Part shown: piece after piece, positions 1 to 64,000 of the stretch
Layout: each line of letters begins with the position of its first letter
Position numbering within the stretch: the first letter of the stretch is position 1
NCBI GenBank assembly: GCA_030141605.1
Contig: JAQGDQ010000051.1
Location: forward strand, 576,997 to 640,996
Source: Tubiluchus corallicola
Lineage: Eukaryota > Priapulida > Priapulimorpha > Priapulimorphida > Tubiluchidae
DNA: 64,000 bases
Direction of reading: 5' to 3'
Notes under the pieces: model-generated
What the model saw: only the letters and a program-made list of their open reading frames with translations
What the model was told of the DNA's origin: nothing
Database searches by the model: none
Position numbers and translations under genes: made by a program

Positions 1-160
1 TGTATCTAGTATTCAACATCACTATGTAATGGCTGGGGAGACCATCACAATGTAGAGGGGGTCGACTATAAATAACATTTCGTCCCCGTAACACTGCTCT
101 CCTTCACAGAAAATGGTTTGTCTTCAAACCAGAATGAAGCACGCAGGAGAAGAAATAATA
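1..160 (+). repeat. Interspersed repeat (TGTTACG family), 3' part
   Basis: Matches the 3' half of the copy at 10838-11190. It shares the ATTCAACATCACTATG-like segment, the GTAGAGGG..GTCGA..AATAA block, CCCGTAACACTGC, and the tail GAAGCACGCAGGAGAAGAAAT. The 5' part lies outside the window. Confidence 0.6.
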
Positions 161-2040
161 AAAACTTTTATTGAAGCCGAAAATTTTATAATTACCACGT
201 ACTACATGAGAGAGTCGGCGTCTATGAATCTACATGGTGTTTATTAGCGCAGACGATCGTTTCGACTGCATATGTTATTTTCAATTTTTCAATGCTAGGG
301 TGAAGCCAAAACTTGTAATCAGTACAATTTATAACACTACGAACCAAAGCATACAATATCATTATGCAATCACAAAAGTGAATGAAATTGCCAGAATATC
401 AGAGACTCTCCTATAAAGGAAACTGTAATGAAAAGCGTAAAAACAGTACCTATATATCTGATTCAACACAAATCACAATCACCACCAAACATTTAGTTAA
501 CGACAAGCAAAGTCTATATAACGGGAGAAGAAATAACTACAACAAACGTCAAAAGAATAATACACAATTTTTACATAATTGCATTTTCCAATTAATAGGG
601 AGTACGAGAAACCTAAAACTCTCCAAAACAACACCCGGTTTCAGTAACTCACAATGACCACTACAGGGGCCAATGAAGCCCAGAGTCAAGTTGATTTAGA
701 ACACAGAAGCACCGTCCTAGTCTCAATACCTAACTACCATCGGTAACACCATGCCGCATTCTGCGTATTTCTGTGTTCTTATAAACACCACGTTATCACA
801 AACTGTTGGAACATGAAAGAAAGACTGCATAACGCTTACTAGTTTGAAATAAAGTAAAGACTATTACCAGCATCGAAAACTAAAGACAAAAACTGAGCTT
901 AGCGCTTGCCAATATGAATTTTTTGCAAGAATGTGCAATGTTTACTGAGGAAACAAATGCTATGGGAAAACTGCGAAAGGTTTAAATTAAAAAGTTTGCA
1001 TAACAGTTACCGACACAAAGTAGAAAATGTTTTCTATGAGAAATCTACTAACATTACAGTTCAACAAGTTTAAGCATTTTAAAATATACAAATTTACTAA
1101 AAAAAAAGTTAAGGCTCAGAAGCTTCATCCTGACCGGATTCAATATGGAGACATCTAGTTAAAAACCTGTAAGATTGCGTAACAATATTTCAATTCATAC
1201 TGTTCAGACCATACGATCAAGTCTTTTAAGATTCAACTGGCGAACCAACCATTGTGCACGCTGATTTACCAAAACTAGCTACCCCTCAACGGGGCACAGT
1301 TTACCCGAAATAGGTACAAACAACACAAATTCTTGACTTAACAATTTTCATCTCAAAATCTCGCTTTTTAATAATAGCTGGGTTTACCGTTCCATTCGCT
1401 TAAATGAAACTTGCCGTCATCTCGTCACATGTAATTTTCTCTTCAAAATTTCTCACCAAAATGGTAAGATCCACTTTAGTACCTGTGCCAAACACATAAA
1501 TTACGTTCGGTAAAAATTTTATTGCTTACATTTTAATAGATTACATATTCCTTTTACCGTAAATTTCCTCACAACTTTTATCCTTTTGATCTCATAGGAT
1601 GTTAGTATTTGTCATATAAATGCTATGTAAAATATGTAATATACAAGTATATGCGTGTTTAACTGTTTATCACTTGGCGGAGCATTATCAAATGTACACT
1701 CCTATCAGGAATTTTGTGCTTTCTAAAGTGGCGTTTATGTAGCATCCGGACGCGTTTTGGGGTGTGTGCAGAATAGATAAAATCGGTTTTGTATTGTTTT
1801 CAATGCATCAGTTTATGCAGCCTACGTATGTGCTCTATTCGTTTTCTGCGGCTATTCCAATTGATTTTTTCCGCAGCCTATTCCACCAGTGGAAAACGCA
1901 TACGCATCCAGATGTTGGGTAAAAGCTAACTTTGTCGTCTGTGGCAATAAAATCTAAACTCTAAAGAGCAAATTCCTTGAAGACTCAAGTAAAAATTAAG
2001 TTTCAGTATGCTTGTACTTTTACTTTGCTTGGCGTTAGTG
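161..2040. other. No gene seen
   Basis: AT-rich sequence. The short open frames at 234-416 and 382-657 have no recognisable domain, and I regard them as chance. Confidence 0.5.
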
Positions 2041-2042
2041 GA

Positions 2043-2275
2043 TTCAAGATTCAAGATTTATTTATTTAACCAACAACAGGAACCGCATACAGATTGAGTT
2101 TTCTGTAATAATTTAAGACTGTAAATTACAAATAGTAAAGCTGTATGGCTGAGGAGATCTAAAAATGGCAATACAGCTGCATAAATTAAAGGCCACCTAA
2201 AGAAGAAATGGAAAAGGAAAAAGAGAGGGATAGATGGAAAGAATGAAAGGAGAAAGACAGAAAAACAGAAAAGCT
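2043..2275 (-). repeat. Possible retroposon 3' end
   Basis: Opens with two copies of ATTCAAG followed by ATTTATTTATTTAACC. Read on the minus strand, this resembles the A/T-rich tail of a LINE or SINE. It is followed by a purine-rich stretch of A and G (about 2198-2275). No coding remnant is visible, so assignment is tentative. Confidence 0.25.
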
Positions 2276-4451
2276 ATACTTCTGTAACTTGTTTTTGTAC
2301 TTCGATTTTGATGCGAGTCCTTCAGATTAAGAATAATACTGCTGCTATACAGTGCTGAAGACAGTAACAGTGCTTAAACATTGCACTGAGTAGGGTTGTT
2401 ATAAATGATGATTTAGTAAACTGAAGCCATTTATACGTGGTCACTATCTAATCCAAATGACTCATCACTTTGACCACGTTTCAACCTTCTTTTGTCTATC
2501 GGGACTTTCAAGGATTCCTCGTTTACTTTATTATAAAGACTAGTCAGTTTAGTTTTGCTCGTATTCCCCGTTTGTAAAAGCTAAGCTTGTGTAAGGATAT
2601 TATACTTACAACGTAGATACGATGTAGGAAGAACGAATTTTACTGCATTGGTAGACAAAAAGTCGAATGTTCACGAAACTTATGATATGAATTTATTTGT
2701 TTTTTTTTTCTTAAGCACGTGCATGCATAGATCATGTAGGTACCACACATCGGGTCTGGCTGCATACAACATTTTTTGTACCTAAAAAGATGGTTATGCG
2801 AAAATTATAAGCATAAATTAAGTTAATGTGCCTTGTTCACAGTATCTAATTTTTTATCTGTTTTATCTGTAATCTATTTCATTTGTAGTTTCCCGAAAAA
2901 CAATTAGTTTGAATGACGGATAAAATAACTTCGCCTCTAACCAGGATACAAGTCGTACAAAATACAAAATAAGTATGTTGGTCAAGGTCTGCGTTTCTTT
3001 AAGTTTTTCTCTTTCTAGAGTAACGAATCTGCTGCGCTGCCATTCTACAGGTGAACAGTACAAACTATAATAGTGAACAGGTTGGTTTTGGAGGTGGTAG
3101 TTCATTGCACCCCAGAGTAACCTACAGTAACTCGTTTTATAATTTAACGCTCCCGATTATAGGTTGGCACGCGTTGTTAAATCTGAACTTGAACTGTCAA
3201 TGACCTGGTGGGATTAATACTGCTTCCTGGATCGGGGATGCCTTAGCAAAATGAACAGGGAATTAAGGGACATCAATTTCGCGAAAATTATGATAATTTT
3301 TTATTCGTTCTCCACAGAGCGAGTACTGAATATATCTTCGCAGAATCTGATGTGTTATAATAATTAGTATATATTTTTCTGTCAGTTTTTCGTTGTCTAC
3401 AAAACAGGAGCAATCTTGCAACTTCCAAAAGTATTTAACAATTATTACTGTGACTTTTTTAGAAAAAAGACACGAGCCATCAAACTATTATAACGTCTAA
3501 CAACATCCAAATTAAGAGCAAGTTTTTGGCTAACTTAGAGATATTTTTCGATTGTTGTATTTTTTATTGCAGTTCTACTCAAAAACTGTGATAATTTAGT
3601 TGTTATCTACACTAGACAGGTAAAAGCCTGGGGCCTCAGAATCTAGGCAGGCTCTGTGTATGTATAATATTTTTGACACTGTCGTAAGTGTTTTCTACAC
3701 ATGCCGTCATAATGTACTTTTGGGTGGATAAAGATAGCTCCTAGCAAAGGGGTATCTAGAACAAATTGCAATAGAATTTTTGCAATTAGAATTTGCAATT
3801 ATAGTCAGTTGAATTTTTCTAATAAACAGAATCTGAAGAGAAAAATTCTATTGGAATTTGCTCTAGGTTGTTTATTATCTTTACCCCTTATCTCGTCTAT
3901 AAACAAGCCTTCGGTAACTTTTTTGTTTTTCTATGAGTCAGGAATATCTGTGGATGTTTTATATATCCTTTCCTAATAACAAGTGAAGACTACTTTTATT
4001 GGCATTAAAAAAACTGTATATGTCAACTTAGCAGTAGTTTCCACCCTGACGTATCAATAATTATTCGCGATCAATAAACTTAATTTATTAGATTGTTAAT
4101 CAGTGAGAGATTTTTAAAAATTTTTGAACTGGGTATAATGATAACACAAAATAACATGTAAAGGCCTCACACCCTCACTGTCAGACAGTCATGACCTGAC
4201 CATCTTTATTTCCCAGGAAATAAAATTTGTACTCTCGGGGGTTTTTAAAGAAAATATAAAATAAAGTTGCAATTTCACTTTTCTAAAATTCCTGTTTATT
4301 TTATAAGCTGTTTGCAAAGTTTTTGTTTGCAACAGTTTTTCTTGGCGTTTATTTTAACATATATGCATTTTTTTCATTACAGCTTGTAACAACATCACTT
4401 TATATTCATTAAAAAAGGAAAAGCAAATTATGAAACTTTAAACACCTGTCA
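2276..4451. other. No gene seen; short hairpin inside
   Basis: AT-rich sequence without a supportable gene. The minus-strand frame at 2863-3105 has no domain. Contains the inverted repeat at 3756-3866, listed separately. Confidence 0.5.
3756..3866. repeat. Inverted repeat with 26-bp arms
   Basis: Left arm 3756-3781 (CTAGAACAAATTGCAATAG followed by AATTTTT) pairs with right arm 3841-3866 at 24 of 26 positions by eye. The loop is about 59 bp. It may be the core of a small foldback element. Confidence 0.6.
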
Positions 4452-5066
4452 CTAACCATTCTCCGCTCTACTAAATTTTGTTTGGAGTACTCTCCTATCT
4501 TTGTTTAGATATACGTCAGTAGCTGACCCCTCTGGCTTTTTTGTTGTTTCAAGAGTTTTACGTAATGCTCTAGGAATATTAGATTCTTGAGGTAGTCTTA
4601 GTACATGACCAATTCAATGCAGTCTTCTTACCTGGATTTCATTACCCCAAGGATTCTTCTTAAACACATCATACAGATCATCATTGGATATTCTGTCAGG
4701 CGATTTTCTGTAAAGACGTTTTTGAAAAGTGTCAGTTTCCTTCTGCTGTTCAACTTTTATTGTCCATAACTCAGCACTGTATAAAAATACAGGTTCAGCT
4801 AAAATTGAAAGAATCCGAGCTTTGGTTTCAAGAGGAAGTCTAGTGTTTTCAAAAACCGCCGTGAGATCTGAAAAAGCAGACAATGCTAGAACTTTCCTTC
4901 GCTGTATGTCGGCTTCGGTGCGTAACACTAACAAATTACCAAGGTGTTTACATCTTTTCCACGAAACAATACCTCCTCTCTGAATATAGTATGGTTCAGT
5001 CTTTGTATTGTTAACTTTAAAATAATATTTTTCTAAACGGCGGCTAATCGTACATTTTGCGCCTTA
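4452..5066 (-). pseudogene. LINE reverse transcriptase, C-terminal part, pseudogene
   Basis: The minus strand reads as the C-terminal half of a non-LTR retrotransposon ORF2: FKVNNTKTE, then KHLGNL, TEADIQRRK, RLPLETKARIL, PVFLYSAELWTI, and after an in-frame TGA at 4614-4616, IGHVLRLPQ. The TGA sits where the family has Trp (RLHW-IGHVLRLP). The catalytic YxDD region is missing: the frame is closed by a stop just upstream, at about 5066. The reading ends at TAG 4452-4454. It is a dead 5'-truncated copy, distinct from the two LINE relics at 6.9-9.1 kb and 32.5-33.6 kb. Confidence 0.8.
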
Positions 5067-6404
5067 CGGTATCTCTCTATTAGCTGTATTGTGAGCAATA
5101 TCACCGCATATTGCATGAAGATTAAGGTCGGAGGTCTTCCAAATGTAGCGTAATTATGTTCAACTCGTTTATCTATAGGCTAAAATTTTCTGGATTAAGA
5201 GTATGGTCCTTCATTTCTTCACAAAGTATATAGTTATCGTCTGTCACAACTACAGCAAGATGAAAAGTGAAAGGGGCTCAAACAATCCCTTTGTGGTGTA
5301 CCGATGTTACAACAAAATCGTATGCTCGTCCTTCCTTCATATCGGATTTAGATAGTTATATAATAAATAGTAAGATTTTGCAAGAATGTGCTGATAAAAT
5401 GCAACTCATCATCGGTTTACCACACGCGGGATAGCACTCAAAGGCAGCGCCAAATGTGCTTAAGGAGATGGTTGTAGTGTGATCGGAGCTTGACTTATTG
5501 TGAAGGATGTACCTTTGACATAGAGGTAGAACGGGGCTATGCTCTAGCCTCAGCACCGGCAAAGTTGGAGTTTATGGCCAAGATCGCCAACCACGGGCGC
5601 CACCAACGCATTTTCCTGTATTTAAGCACATTTTGGAGGCCTCAACTGAGACCTAAATTCTGGTACAAAAACTTCCTCAAGCGTGAAAAATTCTGCTTTA
5701 ATAAATATATTTTACTTACGGTACCTTTACCCAAGTAATATTCATTATATTCTATTGTAGTAGTCATATATCTTAAAAACAAGTTCGTAATACACTGCAT
5801 TGCGGATGACCCATAACTTAAACTTAATTTACTTAGTGTCAATATTATCTATCCAGCAAAATGTAGATAGCCAAATATAAAACTGATCTGAGACTGTTAT
5901 GTTTACAGCCCACCTACTGTTCATACAAAATTTAATATGTTTGCGTGCGTGCTAATTTTTCCCACTGGACACAGCTAAATGCAATTTTACCGCATTATAG
6001 ACCATTTTGCGGTCGCTAGAAGTTATTTCTTGGCCAAGTTCACCTCAAATTCGTGACTCATAATTTCACTACTACCGTGAAAGGGGCACAGGCTCCTTGG
6101 ACCCACCCTCTAAATGCAGAAGTGCAGTTACAGTTAGCTAAAAACTGTCTAGACAACGGAAATGTATCATTCTGTGGACGCACGTGCGTCAGTGCGTCCG
6201 CCTTCCGGCGCCCATGTCGCCAACCATGGTTATAAATGTAATCGAAATTTAAGAGTTATGCATATACTTAAAAGGCTTTTATAATTAAGCACTTGTGTTT
6301 CATCTGATAATACTTTTTAAATACTCTGCCATCTTAGAAATGTAAGATGTATAATAAATACTTTTTTCTTGTTATTAGAAATGAAATCGTAATAATATTG
6401 TACT
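5067..6404. other. No gene seen
   Basis: AT-rich sequence with several overlapping short frames on both strands around 5356-5842. None has a domain, and their mutual overlap suggests chance. Confidence 0.45.
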
Positions 6405-6500
6405 GTCGGCGAAGTACCATTTAAATTTCACCCCTTCCTCTACATTGTAATGGGAAGATTCTATGCGAAACCATTGCGTGTTGGAACTGAAAACCCTGTG
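6405..6500 (-). repeat. Diverged copy of the TGTTACG-family repeat
   Basis: Read on the minus strand, it resembles the middle and 3' part of the family (compare 16305-16400). The order CCATTTA..TTTC..CCC..CCTCTACATTGT, then GCGAAACCATTGCGT, then TTGGAAC is retained with many substitutions. An old copy. Confidence 0.4.
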
Positions 6501-6891
6501 TAAATCACCCGCAAGTAATGGTTCCGTGGTTCAATAGCAAGGTGGCCTGCACCTGCCTCGTACACTAGTATTTGAGATCATACAGGACAAGTTTCCTGGC
6601 ACCAGGCAAGCTTAACTTCAATTGCACCTTCGATTTTGGCATTTTTTGTGCGGTTTTTGGAAAACTTTACAGCACAATGCAGCAGCCCAAACTGTGATCC
6701 AAGACTGTGGCACCCGTTAATTCAATATTAAGAGAAAAATCATGAAAAATTTATCTTGATCTGGATTTGATTGTGTAACTTGTTTTAATTGCAATAAAAA
6801 AATTCACTAAAAAATTGAATTAAAATTAGGACATCAAGATGGCGTTCAATCTACTGTTTAATAAAAAAGAAGAATTCTGAGTAATAAATAT

Positions 6892-7098
6892 TTTGGTTTC
6901 AGGAAAGGTAGCTCCGCTAAAATGGCCTTAACAAAAACTATAGAAAATATCATTAATACTATTGAAAACAAATGGCACATCCTACGGAGTATTTTGCGAC
7001 CCATCAAAGCATTCAATACAGTAAACCAAGACATTCTGCTAAATAAGTTAGACTATTACGTTATAAGAGGTTTGCCTCACATGTGGCTAAAAATTATT
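6892..7098 (+). pseudogene. LINE reverse transcriptase fragment, motif 0-A region
   Basis: An open stretch of 69 codons begins FGFRKGSSAKMALTKTIE and continues to IKAFNTVNQDILLNKL and RGLPHMWLKII before TAG. This is the region before and across motif A of a CR1/Jockey-like non-LTR reverse transcriptase. The family's DLSKAFDTVNH appears here as PIKAFNTVNQ, so the catalytic Asp and the following Asp are both lost. No start codon and no upstream part of ORF2 remain. It is co-oriented with, and probably from the same element as, 8216-9150. Confidence 0.75.
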
Positions 7099-8215
7099 TA
7101 GTAGAGTGCACTCAGACACTAAACAATGAACACTTTATGATCGTGATCACGGGTTTTTTTTTAGTTCTCGCTCCATTTCATCTGTCATTCACTACTCCCC
7201 CCACATCAATGTATATATTACAGTAATATCATCTCACCTATTAATTCTTTTTAAGATTCCAAGTACAGTTTGGCTTGCCAAGCTATGCTTTTAGGTTCAA
7301 AATATTTCAAACATCAAAATTATTGTGTATTGTAATTTGCACGCGTATATGCTAGCTACTAAAGAGTCTTTATTTGTATTATCTGGTCTATATTGTATTT
7401 GTATTTGTGTTCACTTTACTGGATAATTATCTGTATTTTAGTGATTACTGTACGATGCAGTGTGGAAATGAATAAACTCTCTTGAAACCGTTAGCGCTAA
7501 TGTTGCCTGTTAAATGAGTGACGGTAAAAAACTGTTCTTTCTCTTTGTCTACATAATGCTTAACTAATGTGTCAAGTACACACTGGTGCAAAATTATGTA
7601 AGATCTTCCAAATACTTATCACTACCTTAATTTGATTTTCATCCTAACAAGTAACCAATGCAGGAACCGAACGGAAGTTACAATGGTCAAATTTTTCGTA
7701 CGAAGTCAAATAGATGCCGCTTATCAGTTTCATTCATCAAACTATTACAAGTGCTAAAACCCGAACTAACGAAAGCGTGTATAAGTTTTTAAATGCAATA
7801 GCGATCCGACTAATTTTATTGGACATAAGTAATGAGATTTTAACTACCGATACATATACATATATTCATGAAAACAGTCAAAATGCCGCGCGATCAACCC
7901 TGTAGACTAATCAGGACTGCATCGTAGCGCCATCTTTACACAGAATGTGAAAACACACTGAGAGGCGAGACCACAATTTTAGGTTGGTGAATGATACAGT
8001 CACACATCTCCCGTTAAGACTGGGAAAATCGTCTTGAATTTGTTCACGTCTGTTAAGGGTGTGTGTCGCACTAACACACGTCACACTTGCACTAGTGCGC
8101 ATGCGCCTAATATCTGGAAGCAATGACTTTGACATGGTTTTCAAACTACTTATATGATAGAGAATAATGCATTGCTGTTAGTAGTGCAATGTCTAACTTT
8201 TGCTAAACATCTGTT
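7099..8215. other. Gap between two LINE relics, with a LINE-like tail
   Basis: No gene. The sequence near 7440-7490 (ending AATGAATAAACTCTCTTG) resembles a LINE 3' end with a polyadenylation signal. The stretch may therefore include a second inserted retroposon separating two halves of one LINE. This is inference only. Confidence 0.35.
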
Positions 8216-9150
8216 AGAGAACCAGAAGGCTACATTTTAGGCCTTTGTGTTTATAATGTTCATTAACGACATTACAAAAATGGGACGTCATAATAAAATG
8301 GTGTTATGTGCTAATTATACTGCTATTATGTAAAACTCAAATGTAAATACACTCTCGAAAATGACTTGAATAATGACCTCAGTAGTATTGCAGTCTGGAT
8401 CAGTGACAATAAGCTGACTTTAAATATGAACAAGACTAAAGCAATGTTATTTGGGACAAGTAGAAAATTACAAAACATTAGTGAATTTAATTTATTACTA
8501 AATGAATGTCGAATTGAAATTGCCTATAGTGTGGAACATTTAGGAGTTCACTTTCACCCCAATTTAAAATAGAACAAATTGCTGTTAAAATATTACAAAA
8601 AATCTCGGTTCTTAAAAAGGTCAATAGCACCCACAGCACACGCTTAAAACTTTGTTTAATGCTTTCTTCATGCCACATAGATTATTGTTTGGTAGCCTGG
8701 AGTATCACATTTAATATATTGATCGCATTCAAAAATCACAGAACAGAGCCCCGAGAATAATGCCGGATTGTAGTACCCGAGATCACCATGTAAATGATAT
8801 ATATAATAAATAAAAGTTAATGAAAGTAAAACGGAGAAGAGAGTGCTGGAAAGCAACAATGATGTACAAATGATTAAATAATTTTGTCCTATTATATCTG
8901 AGCCAGAACTTTCGATTCACTACAAATGTTCATAACTGTGACCCAAGATCACAATTGTTGTTATCTAATCAGCTATTTGTAAACGTTGTTAAGCTTGAGC
9001 ATGGTAAGCGTACATTTTATTACTTAGGAACTATGCTTTGGAATACTCTTTCAAATTACATGAAAGACGCACCACCTTTACATACTTCAAAAGTTTTGCT
9101 AAAACAATTTTTCGCGTATTGAATAGCCTCCGGTGTCTCCTGTGGCTTTA
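8216..9150 (+). pseudogene. LINE reverse transcriptase, C-terminal half, decayed
   Basis: Frameshifted, stop-containing remains of a CR1/Jockey-like ORF2: PEGYILG (motif B region), MCANYTAIM where YADD would be, then ENDLNNDLSSIAVWISDNK, LTLNMNKTKAMLFGTSRKL and VEHLGVHF. Further on come the carboxy-terminal KRTFYYLGTMLWNTLSN and LHTSKVLLKQF. The YADD catalytic pair is not preserved. The 3' flank to about 9425 (ending AATAAACTGACTAAAATTG) looks like the element's 3' UTR and tail. Confidence 0.75.
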
Positions 9151-10674
9151 GTTGAATTATACTAATGGCACAACGCAGTATTGTTAATGCAAATTATTAC
9201 ATAATAATATTGTTAGCTAAAGTGCAATTAACGCGTGTAATAGGATAAAAACATAGTTTGCTTCGAGCTTTGGAAAATCTTGGAACATTAATGTTGTTAA
9301 GATTTCATTAGACGTTTTTGACGTGCTTTTGCAAGCAACAAGTTTGTTATTAATTACGAGTGTGGATGCTTTTAGACTGTGTTGGTATTACGTTATGTAA
9401 TGTATAAGAAATAAACTGACTAAAATTGAGAACCTGAAAAAATAGCCTCCTTATTATTGCAATTACTTTTGTACAATAGTTTTGCGTTTCTTTTAGTGCT
9501 AGTAATGACTATATTTAATACTAGTCCATGAGCCTCACCCTCAAAATTTGGTCGCCAGTACCACCCAAGGGGACAAATTCGCCAAATGCGTTTTGAAAAG
9601 CTACATATCTCAGGTTGTTAAAAATGCTTGATAGGCCTTCCTACCGTACAGGTTTGTCGGTGGTACTGACCCATTTGTGGGACTACCCTCAAAAAGCTAT
9701 GTTTGTGCAAATTTGCACATGCAAATGCACTTACAAATGGCAAGGATGTGACCATTTGGAATGTAGCAGAAAAAACTATACCTGGTCCATCAGGGCACGC
9801 TGTTCTAAAACTCTCCCTTCTCAGTATAATCATAAAGGTGTTTATTAATATTTTTTATGTTAGTTTTATTTATTTTTTATTTTATTCATTTTCCCGGGCT
9901 ATTCTGTTTTCCTTCTACTTTGCGTACTACTCTCATTGCTATATAAATTCCTGCGTCAGTGGTTACTGAGAGTGGGCAACAGGTAAGCAAAGGGCATTTT
10001 GTGAAGCTTTAAAAGACATACTGCAGTGGACATATTTATGTTCAAATAAAATGTTATGTAGTTCCACTACATCCCAACGTTACGTAACTTGCTTGCAGCA
10101 GTGCTATGCAGATGACTGCAGTTAATTACTATAATAGTATATTGCATGATTTTTTCGTGCAATTATGACCTATTGGTGCGACAATGTGACAGTTATCTAC
10201 ATTTTTCTGTATTTTACCTGCTCAAATCATTTCATTTTATGTAGTGAATAATCATTGTTACATTTACGTGAGATCAAAATCTCAAAAGTCTACCCATGAG
10301 CATACTTATTTGTGCTCAAGCATAATTGTCCCATGCGGGTTAGCCTTGGTAACTGTATCATTGCTGGCCCTTTCATGAGAATTTAATGCAATCTAGCCTA
10401 GCTTAGGTTATCATATATAGCTAATGATGTGAATTGTTTGTCACATAAATTGGTTGCATGGTTACTGTTAATCTTAGCCACGACGTTAAGCATTTATATT
10501 CTTTGCATGCTGTACGCTATGCAAAAAGCTATCCAAAAACTTTGTTGTTAACCCTGTTGCCAAACGGCCATTTTTGGAGACTCCATAAATAAATATGTTT
10601 GGATAATTAATATGTAGTTAGTAACAGTTATAATGAAAAACAAATGTTTAATTGTTGTTTACTGTCATTTGCAG
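9151..10674. other. LINE tail, then no gene up to the E74 exon
   Basis: The first ~275 bp are probably LINE 3' UTR. A cluster of overlapping open frames on both strands lies at 9615-9969. It is unusually free of stops for this AT-rich DNA, but I recognise no product. The rest is AT-rich sequence upstream of the acceptor at 10674. An upstream E74 exon or promoter could lie here, but I could not identify one. Confidence 0.4.
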
Positions 10675-10749
10675 GATATGGCATTAACTGCTTTAGAAGA
10701 CCTTACGAGTCTCGATTTCGATTACGACAAACTAAACATTCCAAACTTG
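10675..10749 (+). CDS. E74: E74 exon with the presumed start codon
   Basis: The acceptor is the TTGCAG ending at 10674 and the donor is GTAAGT at 10750. The exon reads GAT then ATG at 10678, with G at -3 and G at +4, a favourable context. It encodes 24 residues beginning [15 protein letters not shown], hydrophobic and acidic. The donor leaves phase 0. Because an acceptor lies just upstream, at least one more 5' exon (untranslated, or coding in a longer isoform) must precede it. I could not locate that exon. Confidence 0.75.
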
Positions 10750-13700
10750 GTAAGTTAGCAGTTAGATTTCTGATTTTTATTTTGGGTGTGCTTGTTCCAT
10801 TTATCTTTAGATTTTAGAGAAAACGTTGTCTTGTTATTGTTACGATGAGCGGATGGTTGAGAAGAAAACGTAAAACAACAGTAATAAGAGTAAAATTACT
10901 GAATTAAGTACCCATCGTGTTCCATGCCGGTTGCCATTGCGTGATGAGGTGCTGAGATGGAAGACGTACCTGCCCATCAACCCACTGAACCGATGAGGCC
11001 ATTCCATACCAGCTACTTATAGCTGCTATGCAACGCTGATATGCAATGGCTTCGTAATGGATGAAACCATCAAAATGTAGAGGGAGAGGGTCGAAAATAA
11101 AGGGCATTTCGCCTTCGTAACACTGCCCTCCTCTACAGAAAATGGTTTGTCCTCGAACCAGAATGAAGCACGCAGGAGAAGAAATATGTTTTATGGAAAA
11201 AAATAAATTTACAGTACAGGGTTTTACAGGAGTACAAAATGTCTGCTATACAATGCCTAAAAAGTTTTTGCCATTTTAACAAACGTTTTTAACAAGAGCA
11301 TGACGCTTACGAAAAATGAAATTTTTCGCACAAAAAAAATAAGAAATGACTGCAGTTAAGGCTCATAGAGCTGGCTCTGTCCGGGCCGGATTCAAAAAGC
11401 GGTCAGGAGACTCCTGGGGTTCAATATGCCGTGAAAGTTGATGTCCGACTACGTGCGTCTCGCTTGCAAGGTGGGTGTTCCTCAACCAGATGGCTGGAGT
11501 ATGTCCGCAGGCTCGTGAGGACTGCACCAACTAACGTAGCACCGTTCTTCTTCTTCTTGGAGACGATAGCAGATCGGGAAGCTCTTTGCGTCCTTTCACG
11601 TAACTACTCCCAAATGTGCGAACCCGGCGAATTGTTAGACTGGCTATAGCGTCCATACTGCCGACATCATCGTCAAGCCAAGCGACTACAGCGTGTGACG
11701 AAGCCCTCGGTGACTGCGGAACTGGTCCTCACGATACGTCTACACATCGACGTAACTGTTCCCAAGATTCAACCATTAATTTAAAAACAACAGTCCAGGT
11801 GCTGCTACATCAAGTACGGACTACACTTTGTACCATACACTTTAAAATCGACAGCTATCCACAGCACACAAGAACAGTATCCTCATAAGTAAATCACGAG
11901 GCCACTGTAAAACAGGCACATAGCCTGCTAATGAGGACTGAAAGCTCCGGTTATTGGAGAACCAAACAAGATGTGTTGTGAACCCACACAAATAGGTAGG
12001 TGTTCCGTGTAAGAACATCACGAAATGTTGGAAAACTTGGGCGGCTTGGCATTCTTGGCAGCTTGGCATTCTTGGCGGCTTGACATTCTTAGCGGCCTGG
12101 CGTTCTTGGCAGCTTGGCGTTCTTGACGGCTTGGCATTCTTGGCAGCATGGCGGCTTGGCGTTCTTGGTTTAGAGCCTTGATAAGGGACAGCGATGCAGT
12201 GATGGGAGTGCGTGTGACGAAGCCTCATATATTAGTTGTAAGTGCTTTGGGTGTGTTCCATGTGGCATGTTGGCACATTAGAAGTTTTCCAACATTTCGT
12301 GATGGTCTTACACGGAACACCTACCCACAAATCACAGCTACCGGCGACGATCAAAGAAAGCCCTTGTACTGCACAGTGATTCCGGCGGTTCCATGTCTTG
12401 GCAGCGTTTCGGTGCTGTTCTGTTGCCGATTTAAGAATTCAAGTTCGAATCCACTGGGGGCAGATTAGGACTACTGTCCCCCACCCCGTACTGGCCACCA
12501 AGGTAACGATGAGCAGATTGTTGAGAAGAAAACGTAAAACAATAGTAGTAAGAATAAAATTACTGAATTAAGTAACACATTATGTTAGAAAGCTTTGGTT
12601 TGTGTAATTCAGCCAGAAATGAATAAGCAGTTTTCATCCAGGTAGGTTTGATGTTATAGAATTTTCCTTAAACTATTTTATGCCGCCTAGCAGTTCATTC
12701 TACCCTTCCCATTTTAACACCTTACTTATTTAGTCCCACTCGTGCCATTTACGCGTTGACCGCCACGCTCCCGAAAGTACAAACCGATAACGCCGCCAAA
12801 TCTGTCAAACCTCTATTTCACCAAACGTGCCACGTTGTAAAACATGCCACACCGCAAATCTGCTACGTTTGCGACAAACTGGTGCTTACAAAAAAGCTGA
12901 AGATAATTATAACAATGGCTTTTTGTTTTTACCTGTTTTACTCTTGAAATTTACTAAGCGCAGTCGTTTTCATAGTTTGTCAACAGCTGCTCGCACTTAC
13001 AAGCTGTTTTTATAGGCGTACGGGATACGGGGGTCAAGAGGGACGGCTGCCTTCCTGGGGCAAATGAAATGAACATTTTCGGAGAAAAAGCTAGTAGTTG
13101 TTTTCAGGCAAATAATTCTGTTCTAAATTTTCAAAATTTAAGATTTCAATATTCAAAAATTGCTCACTGCATTACGTCTTTTACTGGCTGCAGTTAAAGG
13201 GTTTCTTGTACGATGAATTGTTTAAACTTTTAAAAATTTCAAAGTTAATAATAGTGTCATTTTTCAGTTTTAGTCACTGAACCTCACAAGTCCTTTATAT
13301 ACTTTTTAAATGCATGCCCATCATGTACTGGCAAGGTTATAGACATGTTTGCAAAAGGAAAACATAAACCGTCGCCATTATTTCTTTTGAATTTCTGAAA
13401 CGTTAGAAACAGTATATCTGAAAGTATATGCATTTTTGCTCAGTGAATGTTTCTAAGTAAATGTTATTATAATTTGGACTTCTTACATTCATGCACTATT
13501 ACTATTACTATTGCTATTGCTCTGCCCTTTCGCCCTTGGCCAGTGGTCACTGGTTACCACATTGTTGTTTGTCCCACGCCCATGGCTACCAACCTGTGTG
13601 TTTGGTGACTCTAGCTTGCAAGGCTTGCGAGAATAAATAATAATAATATTACTAGTTGACAATGTTTCTGACATGGTCAGAAACTGAAGATTTTGCAAAC

Positions 13701-16700
13701 AATAGTTACAAAATTCAGCCTTAAAACGAAGAGATGAGTCTTTTTAGAAACCTCTTGTTTTCTTTTATTGCATACATAGGCGATGCATTTCACGATAAAA
13801 TCTCAGCATTTAACTGTTCAGTCCATCACCCATGGGTCAGAGGTCAACCAATCTCGGCATGACTTATTTCATTTAGTTTGTCTCACTGAGACCTTTCGTC
13901 TGATGGTACTAAAAGCTAATTTCATGTGACACTTAAACGCATTTGTCTTCTCAACCCCTATTTTGTCCCTGCTAGGGTCAGAGGTCAACCAATCCCAGCA
14001 TAACTCATACCATTCAGTTTGTCTCTTTGGGGCCTTTCATTTTGATATACTACAACCTAGTTTTGGTTGACACTGGAAGGCATTTGTCTCCTTGGCCCCT
14101 ATTTTGTTCCCTAAAGGGGTGGCAGGTTAACAATTCCCATTGCAATGTTCGATTGTAACATTGCCATTTGATTCGCCTCATCGAAACCTTTCATTTGATG
14201 TGTTACATGGTGCTTTTCCTGCACACTCAATGCATTTCTGTTCCCAACCACCATTTTTCGGTTTTTGACCGCTACTGGGGTAAGAGATCAACCGGTCTCG
14301 ACAGAACTAATACCATTTGGTTTGTCTCCTCAAGACCTTCCATTCGATGTACTACAAGCTAGTTTCAGTCGACACTGGAAGACGTTTGTCTCCTCGGCCC
14401 CTATTTTGCGTCCTGCTGCTGTGACCTTTGACTCTGAGGTCACACTCCTATACAGTTTTGTGGCTACCTATGTTAGTAAGTTTCATGAGTCTAGGTCTTA
14501 CACATATGGAGTTATTGACCAGACTCCATTTTAACACTTTCGGTCATGTCACGTGCCAGGCCACGCCCACTTTTCGAAAAATACGTAATGTACATTTATC
14601 CCACAGGACCTAAGTACCTGTGAAAAAAAATTTGAATTTAACTCAAAGCCCTAGGAGAGGTTGAACGACTTTTTTGTAAAACTGATTGATGTTCATTGTC
14701 CTTGACCAATTGAACCGAGGTGACTGGCCACTGACCATGCCACTGCATGTCCCCCAGCCTCAAGTGTCTACCCACCAAGTTTGGTGACTCTAGGTGCCAT
14801 CGTTTTGGAGTTATTCACTGTCGTAGCACGGAAGTAATAATAAACGGTTCATTTCCATTAAGATTCTGCTATATATATAATCTTAATAATAAGCGTATAA
14901 AAACGGCAAGATTTTGCTATAATAATAACACTAGTTTTGGTAAGCATTGGAACATCTGCATCAATCGATCTTTCATTTGCAATCCTGCCATCGTTAATGA
15001 TGCCACTGGCTGGAATGAAACATCTCGAGCCGCAAATATTCACAATGCCCAGAAAACTAGTGTTATTTTTAAACAGTAGGCGGCGCTTAATAGACTCACT
15101 TTGGGACCAACGTGTTTTGACCCAATTAACCCACTGAACCTATTAACCGACGGGTGTAGTATTACAGGTATGGAAGTATGAGTACTGATAACTCATACAG
15201 ACTTGTTAACTCCTGCATAAAACAAACCACCAGTAAATTTCTTTATTTATACTGCAAAAGTTTCTAATGTTAAACTGCTCAAAGCTTTGTTTTAATTGTT
15301 ATTGTTTCTTAAACTTAAACCGTGTAGGCGTTAAACATTTTCTCTAACTTTATGGCATTGTTAAATTAAGAAAATAGCGTTATGCACTCTTGTAATCTAT
15401 TTGAAGTAGGCGTAATGCATTTCAGAAGTGTTATGCAACTCTGTAGGCCAGTGGTTCCCAACCGGGGGTACGCAACAGCAATGCCAGGGGTACGCAGAAG
15501 GTGTGTCAGATCGACACATTTTTTTCTTTCTGTAGCCGGTGAAAAGGGTAAAATACACCAAGTTGCAGCATCGCGATATTCTTTCTACAGGTTAGGCAAT
15601 ATTTCACAAACAATATCATTCCTGCGCAGTGTGCTAGAAAATACTTTTACCCGCCCACGAAAAGCTTATATTTTGTCGCTTTGTTTGTGCTGTATTTGGC
15701 CTTCGAGGTGTTGGTTCCATTTGTGACAACATACAAATGTGAGCTAGGCTTCAGTGCAATGCTACATTTGAAGACGAAGGCAAGAAACCGTTTGGATTTG
15801 AGGAGCGACATGCGAGTCGCAATATCAACAATTAAACCTGATATCAAAAAACTTGTTGATAATCATCAAGAACAGCGTGCGCATTAATTATGACTGCTGT
15901 GAAGATCGTGAAGATCGCGTTTCCCTGTATTGATGTTTTCATATTCGAGAAGGTTGTTCAAATTACGTATTTCTTAATAATCACTGATAAAATTCATGTT
16001 TTCAAAAAAAGTTAAAATAAAAAATATCGATAACATTAATAGTTGTTTTCTGGAAACTGGTTTTTCAAACGATTTGTTGAAAAATATCAGGTGGGGGTAC
16101 GCTGAAGATCGCCACATTTAGAAGGGGTACTTGGCAAGAAAAAGGTTGGGAACCACTGCTGTAGGCGTTAAGCACAAGTTACACAAATTTAGACAAGCGT
16201 TATGCAAAAAAAAAACAATTTACTTACATCTGTAACATTTAAACATTTTCAACAAAATGTATTTTTTTCTCGTGTGCTCCAATCTGGTTCGAGGGGAGGG
16301 CAATGTTACGAGGGCGGATGCCATTTATTTTCGACCCTCTCCCTCTATATTGTGGTGGTCTTGTTCGTACGAAGTCATTGCATAGTGATGTTGAATAACA
16401 GCTATAAAACCGTCGCTATGGAATGGCCTCGTCGGTTCACAGGGTGAACGGGCCAAATGTATTTAACCTGGTAATAGATTTCTGGCAAGTCTTAATTTCG
16501 ACTACCGAATTCTATGCGTATCAGTACCAACATTAGTGTGCGTTTGACCAGGTTTGTCGAAAGTGTCCCAAACGTTCCTATCCATATTCAGCCATATACA
16601 AGATATCACTTAGTCGCAAATAAAAATAAAAATAAATATTTAAGAGAAAATAGAGCCTAATAAGAAAAATGAAGACGCGCCCTCTCCGTGACCTTTCACC

Positions 16701-19700
16701 CATGAATATAATCAGTGTATAATCATCACGTATACCCTTTACCCAGCGAACGTATCTAGTGAGTTTTGTGTCTCTACAACTTGCGTGTAAAAAGTTATAA
16801 ATACTTTAAAAGATTTTTTGATACTTTTAACTTTTCATGGCGGTTTACATAAAAGAAAATAGAGTGCGAAGATTTGTGCAAAAAGTCTGGAACCTGATTT
16901 CTCGCGTTTTACTCGTGATACCAGCAAAATTCCATCCTTAACTACGGCAGCGTTTGCGTTTAGTTATCTTTCTTCTTCTTTAACGTCTCCGTTTGTTGTA
17001 GACGTTGGGTAATTTATTAGCGCATTTCACGCACTCCTATCTGCAGTTAACAGCGTTAAGTTCTTAGTACAGTTGTTTAGCCTAGCCTGTTTAGGGGAAA
17101 AATGCAACTTCAATGCTCGATTTCATTAGGAAGGAAACCATGAAATTTAATGAATTAGTATCAAATTTTAAGTTACGGTTAGCACTCTTAATGAAAGAAA
17201 ACTTATTTTTACGTTTTAAATTTGACTTTTAATACCTCGGGTGTACATCTGTCCCACAATACTTTAATGTATGTGAAAAAACAGTTACGGTTTGCACTCT
17301 TAATGAAAGAAAACTTATTTTTACGTTTTAAATTTGACTTTTAATACCTCGGGTGTACATCTGCCCCACAATAGTTTAATGTATGTGGAAAAAATTTGAA
17401 TTTTATTCCGAGCCCTAGGAGGAGCTTAGCGACAATTGAAAGGCTGACGGACGTCCAACATCCTTGACCCTTTGACCCGAAGATAAACTTGACTCGATGA
17501 TTGCTTGAGCCATCCCGGGTGTTTGCTCTCCAAATTTGATGACTCTATTTACCCTAGTTTTGGAGTCATTCTGACTCATTCAGTATCGTAGCGAATAAAA
17601 GACAACATAACTAACTTGCTGTTAATGACAAAGGCACAAATTTATGATTCTGTTGTATGCAACTGGAATGGCAACATGAAAGCGTGACTGCTGAAATCTG
17701 TACAGTGTTTATACAAAGACATAAAAATATTTGATCTAAAAATTGTTTCAGTATTGTACACAAAGTTATTAGTAACATTATTTTGACTCCCATTCCGATT
17801 TCTGAAAAATATTTATTGCACATCTATCTCACAATATCTATCTAATACCCACAGTATATACCTAACTACTTGTGATAGAAATTTTCAATTCAACTCAAAG
17901 CCCTAGTGTGAGATGCTGTTCATTCGAAAAACTGACTGACGCCTACCCCCAGTAAACCCCTTGACCCGAGGTCAGAGATCATGCAGAATGATAATAACAA
18001 AGAAAGAATAAAAGGTTTGTAAATAAGAAGATTCTGCATGTAATACTATAGAAAGTATTGTTCAGACTCATGCCTACCTTTTGCAAGCATCTTCATTAAC
18101 TGTGGCAGATTATTAATTAATTTTCATTTTTTTTCAGGATCTTGGTCCAAATGTGATAGTTGTTCAGCAACCTGAAGCACTTCAGGAGCTAACACACAAT
18201 GATTTACATGGCCTATTCTCTGACCTCGACGATGAGTTTGCTGGAATTGACCGTCCATTCAGCCCTCCAGCTCTCGCTGCCGACTTACATTGTTTAGAAA
18301 CCAAAAAACTTTTATGTGCCGGTGCTGCAGAAGAACTAGCTGACCTCAGTTTTAATGCTGTTAGTACTGATTCTAGTTTAGATTGTAACAATATTGACAA
18401 CTTAGAAAGTACTTTAGAAGTTAACAGCTCATTAAACCTCGAAAATGACTTATTATTAAAAAACGAAATTGGACGGCGAAGAAAACGGAAGCGATCAGGA
18501 ATTCACTGTGTATCCGGTGAGTATTTAAAATATCGACATCATTGATCCCAATTCGAAAAATCAATTTATTTTTAATAGGCATATCTAAAAAATCGGGACA
18601 TAAAGAACTAATTTGTGCAAACATATTCTGTCTATTATGTTCATACTTACAGCAGACAAGCATCATGTGTAATTCATCTTCGGCTTCATTACTATTACAT
18701 CGTTTACAAATTCTTTCTTTTATCGGTAACTTATATGGTTTATGAAGCCTCCCTGTTTCAACGCCTAGACTATGGGCAGTGATTCGTTACTTATAAAAAG
18801 TTTGGAGTTTCGGAGGTCAACGTATTAGTGAGCAAATAACTTTCCATAACATTGTTGTTTTTATTTCGCAATTATCTATTGATATCATCTCTTAATTTGA
18901 CCAAATACATACTTTGAAGTACTAATTTAAGTTTTTGCGATAATTTTTCCTTGCTTACGTTGTTCCTCTTCTGGTTATCCCAAATCAATGAATATAGTAA
19001 AAGTCACACAATTCAATACTATAAATGCAAGGTAAAACAAATTTATTCGTACAATAAATACAATTCATATTAAACATACTGTCGTTGCAGGCGGCAAGAG
19101 TTCAGAAAAATATACAATATCATACAATGTTTGCTAGAAACTTTAGGTCAAGTTTCACTTAATGTTGATTTGCCGATGTTGATGGATATTGTTGATGGAG
19201 CAGCAAGTTAAAGGCTGCTCCATCATTCCATTCTGGTTTCCGTTCTGCTTGTTTGGTGGCAGAGCTTGCATATAATTGCCCGTATATATGAGTTTTCTTA
19301 TTTCCCTTCATTTCCTGTACACGCTTTGTTAATCCAAGTTTGACAACTAAGACTTTTGCAAATGACCTCCAACCACATAGCAAATTAACTTTGTTTTTGT
19401 AACGTTCACTGATATGCGGTTTAATGCACTCTAGTGCTATACACTTAATCGAATAAAAGCTACAGTCTTTTTAAATTTACCATAGTTTACAATACTTAAT
19501 CATCAGCATACAAAACTTTGTATGAAGTGATAAGAACAAACAATGATTTTGAACACCACCACTAATTTTGCAAATCATCAACACAGAAATCGAGCACAAG
19601 AGCAAAAAGCATAAAAATCGCCAAAAGCCATTTGGCTTGTGCCAACTTCTACCGCAATTTTGTGTTTTCTTCCTATAGATGGCAGCAATGTGGAAAATAC

Positions 19701-22700
19701 GACTTTAACAAGACTTTTGCCGCAGTGTCGCTGAACTTCTTTAATCTTATTCGATTCAGGTGCTCTGCATGCTACCAATACAAAGTTCCATTGTGTGACT
19801 CGGAGCTTCTCTGATATCCTGATAACTTTCTACACAACATATTCATCCTGCATGCAGAGTTTGTTTATGAAAGTGGCATAATCTGGCGAGAATATAATTT
19901 ATTCTAAACCAATTATGGTTTCAGTATTAGCAAGGCAATAATTTTTCCAATATTCTCAAAAGTGAGTGTATATTGTCTTTGTTGATCAACAAAATATAAT
20001 GAGCTAATGAGTATTTTAATATTATATTATATTTTAATTAAAATTATTCGATATAATTAATGAGAATGAACAAATGAATATTAAATATTCCATAAAATTA
20101 AAAAATACAACTGGGTTAATTAATGAAAATAAATATTCCGTTTAATGTCTGTAAGTATTAAATTAAACGAGAATCAAATGTGTTTTACTTAACAAAGAGT
20201 TTTGATGAAATCAACTGGGAAACTGAAATCACTTGATGCATGCCAAATTAAGGAAAACACATTCCTGTAAATACGTCAAAGATTGATATTTGTGCTAATT
20301 TTACTTGAATGGTTGACGAGTTTTGGGTCGTTAGTTTCCATATTTGGCAGGCTGCCCAGTAACTCGGGATTTATTTTTTTAGTGAAACAAAAGTCAGTAG
20401 TTCATGTAAAGACGGCACAAACATGAAAACATATGTTCACCATACACACTGCCATTATATCGTTTTTCCTGGTCTTGTTCCAGAATTTAATCCTCCAAAC
20501 GAAGATGTTACAAGAACATTTGGTTCGAAATCGCGTTTTGCTTACGATTATATCACGATTATAATTCAGCAATTTTTTGACTATGGGTTAAAACTAAACT
20601 TTAATTTTTCTTATAAATACGTCTTATGTCAGCTAGGGCTAGAAATTTGCATGATTAATGTGTAATTATTAGACTGAAGAGAAAAATTTTATGATTCAAT
20701 GTAGAACTGAGCTCACTATTCTGACTGTCTGTCAAGACAGTAAAGCCATAAATTTGCCTTCGCTGGGTATTAGAGGTAGGTTAAAAAACGAAAAAATTAA
20801 AAGGTTTAAATATTAGATAAAAAAATCCAAACTTCCAAACTTTAGATAAGAAGATTTTAGCGGTGACACTGGGTGTGCGATACACGGTTCAAAGGTCAGT
20901 TCCAGCTGAAAAATTGTAAGGAGCAAAATCATGATTGAATACCTAGAAGGGATAGTTTAAAGTCAAACGCCCCTTACTGTTGCAGTTCATAGACGGTAAG
21001 AACTTTGATCAACAAACGTGGGTAACTTATCGTGCCAAAAGGGAGACAGACTCTAGCGGGATTGTGGAATAGTCGTTGAATGAATAAAAGTACAAAAACG
21101 GAGGTCAGAAACCGAACTGAGCTGAGGACTAACAAATCAGAAACTGCAAAGTAATGCAGACAGGGACAGATTAAATGTTGCAGCGGCGAGCGGGTGGTTT
21201 GAGTGTAAGAAATCCGAAAATCTTTAAAAATCCCAAACATAAAAAATAAATAAAAATGATGTATTATAACAATGTATTATAGTATTGATAACAATGTATT
21301 ATTACTTTTATTACCTGCATTTTAATACATTAATTTTATTGTCGGTGAAAACTAGCACACGTGCTAATGTTTGCTGTCGTAAAACCGACTTTAAATAAAG
21401 TTTATATATGTGCGAGTATGGTATCATCCAAAATCACCGTATACAGCAAGTTTGACTCATCGAGGAACTCAATGAACTCGAGATGATAAATGAAAAATCT
21501 GACTGTCAATACATGTGAAATTTGTTCAAGTACATTCGTATGCAAATCTCTTTCGAAATGGGGTTAGGGTTTTTTCGAAAATATCGTCATCGTAGCCATC
21601 TTGAATTTAAAATGGTAGATGATTTATGATTCAAAAGACTTTAACTGGGAACTTAGGGCATATCAAAATTGCTTCCAGTAAGGCCTTGCATCTTCAAAGG
21701 CCGCCCCTGGACAGACCGAAAATCAGACACCGTCAGTGGATAAAGAATTCGTTTTAGTGTAATGTTGTAAAGTTCGTGACGAATCGTGGTTAATTGAGGT
21801 AGAATTGTCAAGCTCTTTTATCCCAAACTATAGTAACAACAACCGCAGCAGCAGCAGCAGCAACAGCAACAACAACAACAACATCCAGATCAATCAGTGA
21901 TATAGATTGAGTCTCGACCAAAAATACTCTGTTACAGAAACGTATTTAAATTCGCATCTGTATATAAAGCATGTATTGAGATTTTGTACTAGACTATGTT
22001 CAAATTCCTGATGTAGTTATGGGTTTCAACACCCCGCAGTATTAAAAATTGGTAATCCTAGACCTTATCATTACCATTTGCCATGAGGGAAAAGTCGTTT
22101 TTTTACATTTTGCCACAAATCGCAAAATGGCAGATTGCTGAATCGAATTTCGTTACTTGTCATTTTACAATTTGATCCTCCCGACTCGAGCTTCAGGGAC
22201 GAAATTTGGGAACTTTAAACTTTTTGAATTTACAACTATGGAGAGGAAGTCCTGTTTTGAAAAGATTCGAAACTATAAAACTAACGACAAGGCAGAAGAA
22301 AATAAAAACTGAGTAACTACGTATGAGTTCGTGAGCGAATAATTAGACGTATGCGCCATCGTATCACATGCACTTATGAGTGAATAAATAATACGAGATT
22401 TTGAAGACCTAAAGCGAAGATCTAGTTTAACGTATTCTGATTCTCTCTGGTTCAGTGTGGTTCTGCCTCTCGTGATTGTATGACTTTATCAGCCCCGTCT
22501 GTAGTAAATAAACGTACATTCCTGTAAAGTGATCTGTTTCTTACAGGCGCCCTGGTTCCATTTAGTGAAGCTGAAAAAACAAGCAGTAGTGTTTAGCATT
22601 TGGATTGCTGTAAGCTGGAGATTTGCTGCTATCCATCATTTATGGTGCAATAGAAAAAATATTAACCAACAATTTATCCCAGCCATATGGTGCCTATCAA

Positions 22701-24082
22701 GTAACAGTCTAGCGTACGCCAATGCGGCTCTCTAGAGGATCAAGCAACACAAAAATGTGTGTGGCTAGTGCAGTGAACATAGGATAATGGCCTATCTTAC
22801 AAATACCAAAGACAAAGACAATATTTATTTACGTCGCTGGTACCATCAAATGTACAATTAAATATACTATACTATCCTATAAATATACTATTAAACTACA
22901 GCACTAAAGTACAAAAACTGTACAACTGTTTTTATAAGTCAGGTAGCCTTAATTTTTCACTTTAATCTATTTGTAGGTATCGCAAAGCTTGTTACTACAT
23001 TAAACTTTTATTGCTACATCTATTAATGTTCCTTAGGCTCCTTCGTATCAGTTCGTAAACTCGGACCATTGTTCGTAGTACTTGTCTTCTCTTGCTTATA
23101 GACATACTAAGACGGCCCTAATGCAGAACAGTGGCTTACAAACCAAGTTATTTCCTTCGAGCTTTTTATCTGTAAAATTCTTTACCTGGAAATTACTTCC
23201 ATGAAAACCGCAACTCACCCGATTCGTAAAGAGCATATACCTTCTACCCCTAGCCAGGGCTGGGTTACTTTACAGACTAGTACAGGCTTCAGCCTAGGGC
23301 CCCTCAAAGCTTGGGGTCCAATACTTTGCATTGCTAACTTTAAAAATGGAAGCAAGGTTTGTTTTTTGAACATGTATTAATTCCTATGTTCAACTTTCTA
23401 TTCTAACCCCTTAATAGTCACCTAAGAAGCCATTGATTTTTTTTGTATAAAAAAACTGTGCTGTGATTTCACCATAAATTATATATATATTTATTTCATT
23501 TCACCACTAACAGTGTATATATGTAGATATTATATATACAAATATAAAAAGTAATAGAACGCTATAAACAGTACCTAGACAGCTACAGCACAAGTATCCA
23601 TGCAGCAAAAAACATTACAGAATTACATAATCAAAATTAAGGATCCATATACTTAATATTGTTTATATTGTAACGTCGAGCGGATTGTGCTTATTCTCTC
23701 CTCCACAGCAAGGTAGTGAAGAAAACGTAAAAAAGCAGTAGTAAAAGTGAAATAATAGAGTAACTCGCCAGATATCCAATCCATTGTGCTCCATGCTGGT
23801 TGTCATTACGGAGCAGGTGCTGAGGTGGAAAACGCCCGTCAGCCCACTGAACCGATGAGGCCATTCCATAGCGACGGTTTTATACCTGGTATTCAACACC
23901 ACTATGCAATGGCTTCATATGGACGAGACCACCACAATATAGAGAGATGGGTCGAAAATAAATGGCATTTCGCCCCCGTAGCAATATCGTTACATTTTTT
24001 TTGTTTTTGTGTGAATATATGTACTGAACTTGTACGAATAAATATTTTATTAATATTAATAACAGTAACAATAATAATAGTA

Positions 24083-24149
<67 letters not shown>

Positions 24150-24948
24150 CGATGATAATAATAATAGTAATTATACAGCAGTAATAATAATAATAATAAT
24201 AATAGAGCGAAAACATCACAAAATGAGCATAATCAAAACTAAGTATCCATATTGATTCAAAAGAGTTAGTACATGTTGTTGTTGTCAGCGATTTATATAT
24301 GGCCAACTGCATGTGCATTTGCAGTAGACTTGCAGCAAAATACATATCCCCCTGCCCAAACTATGCTTTCACCTATTGTATGATTGTTCACTTATGTCTA
24401 ACATAAAAAAAAAAACTCACCATTATTAGATTACTACTGGCTTTGCTACAAGTCACTTTATTCAATTCAGTTCAGTTCATACAGCAACAAACAAAAGCTT
24501 TAAAGGAAAGCACAATGATCTTCCACATTCTACCGCATTTTGAAATACGGTAAAAAAGTATACATCTTGCTTTGATATTCGACATTCAATATTGAACGTA
24601 GAAACAGTAATGAAAATGATTTGATATTCGACATTCGCCTTATTAAAGGAAACTTTCCAGCACCTCTACTCACTTCGATTCTAGTTTATTTACGCTGCCC
24701 AATTCAACCAAAGGGATTTAAAAATAAATAGGAACTAAGATCAAAACAATAGAAAAGGATTAAAACAGTTGTGTTTTGAAAAAGTCTTACACAGCCAATA
24801 AAATGGCTTAAGATCCTCAGTAAAGATTTATATTGTTGTTTAGTTGTTTGTCTGCGTATTAGTGTGGTTGCCTGTATAAGTGCTGGTGTAATCAGTGAAA
24901 AGTTTACAAACTTCAGCGAGAATGTATATTAGCTCGTTATCTATTTAC

Positions 24949-24991
<43 letters not shown>

Positions 24992-27900
24992 AAATTTTCA
25001 CAAGTTCTGACACGGTTAAGTAAGTCAATACATATTTGAGTAGCCACATATTTGAACAGTAGTTTCATTTCTTCCTATCCTAAATTGATATGAAATAATT
25101 AAATTTTAACTGATAGAAAAGCTTTACCTTCCAAATAGAACACATTTTTCTGGTGTTGCAAAAATTACCAAGCCGCAGGACCTCCGCTCTTTCATCCAAA
25201 ATATAATGAGGCATTATCACCGGCCAAAGCTCTTATAAACTAAAAAACAAGTTTCACTGCTGGTGAAAAACTACAGGAATATAGTGTCCTTAACATAAAA
25301 ACAAGAAAATGTCAAAAGAAGAACTGCATTCAGAAAATGTTGAAATTTATTATTACTTTAAACGTTCAAGTGAAAAGACTGAAGTTATAAACTGAAAGGG
25401 GCAAAATATCGGAAAAATGTCGAGAGCAACGTGTCAGAAAATATTGTTATTATATAACAAAATAAAATAGCTACAAGGACAAGGCAGTCTGGTAATCTTA
25501 TATTAGAAGAATGTGCTTTATAATTATAAGAAGATAGGTTTTTGCCTAAAACCGTCTATATTACTAATTGCTTTTGAGTGCAAAATCCCAGCTTTGTAGA
25601 ATACCGATATATATTCTAAAATACGTTAAAAATATCATATTAAATTTTATTCTGTTAAAAAAATCGCTTCTCTTCCTTGTGCGTGTAAATCCGTCGTATA
25701 CGGTTTCTGTACCATTAAGATGATGGCGCGCTGTCATTGAAAACAAGATCAAATGGCAAAAGTTGTCTAACTAAGACTCACTTTTACAAGCACGTCATGG
25801 TCATACACAGTAATTAAAATAGCACGACTAATCTGCTACCATAAACTTACTCAAGCATTGACTGTGAAAAGGTCGTTTCTGCTACAGTCCATTACACTAT
25901 TACTTCAATTACATAACTAATATTTTGCTCTCTAACCTGTGGCGTTGCTGTAGAAGGACATGTCAAAAAGTTCATCTTTCATTCAATGTGTACCTTCTGA
26001 GTGAAACTTTGTTTGAAAAACAATTTAAAAAAAACAAGGGCCTACAAACTCCTACACAGTGGCAACGATAAGTACAATTTTTGAACACCTTTTATGCGCC
26101 ATAGCCATTTAAAATTTAGGCGCAGTTATATATGAAGTTTAAAATTTTCAAAATGTACACACACTTTAAATTTTAACACAGCTGAATTTCGTCGAACATA
26201 ATTTCGTTTAAGAAATAAACAATGTGCAATCTTCTACAAGAAACAAAATATTTAAGCTTTAGTGAATAAAGGTCACTTGACGATAGTTTATCGAATTGTT
26301 TTGATTTTGCATGACATAAACAGGGCTAATATTTCTTGCTAAAACGGCATAAAAACTAAATGATCTTTACAGTATGTTTCGTCTATCATCTCGTCTCGTA
26401 CTTTTGATCTTACCCATCTCGTTCCATCCTATCCAGCCCATCCCGCCCTGCCTCAATGTCACACGTCTCGCCTTATGGTATAACGACAGTAAGAACCTGT
26501 GGTTGTAATAAGAAACAAGAAGCGATTTCTGGACCCCATCGCCGGGATCCAGCACATGATATCTTCAAGACTTGAGACAATTCAAACTTACGGCGTTTAT
26601 AAGTGTATGAGTTTGACTTATGTATAATCGTTTTCTCACAGTCGTTTGATAAGATGCCACAAATGCTAAATCCCAGGAATCTATATAGGGTATGCAATTT
26701 TTCGTTTGCAAAATCGTATTTTTATATAAGGTTGGCGGTAAACTTTGGAACAGTCATTAAAGGGTTTGTTCTATAAAAAACGCCTCGTAACCGTGCACAA
26801 ATGTGCCTAAAAACATTAACACTAGAGCAAGCAATTTCTAAACACAAAATTATATTTTACTAATTTTGTAGAGAAAATACAATTGTCTCGGGTCTTGGAG
26901 ATACATGTGAGGCATGTATGCGAGAACACGTATTCTGGTGGGCACTGTCATGATGTATATAACAGTGATGTGTATGACAGAAATGTGTCTTCAACGTTAA
27001 TTGAAACAACATGAAATCAGTACCAATTCATTGAAAGCTTTAGTACTAGGTGCAGCTTATAAAAAATATCATTTTGCCGTACTAGCCTATCATTTAATGG
27101 TATTTATCCATAAAAGTTGTGTTGATGAATATTACGTTCTTGCTAGACAAATAAAAGTTTGATCTATATAATTAGCTGGCTCTATATTAAGTTGTTTAAC
27201 GCTTTTCTTTTGGTGTTACTGCTGGGAACGACCTATAGGCCTGTAGAGGATAGGTAGTAAAGGCAAATTTTGCTCTGCTTACTTACGCTACTTGTTCAGC
27301 CACGTTTCGTATTTATTCCGTGAAGCACCCCCTGTATAGAAGAATGTACTAAATATATCCTCTCGTCTCGGTTAACTGGTTGGGACGCGCGCATGATCCA
27401 CTAGCATACTGAACTATACGATTACAAACAATCCCCGTGCTTGAGACACTGAAACAGTTCCACATCCCGGCTTTCGAAATTTTGTTAATAGTCGCGTTTT
27501 ATTACTAGTTACATTTGCATTTGAGTTATAGAAGTCAATGTGGAGATTTAGAGTTTTTATGAGATTTTGTGGGTAATTGTTGTGTTATCATGCTGAAACA
27601 GATCTGTAAAAAAAGTGAAAGTGATGTAATTCACTGAGCAAATCCAGTGTGGCTACAACAAACGTTTCGTTGACTTTGGCATATTCTCAATTGTGGTTCC
27701 TATTCAACTCAGGACTGATGCTGAGGGAAACTCTTAAAATGTCTCTAACAAACAGGATTAAAAGTGGCCCAGAAGAAGCGTCCAAATTAAGGAAGTATAC
27801 GTGTCTCAAAAAGTCTCTTTTGAAAAGATATAGTAAGTATCAATGGAATCACCTTTTGACTATTGTACAAGACTACAGCTATAAGACTTTACGCATACAG

Positions 27901-30900
27901 GCGGTAGTAATGGCAGTATTAACAGTAGCAGGCAGTTTTCAGTCGCAAATTATTATGAGTCTACGGCAACTTACTCAGGTGTACATTATAACGTACTCAC
28001 GTTATATACCTACGTCTTGTGGCAGTAAGACTAGTCCTGAAGCTTTTTCCGAGTGTCAGCAACATAAGACTGACATTCTCTTTACTGGCAGAATAAAAAA
28101 GGCACAGCTTTACCTTTTCGTCTCCTTTTTGTTTTCTTGTAAGGAGAGAAAGTGACCGCATAAGATGGAAAAGTAAGTGTGAAGGTGAAAAAAGTCACCG
28201 TGTTAAGGATAAGTGAGCATGTAGGTGGAAAAATAACCGTGTAGGAGGCATAAATGGCTGTGTAGGGGTTAGAAAGTGACCATGTTGGGGGATAAATGGC
28301 TGTACTAGTGGATTAAAAGTGACCATGTAGGAGAAAAAGTGAACATGTAAGCAGGAGAAAGTGACCATGCAGGAAGGAAAGGTGACCGTGCAGGTTATAA
28401 TAATAACAATAACAATAATCTTTATTCAAAATCGGCTTGTGAATTAACAGTTAACATAAGCTCAGCGAGTTTTTTACCGACTGTAAATAACAAATTTACA
28501 CGTATATAACAGAGATTATTATTACCAGCTTTATCCTAAGTACCACACGCTAGGCAGGGCAACAGCAGGTACCATTTATAAGTCTTTGGTATGACCCAGC
28601 CGCAGTATCGAACTCACGATCTCACGGACGGAAAGCGGACATGTTACCACTAGATTGTACCCTCTGGTAAAAAATGATGATGTAAGAGGAAGAGTGACTA
28701 GATAGGTGGTAAAAAGCGACCATGTAGGCGTGACTATGCAAGCAGGAAATATGGCAGCTTTTACTCGTCGAAGTCTGAAGTGCTAGCTTTTTTGCACAAA
28801 ATGAGCAAGAAAAAGTCTCCATGTAGTGTAAATAGAAAGAATGAATTTGTCAAACGTTCGGTGTAGCAAATACGCATTTCTCATGTTCTCTACAAAACAA
28901 GTAGAACAACCATTATAACATTTACACTGGAAGCGGGGCATCTACTATGTTACTTTTGTGTTACTTATATTTCTGTACTTTAATTTACAACTCGTTTATT
29001 TTCTTTTATGGTGTCAATGTGAAACATTGCGATTGCCCTGCAAGCACATAGTACACTTAAAACTGACTGTGTAGTGTGTGTCCTTTATGGCTGTTATAGT
29101 TATCTTAAGCTCTGTAATAAGATCAGTTTTGTAGATTGTTACAGTATGTAACTGAGCCTTTATTTCAGAATTTTTAGCTTCTCGTCATTTCACGAAATGT
29201 CACTACAGCAGGGTGAAATACGAGAAATCACAGCCAACAATCCCATCATGCCATCATTATTGTCATCCTGATCATTATTATCATTATTTTATTGTTATCG
29301 TTATCATTGTGATTGCCATTATCATAATCATTATCATTATTGTTATTATTTGCAGTGGATGATCAACCTGTCATAGTTAAGCAAGAAAATGGCACAAAGG
29401 CTCATCATCACATGACATCGCAGCATGTACCGACTGCTCAAGTGATCGCGGAGCATCACAAAAACTCAGGCAAACTGCTGCAAGACATACTAGAGCAAAA
29501 ATCAGATTATCCAGATTATACAACGACTGCATTAAAACCACTAACTCCTTCACCGGAGTTCATCCATGAACGCCATGGTTATTATGATCCACCATTGATG
29601 CCTCCACTTATGCAAATAACAACTGGTAAGCACAATTGTGGATTCTAGTATTATTTTCGTGAACTCACATTACATTTTTAAAATACATTGACCTAAACTA
29701 GGGCATGTCCAGTTTTGGGTTTCCATATGTCCAGTTTCCAGTTTTTAGGTTTTTTCGGTAGACCTATTAGTCTGGAATCTCCAAGCACTGGATTACTCAC
29801 TTATTGAGCTTTTGCTGCCTAATTGACTGGATATGTCATTTAAAACACCATTTACCCTCGTCGTGAATGTCATAATTGTATCATTATTCTAATTAATTAT
29901 TTTATTATTCACTGCAAGATTGCAAATTATATGATCAAGGCTGTTTTTATGTCAGTGTAAATAGTAACCTATCAGGTAAGTCGATTGTCGTCTTGGATGT
30001 TCTCAAGTAATCTGTCAGCTGTTTTCTTTCCTCTGGCATGCCAGTATAATAATTATAAAAATTCTTCTGTCAGCTAAGACTACACTTTTGCCATGACACC
30101 GCTGCATGATCTCAATTTGTTAATCGAATGCACTCAATAAGTGCTTATCCTTATTCTTTTTAACTAGCTTCAGAATATAAGCAGTTAAACCACCTAAAAT
30201 CTCCTCATTTACTTCCATTTTTGCGCGTTCAAGTGTAGAGCGGGAAACAAACATTGCGTGATACATGACGCCGGATGCCGGATCAAATATGTCGCGGGCC
30301 CAAAGTTGGCCTCGTGGTTGTTGCCTGGCGAAAGACAGAAATCTCACAAGGGGCTAGAGTATATAGATCACAAGAATGAGAATGCCTATCCAGTATCTAG
30401 GCAGCTCCATATCGCTTCCATGTGCTGTAAGTCTATAGATCTGCGTTCTTATCTAGGACGGGTGCGTTATACAACTTCCTTATTACTCTGCGTCTTTTCT
30501 ACTGTTTACAGTTGTCTGCCATGTGTACTACATCCGAGCAACGGTATTCACAACGTACATTCCATCCCTCTATTTTTGCCGTTATTGATACTGTGAATGG
30601 TTGCTACAAGCCAGACAAACGCACATTTACCCAACTAAAGTTACTGAAGGAATATTTTTGTTACATGCAAAAAAGCAAGCTACGGGAAATGTACAGTGAC
30701 GAAAAAATCTTTTCGATTAGCTGGGCTGGGGGGCTGATTGGAATGTTTTCGATGATGCCTGGTTGTGCTGATTTGTGTCGCTGGATATGCCGCGTGTAGC
30801 ATTTCAATGCTGCAATCAGCACTAAACAGTCCCTTAATAAAATTAAATTTCGGTTTTAGTAACTATCACGGTGACCAGCTGGTTTAACGCCCATGATGAT

Positions 30901-33900
30901 GCTGGTTTAAATGTACGTTATGCCCATTGATGTTAAGCGTTTCTAACAACGAACTTTAGATATTCTTTAAATGTGCACAGAAAAAATTAATGAAATCTTC
31001 TAAAATTCTCTATAAATAAAATTTTTAAAATCTACTAATTTACGAATTTGCTATGCGATTAAATATTAGACGTTTGGGCCCAGCAGACACTTCAGCTTAT
31101 TTAAATTTTTACTAGAACATTTGTAAATGACTAAATCGGTCACTTGAAAACATTCGTATATGCGTACTAGTTTTCATGTAGTATATATTTGAGACGTAAA
31201 TCAAGGCTACTGTACAGCAACACAAATTTAATTCAAATAAAGACTGTGAAAATTAAAGAAAAATCCCACGATTAAAAACAAGGATAAAGCACAGCGTTTT
31301 AAACTACCGCTGTAATTTAACTGCATGTGAAAGAAATAAGGAAAAATCATAAATTTCTAATACATGTACTAATCTTTTTGAGGGAACTAGCTAGTAAACA
31401 TATCACACTAAAATAGAACACGATTACATAGAACAACACAGAAGTATAAAATCACGGGCCAAAAAAGATGCAGTCACAATAGAAACAAAACAAAGGCATA
31501 GCAAAAAAAACGCAAGGAAAAAATACAGATGTATAAAAACACAGAGTATGTTTTCCCTTTGTCTTGCTTCCAGGAATTGGACAGTTGCGGCCTAAATCAG
31601 TACCGAATAGTGTGATAATGCGATTTTTCACCTACTGGGGGGGGGGGGTATAATGCTTTCTCTTTCTTATAGCTAGATGTCACCACATATTATGATACAT
31701 ACAATATACTAATGTACTAACACTATTTACAATGTCAGTGTCGTCGTCTACTAAATAGTGTAACTGATTAACTATCATGCATTCACAAGCTAATATAATT
31801 AAGTTTTTTATGCATTTTATTGTCTTCTGCATTAAATTACTCGCTTGTAATGAGCTTCTGTGAAACGTTTTATAAGATAAAAATATGAATAACAAAATTA
31901 TTTGTTTGATAGGATCGCTTCCTCCAAGTCCAGCTGACAGCGGCATTTCATCCTCAGACATGGATAGCACAGGCAGTGGAGATGAAGCTAGAACAAAATT
32001 GCATGGTAGGCAGAACTATCCTGTTTTGAGTTGCACTAAATTCGAGTATACCTTAGGGTAGTCATAAATTGCACTTAGGTTTTGGTATTTTATGTGTGTA
32101 ATACCTCCTGATGTATATCAAAATTCCTGTCCATGTTGCAGTGCTCACTATTTAGGCCACACTGACTGCCACAGGGATGCATCTACATTCATGCATAAGA
32201 GACCTTGCTAGAGCAGCCCTATAAGCCAAAGTGGTCAAACTGAAAACAATTTTCTAAAACACTTTGTATTGGTGGATAGTGTTGTTACTTACTCAGTTTT
32301 GATGTAACAATACTGGATAAGGCTCTCAGTAAAGGCTACAAAATGAGACACTCTAGTCCATTACCACAAATGCTTTCCATGTTGCAGTAGCATATTAATG
32401 AGACACTGTATTGCATCTACTATTGTAATCATGCTTTATGTGTTTAATTTTTTGCATTTTAGCTGTTTCTTCTTACTTATAAATAATACATTGGATTTAG
32501 ATCAGTTAATCTTACAAAAAAAGTTGTCACTCAATATTGAAAAAACAAAATTCATTGTATTCACATTCAAAAACAAAAAATCCCCAGTAATCTTATAGTA
32601 AAACGTGATGAAGTCCCAGTGAACAAAGTAAAACACACAAAGTTCTTAGGCATCATTATAGACGAACACCTAACTTGGCAAGAACATATTAAATTTATCC
32701 AAAATAAAATTTCCAAACCGTGGGGAGCATATACAGAGCTAGACACATATTGCCAAAATCTGGCGGTGCTACTACTATTATATAAAGGTTTTTTTACCAT
32801 ACCTTAATACTTCGACTAGTGTTTTGGAGGAACACATATACTAGTTGATAGGAAAAAATTCAAGTAATTCAGAAGAAAATTTTGTGGACCATAGCATTTG
32901 CAGGTTATAAGAAACCACATGTCACTAATATTGAAAATCCTTAATTTTCTTAGAATTTGTGACAGTATCAAGTTCCAAAGCACGATTTTCATGTACATAT
33001 TCACTCATAAACTATTGCCATGTTTATTTCTTGATTATTTTGTTTGAATACTGAAATACACAATTAATACACGACATATACTTAACTATCACTATTATAA
33101 AGAGCAACACAAATGAAAAAATTTCAAACAAACACAATGGCATCTACATATGGAATTCAATTGCTCCAGCTATCAAAATGCCAACTCACTCTCTCCATAA
33201 AAAATATGGAAATCACACTTATTTGACACATACAGCTATTCACTCTATCATGATCTTCAACAACTTGAGCAATAATATAACGATTCATTCTCATCAGTGC
33301 ATATCTGTATAGTTCACACCTCTCTGTATCTTAATCAAGTGTTGCCTCTTCCACAAACGCTTGCTAAATGTGTTAAATCGTTTATTACTTCTCTGTACCA
33401 TCCATTATAGCTCTTTCTAACTACCAGTCACATATTATTAATGAATATTTTTTACTACTAATTCTGGTGGGTTAATTTAAGCTTGCTTCATAAGTCTCCA
33501 ACCCCAAATGTATTCATGTAAATTGAACGTTGTATGAATTACAAATTGAGTTTATGTGCTTCTAGTATAAAAGTATTATGATTCTGTTGCAGGGTAAAAT
33601 TAATTAAATTGAAATTGAATTGAGTTGAATTAGACTACTTTGTTTAACTTTATTTTGTTTATTATGAATGTTATCAAAAACAACAAAAAGTGAAGTCTCC
33701 ACAGTTATAATGATGCTGTCTCTTGCCTCTGCCTGTATCAGAACATTGTATAGCAAAGTGTATTTAATTGGAATTGTTTTTATTTTGTAGGCCTCCATTC
33801 ACCTTTGGCTAATTCACATTCTCAGTTCATTCCTCAATACTATCATCCCGGTCATGCTGTTGGAAACTCAAATATGCCACCACCACAGACGCAACATCAT

Positions 33901-35331
33901 TATCTACAAGCACATCATTTTAGTCGACCAGGTACGAAAGTTGCTTATTTTATTAAATCCACATTTATAAATAATTGATGTAGACTAATATAATTAAGCT
34001 ACTGCAACATTGTCCATTATGCAGAACAAAACTTTATTGGTGTCAAGGACCTACTTCGTACAGGCAGAATGAGGAAAGCTATTGTTGGAATGTTGGTACA
34101 GCATATTTTTATGTTACTTCCTAAGTAAGTTACTTACAAAGTAACCCTATCTCTTTGTCGTGTTGATGCCACTCTTGCTGTTGTGATGTAATAAGTTTTC
34201 AGCCAATTTTTATATTATGACATCACAATGGAGTTATTCTGTATTCTAAAACATGAAAAAACGAATTATTGGCATATTCAGATACTATGACAACAATAAA
34301 TGACAATCTAAATGACTCGAGTAACCCAAATTGATGCTTCGTATTCCAGACTAGGCATTAAAAATTCTTTGTCCAGGCAGCTTTTGCCAATCTTGTACAT
34401 TCCATGGTTTCATGTGTTTGAACTATCAATAGAATGTTATAAATGAATAGGCTGTTAAATTTTAATTATATCAATAATGTTCCTCTTTTGTTTTCACGAT
34501 TAGCATGAGATTTCCCCGAAACAAATCAACTTCACATCATGTGCTGTGGACATAACAAAACGTTTTGCATTGTTTTTGCCTTTATAATGTCTAATTTTAG
34601 CTGTTGTAGACAAATTAGATTATAAGAGCATCATGTTTACTGATGTTATGAGGCTATTACCTGTAAGTGTTATTAATTAATTAATTAATACTCAGCAACA
34701 CTTACATTACACGCTACATTTCACTACCGTATACTACACTGCAGCACACCACACAAAAGTAAATTTAAATACCTTTCCAGGACTAACACCTGGCAAATGT
34801 GTAGTGTACATATTTTTTCCAGTAAACACATAACCCTATCCTAGCTATCTATTTACTCCAATCAGAAGAAAATGCTTTTGGGGCTAGAAGTTTCGGTACT
34901 TTCAAATTTTGAAATTATAAATTTTACTACTTAATTCGGTTATTTAAAAAATAGCCTTTAATTAATTGACGTCGTATGCATCTATAGGCGTAATAATCGT
35001 ATAATAACGAGTTTGCCCTCGAGAAAAGCAATGCCTGATTGCAAAGAAAATGCTTTTGTTTATTAATCCTTGCTTGCTGGAATAATTTGGGCTAGTAGGA
35101 ACGCGTGAGACACTGCTTTGTTAACGCTCGGGGGCAGTGCCTCTATGGCGGGACAAAGAACCGAAAAATCAAACAGGTTAAGAGGAACGTAGGCCGGAAG
35201 TAATGAATACAAACAAAACCAGTTTCGAAATTTTTGATAATACCAGAGTGTAAATCAGAATGATTTAGCAATCTGTACTAAATGTGAACAATATAATGAT
35301 ATTCACAATGATGATATTTAATAATAGTAAA

Positions 35332-35370
<39 letters not shown>

Positions 35371-38300
35371 TATTACTAAAAAAACAACAACAATAAAAAT
35401 AATAACCTGTAGGTCATCACTTTCACTCCCAGAATCATAATATTATTTTTTACTAATAGTAGTTTTTAACAAGTTCCAGCTTTTAGGGCGCTCCAGACGA
35501 GTGACATTCGGTTTATCTCTATAAAGATGGTGAACTAACGTTTGATGAGTTTGCCAAGCTACGATTTAGTTGTTGCACAGTGACTGATATGTCCTCCACA
35601 AGTTTCTCTGTTCAGGCTTGTTCTGTATTGTTTTGTATGACAGACAATAAAAGCAAAAAGTGATGTTCAATTTAACTCAACGCAATATAAAAATAGTTGA
35701 TTTTCTGAGCTTAATAAAACGTTCGATAACAAGGCGGGCCAATGCTAGTGGCATAGGTCATGACCTACAAGGATAGCGCCTCCACACACGCCTTGTTTAC
35801 CCTCTTCACCTTAAAGTATTAATTGATTGCTCTAGTAACATTCGTTACCTTGAACTCTTTGTCCAACTGTTTCATTGACAGCAGCAATTAAGACACCCAT
35901 ATTAAGTGTACGGAAAAACCTGGAATTTTCTTTCTGTTTAGGGTTATCATTCCTGCCCATTTTATCTAATGTTAATCTACAAAATTTGCTTCTCTTCAAC
36001 ATAAGTGTGAATGTTGCACACTTGAATAGAGCAATGTCTATTATACGATAGTATCAGTTCAAGGCTATTTGTTTTCACTTCAACTTTGCGAAGCTGAAAG
36101 ATGTGCTGTAAATCACACAAGAACGAAACAAATTGGATAATGTCTAGCGTTCCGGTTTACAGTATGTTACTAAGCATGACATTTTAATTTTAACGATGAA
36201 ACTAGCGACTGACAAAACCAATAATTCTCTAGTGCAACTGTAATAAGCATTCGAAATCCTAGAGGATAGCTATAATTGCAAACATTACTATATTTTCGAT
36301 GTTTATAGAATGCATAGTAGAAGCGCAAGGGCACGACGCTGTGACACTGTACAATTCGTTAGAGCTGGGTTCAAGGCTAAAGTCTACATTTGCACACCTG
36401 CCGTGCAAGGGGGATTAGCGTACCACATCCGCTAAGCATTTCCCCATTACTGGAGAGCAAAGACCTCCACAGCTATGAACAACTTCTACAGGAACTAATA
36501 GTAAAAGACTTGTTTCATTTGTTTGGGCCTTCTTTCTGACCATGAGTGGATTTTTTCTCCTTGCGTTTCCAGTTTATCATTGATGTTAACACTCGGCAAT
36601 GGGGTTATTTTTTGTAAACTGCGACTGCTAATCCTTTGTATGCTTTATGGAAGGTAAACGAAAAAAATGTGGCTGCCTCACAGATGTTCATTCCACCCAA
36701 AAGCCAGCGCTAATAAAAAAATTTCATACCTTACAACTTGGTAACTTTGAATTTCTGCTATTTCTACACGAACACTCATCTGAAGTAGAAAGCTGGGCAT
36801 AAATATCAGCATCTACGTGAAACGTAAGAGCCAGATGTAATCTCAACATTGCCCATAACCACCAAAAATACACTAATCCTAATAGTATTCCAATGCTGCA
36901 TTGGCCTATCGCAAATATTACGTGTACATAGAAATAACGTAAAAACTTTGAAATATAAAAATCGGAAGCAGCCCATAGTTTCTGGCGATATGGCCCACTG
37001 TTCCGTTTTTACTATCACGATGTGGTCGTGTTTTTCTAAGCTTACGAATTACGACTATTGCGCGTCTAGTACTTAAAAATCAAAGTTCTTATACTGCCTT
37101 CCTAGATTATGCTCATAAAATAGATTCATTGTTCGCTTTGGGAACACATTTCGGGGCGATACAGTACGTAATTAACCTCCGGAGCCTCAGTTATATTCAG
37201 ACGGAAAACCAGTTTTGTGGCATCTCTGATAATAATTGGCAAGTAAACGTGGCCCTGTCGCTGAACTTCCTGCTTGGGTTGAAGGACGTGAGCGCTGAGT
37301 AGAAAACTCGCTCAAGCGATTCTATCAAGCTGTATTGCCAGCAAAGTGCAGGTGACTAGTAACCGCCAAGATTTTTAAGTACATTTACAAAACCAATGAA
37401 AACCAAGACTTTGACTTCTGTGGTTCCTAAATTTTCTTTTTAAGCAGTCTTAATTCAAAAAACTTGAAGATGCATTTTTTTCATTTTTTAAATATCGTCA
37501 TATATATATATATATACTTAGAGCAAACAAAAACTTTAAAGATAGATTGGGTAATTTATTTACTGTTAGTGCGCTGAGAGACTATTGCCATCGAGAGTGC
37601 ATATAACAATAGACTTCAGACAATTAAGAAACTTAGACCTAAAACTTAAAACCAAAACAGGACGTCCTTAAAAACAAAAATTTCTAATTAAAATATATTT
37701 GCTTTAGTTGCCAAGAATTATTAGAGCACAATGACCTAGGACTCTGTAAGTGACGTATAAACAGTGTGAGGTCAACATGATTGTTTTTATTCTAGGACTA
37801 AAAATGATTTATATTCATCGGCCTGCAATAATGTGATTATTTAAACACTTTGTAAACCTACTGCATGTCCTTTATATTTTCCCCAAATAAACAGTTTTAA
37901 ACGGTGTGAAGTACATTTTAGGCAATCTCACATTTCGGTTTTTTTTAAATCTGAATTTCAACAGCGTAAGTAGCCATTACCTTTGTCTTTATTACCTACA
38001 TGACACGCACATGAAGAATGCATTTGGGTTGAAAGTTAGTATACTGTGTTTAAGAAAAGTTAATTATAAGCAAGCTGGCAAGGCCTCTAATATTTTGAGA
38101 TGAAACGCAGTGCTAGCAACGCCAATGATCTTGAAACATGACTCGAAACCTACTGGATCCAAAGGATTACACCACAGATAATGTTCGAACAATCCGGTTG
38201 GAGAGATGCCGCTTGACGCCTACGTAGGTAGACAGCTTCATAAGCTGTATATGTATATTGATATATCACTCAGGACCTTTCATGAATGGAATATGGAGAC

Positions 38301-41300
38301 AGAAAGAGAAACCAGTAATAAACTTAGAAAATGTACGGAATGTTTGCACCGGAACTGGAATTTTAAACAACCTAGAAGGCATGTAAATTCCCCTTAGGTG
38401 CAGTATAGCGAGCGCCAGACAGTTTTCAGAGATAGGCAGCAGTGGTACACAAATCCCAATTGAATGTTATTCTTACCAATAATTAGTCTTACGTCATTGG
38501 TCTTTAACGACCTACATGATTGGTCTTTAAAGACCGTAGTCTTACGTCATTGGTCTTTAACGACCTACATGATTGGTCTTTAAAGACCGTAGTGAATCAC
38601 TAGCTAGCTCAAAGAGGTATTTTAGACCCAGTGTAAAAGGTTGTGTACTGTGCCTCGCTTATAATGTATTGGGCTAACCGACACAAAAGTCAATTGCACT
38701 CCTATCTCAGTGGATTTGTGCTACACACAGTTGACACAAGCTGCCAATTTGCCATTATCTTCCTTATAGATACGCATATCTAGAAAAAGGATAGACCCAT
38801 TTTTCTCAACCTCAACTGTAAGATGTATAGCCAAGTGCAAACCATTCAAGAACATATGCACAAGAAACATGGGCAGTTATCTAAAGAATGTATGCTGATC
38901 CAGATAAGACTCCACGATCACATAGACGTTGCGATGCAATGTCTATGGCTTCCTTCACAAGTAGGGATGTGAACAGTGACTCTACACCAAATGACACCAT
39001 GAAAGCTGAACTCTGGAACTCAGATCCATTGATGAGATATGATTTCCTGTATGGTCGAAATTGATGTTGCCTTAGGTAACACAGATGAAACAATATTTCC
39101 TGCATAATTTCTCCGCCTCAGCTAAAACATCAAAACGATTACATTTGGCTAAACTGGAATGCTTTGGTCCGAATTTTACCACATCAATGACTCATTGTGG
39201 TAGACTCATATATGAGATACTCATAACTGAATAATACATTGCAATTGCAGGTCTGTCATATATCTTCCTGGGCTGTGTAATTTTCCCGGCATGTGTATAA
39301 CGAACTTGGCAGATACCTGGCAGAAGCCCAGTGTAGATGCTATTATCAACAATAACTCACTGCGAGCAAAGCCATTAGTAAAAAAACGGTAGGGAAACGA
39401 AATACGTTTACCACCATTAGTTCAAGGTCATCTTGACACTTAGTCAGCTAATTAGAAAGGAAACTCTGTTGCTATCTAATTGTAACTCTGGAACTGACTG
39501 GGAGTGTTGCTTGATAGGTGAAGCACCCTGAAAGTTTGAAAGACAGAAACTTTGGCACTAACTAATCTACAAGCAGGTCTGTAGAAACTGCTTGGAAAGT
39601 ATACACTTCCTATGTTTCAAGGTGGCATTCACATTTGCATAATAGAGGCTGTGCTGACTCTCCAACTATGGCAAAAGACCATTTACGTAAGAAAATACCT
39701 AGTGACCATACATGCACGTTCGTGCATCTCAGCTGCAATGCTAAACTACATCCCCATCCTATATGAGTTCTGTGTTGTGTGTGTGAGGCGCAGTATATCC
39801 AAAAACAGACTATACTGTAGGGTGTACAGTTCACTTCATATGCACTCATCGCTAGAAAATAACACTTTAGCCTCTGGCTTCTAGAGTACCAATAGTCATT
39901 CTCTTTAGACCACTTTTAACAACTTGTACTGCCCTCTCTGCTTGTTCGTTAGATGCCGGTTTGAATCGGGCAGATTTAATATGTTTCATGCCATCGTTAG
40001 TTAATAATTTCTGAAATTCAAAACTTGTAAAAGTAGTACCGTTATCGGAGACCAAAGAGCTTAGTTTAGTTGAAGCTGTTAGTACAACAAAATAAAACTA
40101 AATTTAAATTCACCAGATATTGATATATCGGCTCAGGCCAAGAAGGTAAACTTGTACAGGACTCCATACTACATACAAGTAACAAATTAGCATCTTCAAC
40201 AATAAAAACTGTATAATAACTACAGAGCAGAGGCATTCATAACCTAATTCTGTGTCATTCGGTCCTAGCGGTTTGTTTGTTCAGATGACGAAGGGATGAG
40301 CCCCTCCTGTCTTAGAAACCGCAAAATAGACTGTATTCATGATAAAATTATCAACACATAGGCTTCCTGAGATAGGCTTACTCATTCTCTATTTTTGCCT
40401 GAATATAGCAACAAAAAGAAAAAACATTGCCTTCATTATAACAGTGATACTATTAAAAGCAATATCGTTATAGGCATTGTCCATTTTTCTGCAACAGACT
40501 AAACAGTCTTGTAAATATTCTAAACTGAGGCTGTTTTATATTTGTTACAGATCGTATGTACACATACCAACAGTTACCTATACTACCACCATCGCAGCAC
40601 ATAAGACACCCAGTTTTGCGAGATCCTCTTCATACTCCGCCATCTCCAACATCGCCTAATGAAAGATCCAAATTACACCTGCAGCGGCCGCCCAAGAAAC
40701 CACGACGATCCAAAACAGATGCGAATGGTCTACCTGTGAAACGGAAAAATAGGGAAAGTAAGTGAACAACGCATGTGATTTGCAAAGCCTTGCAGCGTTT
40801 TTTAGTGATTATTAGTGACTGTGTTAATATTACTAAGCCCAAGCAATTAGCATTTAGTGATTGTTTGTGCCTTTTTTTTGTTTTTTTTTCACCTGAAGAT
40901 AGTCCAAAGCGGTAAACCTAAATGTCGTGCCTTTGGTATCTTTTATTTTATTTTCTGTGAGATATTTTTATTAAATGAACTCCATGAATTCTGTATATCC
41001 GTGTAACTGAACTCCTGGCCTCCTAGACAAAGCTCTAACACCATAGCTGTTTACCTTTTTACTATTCCTATTTCACCTTTTTGATATTTGATGATGGTTT
41101 GTAATAAATATGATTATGTGGAACGCACGCGTCAGCTTTCAATAAAGCATACGTGAGAAACTAGACAACATCTTATAAGCATTGTATACTTGCCATGAAC
41201 AATTTTTACTTAATTTACTGTATCTAAAAATTGTGTACTAGCATAGATTTGTACAACATCTTTAGTATGTGTCACTAAGCTGATTTTTTAGGTTCTACAA

Positions 41301-42020
41301 CGTACCTATGGGAATTTTTACTTAAACTATTACAAGACAAAGATACATGTCCACGATTTATAAAATGGACCAACAAAGAGAAAGGAATTTTTAAACTGGT
41401 TGATTCGAAAGCAGTGTCCAGATTATGGGGTCAGCATAAGAACAAACCAGACATGAATTATGAGACAATGGGACGAGCTCTAAGGTAAATTTTGGTTTAC
41501 ATAAGTATACTAAGTTACACATTGTATGAAAAAATAATTATTTTCATAAATAAATGATAAATAATGAAAATGTTGTTACTTAGGAAATAAAACTCAATAG
41601 AAAATAAAAATAAAAAACAATATTATTCCAACAAAGTAATTTGCAGCGTGAACTGAGGCTCGAAAAACTATCGTACTTCTTGTCCATTCACAATATTCCT
41701 TTTTTTTTGTAAGGAATAGCATCAAGTTCTTATATCAGAAATAGCGCATTACATTTTTTGGGAGTTTCATTGGCATACACAATGATAAGGTGTCATTGCC
41801 CTACTTGGCTGGAAAAAATATCTTGTAACTCAAGACCAGAAGTGCCGAGAAGAACCGTTGTTGACCCTATTTATATCACTGATTGCTTGGAGATAAATAA
41901 ATTTATTTATTATTTAGGTATTACTATCAGCGAGGAATTCTTGCCAAAGTTGATGGACAACGACTTGTTTATCAGTTCGTAGATCTGCCCAAAGATATTG
42001 TTGATCCACAGAGTTTATAA
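10678..42020 (+). CDS. E74: E74/ELF-type ETS transcription factor, eight coding exons
   Basis: A sequence-specific nuclear transcription factor of the ETS family, ELF/E74 branch. In insects, E74 is an early ecdysone-response gene that binds purine-rich sites with a GGAA core. Coding exons are 10678-10749, 18138-18516, 29356-29625, 31913-32005, 33791-33931, 40551-40757, 41292-41484 and 41918-42020. They total 1,458 nt, or 485 residues plus TAA. All junctions are GT..AG and keep frame. In order: acidic N-terminal part (about 1-135), basic cluster RRRKRKR (137-143), VKQE sumoylation-type motif (158-161), [10 protein letters not shown] (242-251), His/Pro/Gln-rich linker (273-350), basic stretch PPKKPRRSK (365-373), ETS domain (about 390-473). 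The ETS domain contains [25 protein letters not shown] and MGRALRYYY, with the two GGA-contacting arginines at 449 and 452. The protein ends soon after the domain, as in insect E74. The start is uncertain: the ATG lies 3 nt inside an exon with an upstream acceptor, so a further 5' exon must exist outside or unseen. Confidence 0.93.
10838..11190 (+). repeat. Interspersed repeat (TGTTACG family), longest copy
   Basis: Begins TGTTACGATGAGCGGATGG and reaches CGTAACA at 11116-11122, giving TGTTACG/CGTAACA ends about 285 bp apart. The similarity shared with other copies continues some 70 bp further, to GAAGCACGCAGGAGAAGAAAT. Sharing that extension argues against a plain solo LTR bounded by TGTTACG..CGTAACA. 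The element type is unknown. It lies in the first listed E74 intron, 90 bp after the exon. Confidence 0.6.
11340..11990. other. GC-richer unidentified stretch
   Basis: Base composition is more GC-rich than the flanks, with short plus-strand frames at 11431-11649 and 11616-11888. No domain is recognised. It adjoins the stem-loop element and may be part of the same unidentified mobile element. Confidence 0.35.
11994..12325. repeat. Stem-loop element enclosing a minisatellite
   Basis: Left arm 11994-12038 (AGGTAGGTGTTCCGTGTAAG ... ATGTTGGAAAACTT) is complementary, with about one mismatch, to right arm 12282-12325. The loop is about 243 bp and contains the 17-bp tandem repeat at 12040-12167. This is the form of a foldback or MITE-like element. 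No target duplication was identified. Confidence 0.75.
12040..12167. repeat. 17-bp minisatellite, about 7 units
   Basis: Tandem units of the form GGCAGCTTGGCATTCTT with G/A and A/G variation. One longer unit near the end has an extra GGCAGCAT. Translated on the minus strand it gives a repetitive Lys/Pro/Ser/Cys-rich chain, which I treat as an artefact. Confidence 0.85.
12391..12465 (+). other. tRNA-like A and B boxes (possible SINE head)
   Basis: TGGCAGCGTTTCGG at 12399 resembles a pol III A box and GTTCGAATCC at about 12443 is a good B box, at tRNA-like spacing. No acceptor stem pairs, so this is not a functional tRNA. It could be the head of a decayed SINE. Confidence 0.3.
12505..12577 (+). 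repeat. 5' fragment of the TGTTACG-family repeat
   Basis: Nearly identical to the first ~75 bp of the 10838 copy: TAACGATGAGCAGATTG, GAAAACGTAAAACAA, AAAATTACTGAATTAAGTA. It then ends abruptly. Confidence 0.6.
13500..13645 (+). repeat. Fragment of the GTGACTCTAG repeat module
   Basis: Contains CCAACCTGTGTGTTTGGTGA followed by CTCTAG and ends in AATAATAATA. The same order occurs at 14770-14850 and 17520-17600. The left edge is an ACTATT/GCTATT simple repeat. Confidence 0.45.
13834..14420. repeat. ~142-bp tandem modules, four diverged units
   Basis: Units start near 13834, 13975, 14116 and 14277 with GGGTCAGAGGTCAACCAATC or a variant. Each continues through GTTTGTCTC..GACCTTTC, GATGTACTACAA.CTAGTTT and CACTGGAAG, and ends with TTTGTCTCCTCGGCCCCTAT and TTTTG. 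The third unit is the most diverged and is longer. Similarity between units is clear by eye but far from identity, so the array is old. Confidence 0.75.
14421..14850. repeat. Repeat tail shared with 17.4 kb and 17.9 kb
   Basis: The block runs TTTGACTCTGAGGTCACAC, then CATTTATCCCACA, TTTGAATTTAACTCAAAGCC, CTTGACC, GTTTGGTGACTCTAGGTGCC and GTTTTGGAGTTATTCACTG, ending near AATAATAAA. Its second half reappears in order at 17240-17600 and 17815-18010. This marks an interspersed family of unknown class, to which the ~142-bp modules may be the 5' part. Confidence 0.55.
15441..16166 (+). mobile_element. hAT-family deletion derivative with 8-bp target duplication
   Basis: The element spans 15449-16158. 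It has 15-bp terminal inverted repeats CAGTGGTTCCCAACC and GGTTGGGAACCACTG and is flanked by the perfect 8-bp duplication CTGTAGGC (15441-15448 and 16159-16166), the hAT hallmark. Short GGGGTACGC words recur next to both ends, as expected for subterminal transposase-binding motifs. The interior retains the carboxy end of a transposase (15681-15887). At ~710 bp it is an internally deleted derivative that would need a transposase from elsewhere to move. Confidence 0.93.
15681..15887 (+). pseudogene. hAT transposase, C-terminal dimerisation domain remnant
   Basis: The open frame ends [20 protein letters not shown], then [14 protein letters not shown], then PDIKKLV and a stop. This matches the hAT dimerisation region (TTYxCExGFS...KxKxRNRLD...LRxAxS) of the ZBED/SCAND3-like branch. 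The catalytic part is absent. The remnant has no internal stop, which fits a fairly recent deletion or insertion. Confidence 0.88.
16262..16446 (-). repeat. TGTTACG-family repeat, minus-strand copy
   Basis: The reverse complement carries CCGACGAGGCCATTCCATAG, ATTCAACATCACTATGCAA, the GAGGGAGAGGGTCGAAAATAAA block, CCTCGTAACATTGCCCTCC, and a shortened tail with TCGAACCAGA. It lacks about 20 bp of the tail seen in the other copies. Confidence 0.6.
17173..17395. repeat. 111-bp tandem duplication
   Basis: Two copies, starting at 17173 and 17284, begin GTTACGGTT.GCACTCTTAATG and continue through TTTTAATACCTCGGGTGTAC and CCACAATA.TTTAATGTATGT. They differ at a handful of positions. The second copy runs into the shared repeat tail. 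Confidence 0.85.
17396..17600. repeat. Copy of the GTGACTCTAGG repeat tail
   Basis: Same order as 14620-14850: TTTGAATTTTATTCCGAGCC, CCTTGACCCTTTGACCCGAAG, TTTGATGACTCTATTTACC, GTTTTGGAGTCATTCTGAC and ATCGTAGCGAATAA. Confidence 0.5.
17815..18010. repeat. Truncated copy of the repeat tail
   Basis: Contains CATCTATCTCACAATATC, TTCAATTCAACTCAAAGCCC, CATTCGAAAAACTGACTGACG and CCTTGACCCGAGGTCAG, then breaks off. It ends about 130 bp before the E74 exon at 18138. Confidence 0.5.
18138..18516 (+). CDS. E74: E74 exon, acidic region and basic cluster
   Basis: The acceptor is TTTTTTTTCAG ending at 18137 and the donor is GTGAGT at 18517. The exon enters in phase 0 and leaves in phase 1. It encodes residues 25-150 and starts [19 protein letters not shown]. 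The stretch [15 protein letters not shown] is acidic-hydrophobic, as expected of a transactivation segment (inference). It ends with the basic run [10 protein letters not shown], a plausible nuclear localisation signal. If the intron were retained, translation would stop at 18545, ten codons past the exon. Confidence 0.9.
19159..19826 (-). other. Two unidentified minus-strand open stretches
   Basis: Minus-strand frames at about 19159-19470 (ends [15 protein letters not shown]) and 19578-19826 (contains [20 protein letters not shown]) are each free of stops for 80-105 codons, and neither has an ATG near its 5' end. I recognise no domain. They could be the remains of an inserted gene or simply chance. 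Confidence 0.2.
21844..21883. repeat. CAG/CAA microsatellite
   Basis: Runs of CAG then CAA triplets in non-coding sequence. Confidence 0.9.
22290..22549 (+). mobile_element. Possible LTR end with primer-binding-like site
   Basis: AATAAAC near 22508 is followed by ...TTTCTTACA and then GGCGCCCTGGTTCC at about 22548. GGCGCC-type sequences right after an LTR end can act as a tRNA primer-binding site. The upstream CTCTCTGGTTCAGTGTGG-like stretch has an R/U5 feel. No second LTR and no gag or pol were found, so this is a weak call. Confidence 0.25.
23667..23995 (+). repeat. TGTTACG-family repeat, plus-strand copy
   Basis: Starts TGTAACGTCGAGCGGATTG, contains GAAAACGTAAAA, CCACTGAACCGATGAGGCC, GCAATGGCTTCATATGGACG and GGTCGAAAATAAATGGCAT, and ends near CGTAGCAATATCGTTACA. 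It has an extra ~25 bp insert near the 5' end and lacks the 3' extension. Confidence 0.6.
24083..24149. repeat. Pure ATG/GAT microsatellite, ~22 units
   Basis: An uninterrupted 67-bp ATG triplet run, flanked by AATAAT repeats. Polymethionine and polyisoleucine frames here are artefacts. Confidence 0.97.
24949..24990. repeat. CTAT microsatellite
   Basis: About ten perfect CTAT tetranucleotides. Confidence 0.97.
27649..28155 (+). other. Longest open frame of the window, unidentified
   Basis: 168 codons from a GTG, or 145 from the first ATG at 27718, ending in TGA. The predicted chain is basic ([19 protein letters not shown]) and later hydrophobic. No domain, signal peptide or family is recognised. 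It lies in an E74 intron and its 3' end runs into the minisatellite at 28.14 kb. Chance or repeat origin is the default reading. Confidence 0.15.
28141..28395. repeat. GTGACCATGTAGG minisatellite, first part
   Basis: Irregular tandem units of about 20-35 bp built on AAGTGACC(A/G)TG(T/C)AGG with variable spacers. The same motif resumes at 28676-28760 beyond an inserted SINE-like element. Confidence 0.75.
28396..28670 (-). mobile_element. tRNA-related SINE, minus strand
   Basis: On the minus strand the head contains an A-box-like TCTAGTGGTAACATG and a B-box-like GAGTTCGATAC at near-tRNA spacing. The far end is an AAGATTATTGTTATTG-type simple tail at about 28396-28425. It interrupts the minisatellite, whose motif occurs on both sides. 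Confidence 0.55.
28671..28830. repeat. GTGACCATGTAGG minisatellite, second part
   Basis: Units such as AGAGTGACTAGATAGGTGG and AAAGCGACCATGTAGG continue the array of 28141-28395. Confidence 0.65.
29258..29350. repeat. ATT/ATC microsatellite abutting the E74 acceptor
   Basis: Imperfect ATT, ATC and GTT triplets end a few bases before the acceptor of the exon at 29356. They form its polypyrimidine-like tract. Confidence 0.85.
29356..29625 (+). CDS. E74: E74 exon with VKQE motif
   Basis: The acceptor is TTATTTGCAG ending at 29355 and the donor is GTAAGC at 29626. The exon enters and leaves in phase 1. It encodes residues 151-240, with VIVKQENG near its start (a psi-K-x-E sumoylation consensus), a His-rich patch, and Pro-rich [10 protein letters not shown] and DPPLMPPLM segments. 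The acceptor lies directly after a run of ATT/ATC-type microsatellite DNA (about 29258-29350), which serves as its pyrimidine-rich tract. Confidence 0.9.
29626..31912 (+). other. E74 intron between coding exons 3 and 4
   Basis: 2.3 kb. Overlapping open frames on both strands lie at 30120-30799 (minus: [17 protein letters not shown]; plus: [18 protein letters not shown]), but no family is recognised. A 12-G tract is at 31637-31648. The rest is AT-rich. Confidence 0.6.
31913..32005 (+). CDS. E74: E74 exon with [10 protein letters not shown] motif
   Basis: The acceptor ends TTGATAG at 31912 and the donor is GTAGGC at 32006. The exon enters and leaves in phase 1. It encodes residues 241-271. The opening [10 protein letters not shown] followed by a Ser/Asp/Gly-rich tail matches the segment I recall from insect E74. 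This is the best evidence, beyond the ETS domain, that the gene is the E74 orthologue and not another ELF gene. Confidence 0.92.
32490..33625 (+). pseudogene. LINE reverse transcriptase C-terminal relic in E74 intron
   Basis: Frameshifted remains of a Jockey/CR1-like ORF2 on the plus strand: [14 protein letters not shown], then [26 protein letters not shown] followed by two stops, [19 protein letters not shown], and the carboxy-terminal [15 protein letters not shown] and LHKKYGNH. A 3' UTR and an AATTG-rich tail end at about 33625, some 165 bp before the next E74 exon. Several stops and shifts make it inactive. It is co-oriented with E74. Confidence 0.8.
33791..33931 (+). CDS. E74: E74 exon, His/Pro/Gln-rich linker
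   Basis: The acceptor ends TATTTTGTAG at 33790 and the donor is GTACGA at 33932. The exon is phase 1 to phase 1 and encodes residues 272-318. The product is low-complexity with many His, Pro and Gln (for example [15 protein letters not shown]). It reads through without a stop and joins in frame on both sides. The composition suits a disordered linker; no domain is visible. Confidence 0.87.
34025..34124 (+). other. Exon-like interval, not frame-preserving
   Basis: Bounded by an acceptor TTATGCAG and a donor GTAAGT, and open in the phase left by the previous E74 exon (reads [18 protein letters not shown]). Its length of 100 nt would shift the downstream E74 frame. Confidence 0.2.
34601..34662 (+). 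other. Second exon-like interval, not frame-preserving
   Basis: Bounded by CTAATTTTAG and GTAAGTG, and open in the incoming phase (reads [20 protein letters not shown]). At 62 nt it too would shift the ETS frame, and it is not open if joined after 34025-34124. Confidence 0.2.
35333..35369. repeat. AAT microsatellite
   Basis: About twelve AAT triplets. Confidence 0.95.
38484..38589. repeat. 53-bp tandem duplication with nested palindromes
   Basis: Two identical copies start at 38484 and 38537 (TAGTCTTACGTCATTGGTC...). Each carries GGTCTTTAACGACC and the perfect 14-bp palindrome GGTCTTTAAAGACC. Confidence 0.95.
38640..39105 (-). pseudogene. Penelope-like element reverse transcriptase fragment
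   Basis: The minus strand reads [10 protein letters not shown], then [20 protein letters not shown]. This is motif A of Penelope-like reverse transcriptases (usually SFDVVSLFT), with the catalytic Asp replaced by Gly. Downstream come [20 protein letters not shown], a TAG, and [19 protein letters not shown], which match the family's LPFLDV and later YKRG region. The segment with the RYVDD catalytic box is missing between the two parts, at about 38870. It is an inactive deleted copy. Confidence 0.78.
39867..40091 (-). pseudogene. Ty3/gypsy-type integrase core fragment
   Basis: The minus strand reads [20 protein letters not shown], then [29 protein letters not shown] and VKSGLKRM. This is the integrase catalytic core around the second Asp (VSDNGTxFTS) and the catalytic Glu region (HPxSNGQAERxVQ). 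Here the His is Lys and the Gly is Glu. It stops at TAA (39867). Nothing of the protease, reverse transcriptase or LTRs was seen nearby. Confidence 0.82.
40551..40757 (+). CDS. E74: E74 exon, Pro-rich linker and basic patch before ETS domain
   Basis: The acceptor is TTTGTTACAG ending at 40550 and the donor is GTAAGT at 40758. The exon is phase 1 to phase 1 and encodes residues 319-387. A Pro-rich stretch (HTPPSPTSP) is followed by [10 protein letters not shown] and KRKNRE. Such a basic region just before the ETS domain is typical of ELF/E74 proteins and is a likely nuclear localisation signal. Confidence 0.9.
41292..41484 (+). CDS. E74: E74 exon, main part of the ETS DNA-binding domain
   Basis: The acceptor is TTTTTTAG ending at 41291 and the donor is GTAAAT at 41485. 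The exon is phase 1 in, phase 2 out. It encodes residues 388-451: the TTYLWEFLL helix, [35 protein letters not shown], and the start of recognition helix 3 (MGRAL). The match to the insect E74 and vertebrate ELF1/2/4 ETS domains is near-complete over the residues I know to be invariant. Confidence 0.97.
41918..42020 (+). CDS. E74: E74 terminal coding exon, end of ETS domain
   Basis: The acceptor ends TTATTTAG at 41917. The split codon AG|G restores Arg452, giving RALRYYYQRG. The exon continues [14 protein letters not shown], the last strands of the winged helix, then [13 protein letters not shown] and TAA at 42018-42020. The carboxy tail is very short, as in insect E74 and unlike vertebrate ELF1, where a long activation region follows the ETS domain. 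Confidence 0.96.
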
Positions 42021-42700
42021 ATACAGTCGGTGTTGCCAAAATGAATCTGTCTCTTGTCATCTGCCAATTTTGTCACCATAGCTGACTGAAATGTTTGCAG
42101 AAGTACACACATAAATACACTTGTACATAATGTATAGTTAAAAGGATTTACACAAAAATGATTGAATAGTTACTTAACTGCTCTGTATCATTGTTAAAGT
42201 TGTATATTGTTATTAGATTTAAGACATTTTTCTCGTGTAATTTAGGGTAAAATTCTGTAAAATGCCCACTTTGACTTTCGTATCATTGATAGCATCACTC
42301 CCACTATATTGTGTACATTCGTGTATTGCTTTTGTCGAGCATGAGCATAAATATTAATTTCGTGTAATATGACATACTTTGTTCTGCAAACTGTCATAGC
42401 TAAAATTATGAAAATGATAACAAACATGTATTTAATTAAGCAGCTCTACAAAAACAAAATCAGGCTTAAAACTAAAAACGAAGTTATTATCAATAATGGA
42501 CAAACATTCCACGTACTGTCTTGTTGCTGTGTTTTGTCCTTTTCCAGCAGTGTGGTGGGGCCTATACAAAGGCCCAGTGCATGTACGGGCACTCCTGCAC
42601 TTGGCAGTTTCCGTATACAACGTATAATTGCATCCTATCGGTATAACCAATTATTAATTGTTCAAGCAAGAGATTTTTTAATTTGAAAAACAAAACTTTT
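42021..42700 (+). other. Probable 3' untranslated region of E74
   Basis: AT-rich sequence directly after the TAA with no long open frame. No canonical AATAAA was found before the inverted-repeat element. The first one noticed downstream is at about 42923, inside its left arm; others lie near 44258 and 44876. The transcript end is therefore undetermined, and the inverted repeat may be transcribed. Confidence 0.4.
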
Positions 42701-42707
42701 ATTAAAG

Positions 42708-43486
42708 GCTTTAAGATATAAAATTTTGAAAAACATGTCACATACGTTTCAACTGCAGGCTGCAGTCGTTTTCAGTGTGATAAATTATGCAAACAACAAC
42801 CAGTTTTATAGGCAGGGCCTACAGTACAGAAGTTCACGAATCATTGTATATAAAGAAAGCAAAAATATATTGAATTTACAGGCCTGCAGAAAAAAGAGTA
42901 AAAAGTATAGTTAGGTGTTTATAAATAAAGTTAAGGGAATTGAACTACTTTGCACATTACGTGAAAGCTTGTTAGGGTACATGGATAAACTTTATTTTAT
43001 TATTCCCTCTTGTTTGTAGCTTTGGTCACAATGCTGAAATTATTAAAATCAGCCCAAGATCCAGAGGTACAAATTAGGTCTTGAATGTTAGATTGAGGAG
43101 GATGTTTAGTCTCTTGCTAGTTCTAGAGGCATACCCGATGTTCACATATTGTTACTTTAACGTGCCTAGACGCTTTGCCATGGCTGACAGCATTGCAGCT
43201 AATACACTGAAATCTATAAACAATGCCATGTGCAAAGTAATTCAATTCCCTTAACTTTGTTTGCAAACTCCTCACTATGCTTTTACTGTATATGCTTCTT
43301 TTCTACAGGTCTGTTAATTCATTGCATCTTTGGCTTCCTTGTAAATACACAATAGTGAATTTCTGTAGTGTAGGCTCTGCCTATAAAACTGGTTGTTGTT
43401 TGCGTAATCTGTCACACAGAAGATAACTGCAGCTTGCAGTCGAAACGTTTGTGGCATGTTTTCTGACATTTCATATCTTTAAGCTT
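42708..43486. repeat. Large inverted-repeat (foldback) element
   Basis: Left arm about 42708-42968 and right arm about 43222-43486 are reverse complements with roughly 80% identity by eye, separated by ~250 bp. Shared segments include CAAACAACAACCAGTTTTAT followed by AGGCAG, GTTAAGGGAATTGAA, CTTTGCACAT, and the outer CGTTTC.ACTGCA.GCTGCAG. It starts about 690 bp after the E74 stop codon. The two diverged arms suggest an old MITE or foldback transposon. No transposase is present. Confidence 0.85.
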
Positions 43487-46400
43487 TACATTACAATCCA
43501 GCGTTTTAGCCTTTAATTTCAACTTTTCAGTTTCATAGTCACCTATTCACTTACTAACCGTGATCAGCACAGCTAACCATCAAATCACATTCAGCTATTT
43601 TCACTGAGTTTGATGTCTTGAAATTAAGCTTACTAATTACTAACAATGGTCTATGTGCACTCTATAGTTTTCGTACTTACGAAACGGAACTACGGCGTCC
43701 CCGTACGACCTACTTCATGATATTTAAAATCTTATGGACCTGTTCTTCTGGACAAAAAGCTAGTAATAAAACTTCCCTAAGCCCCCCCCCCCCCCCGATA
43801 GGGAAGTGCCTATAAACAATGTATATTAGGTAATATGTCAAAGTTTCTGAAAATCGGGCGTCTAGTTTCAAGAACATACAAATTGTTTGGAGTGATGGGC
43901 GATCGATAGAATCTGAGCCAGCCTGCTACGGCCTCCATTGAAAGGACTACGAGTACTATAAAATTTGCCAAAAAGCTGTAACCCAAAATATTGAACTTTT
44001 GCCTGCTACACTTGCATATCAAGACACTAATAGGCTTTTCTTTATGAGCCTACATGTTTGTTAACGCAGTCTGTAGCAGCTCAGCAGGACATGACAGTTT
44101 TGTCATTCTTTTTAAACTGTGATCGTCTTTATTACTATCATTTATGTTGCAAACAATATTAATTTTAATGAAATCATTTGGAACTAACATTGTATTCACT
44201 CCCTATATTATCATCTATGGAATTTGTCCACAAAAATAACACGAGACATGTAAGGAAATAATAAAAGTTTAGTTTCATTCCACTTTTTATTTGTTATTGA
44301 AAATAATCTCTAATTGAAAATGTGTTCGCTTGTAATTCAGTTATTCACTTCACATTCATGTATTTCATTTGCTACTTAATTCGCTGAGTATATCCGGTGT
44401 GCAGATTTTTATGATCGCCAAAATATCATCGTTATCATCACTATCATCGTCACCAAGTCAAGACATACTATTATAGAAATATTTAGTAACTATATTTTGT
44501 ACGAAATTATGTGCTTTTGAAGGACCACTATGAGATTCTAATGTTGTAGTGTTTTTACGGTACTAAGTTACTGTGCATTTAACGTTTAAAATAATGTATA
44601 TAGACATTTTTATAACTGTTGGTACTATAAATGATCATAAAGTTATTTACTGATTTTTTTACTATGGCTTAAACGCTGGTGGTGTGAAATTATAGTGCAC
44701 ATGAACGTATTATTTTAATATTGTAATATTTGTAATATAATTTTTGTACTATTTGATTGGTCAGGTGGAAAAACAGAATTAATTTTTAGATCTATAAGAT
44801 TATTTTCATAATTATACATTTAGCAATTGGCTTATTGTTACAAGCATCTACATTTATTGGTTGGGATTTAATACAAAATAAATTAATAATTATGCTTATA
44901 ACAAAAGAAATATAATTTGCTTATTTGCATTACAAAAATTTTTTGTCGGCTTGATGTTTATGTAGTGAGTTTGGTAGCCTGGCACCTACCGCTGCCTTTA
45001 CAGTGTAATGAAGACTTGTTACCAGATATGGAGGAATCATATTAAAGAAGAAAGAACTTCGAATAATGAAAATATCATACTGAATGTTCCAGTTAACATA
45101 ATAGCGAAAAGCAGCATATGCAACGGGCCGCAAACTTTCGAGCACCCCCGTACTAATACTTGCAATCTCGCGATCTGACAATGTTAATGTGTGTACACAT
45201 TTTATTAAAAATACTAATATCGCTTACCGAGTTTAGTGAGCTTACCTTTGGCGTATTTTTTTTTCGTTGATAAAGTGGTCATCTTGCTATTGGTCACCAG
45301 AACAGTTAGGTACGTATAAATTGAAAATTGCAGGTTAATAATATATCATCGGCATTTCAGACTTTAGTTACGATAATGGGTTTTAATTATTTCAAGTTGG
45401 GCTTATTTAGTGAAAAGGATTTTTATACTTGTTGTTGATAAGAATAGCCTCATGGCACCAGGAGATGCAAAAAAGGAATTAATGTCAGTGTAATTTGGGT
45501 GGTTAAACTCGCAAGGTTTGACGTCACTGTGACATGAAGTTTAGGGGTTTCCGTTATCTGCACGAGCTTGGCAAAGATTCAAGACGCTGAGATGCGAGCG
45601 TGGAGGTTCGAACTTGGAGAGCTGGTTGGGAGACGCAAACAAGAGAGCTATTTTATACGAGACTACTTTGACATGTAACGCGACAAGAATTCTGAATATT
45701 TTTTATCGTGTTATTATTAATTCGACTTTATTATTTTAGTAAATAGTAAGTAAAAATATCCCAAACATTGGTGATAGGTTTCATGACCTTGTACACTTAT
45801 ATAATTATAGCCAAAGCTAAGAAAATTATCGTCGAGCACAACAAAACAAATTTAGCACCGCACCAGGTGCCTATTGACGGAAAGAAGAGTATTTCACCAA
45901 TTTTCTCTTTCACAAGTTAAGGCACTCAATTCAAACATTGGAAGAGTGGAGAAGATCTGAAGTTCAACGCAGAAGATACCATTAGGAAAAGAAAGCGAAG
46001 CGAAGAAAATAAAATAAGACATTTTACTGAGAAAAGCGTAGTACAAAAACTGTGCTGCGATGTATCAGTTGTGTATGGTATATGACACTGAGGTCCAGTA
46101 CAAGTGAGATGCTTAGCTCTTAGTTATCCATTAGTGAGATAGATAGATAAAATTTGTTTCGTCCCACTTATTTAACACTCGGATACAAATTATATAAATG
46201 CCTCAAACAGGAGCTCAGGTTTTAGCTATAAGACACCAGTATTTCACAGAATTAAAAAAATATTTTTTTAATTTAATTACTTTTTATTTGAATTCAGTAC
46301 ACATAGTATTATATTACACATATTTACAAGACACAAAAAATTATTGAAAAAATACTAACTAGAAATATAAAATACATATTGAAAAACCTTACCTAAAAAT

Positions 46401-46563
46401 TTACAACTTAAAATCATCACGTAACATGTTTCAGCAGTTTTAAAAAATGGAGACTCAAATAAAACACCAGAGTTTATACAGCCACAGGCTAAAATGTCAT
46501 TTTTACTTACAAAAACGCGACTTCTTAAACTAAAGCAACTTTTTTTCATTATTTCTTCATAAA
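43487..46563. other. AT-rich flank between the foldback element and the array
   Basis: No gene seen. A 15-C tract lies at 43782-43796. The minus-strand frames at 43810-44022, 44930-45181 and 46355-46600 show no domain. AATAAA signals near 44258 and 44876 could serve a long E74 3' end. Confidence 0.5.
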
Positions 46564-49500
46564 GTGTCCAGAAGATGTCTGCAGGCAACGTTATGCACAT
46601 TGTCAGAAGACACAGCCACAGGTGATATTAACATATCTGATGTATTTGGCCAAGAGACATATACTGACAGCCTCAACAAACTGTAAGGAAAACATCGCTG
46701 ATTGCAAGCATCAGATAAGTAGACATCTACAGGCAGTCTTAAACAGCTAGTCAGGAGGTATCTACTGTGAATCTCAAGTATCTGGCCAGAAGGCTTTTAC
46801 AGGTAATCTTAAGCGCCTGCTCAGAAGGTAGGCAATGTTGAGCACATTGTCAGAAGACATATAATCACTTACAATTATCTGGTCAGAAAAGATCTGCAGG
46901 TAATCTTTGGCAACTAGTGAGAACACATCTAATGACAATATCAAGTATCAGGTCAGAAGGCGTCTACAGATGATATTAACACATATGAAGTATTTGGCCA
47001 AGAGACATACATATCCTGCCAGCCTCAACAAACTGAAAGGAAATCATCTGTAATGAATTGCAAGCATCTGATAAGTAGACATCTACAGGCAGTCTTAAGC
47101 AGCTAGTCAGGAGGCATCTACCTTGAATCTCAAGTATCAGGCCAGAAAAGATCTACAGGTAATCTTAGGCAACTAGTGAGAAGGCATCTAATGACAATAT
47201 CAAGCATCAGGTTAGAAGGCGTCTACGGACGCTCTTAAGCATCAAGTCAGGAGGCTTCTGCTGTCAATATCAAGTATCAGCTCATAAGGCGTCTAAGGGG
47301 GATATTAACACATTTGAAGTATTTGGCCAGGAGACATGTACTGGCAGCCTCAATAAACTGTAAGGAAATCATCTGTAACGAATTGCAAGCATCTGATAAG
47401 TAAGCATGTACAAGCAGTCTTAAGTAGCTAGTTAGGAGGTATCTACTGTTGCTCTAAAGCTTTTGGCCAGAAGGCATCTACAAGCAACCTAAAGCAACCG
47501 CTCAGGACACATTTAGGGCGTTCTCAAACATTCCAGCAAAATGTCTACTGCCAACACCAAGTATCAGACCAGAAGACTTCTATAGACAATGTAAAGCATG
47601 TGGACAGAATACACCTACATGCAATAATATTAAGCTCTGGGCCAAACCAGATCTAAAGACACCATTAAACTTGGTCAGGAGACCATTACAATCAGCCTCA
47701 ATCATCTCCCAGGAAAACATCCATAGCTAATCGCAAGAACGCGTCCAGAAGACCTCTGCAGACAGCGTTATGCACATTGTCAGAAGACATACAACCACAG
47801 GTGATATTAACACATCTGATGTAATTGGCCAAGAGACATATACTGGCAGCCTCAACAAACTGTAAGGAAAACATCTATAACTGATTGCAAGCATCAGATA
47901 AGTAGACATCTACAGACAGTCTTAAACAGCTAGTCAGGAGGTATCTACTGTGAATCTCAAGTATCTGGCCAGAAGGCTTTTACGGGCGATATTACCCACC
48001 TGGCCAGAACACATCTACAGGCACTATAAATCTGGTCAGGAGACAATTACTGGCAGCCTCAATCATCTGTTAGGAAGGCAGCTGTAGCTAATCACAAGCA
48101 GCTAGCCAGGAGATATCCACTACCAATTGAAAGTATCTCGCCAGAAAAGTCCTACAGGTAATCTTAGGCACCTAGTGAGAAGACATCTAATGACAATATC
48201 AAGTCAGGCCAGAAGGCACCTACAGGCGCTCTTAAGCATCAAGTCGGGAGGTATCTGCTGTCAATATCAAGTGTCAGCTCAGAAGGCGTCTACAGGTGAT
48301 ATTAACACATCTGATGTATTTGGCCAAGAGATATATACTGGCAGCCTCAACAAACTGTAAGGAAAACATCGCTGATTGCAAGCATCAGATAAGTAGACAT
48401 CTACAGGCAGTCTTAAACAGCTAGTCAGGAGGTATCTACTGTGAATCTCAAGTATCTGGCCAGAAGGCTTTTACAGGTAATCTTAAGCGCCTGCTCAGAA
48501 GGTAGGCAATGTTGAGCACATTGTCAGAAGACATATAATCACTTACAATTATCTGGTCAGAAAAGATCTGCAGGTAATCTTTGGCAACTAGTGAGAACAC
48601 ATCTAATGACAATATCAAGTATCAGGTCAGAAGGCGTCTACAGATGATATTAACACATATGAAGTATTTGGCCAAGAGACATACATATCCTGCCAGCCTC
48701 AACAAACTGAAAGGAAATCATCTGTAATGAATTGCAAGCATCTGATAAGTAGACATCTACAGGCAGTCTTAAGCAGCTAGTCAGGAGGCATCTACCTTGA
48801 ATCTCAAGTATCAGGCCAGAAAAGATCTACAGGTAATCTTAGGCAACTAGTGAGAAGGCATCTAATGACAATATCAAGCATCAGGTTAGAAGGCGTCTAC
48901 GGACGCTCTTAAGCATCAAGTCAGGAGGCTTCTGCTGTCAATATCAAGTATCAGCTCATAAGGCGTCTAAGGGGGATATTAACACATTTGAAGTATTTGG
49001 CCAGGAGACATGTACTGGCAGCCTCAATAAACTGTAAGGAAATCATCTGTAACGAATTGCAAGCATCTGATAAGTAAGCATGTACAAGCAGTCTTAAGTA
49101 GCTAGTTAGGAGGTATCTACTGTTGCTCTAAAGCTTTTGGCCAGAAGGCATCTACAAGCAACCTAAAGCAACCGCTCAGGACACATTTAGGGCGTTCTCA
49201 AACATTCCAGCAAAATGTCTACTGCCAACACCAAGTATCAGACCAGAAGACTTCTATAGACAATGTAAAGCATGTGGACAGAATACACCTACATGCAATA
49301 ATATTAAGCTCTGGGCCAAACCAGATCTAAAGACACCATTAAACTTGGTCAGGAGACCATTACAATCAGCCTCAATCATCTCCCAGGAAAACATCCATAG
49401 CTAATCGCAAGAACGCGTCCAGAAGACCTCTGCAGACAGCGTTATGCACATTGTCAGAAGACATACAACCACAGGTGATATTAACACATCTGATGTAATT

Positions 49501-50522
49501 GGCCAAGAGACATATACTGGCAGCCTCAACAAACTGTAAGGAAAACATCTATAACTGATTGCAAGCATCAGATAAGTAGACATCTACAGACAGTCTTAAA
49601 CAGCTAGTCAGGAGGTATCTACTGTGAATCTCAAGTATCTGGCCAGAAGGCTTTTACGGGCGATATTACCCACCTGGCCAGAACACATCTACAGGCACTA
49701 TAAATCTGGTCAGGAGACAATTACTGGCAGCCTCAATCATCTGTTAGGAAGGCAGCTGTAGCTAATCACAAGCAGCTAGCCAGGAGATATCCACTACCAA
49801 TTGAAAGTATCTCGCCAGAAAAGTCCTACAGGTAATCTTAGGCACCTAGTGAGAAGACATCTAATGACAATATCAAGTCAGGCCAGAAGGCACCTACAGG
49901 CGCTCTTAAGCATCAAGTCGGGAGGTATCTGCTGTCAATATCAAGTGTCAGCTCAGAAGGCGTCTACAGGTGATATTAACACATCTGATGTATTTGGCCA
50001 AGAGATATATACTGGCAGCCTCAACAAACTGTAAGGAAAACATCTGTAACTAATTTCAAGCATTTGATAAGCAGACATGTACAGGCAGTCTAAAGCAGCT
50101 AGTCAGGAGGTATCTACTGTGAATCTCAAGTATCTGGCCAGAAAAGCCCTACAGGCACTCTCAAATGACTTGCCAGAAGACATATACAGACAACCAAAAG
50201 CAGCTGGACAGTATAGATGTAGAGCAATCTCAAGCATCTCAACAAAACATTTACTTCCATTAACAAGTCACCGACCAGAAAACTTCTACAGGCAATTTTG
50301 AGCACATTGTCAGAAGACATACAATCACTTACAATTATTTGGCCAGAAAAAGATCTACAGGTAATCTTAGGCAACTAGTGAGAAGACAGCTAATGACAAT
50401 ATCAAGCATCCGGTTAGAAGGCGTCTACGGACGCTTTTAAGCATCAAGACAGGAGGTTTCTGCTGTCAATATCAAGTATCAGCTCATAAGGCGTCTAAGG
50501 GGGATATTAACACATTTGAAGT
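46564..50522. repeat. Tandem array, domain 1 (35-bp monomers)
   Basis: Built from diverged units of 35 bp that typically start AAG(C/T)ATC(T/A)GG(T/C)CAGAAG, have TCTACAGG in the middle and end CAAT(A/C)T(C/T). Five consecutive exact 35-bp units occupy 47132-47166, 47167-47201, 47202-47236, 47237-47271 and 47272-47306. Some units are lengthened to about 45 bp. No open frame persists across it, so it is non-coding satellite-like DNA. Confidence 0.92.
46621..49968. repeat. 1,674-bp higher-order repeat, two near-identical copies
   Basis: Copy 1 is 46621-48294 and copy 2 is 48295-49968. Differences seen by eye are confined to a few bases in the first ~50 bp. A third copy begins at 49969 and diverges after about 70 bp, at CATCTGTAACTAATTTC. 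The length equals about 48 monomers of 35 bp. Confidence 0.93.
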
Positions 50523-51379
50523 ATTTCCTCTGTCCAGATACTTGATATTACTCTAGCTGAGTTTTGACTAGATGTTGCTGCCTACATGTCTGATATTGTT
50601 CTAAGTGAGTTCTGACTAGAACACTCTGACTAGAGACTCTGACTAGATGTTTCGGGTTGTTTGTAGACGGGTGGGACTATTCTAAATGAGTTCTGGTTTG
50701 GTACTGCATTTTTGTCTATATATCTCAATAGATGAATAGAATTGTGTAGGTGTTAAATGTTTCAGGCAGCTCTAAGTGAGTTCTGATTAGGTGTTTCAGG
50801 ATTTCTGTCGATCTTAATAGGTTATATGCCTACAGACTTGATGTAGATGTTTTAGGTTGCGTATAGATACCGTATTGCCAAACGGCTGAGTTTTCCTACC
50901 TGATGCTTGAGTTTGGTCACTGATGACTTCTAAGAAGCTGATTGTGGCTTTCTGTGTATTTCCCTATTTATATGCTTAACATTGCCTGTAGACGTCTTCT
51001 GCCAGATACTAGAGATTTACAATCGAATTTCCTTTGTCCAGATGCTTGATTTACTCTAGCTTGATTACTCTAGCTGAGTTTTGACTAGATGTTTCTGCCT
51101 ACATGTCTGATTGCTCTAAGTGACTTTTGACTAGATGTTTCGGGTTGTTTGTAGATGTTTGGGACTGCTCTAAATGAGTTCTGGTTAGGTGTTTCAGGAT
51201 TTTTGTCGATCTCAACAGGCTATATGCCTACAGACTTGATGTAGATGTTTTAGGTTGCGTATCTACAAACAACCCGAAACATCTAGTCAGAACTCACTTA
51301 GAACAATATCAGACATGTAGGCAGCAACATCTAGTCAAAACTCAGCTAGAGTAATATCAAGTGTCTGGACAGAGGAAAT
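50523..51379. repeat. Inverted block forming a palindrome inside the array
   Basis: From about 50523 to about 51260 the monomers read on the opposite strand (for example TTTTGACTAGATGTTGCTGCC), then orientation flips back. The outer ~98 bp, 50523-50620, is the reverse complement of 51282-51379, with one mismatch noticed. Both share the private variant GCAGCAACATCTAG. Confidence 0.88.
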
Positions 51380-53091
51380 TCTATTGTCAATGTCAAGTAT
51401 CTGGCTGAAGACGTCTACAGGCAATGTTAAGCATATGAATAGGGAAATACACAGAAAGCCTCTATTAGCATGTTAGAAGACACGTACGTCTAAGATCTAC
51501 AGAAATCCTGAAACACCTAACCAGAACTCATTTAGAGCAGTCCCAAACATATACAAACAACCCTGAACATCTAGTCGGAACTCACTTAGAGCAATCAGAC
51601 ATGTAGGCAGAAATATCTAGTCAAAATTCATGTAGAGCAGTCCCAAACATCTACAAGCAACCCGAAACATCTAGTCAGAAGTCACTTAGAGCAATATCAG
51701 ACATGTAGGCAGAAACATCTAGTCAAAACTCATCTAGAGTAAGATCCCAAACGTATTTGGACAGACCCGGAACATCTAGTCAGAGCTCACTGTAAATCAA
51801 TCAAGATATCTAGGCAGATGGCTTCTAGTCAAAACGCAATGTTAGAGCATTCCTGAACGTGGACAGTACAACCAGAAAGCATCTAGTCAGAAGTTAGCTT
51901 GGTAGAAGATCAGTCATGTAGGCACAAACATCTACGTCAAAACTCTGGTAGAGCAATACTCAAGCCGTTTGGCACATACGGATATTCTATATGTCAACCT
52001 AAAACATCTGACATCAAGTCGTGTACGGGCAATGATAACCTGTTAAGAATCGACAGAAATACACTGAAAGCACGCTAATCAGAGCTTCTTAGAAGACGCA
52101 TACATCTAAGCTCTACATGATAGGCAGAAACATCTAGTCAAAACTCATGTAGAGCATTCCCAAACATATACAAACAACCCAGAACATCTAGTCAAAAGTC
52201 ACTTAGAGCAATATCAGACATGTAGGCAGGAACATGTAGTCAAAACCCAGCTAGAGTAATATCAAGCATCTGGACATAGGAAATACTTCAAATAATGTCA
52301 GTCTCAAGTATCCCCCTTAGACGCCTTATAGAGGCAATGATAAGCATATGAATATTGACAGTACACAGAAAGCCTCACTGTACTTGATGCTTAAAAGACG
52401 TCCGTAGACGCCTTCTAACTCGGATGCATCTGATATTGATCATTCAGCTGTCTTGGTAAGACTGTATATATGCAATCTAAATGATCTACTAATACATCAT
52501 GTCTGAAGGCACTTCCTCTGAACCCAATAATCTGTTAAGAAATACAGGCATCCTGAAACATCTAGTCAGAACGCAGAGCAGTCCCAAACATCTACAAACA
52601 AACCGAAACATCTAGTCAGAGCTCACTTAGAGCAATCAGACATGTAGGCAGAAACATCTAGTCAAAACTCATGTAGAGCATTCCCAAACATATACAAACA
52701 ACCCAGAACATCTAGTCAAAAGTCACTTAGAGCAATCAGACATGTAGGCAGGAACATGTAGTCAGAAGACATTTAGAGCAGTCCCAAACATCTACAAACA
52801 ACCCGAAACATCTAGTCAAAACTCATCTAGAGTAACATCAAGTATTTGAACAGAGGAAATTCGATTGTCAATCTCAAGTATCTGGCAGAAGGCTTGTATA
52901 GGCAATGTTAAGCATCTGAACAGGGAAGTACACAGAAAGCCTCAATTAGCTTGTTAGAAGACACGTACACCTAAACTCAAGCATCTGGTAGGAAGATTCA
53001 ACCGTTTGGTAAGACTGTATATATGCAGTCTAAATGATCTAGTAATACATCAAGTCTGAAGGCACTTCCTCTGAACCCAATAATCTGTTAA

Positions 53092-54669
53092 GAAATACAG
53101 GCATCCTGAAACATCTAGTCAGAACGCAGAGCAGTCCCAAACATCTACAAACAAACCGAAACATCTAGTCAGAGCTCACTTAGAGCAATCAGACATGTAG
53201 GCAGAAACATCTAGTCAAAACTCGTTTAGAGCAGTCCCAAACATCTACAAACAACCCGAAACATCTAGTCAGAAGTCACTTAGAACAATATCAGAAATGT
53301 AGGCAGAAACATCTAGTCAAAACCCAGCTAGAGTAATATCAAGTATCTGGACATAGGAAATTCGATTGTCAATCTCAAGTATCTGGCAGAAGACGTCTAC
53401 GGGCAATGATAAGCATATGAATAGGGAAATACACAGAAAGCCGCAATTAGCTTCTTAGAAGACACATACATCTAAGCTCTACAGAAATCCTGAAACACCT
53501 AACCAGAACTCATTTAGAGCAGTCCCAAACATATACAAACAACCCGGAACATCTAGTCAGAAGTCACTTAGAGCAATATCAGGCATGTAGGCAGAAACAT
53601 CTAGTCAAAACTCAGCTAGAGTAATATCAAGTATCTAGACAAAGGAAATTCGATTGTCAATCTCAAGTATCTGGCAGAAGGCTTCTACAGGCAATGTTAA
53701 GCATATGAATAGGGAAGTACACAGAAAGCCTCAATTAGTTTGTTAGAAGACACGTACACCTAAACTCAAGCATCTGGTAGGAAGATTCAACCGTTTGGTA
53801 AGACTGTATATATGCAATCTAAATGATCTACTAATACATCATGTCTGAAGGCACTTCCTCTGAACCCAATAATCTGTTAAGAAATACAGGCATCCTGAAA
53901 CATCTAGTCAGAACGCAGAGCAGTCCCAAACATCTACAAACAAACCGAAACATCTAGTCAGAGCTCACTTAGAGCAATCAGACATGTAGGCAGAAACATC
54001 TAGTCAAAACTCGTTTAGAGCAGTCCCAAACATCTACAAACAACCCGAAACATCTAGTCAGAAGTCACTTAGAACAATATCAGAAATGTAGGCAGAAACA
54101 TCTAGTCAAAACCCAGCTAGAGTAATATCAAGCATCTGGACATAGGAAATTCGATTGTCAATCTCAAGTATCTGGCAGAAGACGTCTACGGGCAATGATA
54201 AGCATATGAATAGGGAAATACACAGAAAGCCGCAATTAGCTTCTTAGAAGACACATACATCTAAGCTCTACAGAAATCCTGAAACACCTAACCAGAACTC
54301 ATTTAGAGCAGTCCCAAACATATACAAACAACCCGGAACATCTAGTCAGAAGTCACTTAGAGCAATATCAGGCATGTAGGCAGAAATATCTAGTCAAAAC
54401 TCAGCTAGAGTAATATCAAGTATCTAGACAAAGGAAATTCGATTGTCAATCTCAAGTATCTGGCAGAAGGCTTCTACAGGCAATGTTAAGCATATGAATA
54501 GGGAAGTACACAGAAAGCCTCAATTAGTTTGTTAGAAGACACGTACACCTAAACTCAAGCATCTGGTAGGAAGATTCAACCGTTTGGTAAGACTGTATAT
54601 ATGCAATCTAAATGATCTACTAATACATCATGTCTGAAGGCACTTCCTCTGAACCCAATAATCTGTTAA
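53092..54669. repeat. 789-bp higher-order repeat, adjacent copies
   Basis: The block starting GAAATACAGGCATCCTG at 53092 recurs at 53881, offset 789 bp, with only scattered differences by eye. Related blocks of about 785-792 bp recur at intervals up to about 61 kb. They are interleaved with ~555-bp blocks that carry the alternative segment AACATGTAGTCAGAAGACAT. Confidence 0.8.
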
Positions 54670-54696
54670 GATATACAGGCATCCTGAAACATCTAG

Positions 54697-57380
54697 TCAG
54701 AACGCACTTAGAATAATCTCTAGCATCTAGACTGATAAAGTCTATTTCGAATCTCAGATACCTAACCAGACGACCTGTACAGGCAATGTTATACAATGAG
54801 AGAACACCTCTCATATCTAGTTAGAAGGCATCCACGTCCAATTCTATTAATTTACTAAGATATATAGACGAACTGCAGCATCTAGTCAAAACTCATTTAG
54901 AGCAGTCCCAAACATATACAAACAATCCGAATGTCAATCTCAAGCATCTGGCAGAAGACGTCTACGGGCAATGTTAAGCATATGAATAGGGAAATACACA
55001 GAAAGCCCCAATTAGCTTGTTAGAAGACACGCACATCTAAGATCTACAGAAATCCTGAAACACCTAACCAGAACTCATTTAGAGCAGTCCCAAACATATA
55101 CAAACAACCCGGAACATCTAGTCGGAACTCACTTAGAGCAATCAGACATGTAGGCAGAAACATCTAGTCAAAACTCATTTAGAGCAGTACCAAACATCTA
55201 CAAACAACCCGAAACATCTAGTCAGAAGTCACTTAGAACAATATCAGAAATGTAGGCAGAAACATCTAGTCAAAACCCAGCTAGAGTAATATCAAGCATC
55301 TGGACATAGGAAATTCGATTGTCAATCTCAAGTATCTGGCAGAAGGCTTCTACAGGCAATGTTAAGCATATGAATAGGGAAGTACACAGAAAGCCGCAAT
55401 TAGCTTCTTAGAAGACACATACATCTAAGCTCTACAGAAATCCTGAAACACCTAACCAGAACTCATTTAGAGCAGTCCCAAACATATACAAACAACCCGG
55501 AACATCTAGTCAGAAGTCACTTAGAGCAATATCAGGCATGTAGGCAGAAACATCTAGTCAAAACTCAGCTAGAGTAATATCAAGTATCTAGACAAAGGAA
55601 ATTCGATTGTCAATCTCAAGTATCTGGCAGAAGGCTTCTACAGGCAATGTTAAGCATATGAATAGGGAAGTACACAGAAAGCCTCAATTAGTTTGTTAGA
55701 AGACACGTACACCTAAACTCAAGCATCTGGTAGGAAGATTCAACCGTTTGGTAAGACTGTATATATGCAATCTAAATGATCTACTAATACATCATGTCTG
55801 AAGGCACTTCCTCTGAACCCAATAATCTGTTAAGAAATACAGGCATCCTGAAACATCTAGTCAGAACGCAGAGCAGTCCCAAACATCTACAAACAAACCG
55901 AAACATCTAGTCAGAGCTCACTTAGAGCAATCAGACATGTAGGCAGAAACATCTAGTCAAAACTCATGTAGAGCATTCCCAAACATATACAAACAACCCA
56001 GAACATCTAGTCAAAAGTCACTTAGAGCAATCAGACATGTAGGCAGGAACATGTAGTCAGAAGACATTTAGAGCAGTCCCAAACATCTAGTCAAAACTCA
56101 TCTAGAGTAACATCAAGTATTTGAACAGAGGAAATTCGATTGTCAATCTCAAGTATCTGGCAGAAGGCTTGTATAGGCAATGTTAAGCATCTGAACAGGG
56201 AAGTACACAGAAAGCCTCAATTAGCTTGTTAGAAGACACGTACACCTAAACTCAAGCATCTGGTAGGAAGATTCAACCGTTTGGTAAGACTGTATATATG
56301 CAGTCTAAATGATCTAGTAATACATCAAGTCTGAAGGCACTTCCTCTGAACCCAATAATCTGTTAAGAAATACAGGCATCCTGAAACATCTAGTCAGAAC
56401 GCAGAGCAGTCCCAAACATCTACAAACAAACCGAAACATCTAGTCAGAGCTCACTTAGAGCAATCAGACATGTAGGCAGAAACATCTAGTCAAAACTCGT
56501 TTAGAGCAGTCCCAAACATCTACAAACAACCCGAAACATCTAGTCAGAAGTCACTTAGAACAATATCAGAAATGTAGGCAGAAACATCTAGTCAAAACCC
56601 AGCTAGAGTAATATCAAGCATCTGGACATAGGAAATTCGATTGTCAATCTCAAGTATCTGGCAGAAGACGTCTACGGGCAATGATAAGCATATGAATAGG
56701 GAAATACACAGAAAGCCGCAATTAGCTTCTTAGAAGACACATACATCTAAGCTCTACAGAAATCCTGAAACACCTAACCAGAACTCATTTAGAGCAGTCC
56801 CAAACATATACAAACAACCCGGAACATCTAGTCAGAAGTCACTTAGAGCAATATCAGGCATGTAGGCAGAAACATCTAGTCAAAACTCAGCTAGAGTAAT
56901 ATCAAGTATCTAGACAAAGGAAATTCGATTGTCAATCTCAAGTATCTGGCAGAAGGCTTCTACAGGCAATGTTAAGCATATGAATAGGGAAGTACACAGA
57001 AAGCCTCAATTAGTTTGTTAGAAGACACGTACACCTAAACTCAAGCATCTGGTAGGAAGATTCAACCGTTTGGTAAGACTGTATATATGCAATCTAAATG
57101 ATCTACTAATACATCATGTCTGAAGGCACTTCCTCTGAACCCAATAATCTGTTAAGATATACAGGCATCCTGAAACATCTAGTCAGAACGCACTTAGAAT
57201 AATCTCTAGCATCTAGACTGATAAAGTCTATTTCGAATCTCAGATACCTAACCAGACGACCTGTACAGGCAATGTTATACAATGAGAGAACACCTCTCAT
57301 ATCTAGTTAGAAGGCATCCACGTCCAATTCTATTAATTTACTAAGATATATAGACGAACTGCAGCATCTAGTCAAAACTC
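54697..57380. repeat. 2,486-bp spaced duplicate carrying a distinctive ~190-bp segment
   Basis: The segment with GACTGATAAAGTCTATTTCG and CGACCTGTACAGGCAATG at about 54697-54895 recurs at 57183-57380 (offset 2,486) and at 63467-63660. A variant lies at 62795-62970. After the segment the copies continue with different monomers, showing recombination junctions inside the array. Confidence 0.75.
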
Positions 57381-60300
57381 AGCTAGAGTAATATCAAGCA
57401 TCTACAAAGAATTCGATTGTCAATCTCAAGTATCTGGCAGAAGGCTTCTACAGGCAATGTTAAGCATATGAATAGGGAAGTACACAGAAAGCCTCAATTA
57501 GTTTGTTAGAAGACACGTACACCTAAACTCAAGCATCTGGTAGGAAGATTCAACCGTTTGGTAAGACTGTATATATGCAATCTAAATGATCTACTAATAC
57601 ATCATGTCTGAAGGCACTTCCTCTGAACCCAATAATCTGTTAAGAAATACAGGCATCCTGAAACATCTAGTCAGAACGCAGAGCAGTCCCAAACATCTAC
57701 AAACAAACCGAAACATCTAGTCAGAGCTCACTTAGAGCAATCAGACATGTAGGCAGAAACATCTAGTCAAAACTCATGTAGAGCATTCCCAAACATATAC
57801 AAACAACCCAGAACATCTAGTCAAAAGTCACTTAGAGCAATCAGACATGTAGGCAGGAACATGTAGTCAGAAGACATTTAGAGCAGTCCCAAACATCTAC
57901 AAACAACCCGAAACATCTAGTCAAAACTCATCTAGAGTAACATCAAGTATTTGAACAGAGGAAATTCGATTGTCAATCTCAAGTATCTGGCAGAAGGCTT
58001 GTATAGGCAATGTTAAGCATCTGAACAGGGAAGTACACAGAAAGCCTCAATTAGCTTGTTAGAAGACACGTACACCTAAACTCAAGCATCTGGTAGGAAG
58101 ATTCAACCGTTTGGTAAGACTGTATATATGCAGTCTAAATGATCTAGTAATACATCAAGTCTGAAGGCACTTCCTCTGAACCCAATAATCTGTTAAGAAA
58201 TACAGGCATCCTGAAACATCTAGTCAGAACGCAGAGCAGTCCCAAACATCTACAAACAAACCGAAACATCTAGTCAGAGCTCACTTAGAGCAATCAGACA
58301 TGTAGGCAGAAACATCTAGTCAAAACTCGTTTAGAGCAGTCCCAAACATCTACAAACAACCCGAAACATCTAGTCAGAAGTCACTTAGAACAATATCAGA
58401 AATGTAGGCAGAAACATCTAGTCAAAACCCAGCTAGAGTAATATCAAGCATCTGGACATAGGAAATTCGATTGTCAATCTCAAGTATCTGGCAGAAGACG
58501 TCTACGGGCAATGTTAAGCATATGAATAGGGAAGTACACAGAAAGCCTCAATTAGTTTGTTAGAAGACACATACATCTAAGCTCTACAGAAATCCTGAAA
58601 CACCTAACCAGAACTCATTTAGAGCAGTCCCAAACATATACAAACAACCCGGAACATCTAGTCAGAAGTCACTTAGAGCAATATCAGGCATGTAGGCAGA
58701 AACATCTAGTCAAAACTCAGCTAGAGTAATATCAAGCATCTGGACATAGGAAATTCGATTGTCAATCTCAAGTATCTGGCAGAAGACGTCTACGGGCAAT
58801 GTTAAGCATATGAATAGGGAAGTACACAGAAAGCCTCAATTAGTTTGTTAGAAGACACGTACACCTAAACTCAAGCATCTGGTAGGAAGATTCAACCGTT
58901 TGGTAAGACTGTATATATGCAATCTAAATGATCTACTAATACATCATGTCTGAAGGCACTTCCTCTGAACCCAATAATCTGTTAAGAAATACAGGCATCC
59001 TGAAACATCTAGTCAGAACGCAGAGCAGTCCCAAACATCTACAAACAAACCGAAACATCTAGTCAGAGCTCACTTAGAGCAATCAGACATGTAGGCAGAA
59101 ACATCTAGTCAAAACTCGTTTAGAGCAGTCCCAAACATCTACAAACAACCCGAAACATCTAGTCAGAAGTCACTTAGAGCAATCAGACATGTAGGCAGGA
59201 ACATGTAGTCAGAAGACATTTAGAGCAGTCCCAAACATCTACAAACAACCCGAAACATCTAGTCAAAACTCATCTAGAGTAACATCAAGTATTTGAACAG
59301 AGGAAATTCGATTGTCAATCTCAAGTATCTGGCAGAAGGCTTGTATAGGCAATGTTAAGCATCTGAACAGGGAAGTACACAGAAAGCCTCAATTAGCTTG
59401 TTAGAAGACACGTACACCTAAACTCAAGCATCTGGTAGGAAGATTCAACCGTTTGGTAAGACTGTATATATGCAGTCTAAATGATCTAGTAATACATCAA
59501 GTCTGAAGGCACTTCCTCTGAACCCAATAATCTGTTAAGAAATACAGGCATCCTGAAACATCTAGTCAGAACGCAGAGCAGTCCCAAACATCTACAAACA
59601 AACCGAAACATCTAGTCAGAGCTCACTTAGAGCAATCAGACATGTAGGCAGAAACATCTAGTCAAAACTCGTTTAGAGCAGTCCCAAACATCTACAAACA
59701 ACCCGAAACATCTAGTCAGAAGTCACTTAGAACAATATCAGAAATGTAGGCAGAAACATCTAGTCAAAACCCAGCTAGAGTAATATCAAGCATCTGGACA
59801 TAGGAAATTCGATTGTCAATCTCAAGTATCTGGCAGAAGACGTCTACGGGCAATGATAAGCATATGAATAGGGAAATACACAGAAAGCCGCAATTAGCTT
59901 CTTAGAAGACACATACATCTAAGCTCTACAGAAATCCTGAAACACCTAACCAGAACTCATTTAGAGCAGTCCCAAACATATACAAACAACCCGGAACATC
60001 TAGTCAGAAGTCACTTAGAGCAATATCAGGCATGTAGGCAGAAACATCTAGTCAAAACTCAGCTAGAGTAATATCAAGTATCTAGACAAAGGAAATTCGA
60101 TTGTCAATCTCAAGTATCTGGCAGAAGGCTTCTACAGGCAATGTTAAGCATATGAATAGGGAAGTACACAGAAAGCCTCAATTAGTTTGTTAGAAGACAC
60201 GTACACCTAAACTCAAGCATCTGGTAGGAAGATTCAACCGTTTGGTAAGACTGTATATATGCAATCTAAATGATCTAGTAATACATCAAGTCTGAAGGCA

Positions 60301-63300
60301 CTTCCTCTGAACCCAATAATCTGTTAAGAAATACAGGCATCCTGAAACATCTAGTCAGAACGCAGAGCAGTCCCAAACATCTACAAACAAACCGAAACAT
60401 CTAGTCAGAGCTCACTTAGAGCAATCAGACATGTAGGCAGAAACATCTAGTCAAAACTCGTTTAGAGCAGTCCCAAACATCTACAAACAACCCGAAACAT
60501 CTAGTCAGAAGTCACTTAGAACAATATCAGAAATGTAGGCAGAAACATCTAGTCAAAACCCAGCTAGAGTAATATCAAGCATCTGGACATAGGAAATTCG
60601 ATTGTCAATCTCAAGTATCTGGCAGAAGACGTCTACGGGCAATGATAAGCATATGAATAGGGAAATACACAGAAAGCCGCAATTAGCTTCTTAGAAGACA
60701 CATACATCTAAGCTCTACAGAAATCCTGAAACACCTAACCAGAACTCATTTAGAGCAGTCCCAAACATATACAAACAACCCGGAACATCTAGTCAGAAGT
60801 CACTTAGAGCAATATCAGGCATGTAGGCAGAAACATCTAGTCAAAACTCAGCTAGAGTAATATCAAGTATCTAGACAAAGGAAATTCGATTGTCAATCTC
60901 AAGTATCTGGCAGAAGGCTTCTACAGGCAATGTTAAGCATATGAATAGGGAAGTACACAGAAAGCCTCAATTAGTTTGTTAGAAGACACGTACACCTAAA
61001 CTCAAGCATCTGGTAGGAAGATTCAACCGTTTGGTAAGACTGTATATATGCAGTCTAAATGATCTACTAATACATCATGTCTGAAGGCACTTCCTCTGAA
61101 CCCAATAATCTGTTAAGATATACAGGCATCCTGAAACATCTAGTCAGAACGCACTTAGAATAATCTCGAGCATCTAGACTGATAAAGTCTATTTCGAATC
61201 TCAGATATCTGGCAGAAGGCTTGTATAGGCAATGTTAAGCATATGAATAGGGAAGTACACAGAAAGCCTCAATTAGCTTGTTAGAAGACACGTACACCTA
61301 AACTCAAGCATCTGGTAGGAAGATTCAACCGTTTGGTAAGACTGTATATATGCAGTCTAAATGATCTAGTAATACATCAAGTCTGAAGGCACTTCCTCTG
61401 AACCCAATAATCTGTTAAGAAATACAGGCATCCTGAAACATCTAGTCAGAACGCAGAGCAGTCCCAAACATCTACAAACAAACCGAAACATCTAGTCAGA
61501 GCTCACTTAGAGCAATCAGACATGTAGGCAGAAACATCTAGTCAAAACTCATTTAGAGCAGTACCAAACATCTACAAACAACCCGGAACATCTAGTCAGA
61601 AGTCACTTAGAGCAATATCAGGCATGTAGGCAGAAATATCTAGTCAAAACTCATCTAGAGTAATATCAAGTATTTGGACAGAGGAAATTCGATTGTCAAT
61701 CTCAAGTATCTGGCAGAAGGCTTCTATAGGGAATGTTAAGCATCTGAACGGGGAAGTACACAGAAAGCCTCAATTAGCTTGTTAGAAGACACGTACACCT
61801 AAACTCAAGCATCTGGTAGGAAGATTCAACCGTTTGGTAAGACTGTATATATGCAGTCTAAATGATCTACTACTACATCATGTCTGAAGGCACTTCCTCT
61901 GAACCCAATAATCTGTTAAGATATACAGGCATCCTGAAACACCTTATCAGAACTCGCTTTGAGCTACCTGAAACATTTGACACCTACACAATTCTATTCA
62001 TCTATTGAGATATATAGACAAAATGCAGCATCTAACCAGAACTCATTTAGAGCAGTTCCAAACATATACAAACAACCCGGAACATCTAGTCAGAACGCAC
62101 TTAGAGCAATCAGACATGTAGGCAGAAACATCTAGTCAAAACTCATTTAGAGCAGTACCAAACATCTACAAACAACCCGAAACATCTAGTCAGAAGTCAC
62201 TTAGAGCAATATAGACAAAATGCAGCATCTAACCAGGACTCATTTAGAGCAGTCCCAAACATATACAAACAACCCGGAACATCTAGTCAGAAGTCACTTA
62301 GAGCAATATCAGGCATGTAGGCAGAAATATCTAGTCAAAACTCATCTAGAGTAATATCAAGTATTTGGACAGAGGAAATTCGATTGTCAATCTCAAGTAT
62401 CTGGCAGAAGGCTTCTATAGGGAATGTTAAGCATCTGAACGGGGAAGTACACAGAAAGCCTCAATTAGCTTGTTAGAAGACACGTACACCTAAACTCAAG
62501 CATCTGGTAGGAAGATTCAACCGTTTGGTAAGACTGTATATATGCAGTCTAAATGATCTACTACTACATCATGTCTGAAGGCACTTCCTCTGAACCCAAT
62601 AATCTGTTAAGATATACAGGCATCCTGAAACACCTTATCAGAACTCGCTTTGAGCTACCTGAAACATTTGACACCTACACAATTCTATTCATCTATTGAG
62701 ATATATAGACAAAATGCAGCATCTAACCAGAACTCATTTAGAGCAGTTCCAAACATATACAAACAACCCGGAACATCTAGTCAGAACGCACTTAGAGTAA
62801 TCTCTAGAATCTAGACTGATGAAGTCTATTTCGAATCTCAGATACCTAACCAGACGACCTGTGCAGGCAATGTTATACAATAAGAGAACACCTCTCATAT
62901 CTAGTAAGAAGGCTTCCACATCCAATTCTATTAATTTATTAAGATATACAGACGAACTGCAGCATCTAGTCAAAACTCACTTAGAGCTACCTGAAGCATT
63001 TGACACCTACACAATTCTGTTCATCTCTGGAGATATATAGACAAAATGTAGCATCTAACCAGAACTCATTTAGAGCAGTCCCAAACATATACAAACAACC
63101 CGGAACATCTAGTTATAACTCACTTAGAACAATATCAGAAATGTAGGCAGAAACATCTAGTCAAAACCCAGCTAGAGTAATATCAAGCATCTGGACAGAG
63201 GAAATTCGATTGTCAATCTCAAGTATCTGGCAGAAGGCTTCTATAGGCAATGTTAAGCATATGAATAGGGAAATACACAGAAAGCCCCAATTAGCTTGTT

Positions 63301-64000
63301 AGAAAACACGTACACCTAAACTCAAGCATCTGGTAGGAAGATTCAACCGTTTGGTAAGACTGTATATATGCAGTCTAAATGATCTAGTAATACATCATGT
63401 CTGAAGGCACTTCCTCTGAACCCAATAATCTGTTAAGATATACAGGCATCCTGAAACATCTAGTCAGAACGCACTTAGAATAATCTCTAGCATCTAGACT
63501 GATAAAGTCTATTTCGAATCTCAGATACCTAACCAGACGACCTGTACAGGCAATGTTATACAATGAGAGAACACCTCTCATATCTAGTTAGAAGGCATCC
63601 ACGTCCAATTCTATTAATTTACTAAGATATATAGACGAACTGCAGCATCTAGTCAAAACTCATTTAGAGCAGTCCCAAACATATACAAACAATCCGAATG
63701 TCAATCTCAAGTATCTGGCAGAAGGCTTCTATAGGCAATGTTAAGCATATGAATAGGGAAATACACAGAAAGCCCCAATTAGCTTGTTAGAAGACACGCA
63801 CATCTAAGATCTACAGAAATCCTGAAACACCTAACCAGAACTCATTTAGAGCAGTCCCAAACATATACAAACAACCCGGAACATCTAGTCGGAACTCACT
63901 TAGAGCAATCAGACATGTAGGCAGAAACATCTAGTCAAAACTCATTTAGAGCAGTTCCAAACATCTACAAACAACCCGAAACATCTAGTCAGAAGTCACT

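Follow-up and report, generated by a model that had tools for sequence, protein, structure and literature searches.

A 33-kb array of decayed 35-bp monomers in Tubiluchus corallicola, probably the edge and core of one layered satellite

The window analysed in this study is a 64,000-nucleotide stretch of the genome of the priapulid Tubiluchus corallicola (C1451:576,997-640,996; assembly of 343.5 Mb in 2,344 contigs), and its right-hand part is filled by short tandem repeats. An initial annotation, made from the letters alone, had described these repeats as two unlike satellite domains which evolved side by side from one monomer of about 35 bp. The question raised by this locus is whether the two domains are separate satellites or parts of a single structure. 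The reading preferred here, with a probability of about 0.82, is that the array is satellite DNA of a genome-wide family, and that the two domains are the edge (type A) and the core (type B) of one layered array.

Extent and segment order of the array

A 35-bp profile was scanned along both strands of the contig. The array started at position 46,566 and occupied the window through position 64,000. It was followed directly by a run of N (64,001-65,631; 1,631 bp), the sole gap in the array, and ended at window-equivalent position 79,787 (C1451:656,783), which gives a total of 33.2 kb. The array had been predicted to run past the window, and it does so with a more complex layout than had been described (Table 1). 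The order by type was A(+), B(-), B core(+) and A(-,+,-), with domain 1 corresponding to type A, domain 2 to type B, and type A reappearing at the far end. The 33-kb block is nearly all decayed copies of one 35-bp unit. Within the window, the array contained no closed stop-to-stop frame above 90 aa, and this portion of it is non-coding.

Table 1. Features at and beside the array. Positions are those of the window; positions above 64,000 are window-equivalent.
Feature	Position	Strand	Evidence
Dispersed repeat (about 290 bp) whose end lies 8 bp from the array start	46,265-46,557		at least 39 other genome matches at 73-83% identity, among the best 40 of 95 candidates
Type A zone (domain 1), left array edge	46,566-50,512	+	profile scan; monomer cut, 111 units, 35-bp monomers
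Imperfect palindrome at the left A/B boundary	50,529-51,765		87.1% identical over 1,084 aligned positions
Inverted type B piece between A and the B core	50,529-51,249	-	profile scan, block comparison
Type B core (domain 2), built of monomers of 34-35 bp	about 51,259 to about 74,360, beyond the window; plus-strand profile segment 51,296-74,353	+	profile scan, lags, monomer cut
Short minus-strand profile segment inside the B core	52,315-52,454	-	score 47, better than plus strand
Right-hand A segment	74,392-75,603	-	profile scan
Right-hand A segment	75,484-78,866	+	profile scan
Right-hand A segment, array end	78,870-79,787	-	profile scan

The two domains differed in their internal repetition. The higher-order units of the B core were long, with lags of 789, 5105, 1342, 288 and 100. 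Domain 1 contained an exact run of 1,703 bp (46,668-48,370) which was repeated 1,674 bp further on (both copies span 46,668-50,044), and which reflects either a single tandem duplication of recent date or a duplicate introduced by the assembly. When the count was limited to units of 10 or more aligned columns, 55 of the 111 units of domain 1 were exactly 35 bp long; the description of domain 1 as consecutive units of exactly 35 bp applies to these, and the remaining units differ from it. Domain 2 yielded 376 units of varied length, among them 94 with 34 bp and 82 with 35 bp; lengths of 29-33, 37, 48 and 18 bp also occurred. Together with the inverted piece, these counts agree with the approximately 500 visible monomers estimated earlier.

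In addition to the palindrome at the left A/B boundary, more inverted pairs were present inside the right A of the array, and domain-1 words were detected in reverse within 52,001-52,500 (0.07), overlapping the short minus-strand segment of the B core. Inverted matches also linked the two A/B boundaries, with an A part of 663 bp at 78.6% and a B part of 312 bp at 90.7%, the latter pairing the left inverted B piece with oppositely oriented sequence at the right rim of the B core. The two boundaries are not claimed as copies of one duplicated junction, as they are spaced differently and the A segment has better matches to A sequence elsewhere. An Rfam match to MIR7996 was recorded at 51,094-51,327, in the palindrome (44.6 bits, far under the gathering score of 119), and was probably caused by the hairpin shape of the palindrome.

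Outside the array, the initial annotation had placed a putative developmental regulator as its neighbour; Pfam searches of ten window ORFs found no family for the three candidate-exon ORFs (at 18,117, 29,328 and 40,529). Two weak Pfam matches below the curated cut-off, to an integrase core (39,870-40,097, minus strand, E 0.0017) and to a reverse transcriptase (8,315-8,569, plus strand, E 0.0027), are probably retroelement remnants.

One consensus monomer and four array types

A profile built from domain 1 alone scored 5987.2 bits on domain 2. The controls scored far lower, at 1399.8 (domain 2 with its letters shuffled), 587.2 (domain 2 reverse-complemented), and 490.0 and 632.1 (two control stretches taken from the window). 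With a stricter combined profile, the array segments listed for this contig scored 41-885 each, and the best local scores off the array were 26.1 and 25.5 (the two strands of window positions 1-46,000), against 21.4 and 23.6 for shuffles. The consensus 35-mer of the family is CAGAAGACATCTACAGGCAATCTCAAGCATCTGGT. When the consensus was refined in nine array groups, with all nine refinements started from one profile, each result was 0-2 substitutions from one 35-mer, with up to 4 substitutions between groups. Independent refinements were seeded with random 35-bp array pieces, six each for C984, C1810 and domain 2. The best three of six by score matched the consensus at 34, 34 and 33 of 35 positions for C984, at 34, 31 and 25 for C1810, and at 28, 30 and 19 for domain 2. 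The type B consensus is recovered less well from independent seeds. A pattern search of the assembly found one gapless monomer with no more than 3 substitutions from the consensus (reversed control, 0), and the family therefore looks like an old burst which has since decayed. The proposal of one ancestral monomer of about 35 bp under both domains is upheld by the profile transfer and by the nine refinements. The outcome that would have spoken against it, namely unrelated monomer families aligning no better than shuffled sequence, did not occur, either in the profile scores or in the mean identity of the units between domains before near-duplicates were removed (0.623, against 0.268 for letter-shuffled units; 0.634 within domain 1 and 0.648 within domain 2).

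Comparison of 22 array pieces at block level (coverage at a threshold of at least 90 bp and at least 70% identity) suggests four types. Type A comprises domain 1 and the far right end of the C1451 array; type B comprises domain 2, the inverted piece, C507, C562, C760, C1356, C2208 and, in part, C1960; type C comprises C2264, C984 and the inner parts of C1740 and C1741; and type D is C1810. C34 and C478 had no clear placement, and C2344 had no match to the other 21 pieces at this threshold. The boundary between types B and C was blurred, with domain 2 covering 0.79 of C2264 and 0.79 of C984 at 70% identity or more. The window part of domain 2 covered 0.11 of domain 1, and the coverage in the reverse direction was 0.01.

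At this block level, the two domains are indeed unlike, as the initial annotation had stated. At the level of single monomers they hardly differ. After removal of near-duplicates and of units with fewer than 28 aligned columns, which left 77/207, 65/633, 53/226 and 46/167 units in the four types, the mean identities were 0.614 for A-A, 0.599 for A-B, 0.602 for B-B, 0.598 for C-C and 0.609 for D-D. The best A-to-B matches (0.774) were close to those of a column-permuted simulation (0.766). Nearest neighbours fell in their own subfamily more often than with shuffled labels (A, 0.82 versus 0.31; B, 0.52 versus 0.27), an excess which local copying would give too. This excess points towards the two monomer sub-clades that had been anticipated, but in the strong sense such sub-clades are not supported, given the similar identities within and between types and the simulation. 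The monomer-level types are hardly distinct, and the pattern is taken as a star-like radiation of monomers from one sequence, after which blocks were amplified along separate lines. An origin of the two domains side by side at this locus is not supported either, as B-type arrays are present on C507, C562, C760, C1356 and C2208 and A-type edges on C1740 and C1741.

Conservation, considered as a possible sign of constraint on the monomer such as a binding site would impose, was uneven along the monomer within each of the four types (deviance of 169, 132, 52 and 99 on 31 df, versus 22 for simulated even decay), although part of this unevenness arises because the own consensus of some types differs at a column. 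Between types, the agreement in conservation was weak after base correction (rho 0.26-0.45, versus 0.11-0.45 against simulation), and the conservation of type A correlated equally well with the simulation (0.45). In a version of this test restricted to ungapped units, type A alone had enough units (50). In each of the four types, the raised lags included 10 or 11, as a sub-repeat of 10-11 bp, three per monomer, would give; the shuffle test gave 12, 2, 42 and 44 of 300 for types A, B, C and D, which is no more than suggestive of a shorter ancestor of the monomer.

Core-edge layering and the dispersal of the family

Layering was measured in 300-bp windows, as the share of each that was identical in its best single alignment elsewhere in the array, so that partial alignments count low. 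The median share was 1.00 in the B core of C1451 (140 windows) and 0.75 in the right A (35 windows). In the left A, the median was 1.00 (25 windows), and 0.77 when matches inside the left A were set aside; the exact 1,703-bp repeat located there indicates that an edge too can be recently copied. For C1740 and C1741, the C-type cores had medians of 0.99 and 0.99 (90 and 44 windows) and the A edges had medians of 0.37 and 0.36 (24 and 6 windows). C1810 had a median of 0.96 (50 windows) and C1866 of 1.00 (100 windows). Higher-order copies, with core medians of 0.99-1.00, were far more alike than the deduplicated monomers (approximately 0.60). Edge windows of 250 bp that best matched type A numbered six at C1740 and five at C1741 (147 versus 50 bits, for example), and the remaining edge windows of C1740 best matched B or C, or had no match. 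Both of these arrays reach contig starts, and they may be the two sides of one array.

A homogenised core with diverged relatives on both sides is present at C1451, on the left only when the exact duplicate of the A zone is set aside, and at C1740/C1741 if both are sides of one array. No A-type flank was found at C1810 (both edges visible), at the right edge of C2264 or at the visible edge of C984, and the type A coverage of C507, C562, C760 and C2208 was none or 0.02. The A-edge rule is not general across arrays. The pattern at C1451 is that of a core re-amplified later than the surrounding family burst, with edges that are more decayed, and C1740/C1741 are similar.

Layering of this kind might suggest a centromeric or pericentromeric satellite, with the C1451 array as a small or relic centromere, layered by repeated expansion of the core as in primate alpha satellite. 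The sharing of one edge type by C1451 and C1740/C1741, with differing cores, would fit this, as would the arrays on C1740, C1741, C984, C760 and C1866, which reach contig ends as longer unassembled arrays would. Against it, the C1451 array takes up no more than 33 kb of an 830-kb contig, and small arrays occur at dispersed places; this explanation is considered unlikely. It is doubtful that the 35-bp minisatellite gave rise to a centromeric satellite system in which cores were renewed at each locus and older type A material was pushed to the edges. If it did, the history of an expanding centromere would be legible in a 33-kb stretch, in arrays built on one now nearly vanished 35-mer.

The family extends more widely than the initial annotation had claimed. 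With the C1451 array or a consensus tetramer as query, matches were found on at least 21 contigs (C1451, C1740, C1741, C34, C2208, C2098, C2097, C1866, C507, C562, C760, C1960, C1356, C2264, C2138, C1787, C478, C2344, C2096, C984 and C1810), and as only the best candidates were scored, the family may have further members. Loci are fewer than contigs, since some contigs resemble copies of one another: C2264, C2138 and C1787 gave parallel hits at a constant offset in several places, and many windows of C1866 and C2208 agreed at 98-100%. Isolated arrays of small size (0.25-2.3 kb) were present on C34, C478, C507, C562, C1356, C1960 and C2344. Other tandem self-similar stretches were observed near the small arrays on C34 and C1356 (L009:7744-8789 and L014:9117-9843). 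The exact monomer pattern had 0 matches in viral contigs and 0 in GTDB prokaryote contigs. Four monomer fragments had no text match in the literature, and titles and abstract openings described no 35-bp satellite like this family, in searches that left most subscription papers outside.

Such a distribution could also have been produced by a mobile element that carried the arrays inside it and dispersed them, either a foldback transposon with tandem-repeat TIRs or a HINE/Helentron with central repeats. The small isolated arrays on seven contigs fit mobile carriage, the C1451 array opens in plus and closes in minus orientation with A on both sides, and precedents are available in Tetris (PMC4079207) and Cg_HINE (PMC7492417). 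The array-masked flanks of 15 pieces gave 82 matches, self-matches included, and contained no common flanking module and no conserved left and right modules of the HINE/Helentron kind; the matches touching array edges (C507 and C562 with C2208) look like unmasked array sequence, and the others lie away from the edges. At nine two-edged arrays, the longest word shared by the surroundings of both edges was 5-6 bp, a length reached by 67-165 of 200 random pairs, and no target site duplication above control was found, the test being doubtful at C507 and C562, where the called right edges stop short of array-like sequence. HINEs lack target duplications, and only the flank test therefore bears on that version. 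Eight of the nine arrays had a single orientation and only C1451 changed orientation, hence a foldback element is not indicated. No fixed ends or shared flanks were found among the arrays. A search for empty alleles found no second locus copy, with queries across the small arrays of C1960 and C478 and from the left flank only of C1451. With flanks, target duplications and orientation all against it, a mobile-element origin was rejected as quite improbable. That the domains are unrelated satellites alike by chance composition, for which their low block-level coverage could be cited, has a virtually negligible chance of being correct and is refuted by the profile transfer, far above the shuffled and reverse-complement controls, and by the consensus refinements, in which independent seeds gave nearly the same 35-mer at C984 and C1810 and a less complete one for domain 2.

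Proposed history and comparison with known systems

The layered-satellite reading is favoured by the constancy of the consensus, the star-like identities, the lone near-consensus match, the contrast between core and edge, the lack of a frame longer than 90 aa and the lack of common flanks. Counted against it are the absence of A edges at several arrays, the exact repeat in the left A, the weaker independent consensus of type B, and the uneven conservation of the monomer, which simple neutral decay does not predict. Under this reading, a homogeneous 35-bp minisatellite with the family consensus would long ago have multiplied and dispersed over many loci. Its monomers would then have decayed to the mutual identity of about 60% seen today, with a consensus that stayed nearly unchanged at the tested loci. 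Stretches of many decayed monomers would have been re-amplified as long locus-specific units, perhaps through unequal exchange or replication slippage, leaving a core nearly identical between copies and edges which, exchanging less, would retain more decayed material. Finally, breakage and template switching may have generated the inversions and the palindromic boundary. It is most likely that the C1451 array neither encodes a product nor serves a selected function where it lies.

Several known systems resemble parts of this picture. Tetris, a foldback element of Drosophila virilis with target duplications of 8-10 bp, likewise has tandem repeats in opposite orientations and satellite-like arrays of kb size, whereas the 35-bp arrays are without target duplications above control and without common ends (PMC4079207). 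The Helentron Cg_HINE of Crassostrea gigas has central repeats, and its left and right flanks are alike over 50-100 bp; it shares with the present family the dispersal of related tandem arrays in the genome, but no such alike flanks were found at the 35-bp arrays (PMC7492417). TCAST1 of Tribolium castaneum forms dispersed satellite arrays, and it is similar in that one family occurs as both large arrays and short scattered arrays; its sequence is different, and the 35-bp family is known here from sequence alone (PMC3411249, PMC5844308).

At C1451, related monomers follow one another head to tail in a long tandem array, which is best classified as a satellite that combines layering with higher-order repeats specific to the locus, a known kind which reflects ordinary satellite growth. 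Primate alpha satellite has a 171-bp monomer, higher-order repeats and older monomeric flanks. The C1451 array is like it in its diverged monomers, near-identical locus-specific core units, diverged shared edges and local inversions. It is unlike it in its 35-bp monomer, in having tens of monomers per higher-order unit and in its size of tens of kb rather than Mb; in addition, it sits in an ordinary contig, layering is seen at C1451 and C1740/C1741 only, and a centromere role is putative here. Layered satellites tend to be very long and to resist assembly. At C1451, edge, boundary, core and boundary lie inside 33 kb of one contig with both flanks present, and are readable nearly from end to end, while C1740/C1741 share the edge type and have a different core. 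This compact layout, together with C1740/C1741, makes the order of burst, decay, multi-monomer re-amplification and boundary inversion directly testable in relatives.
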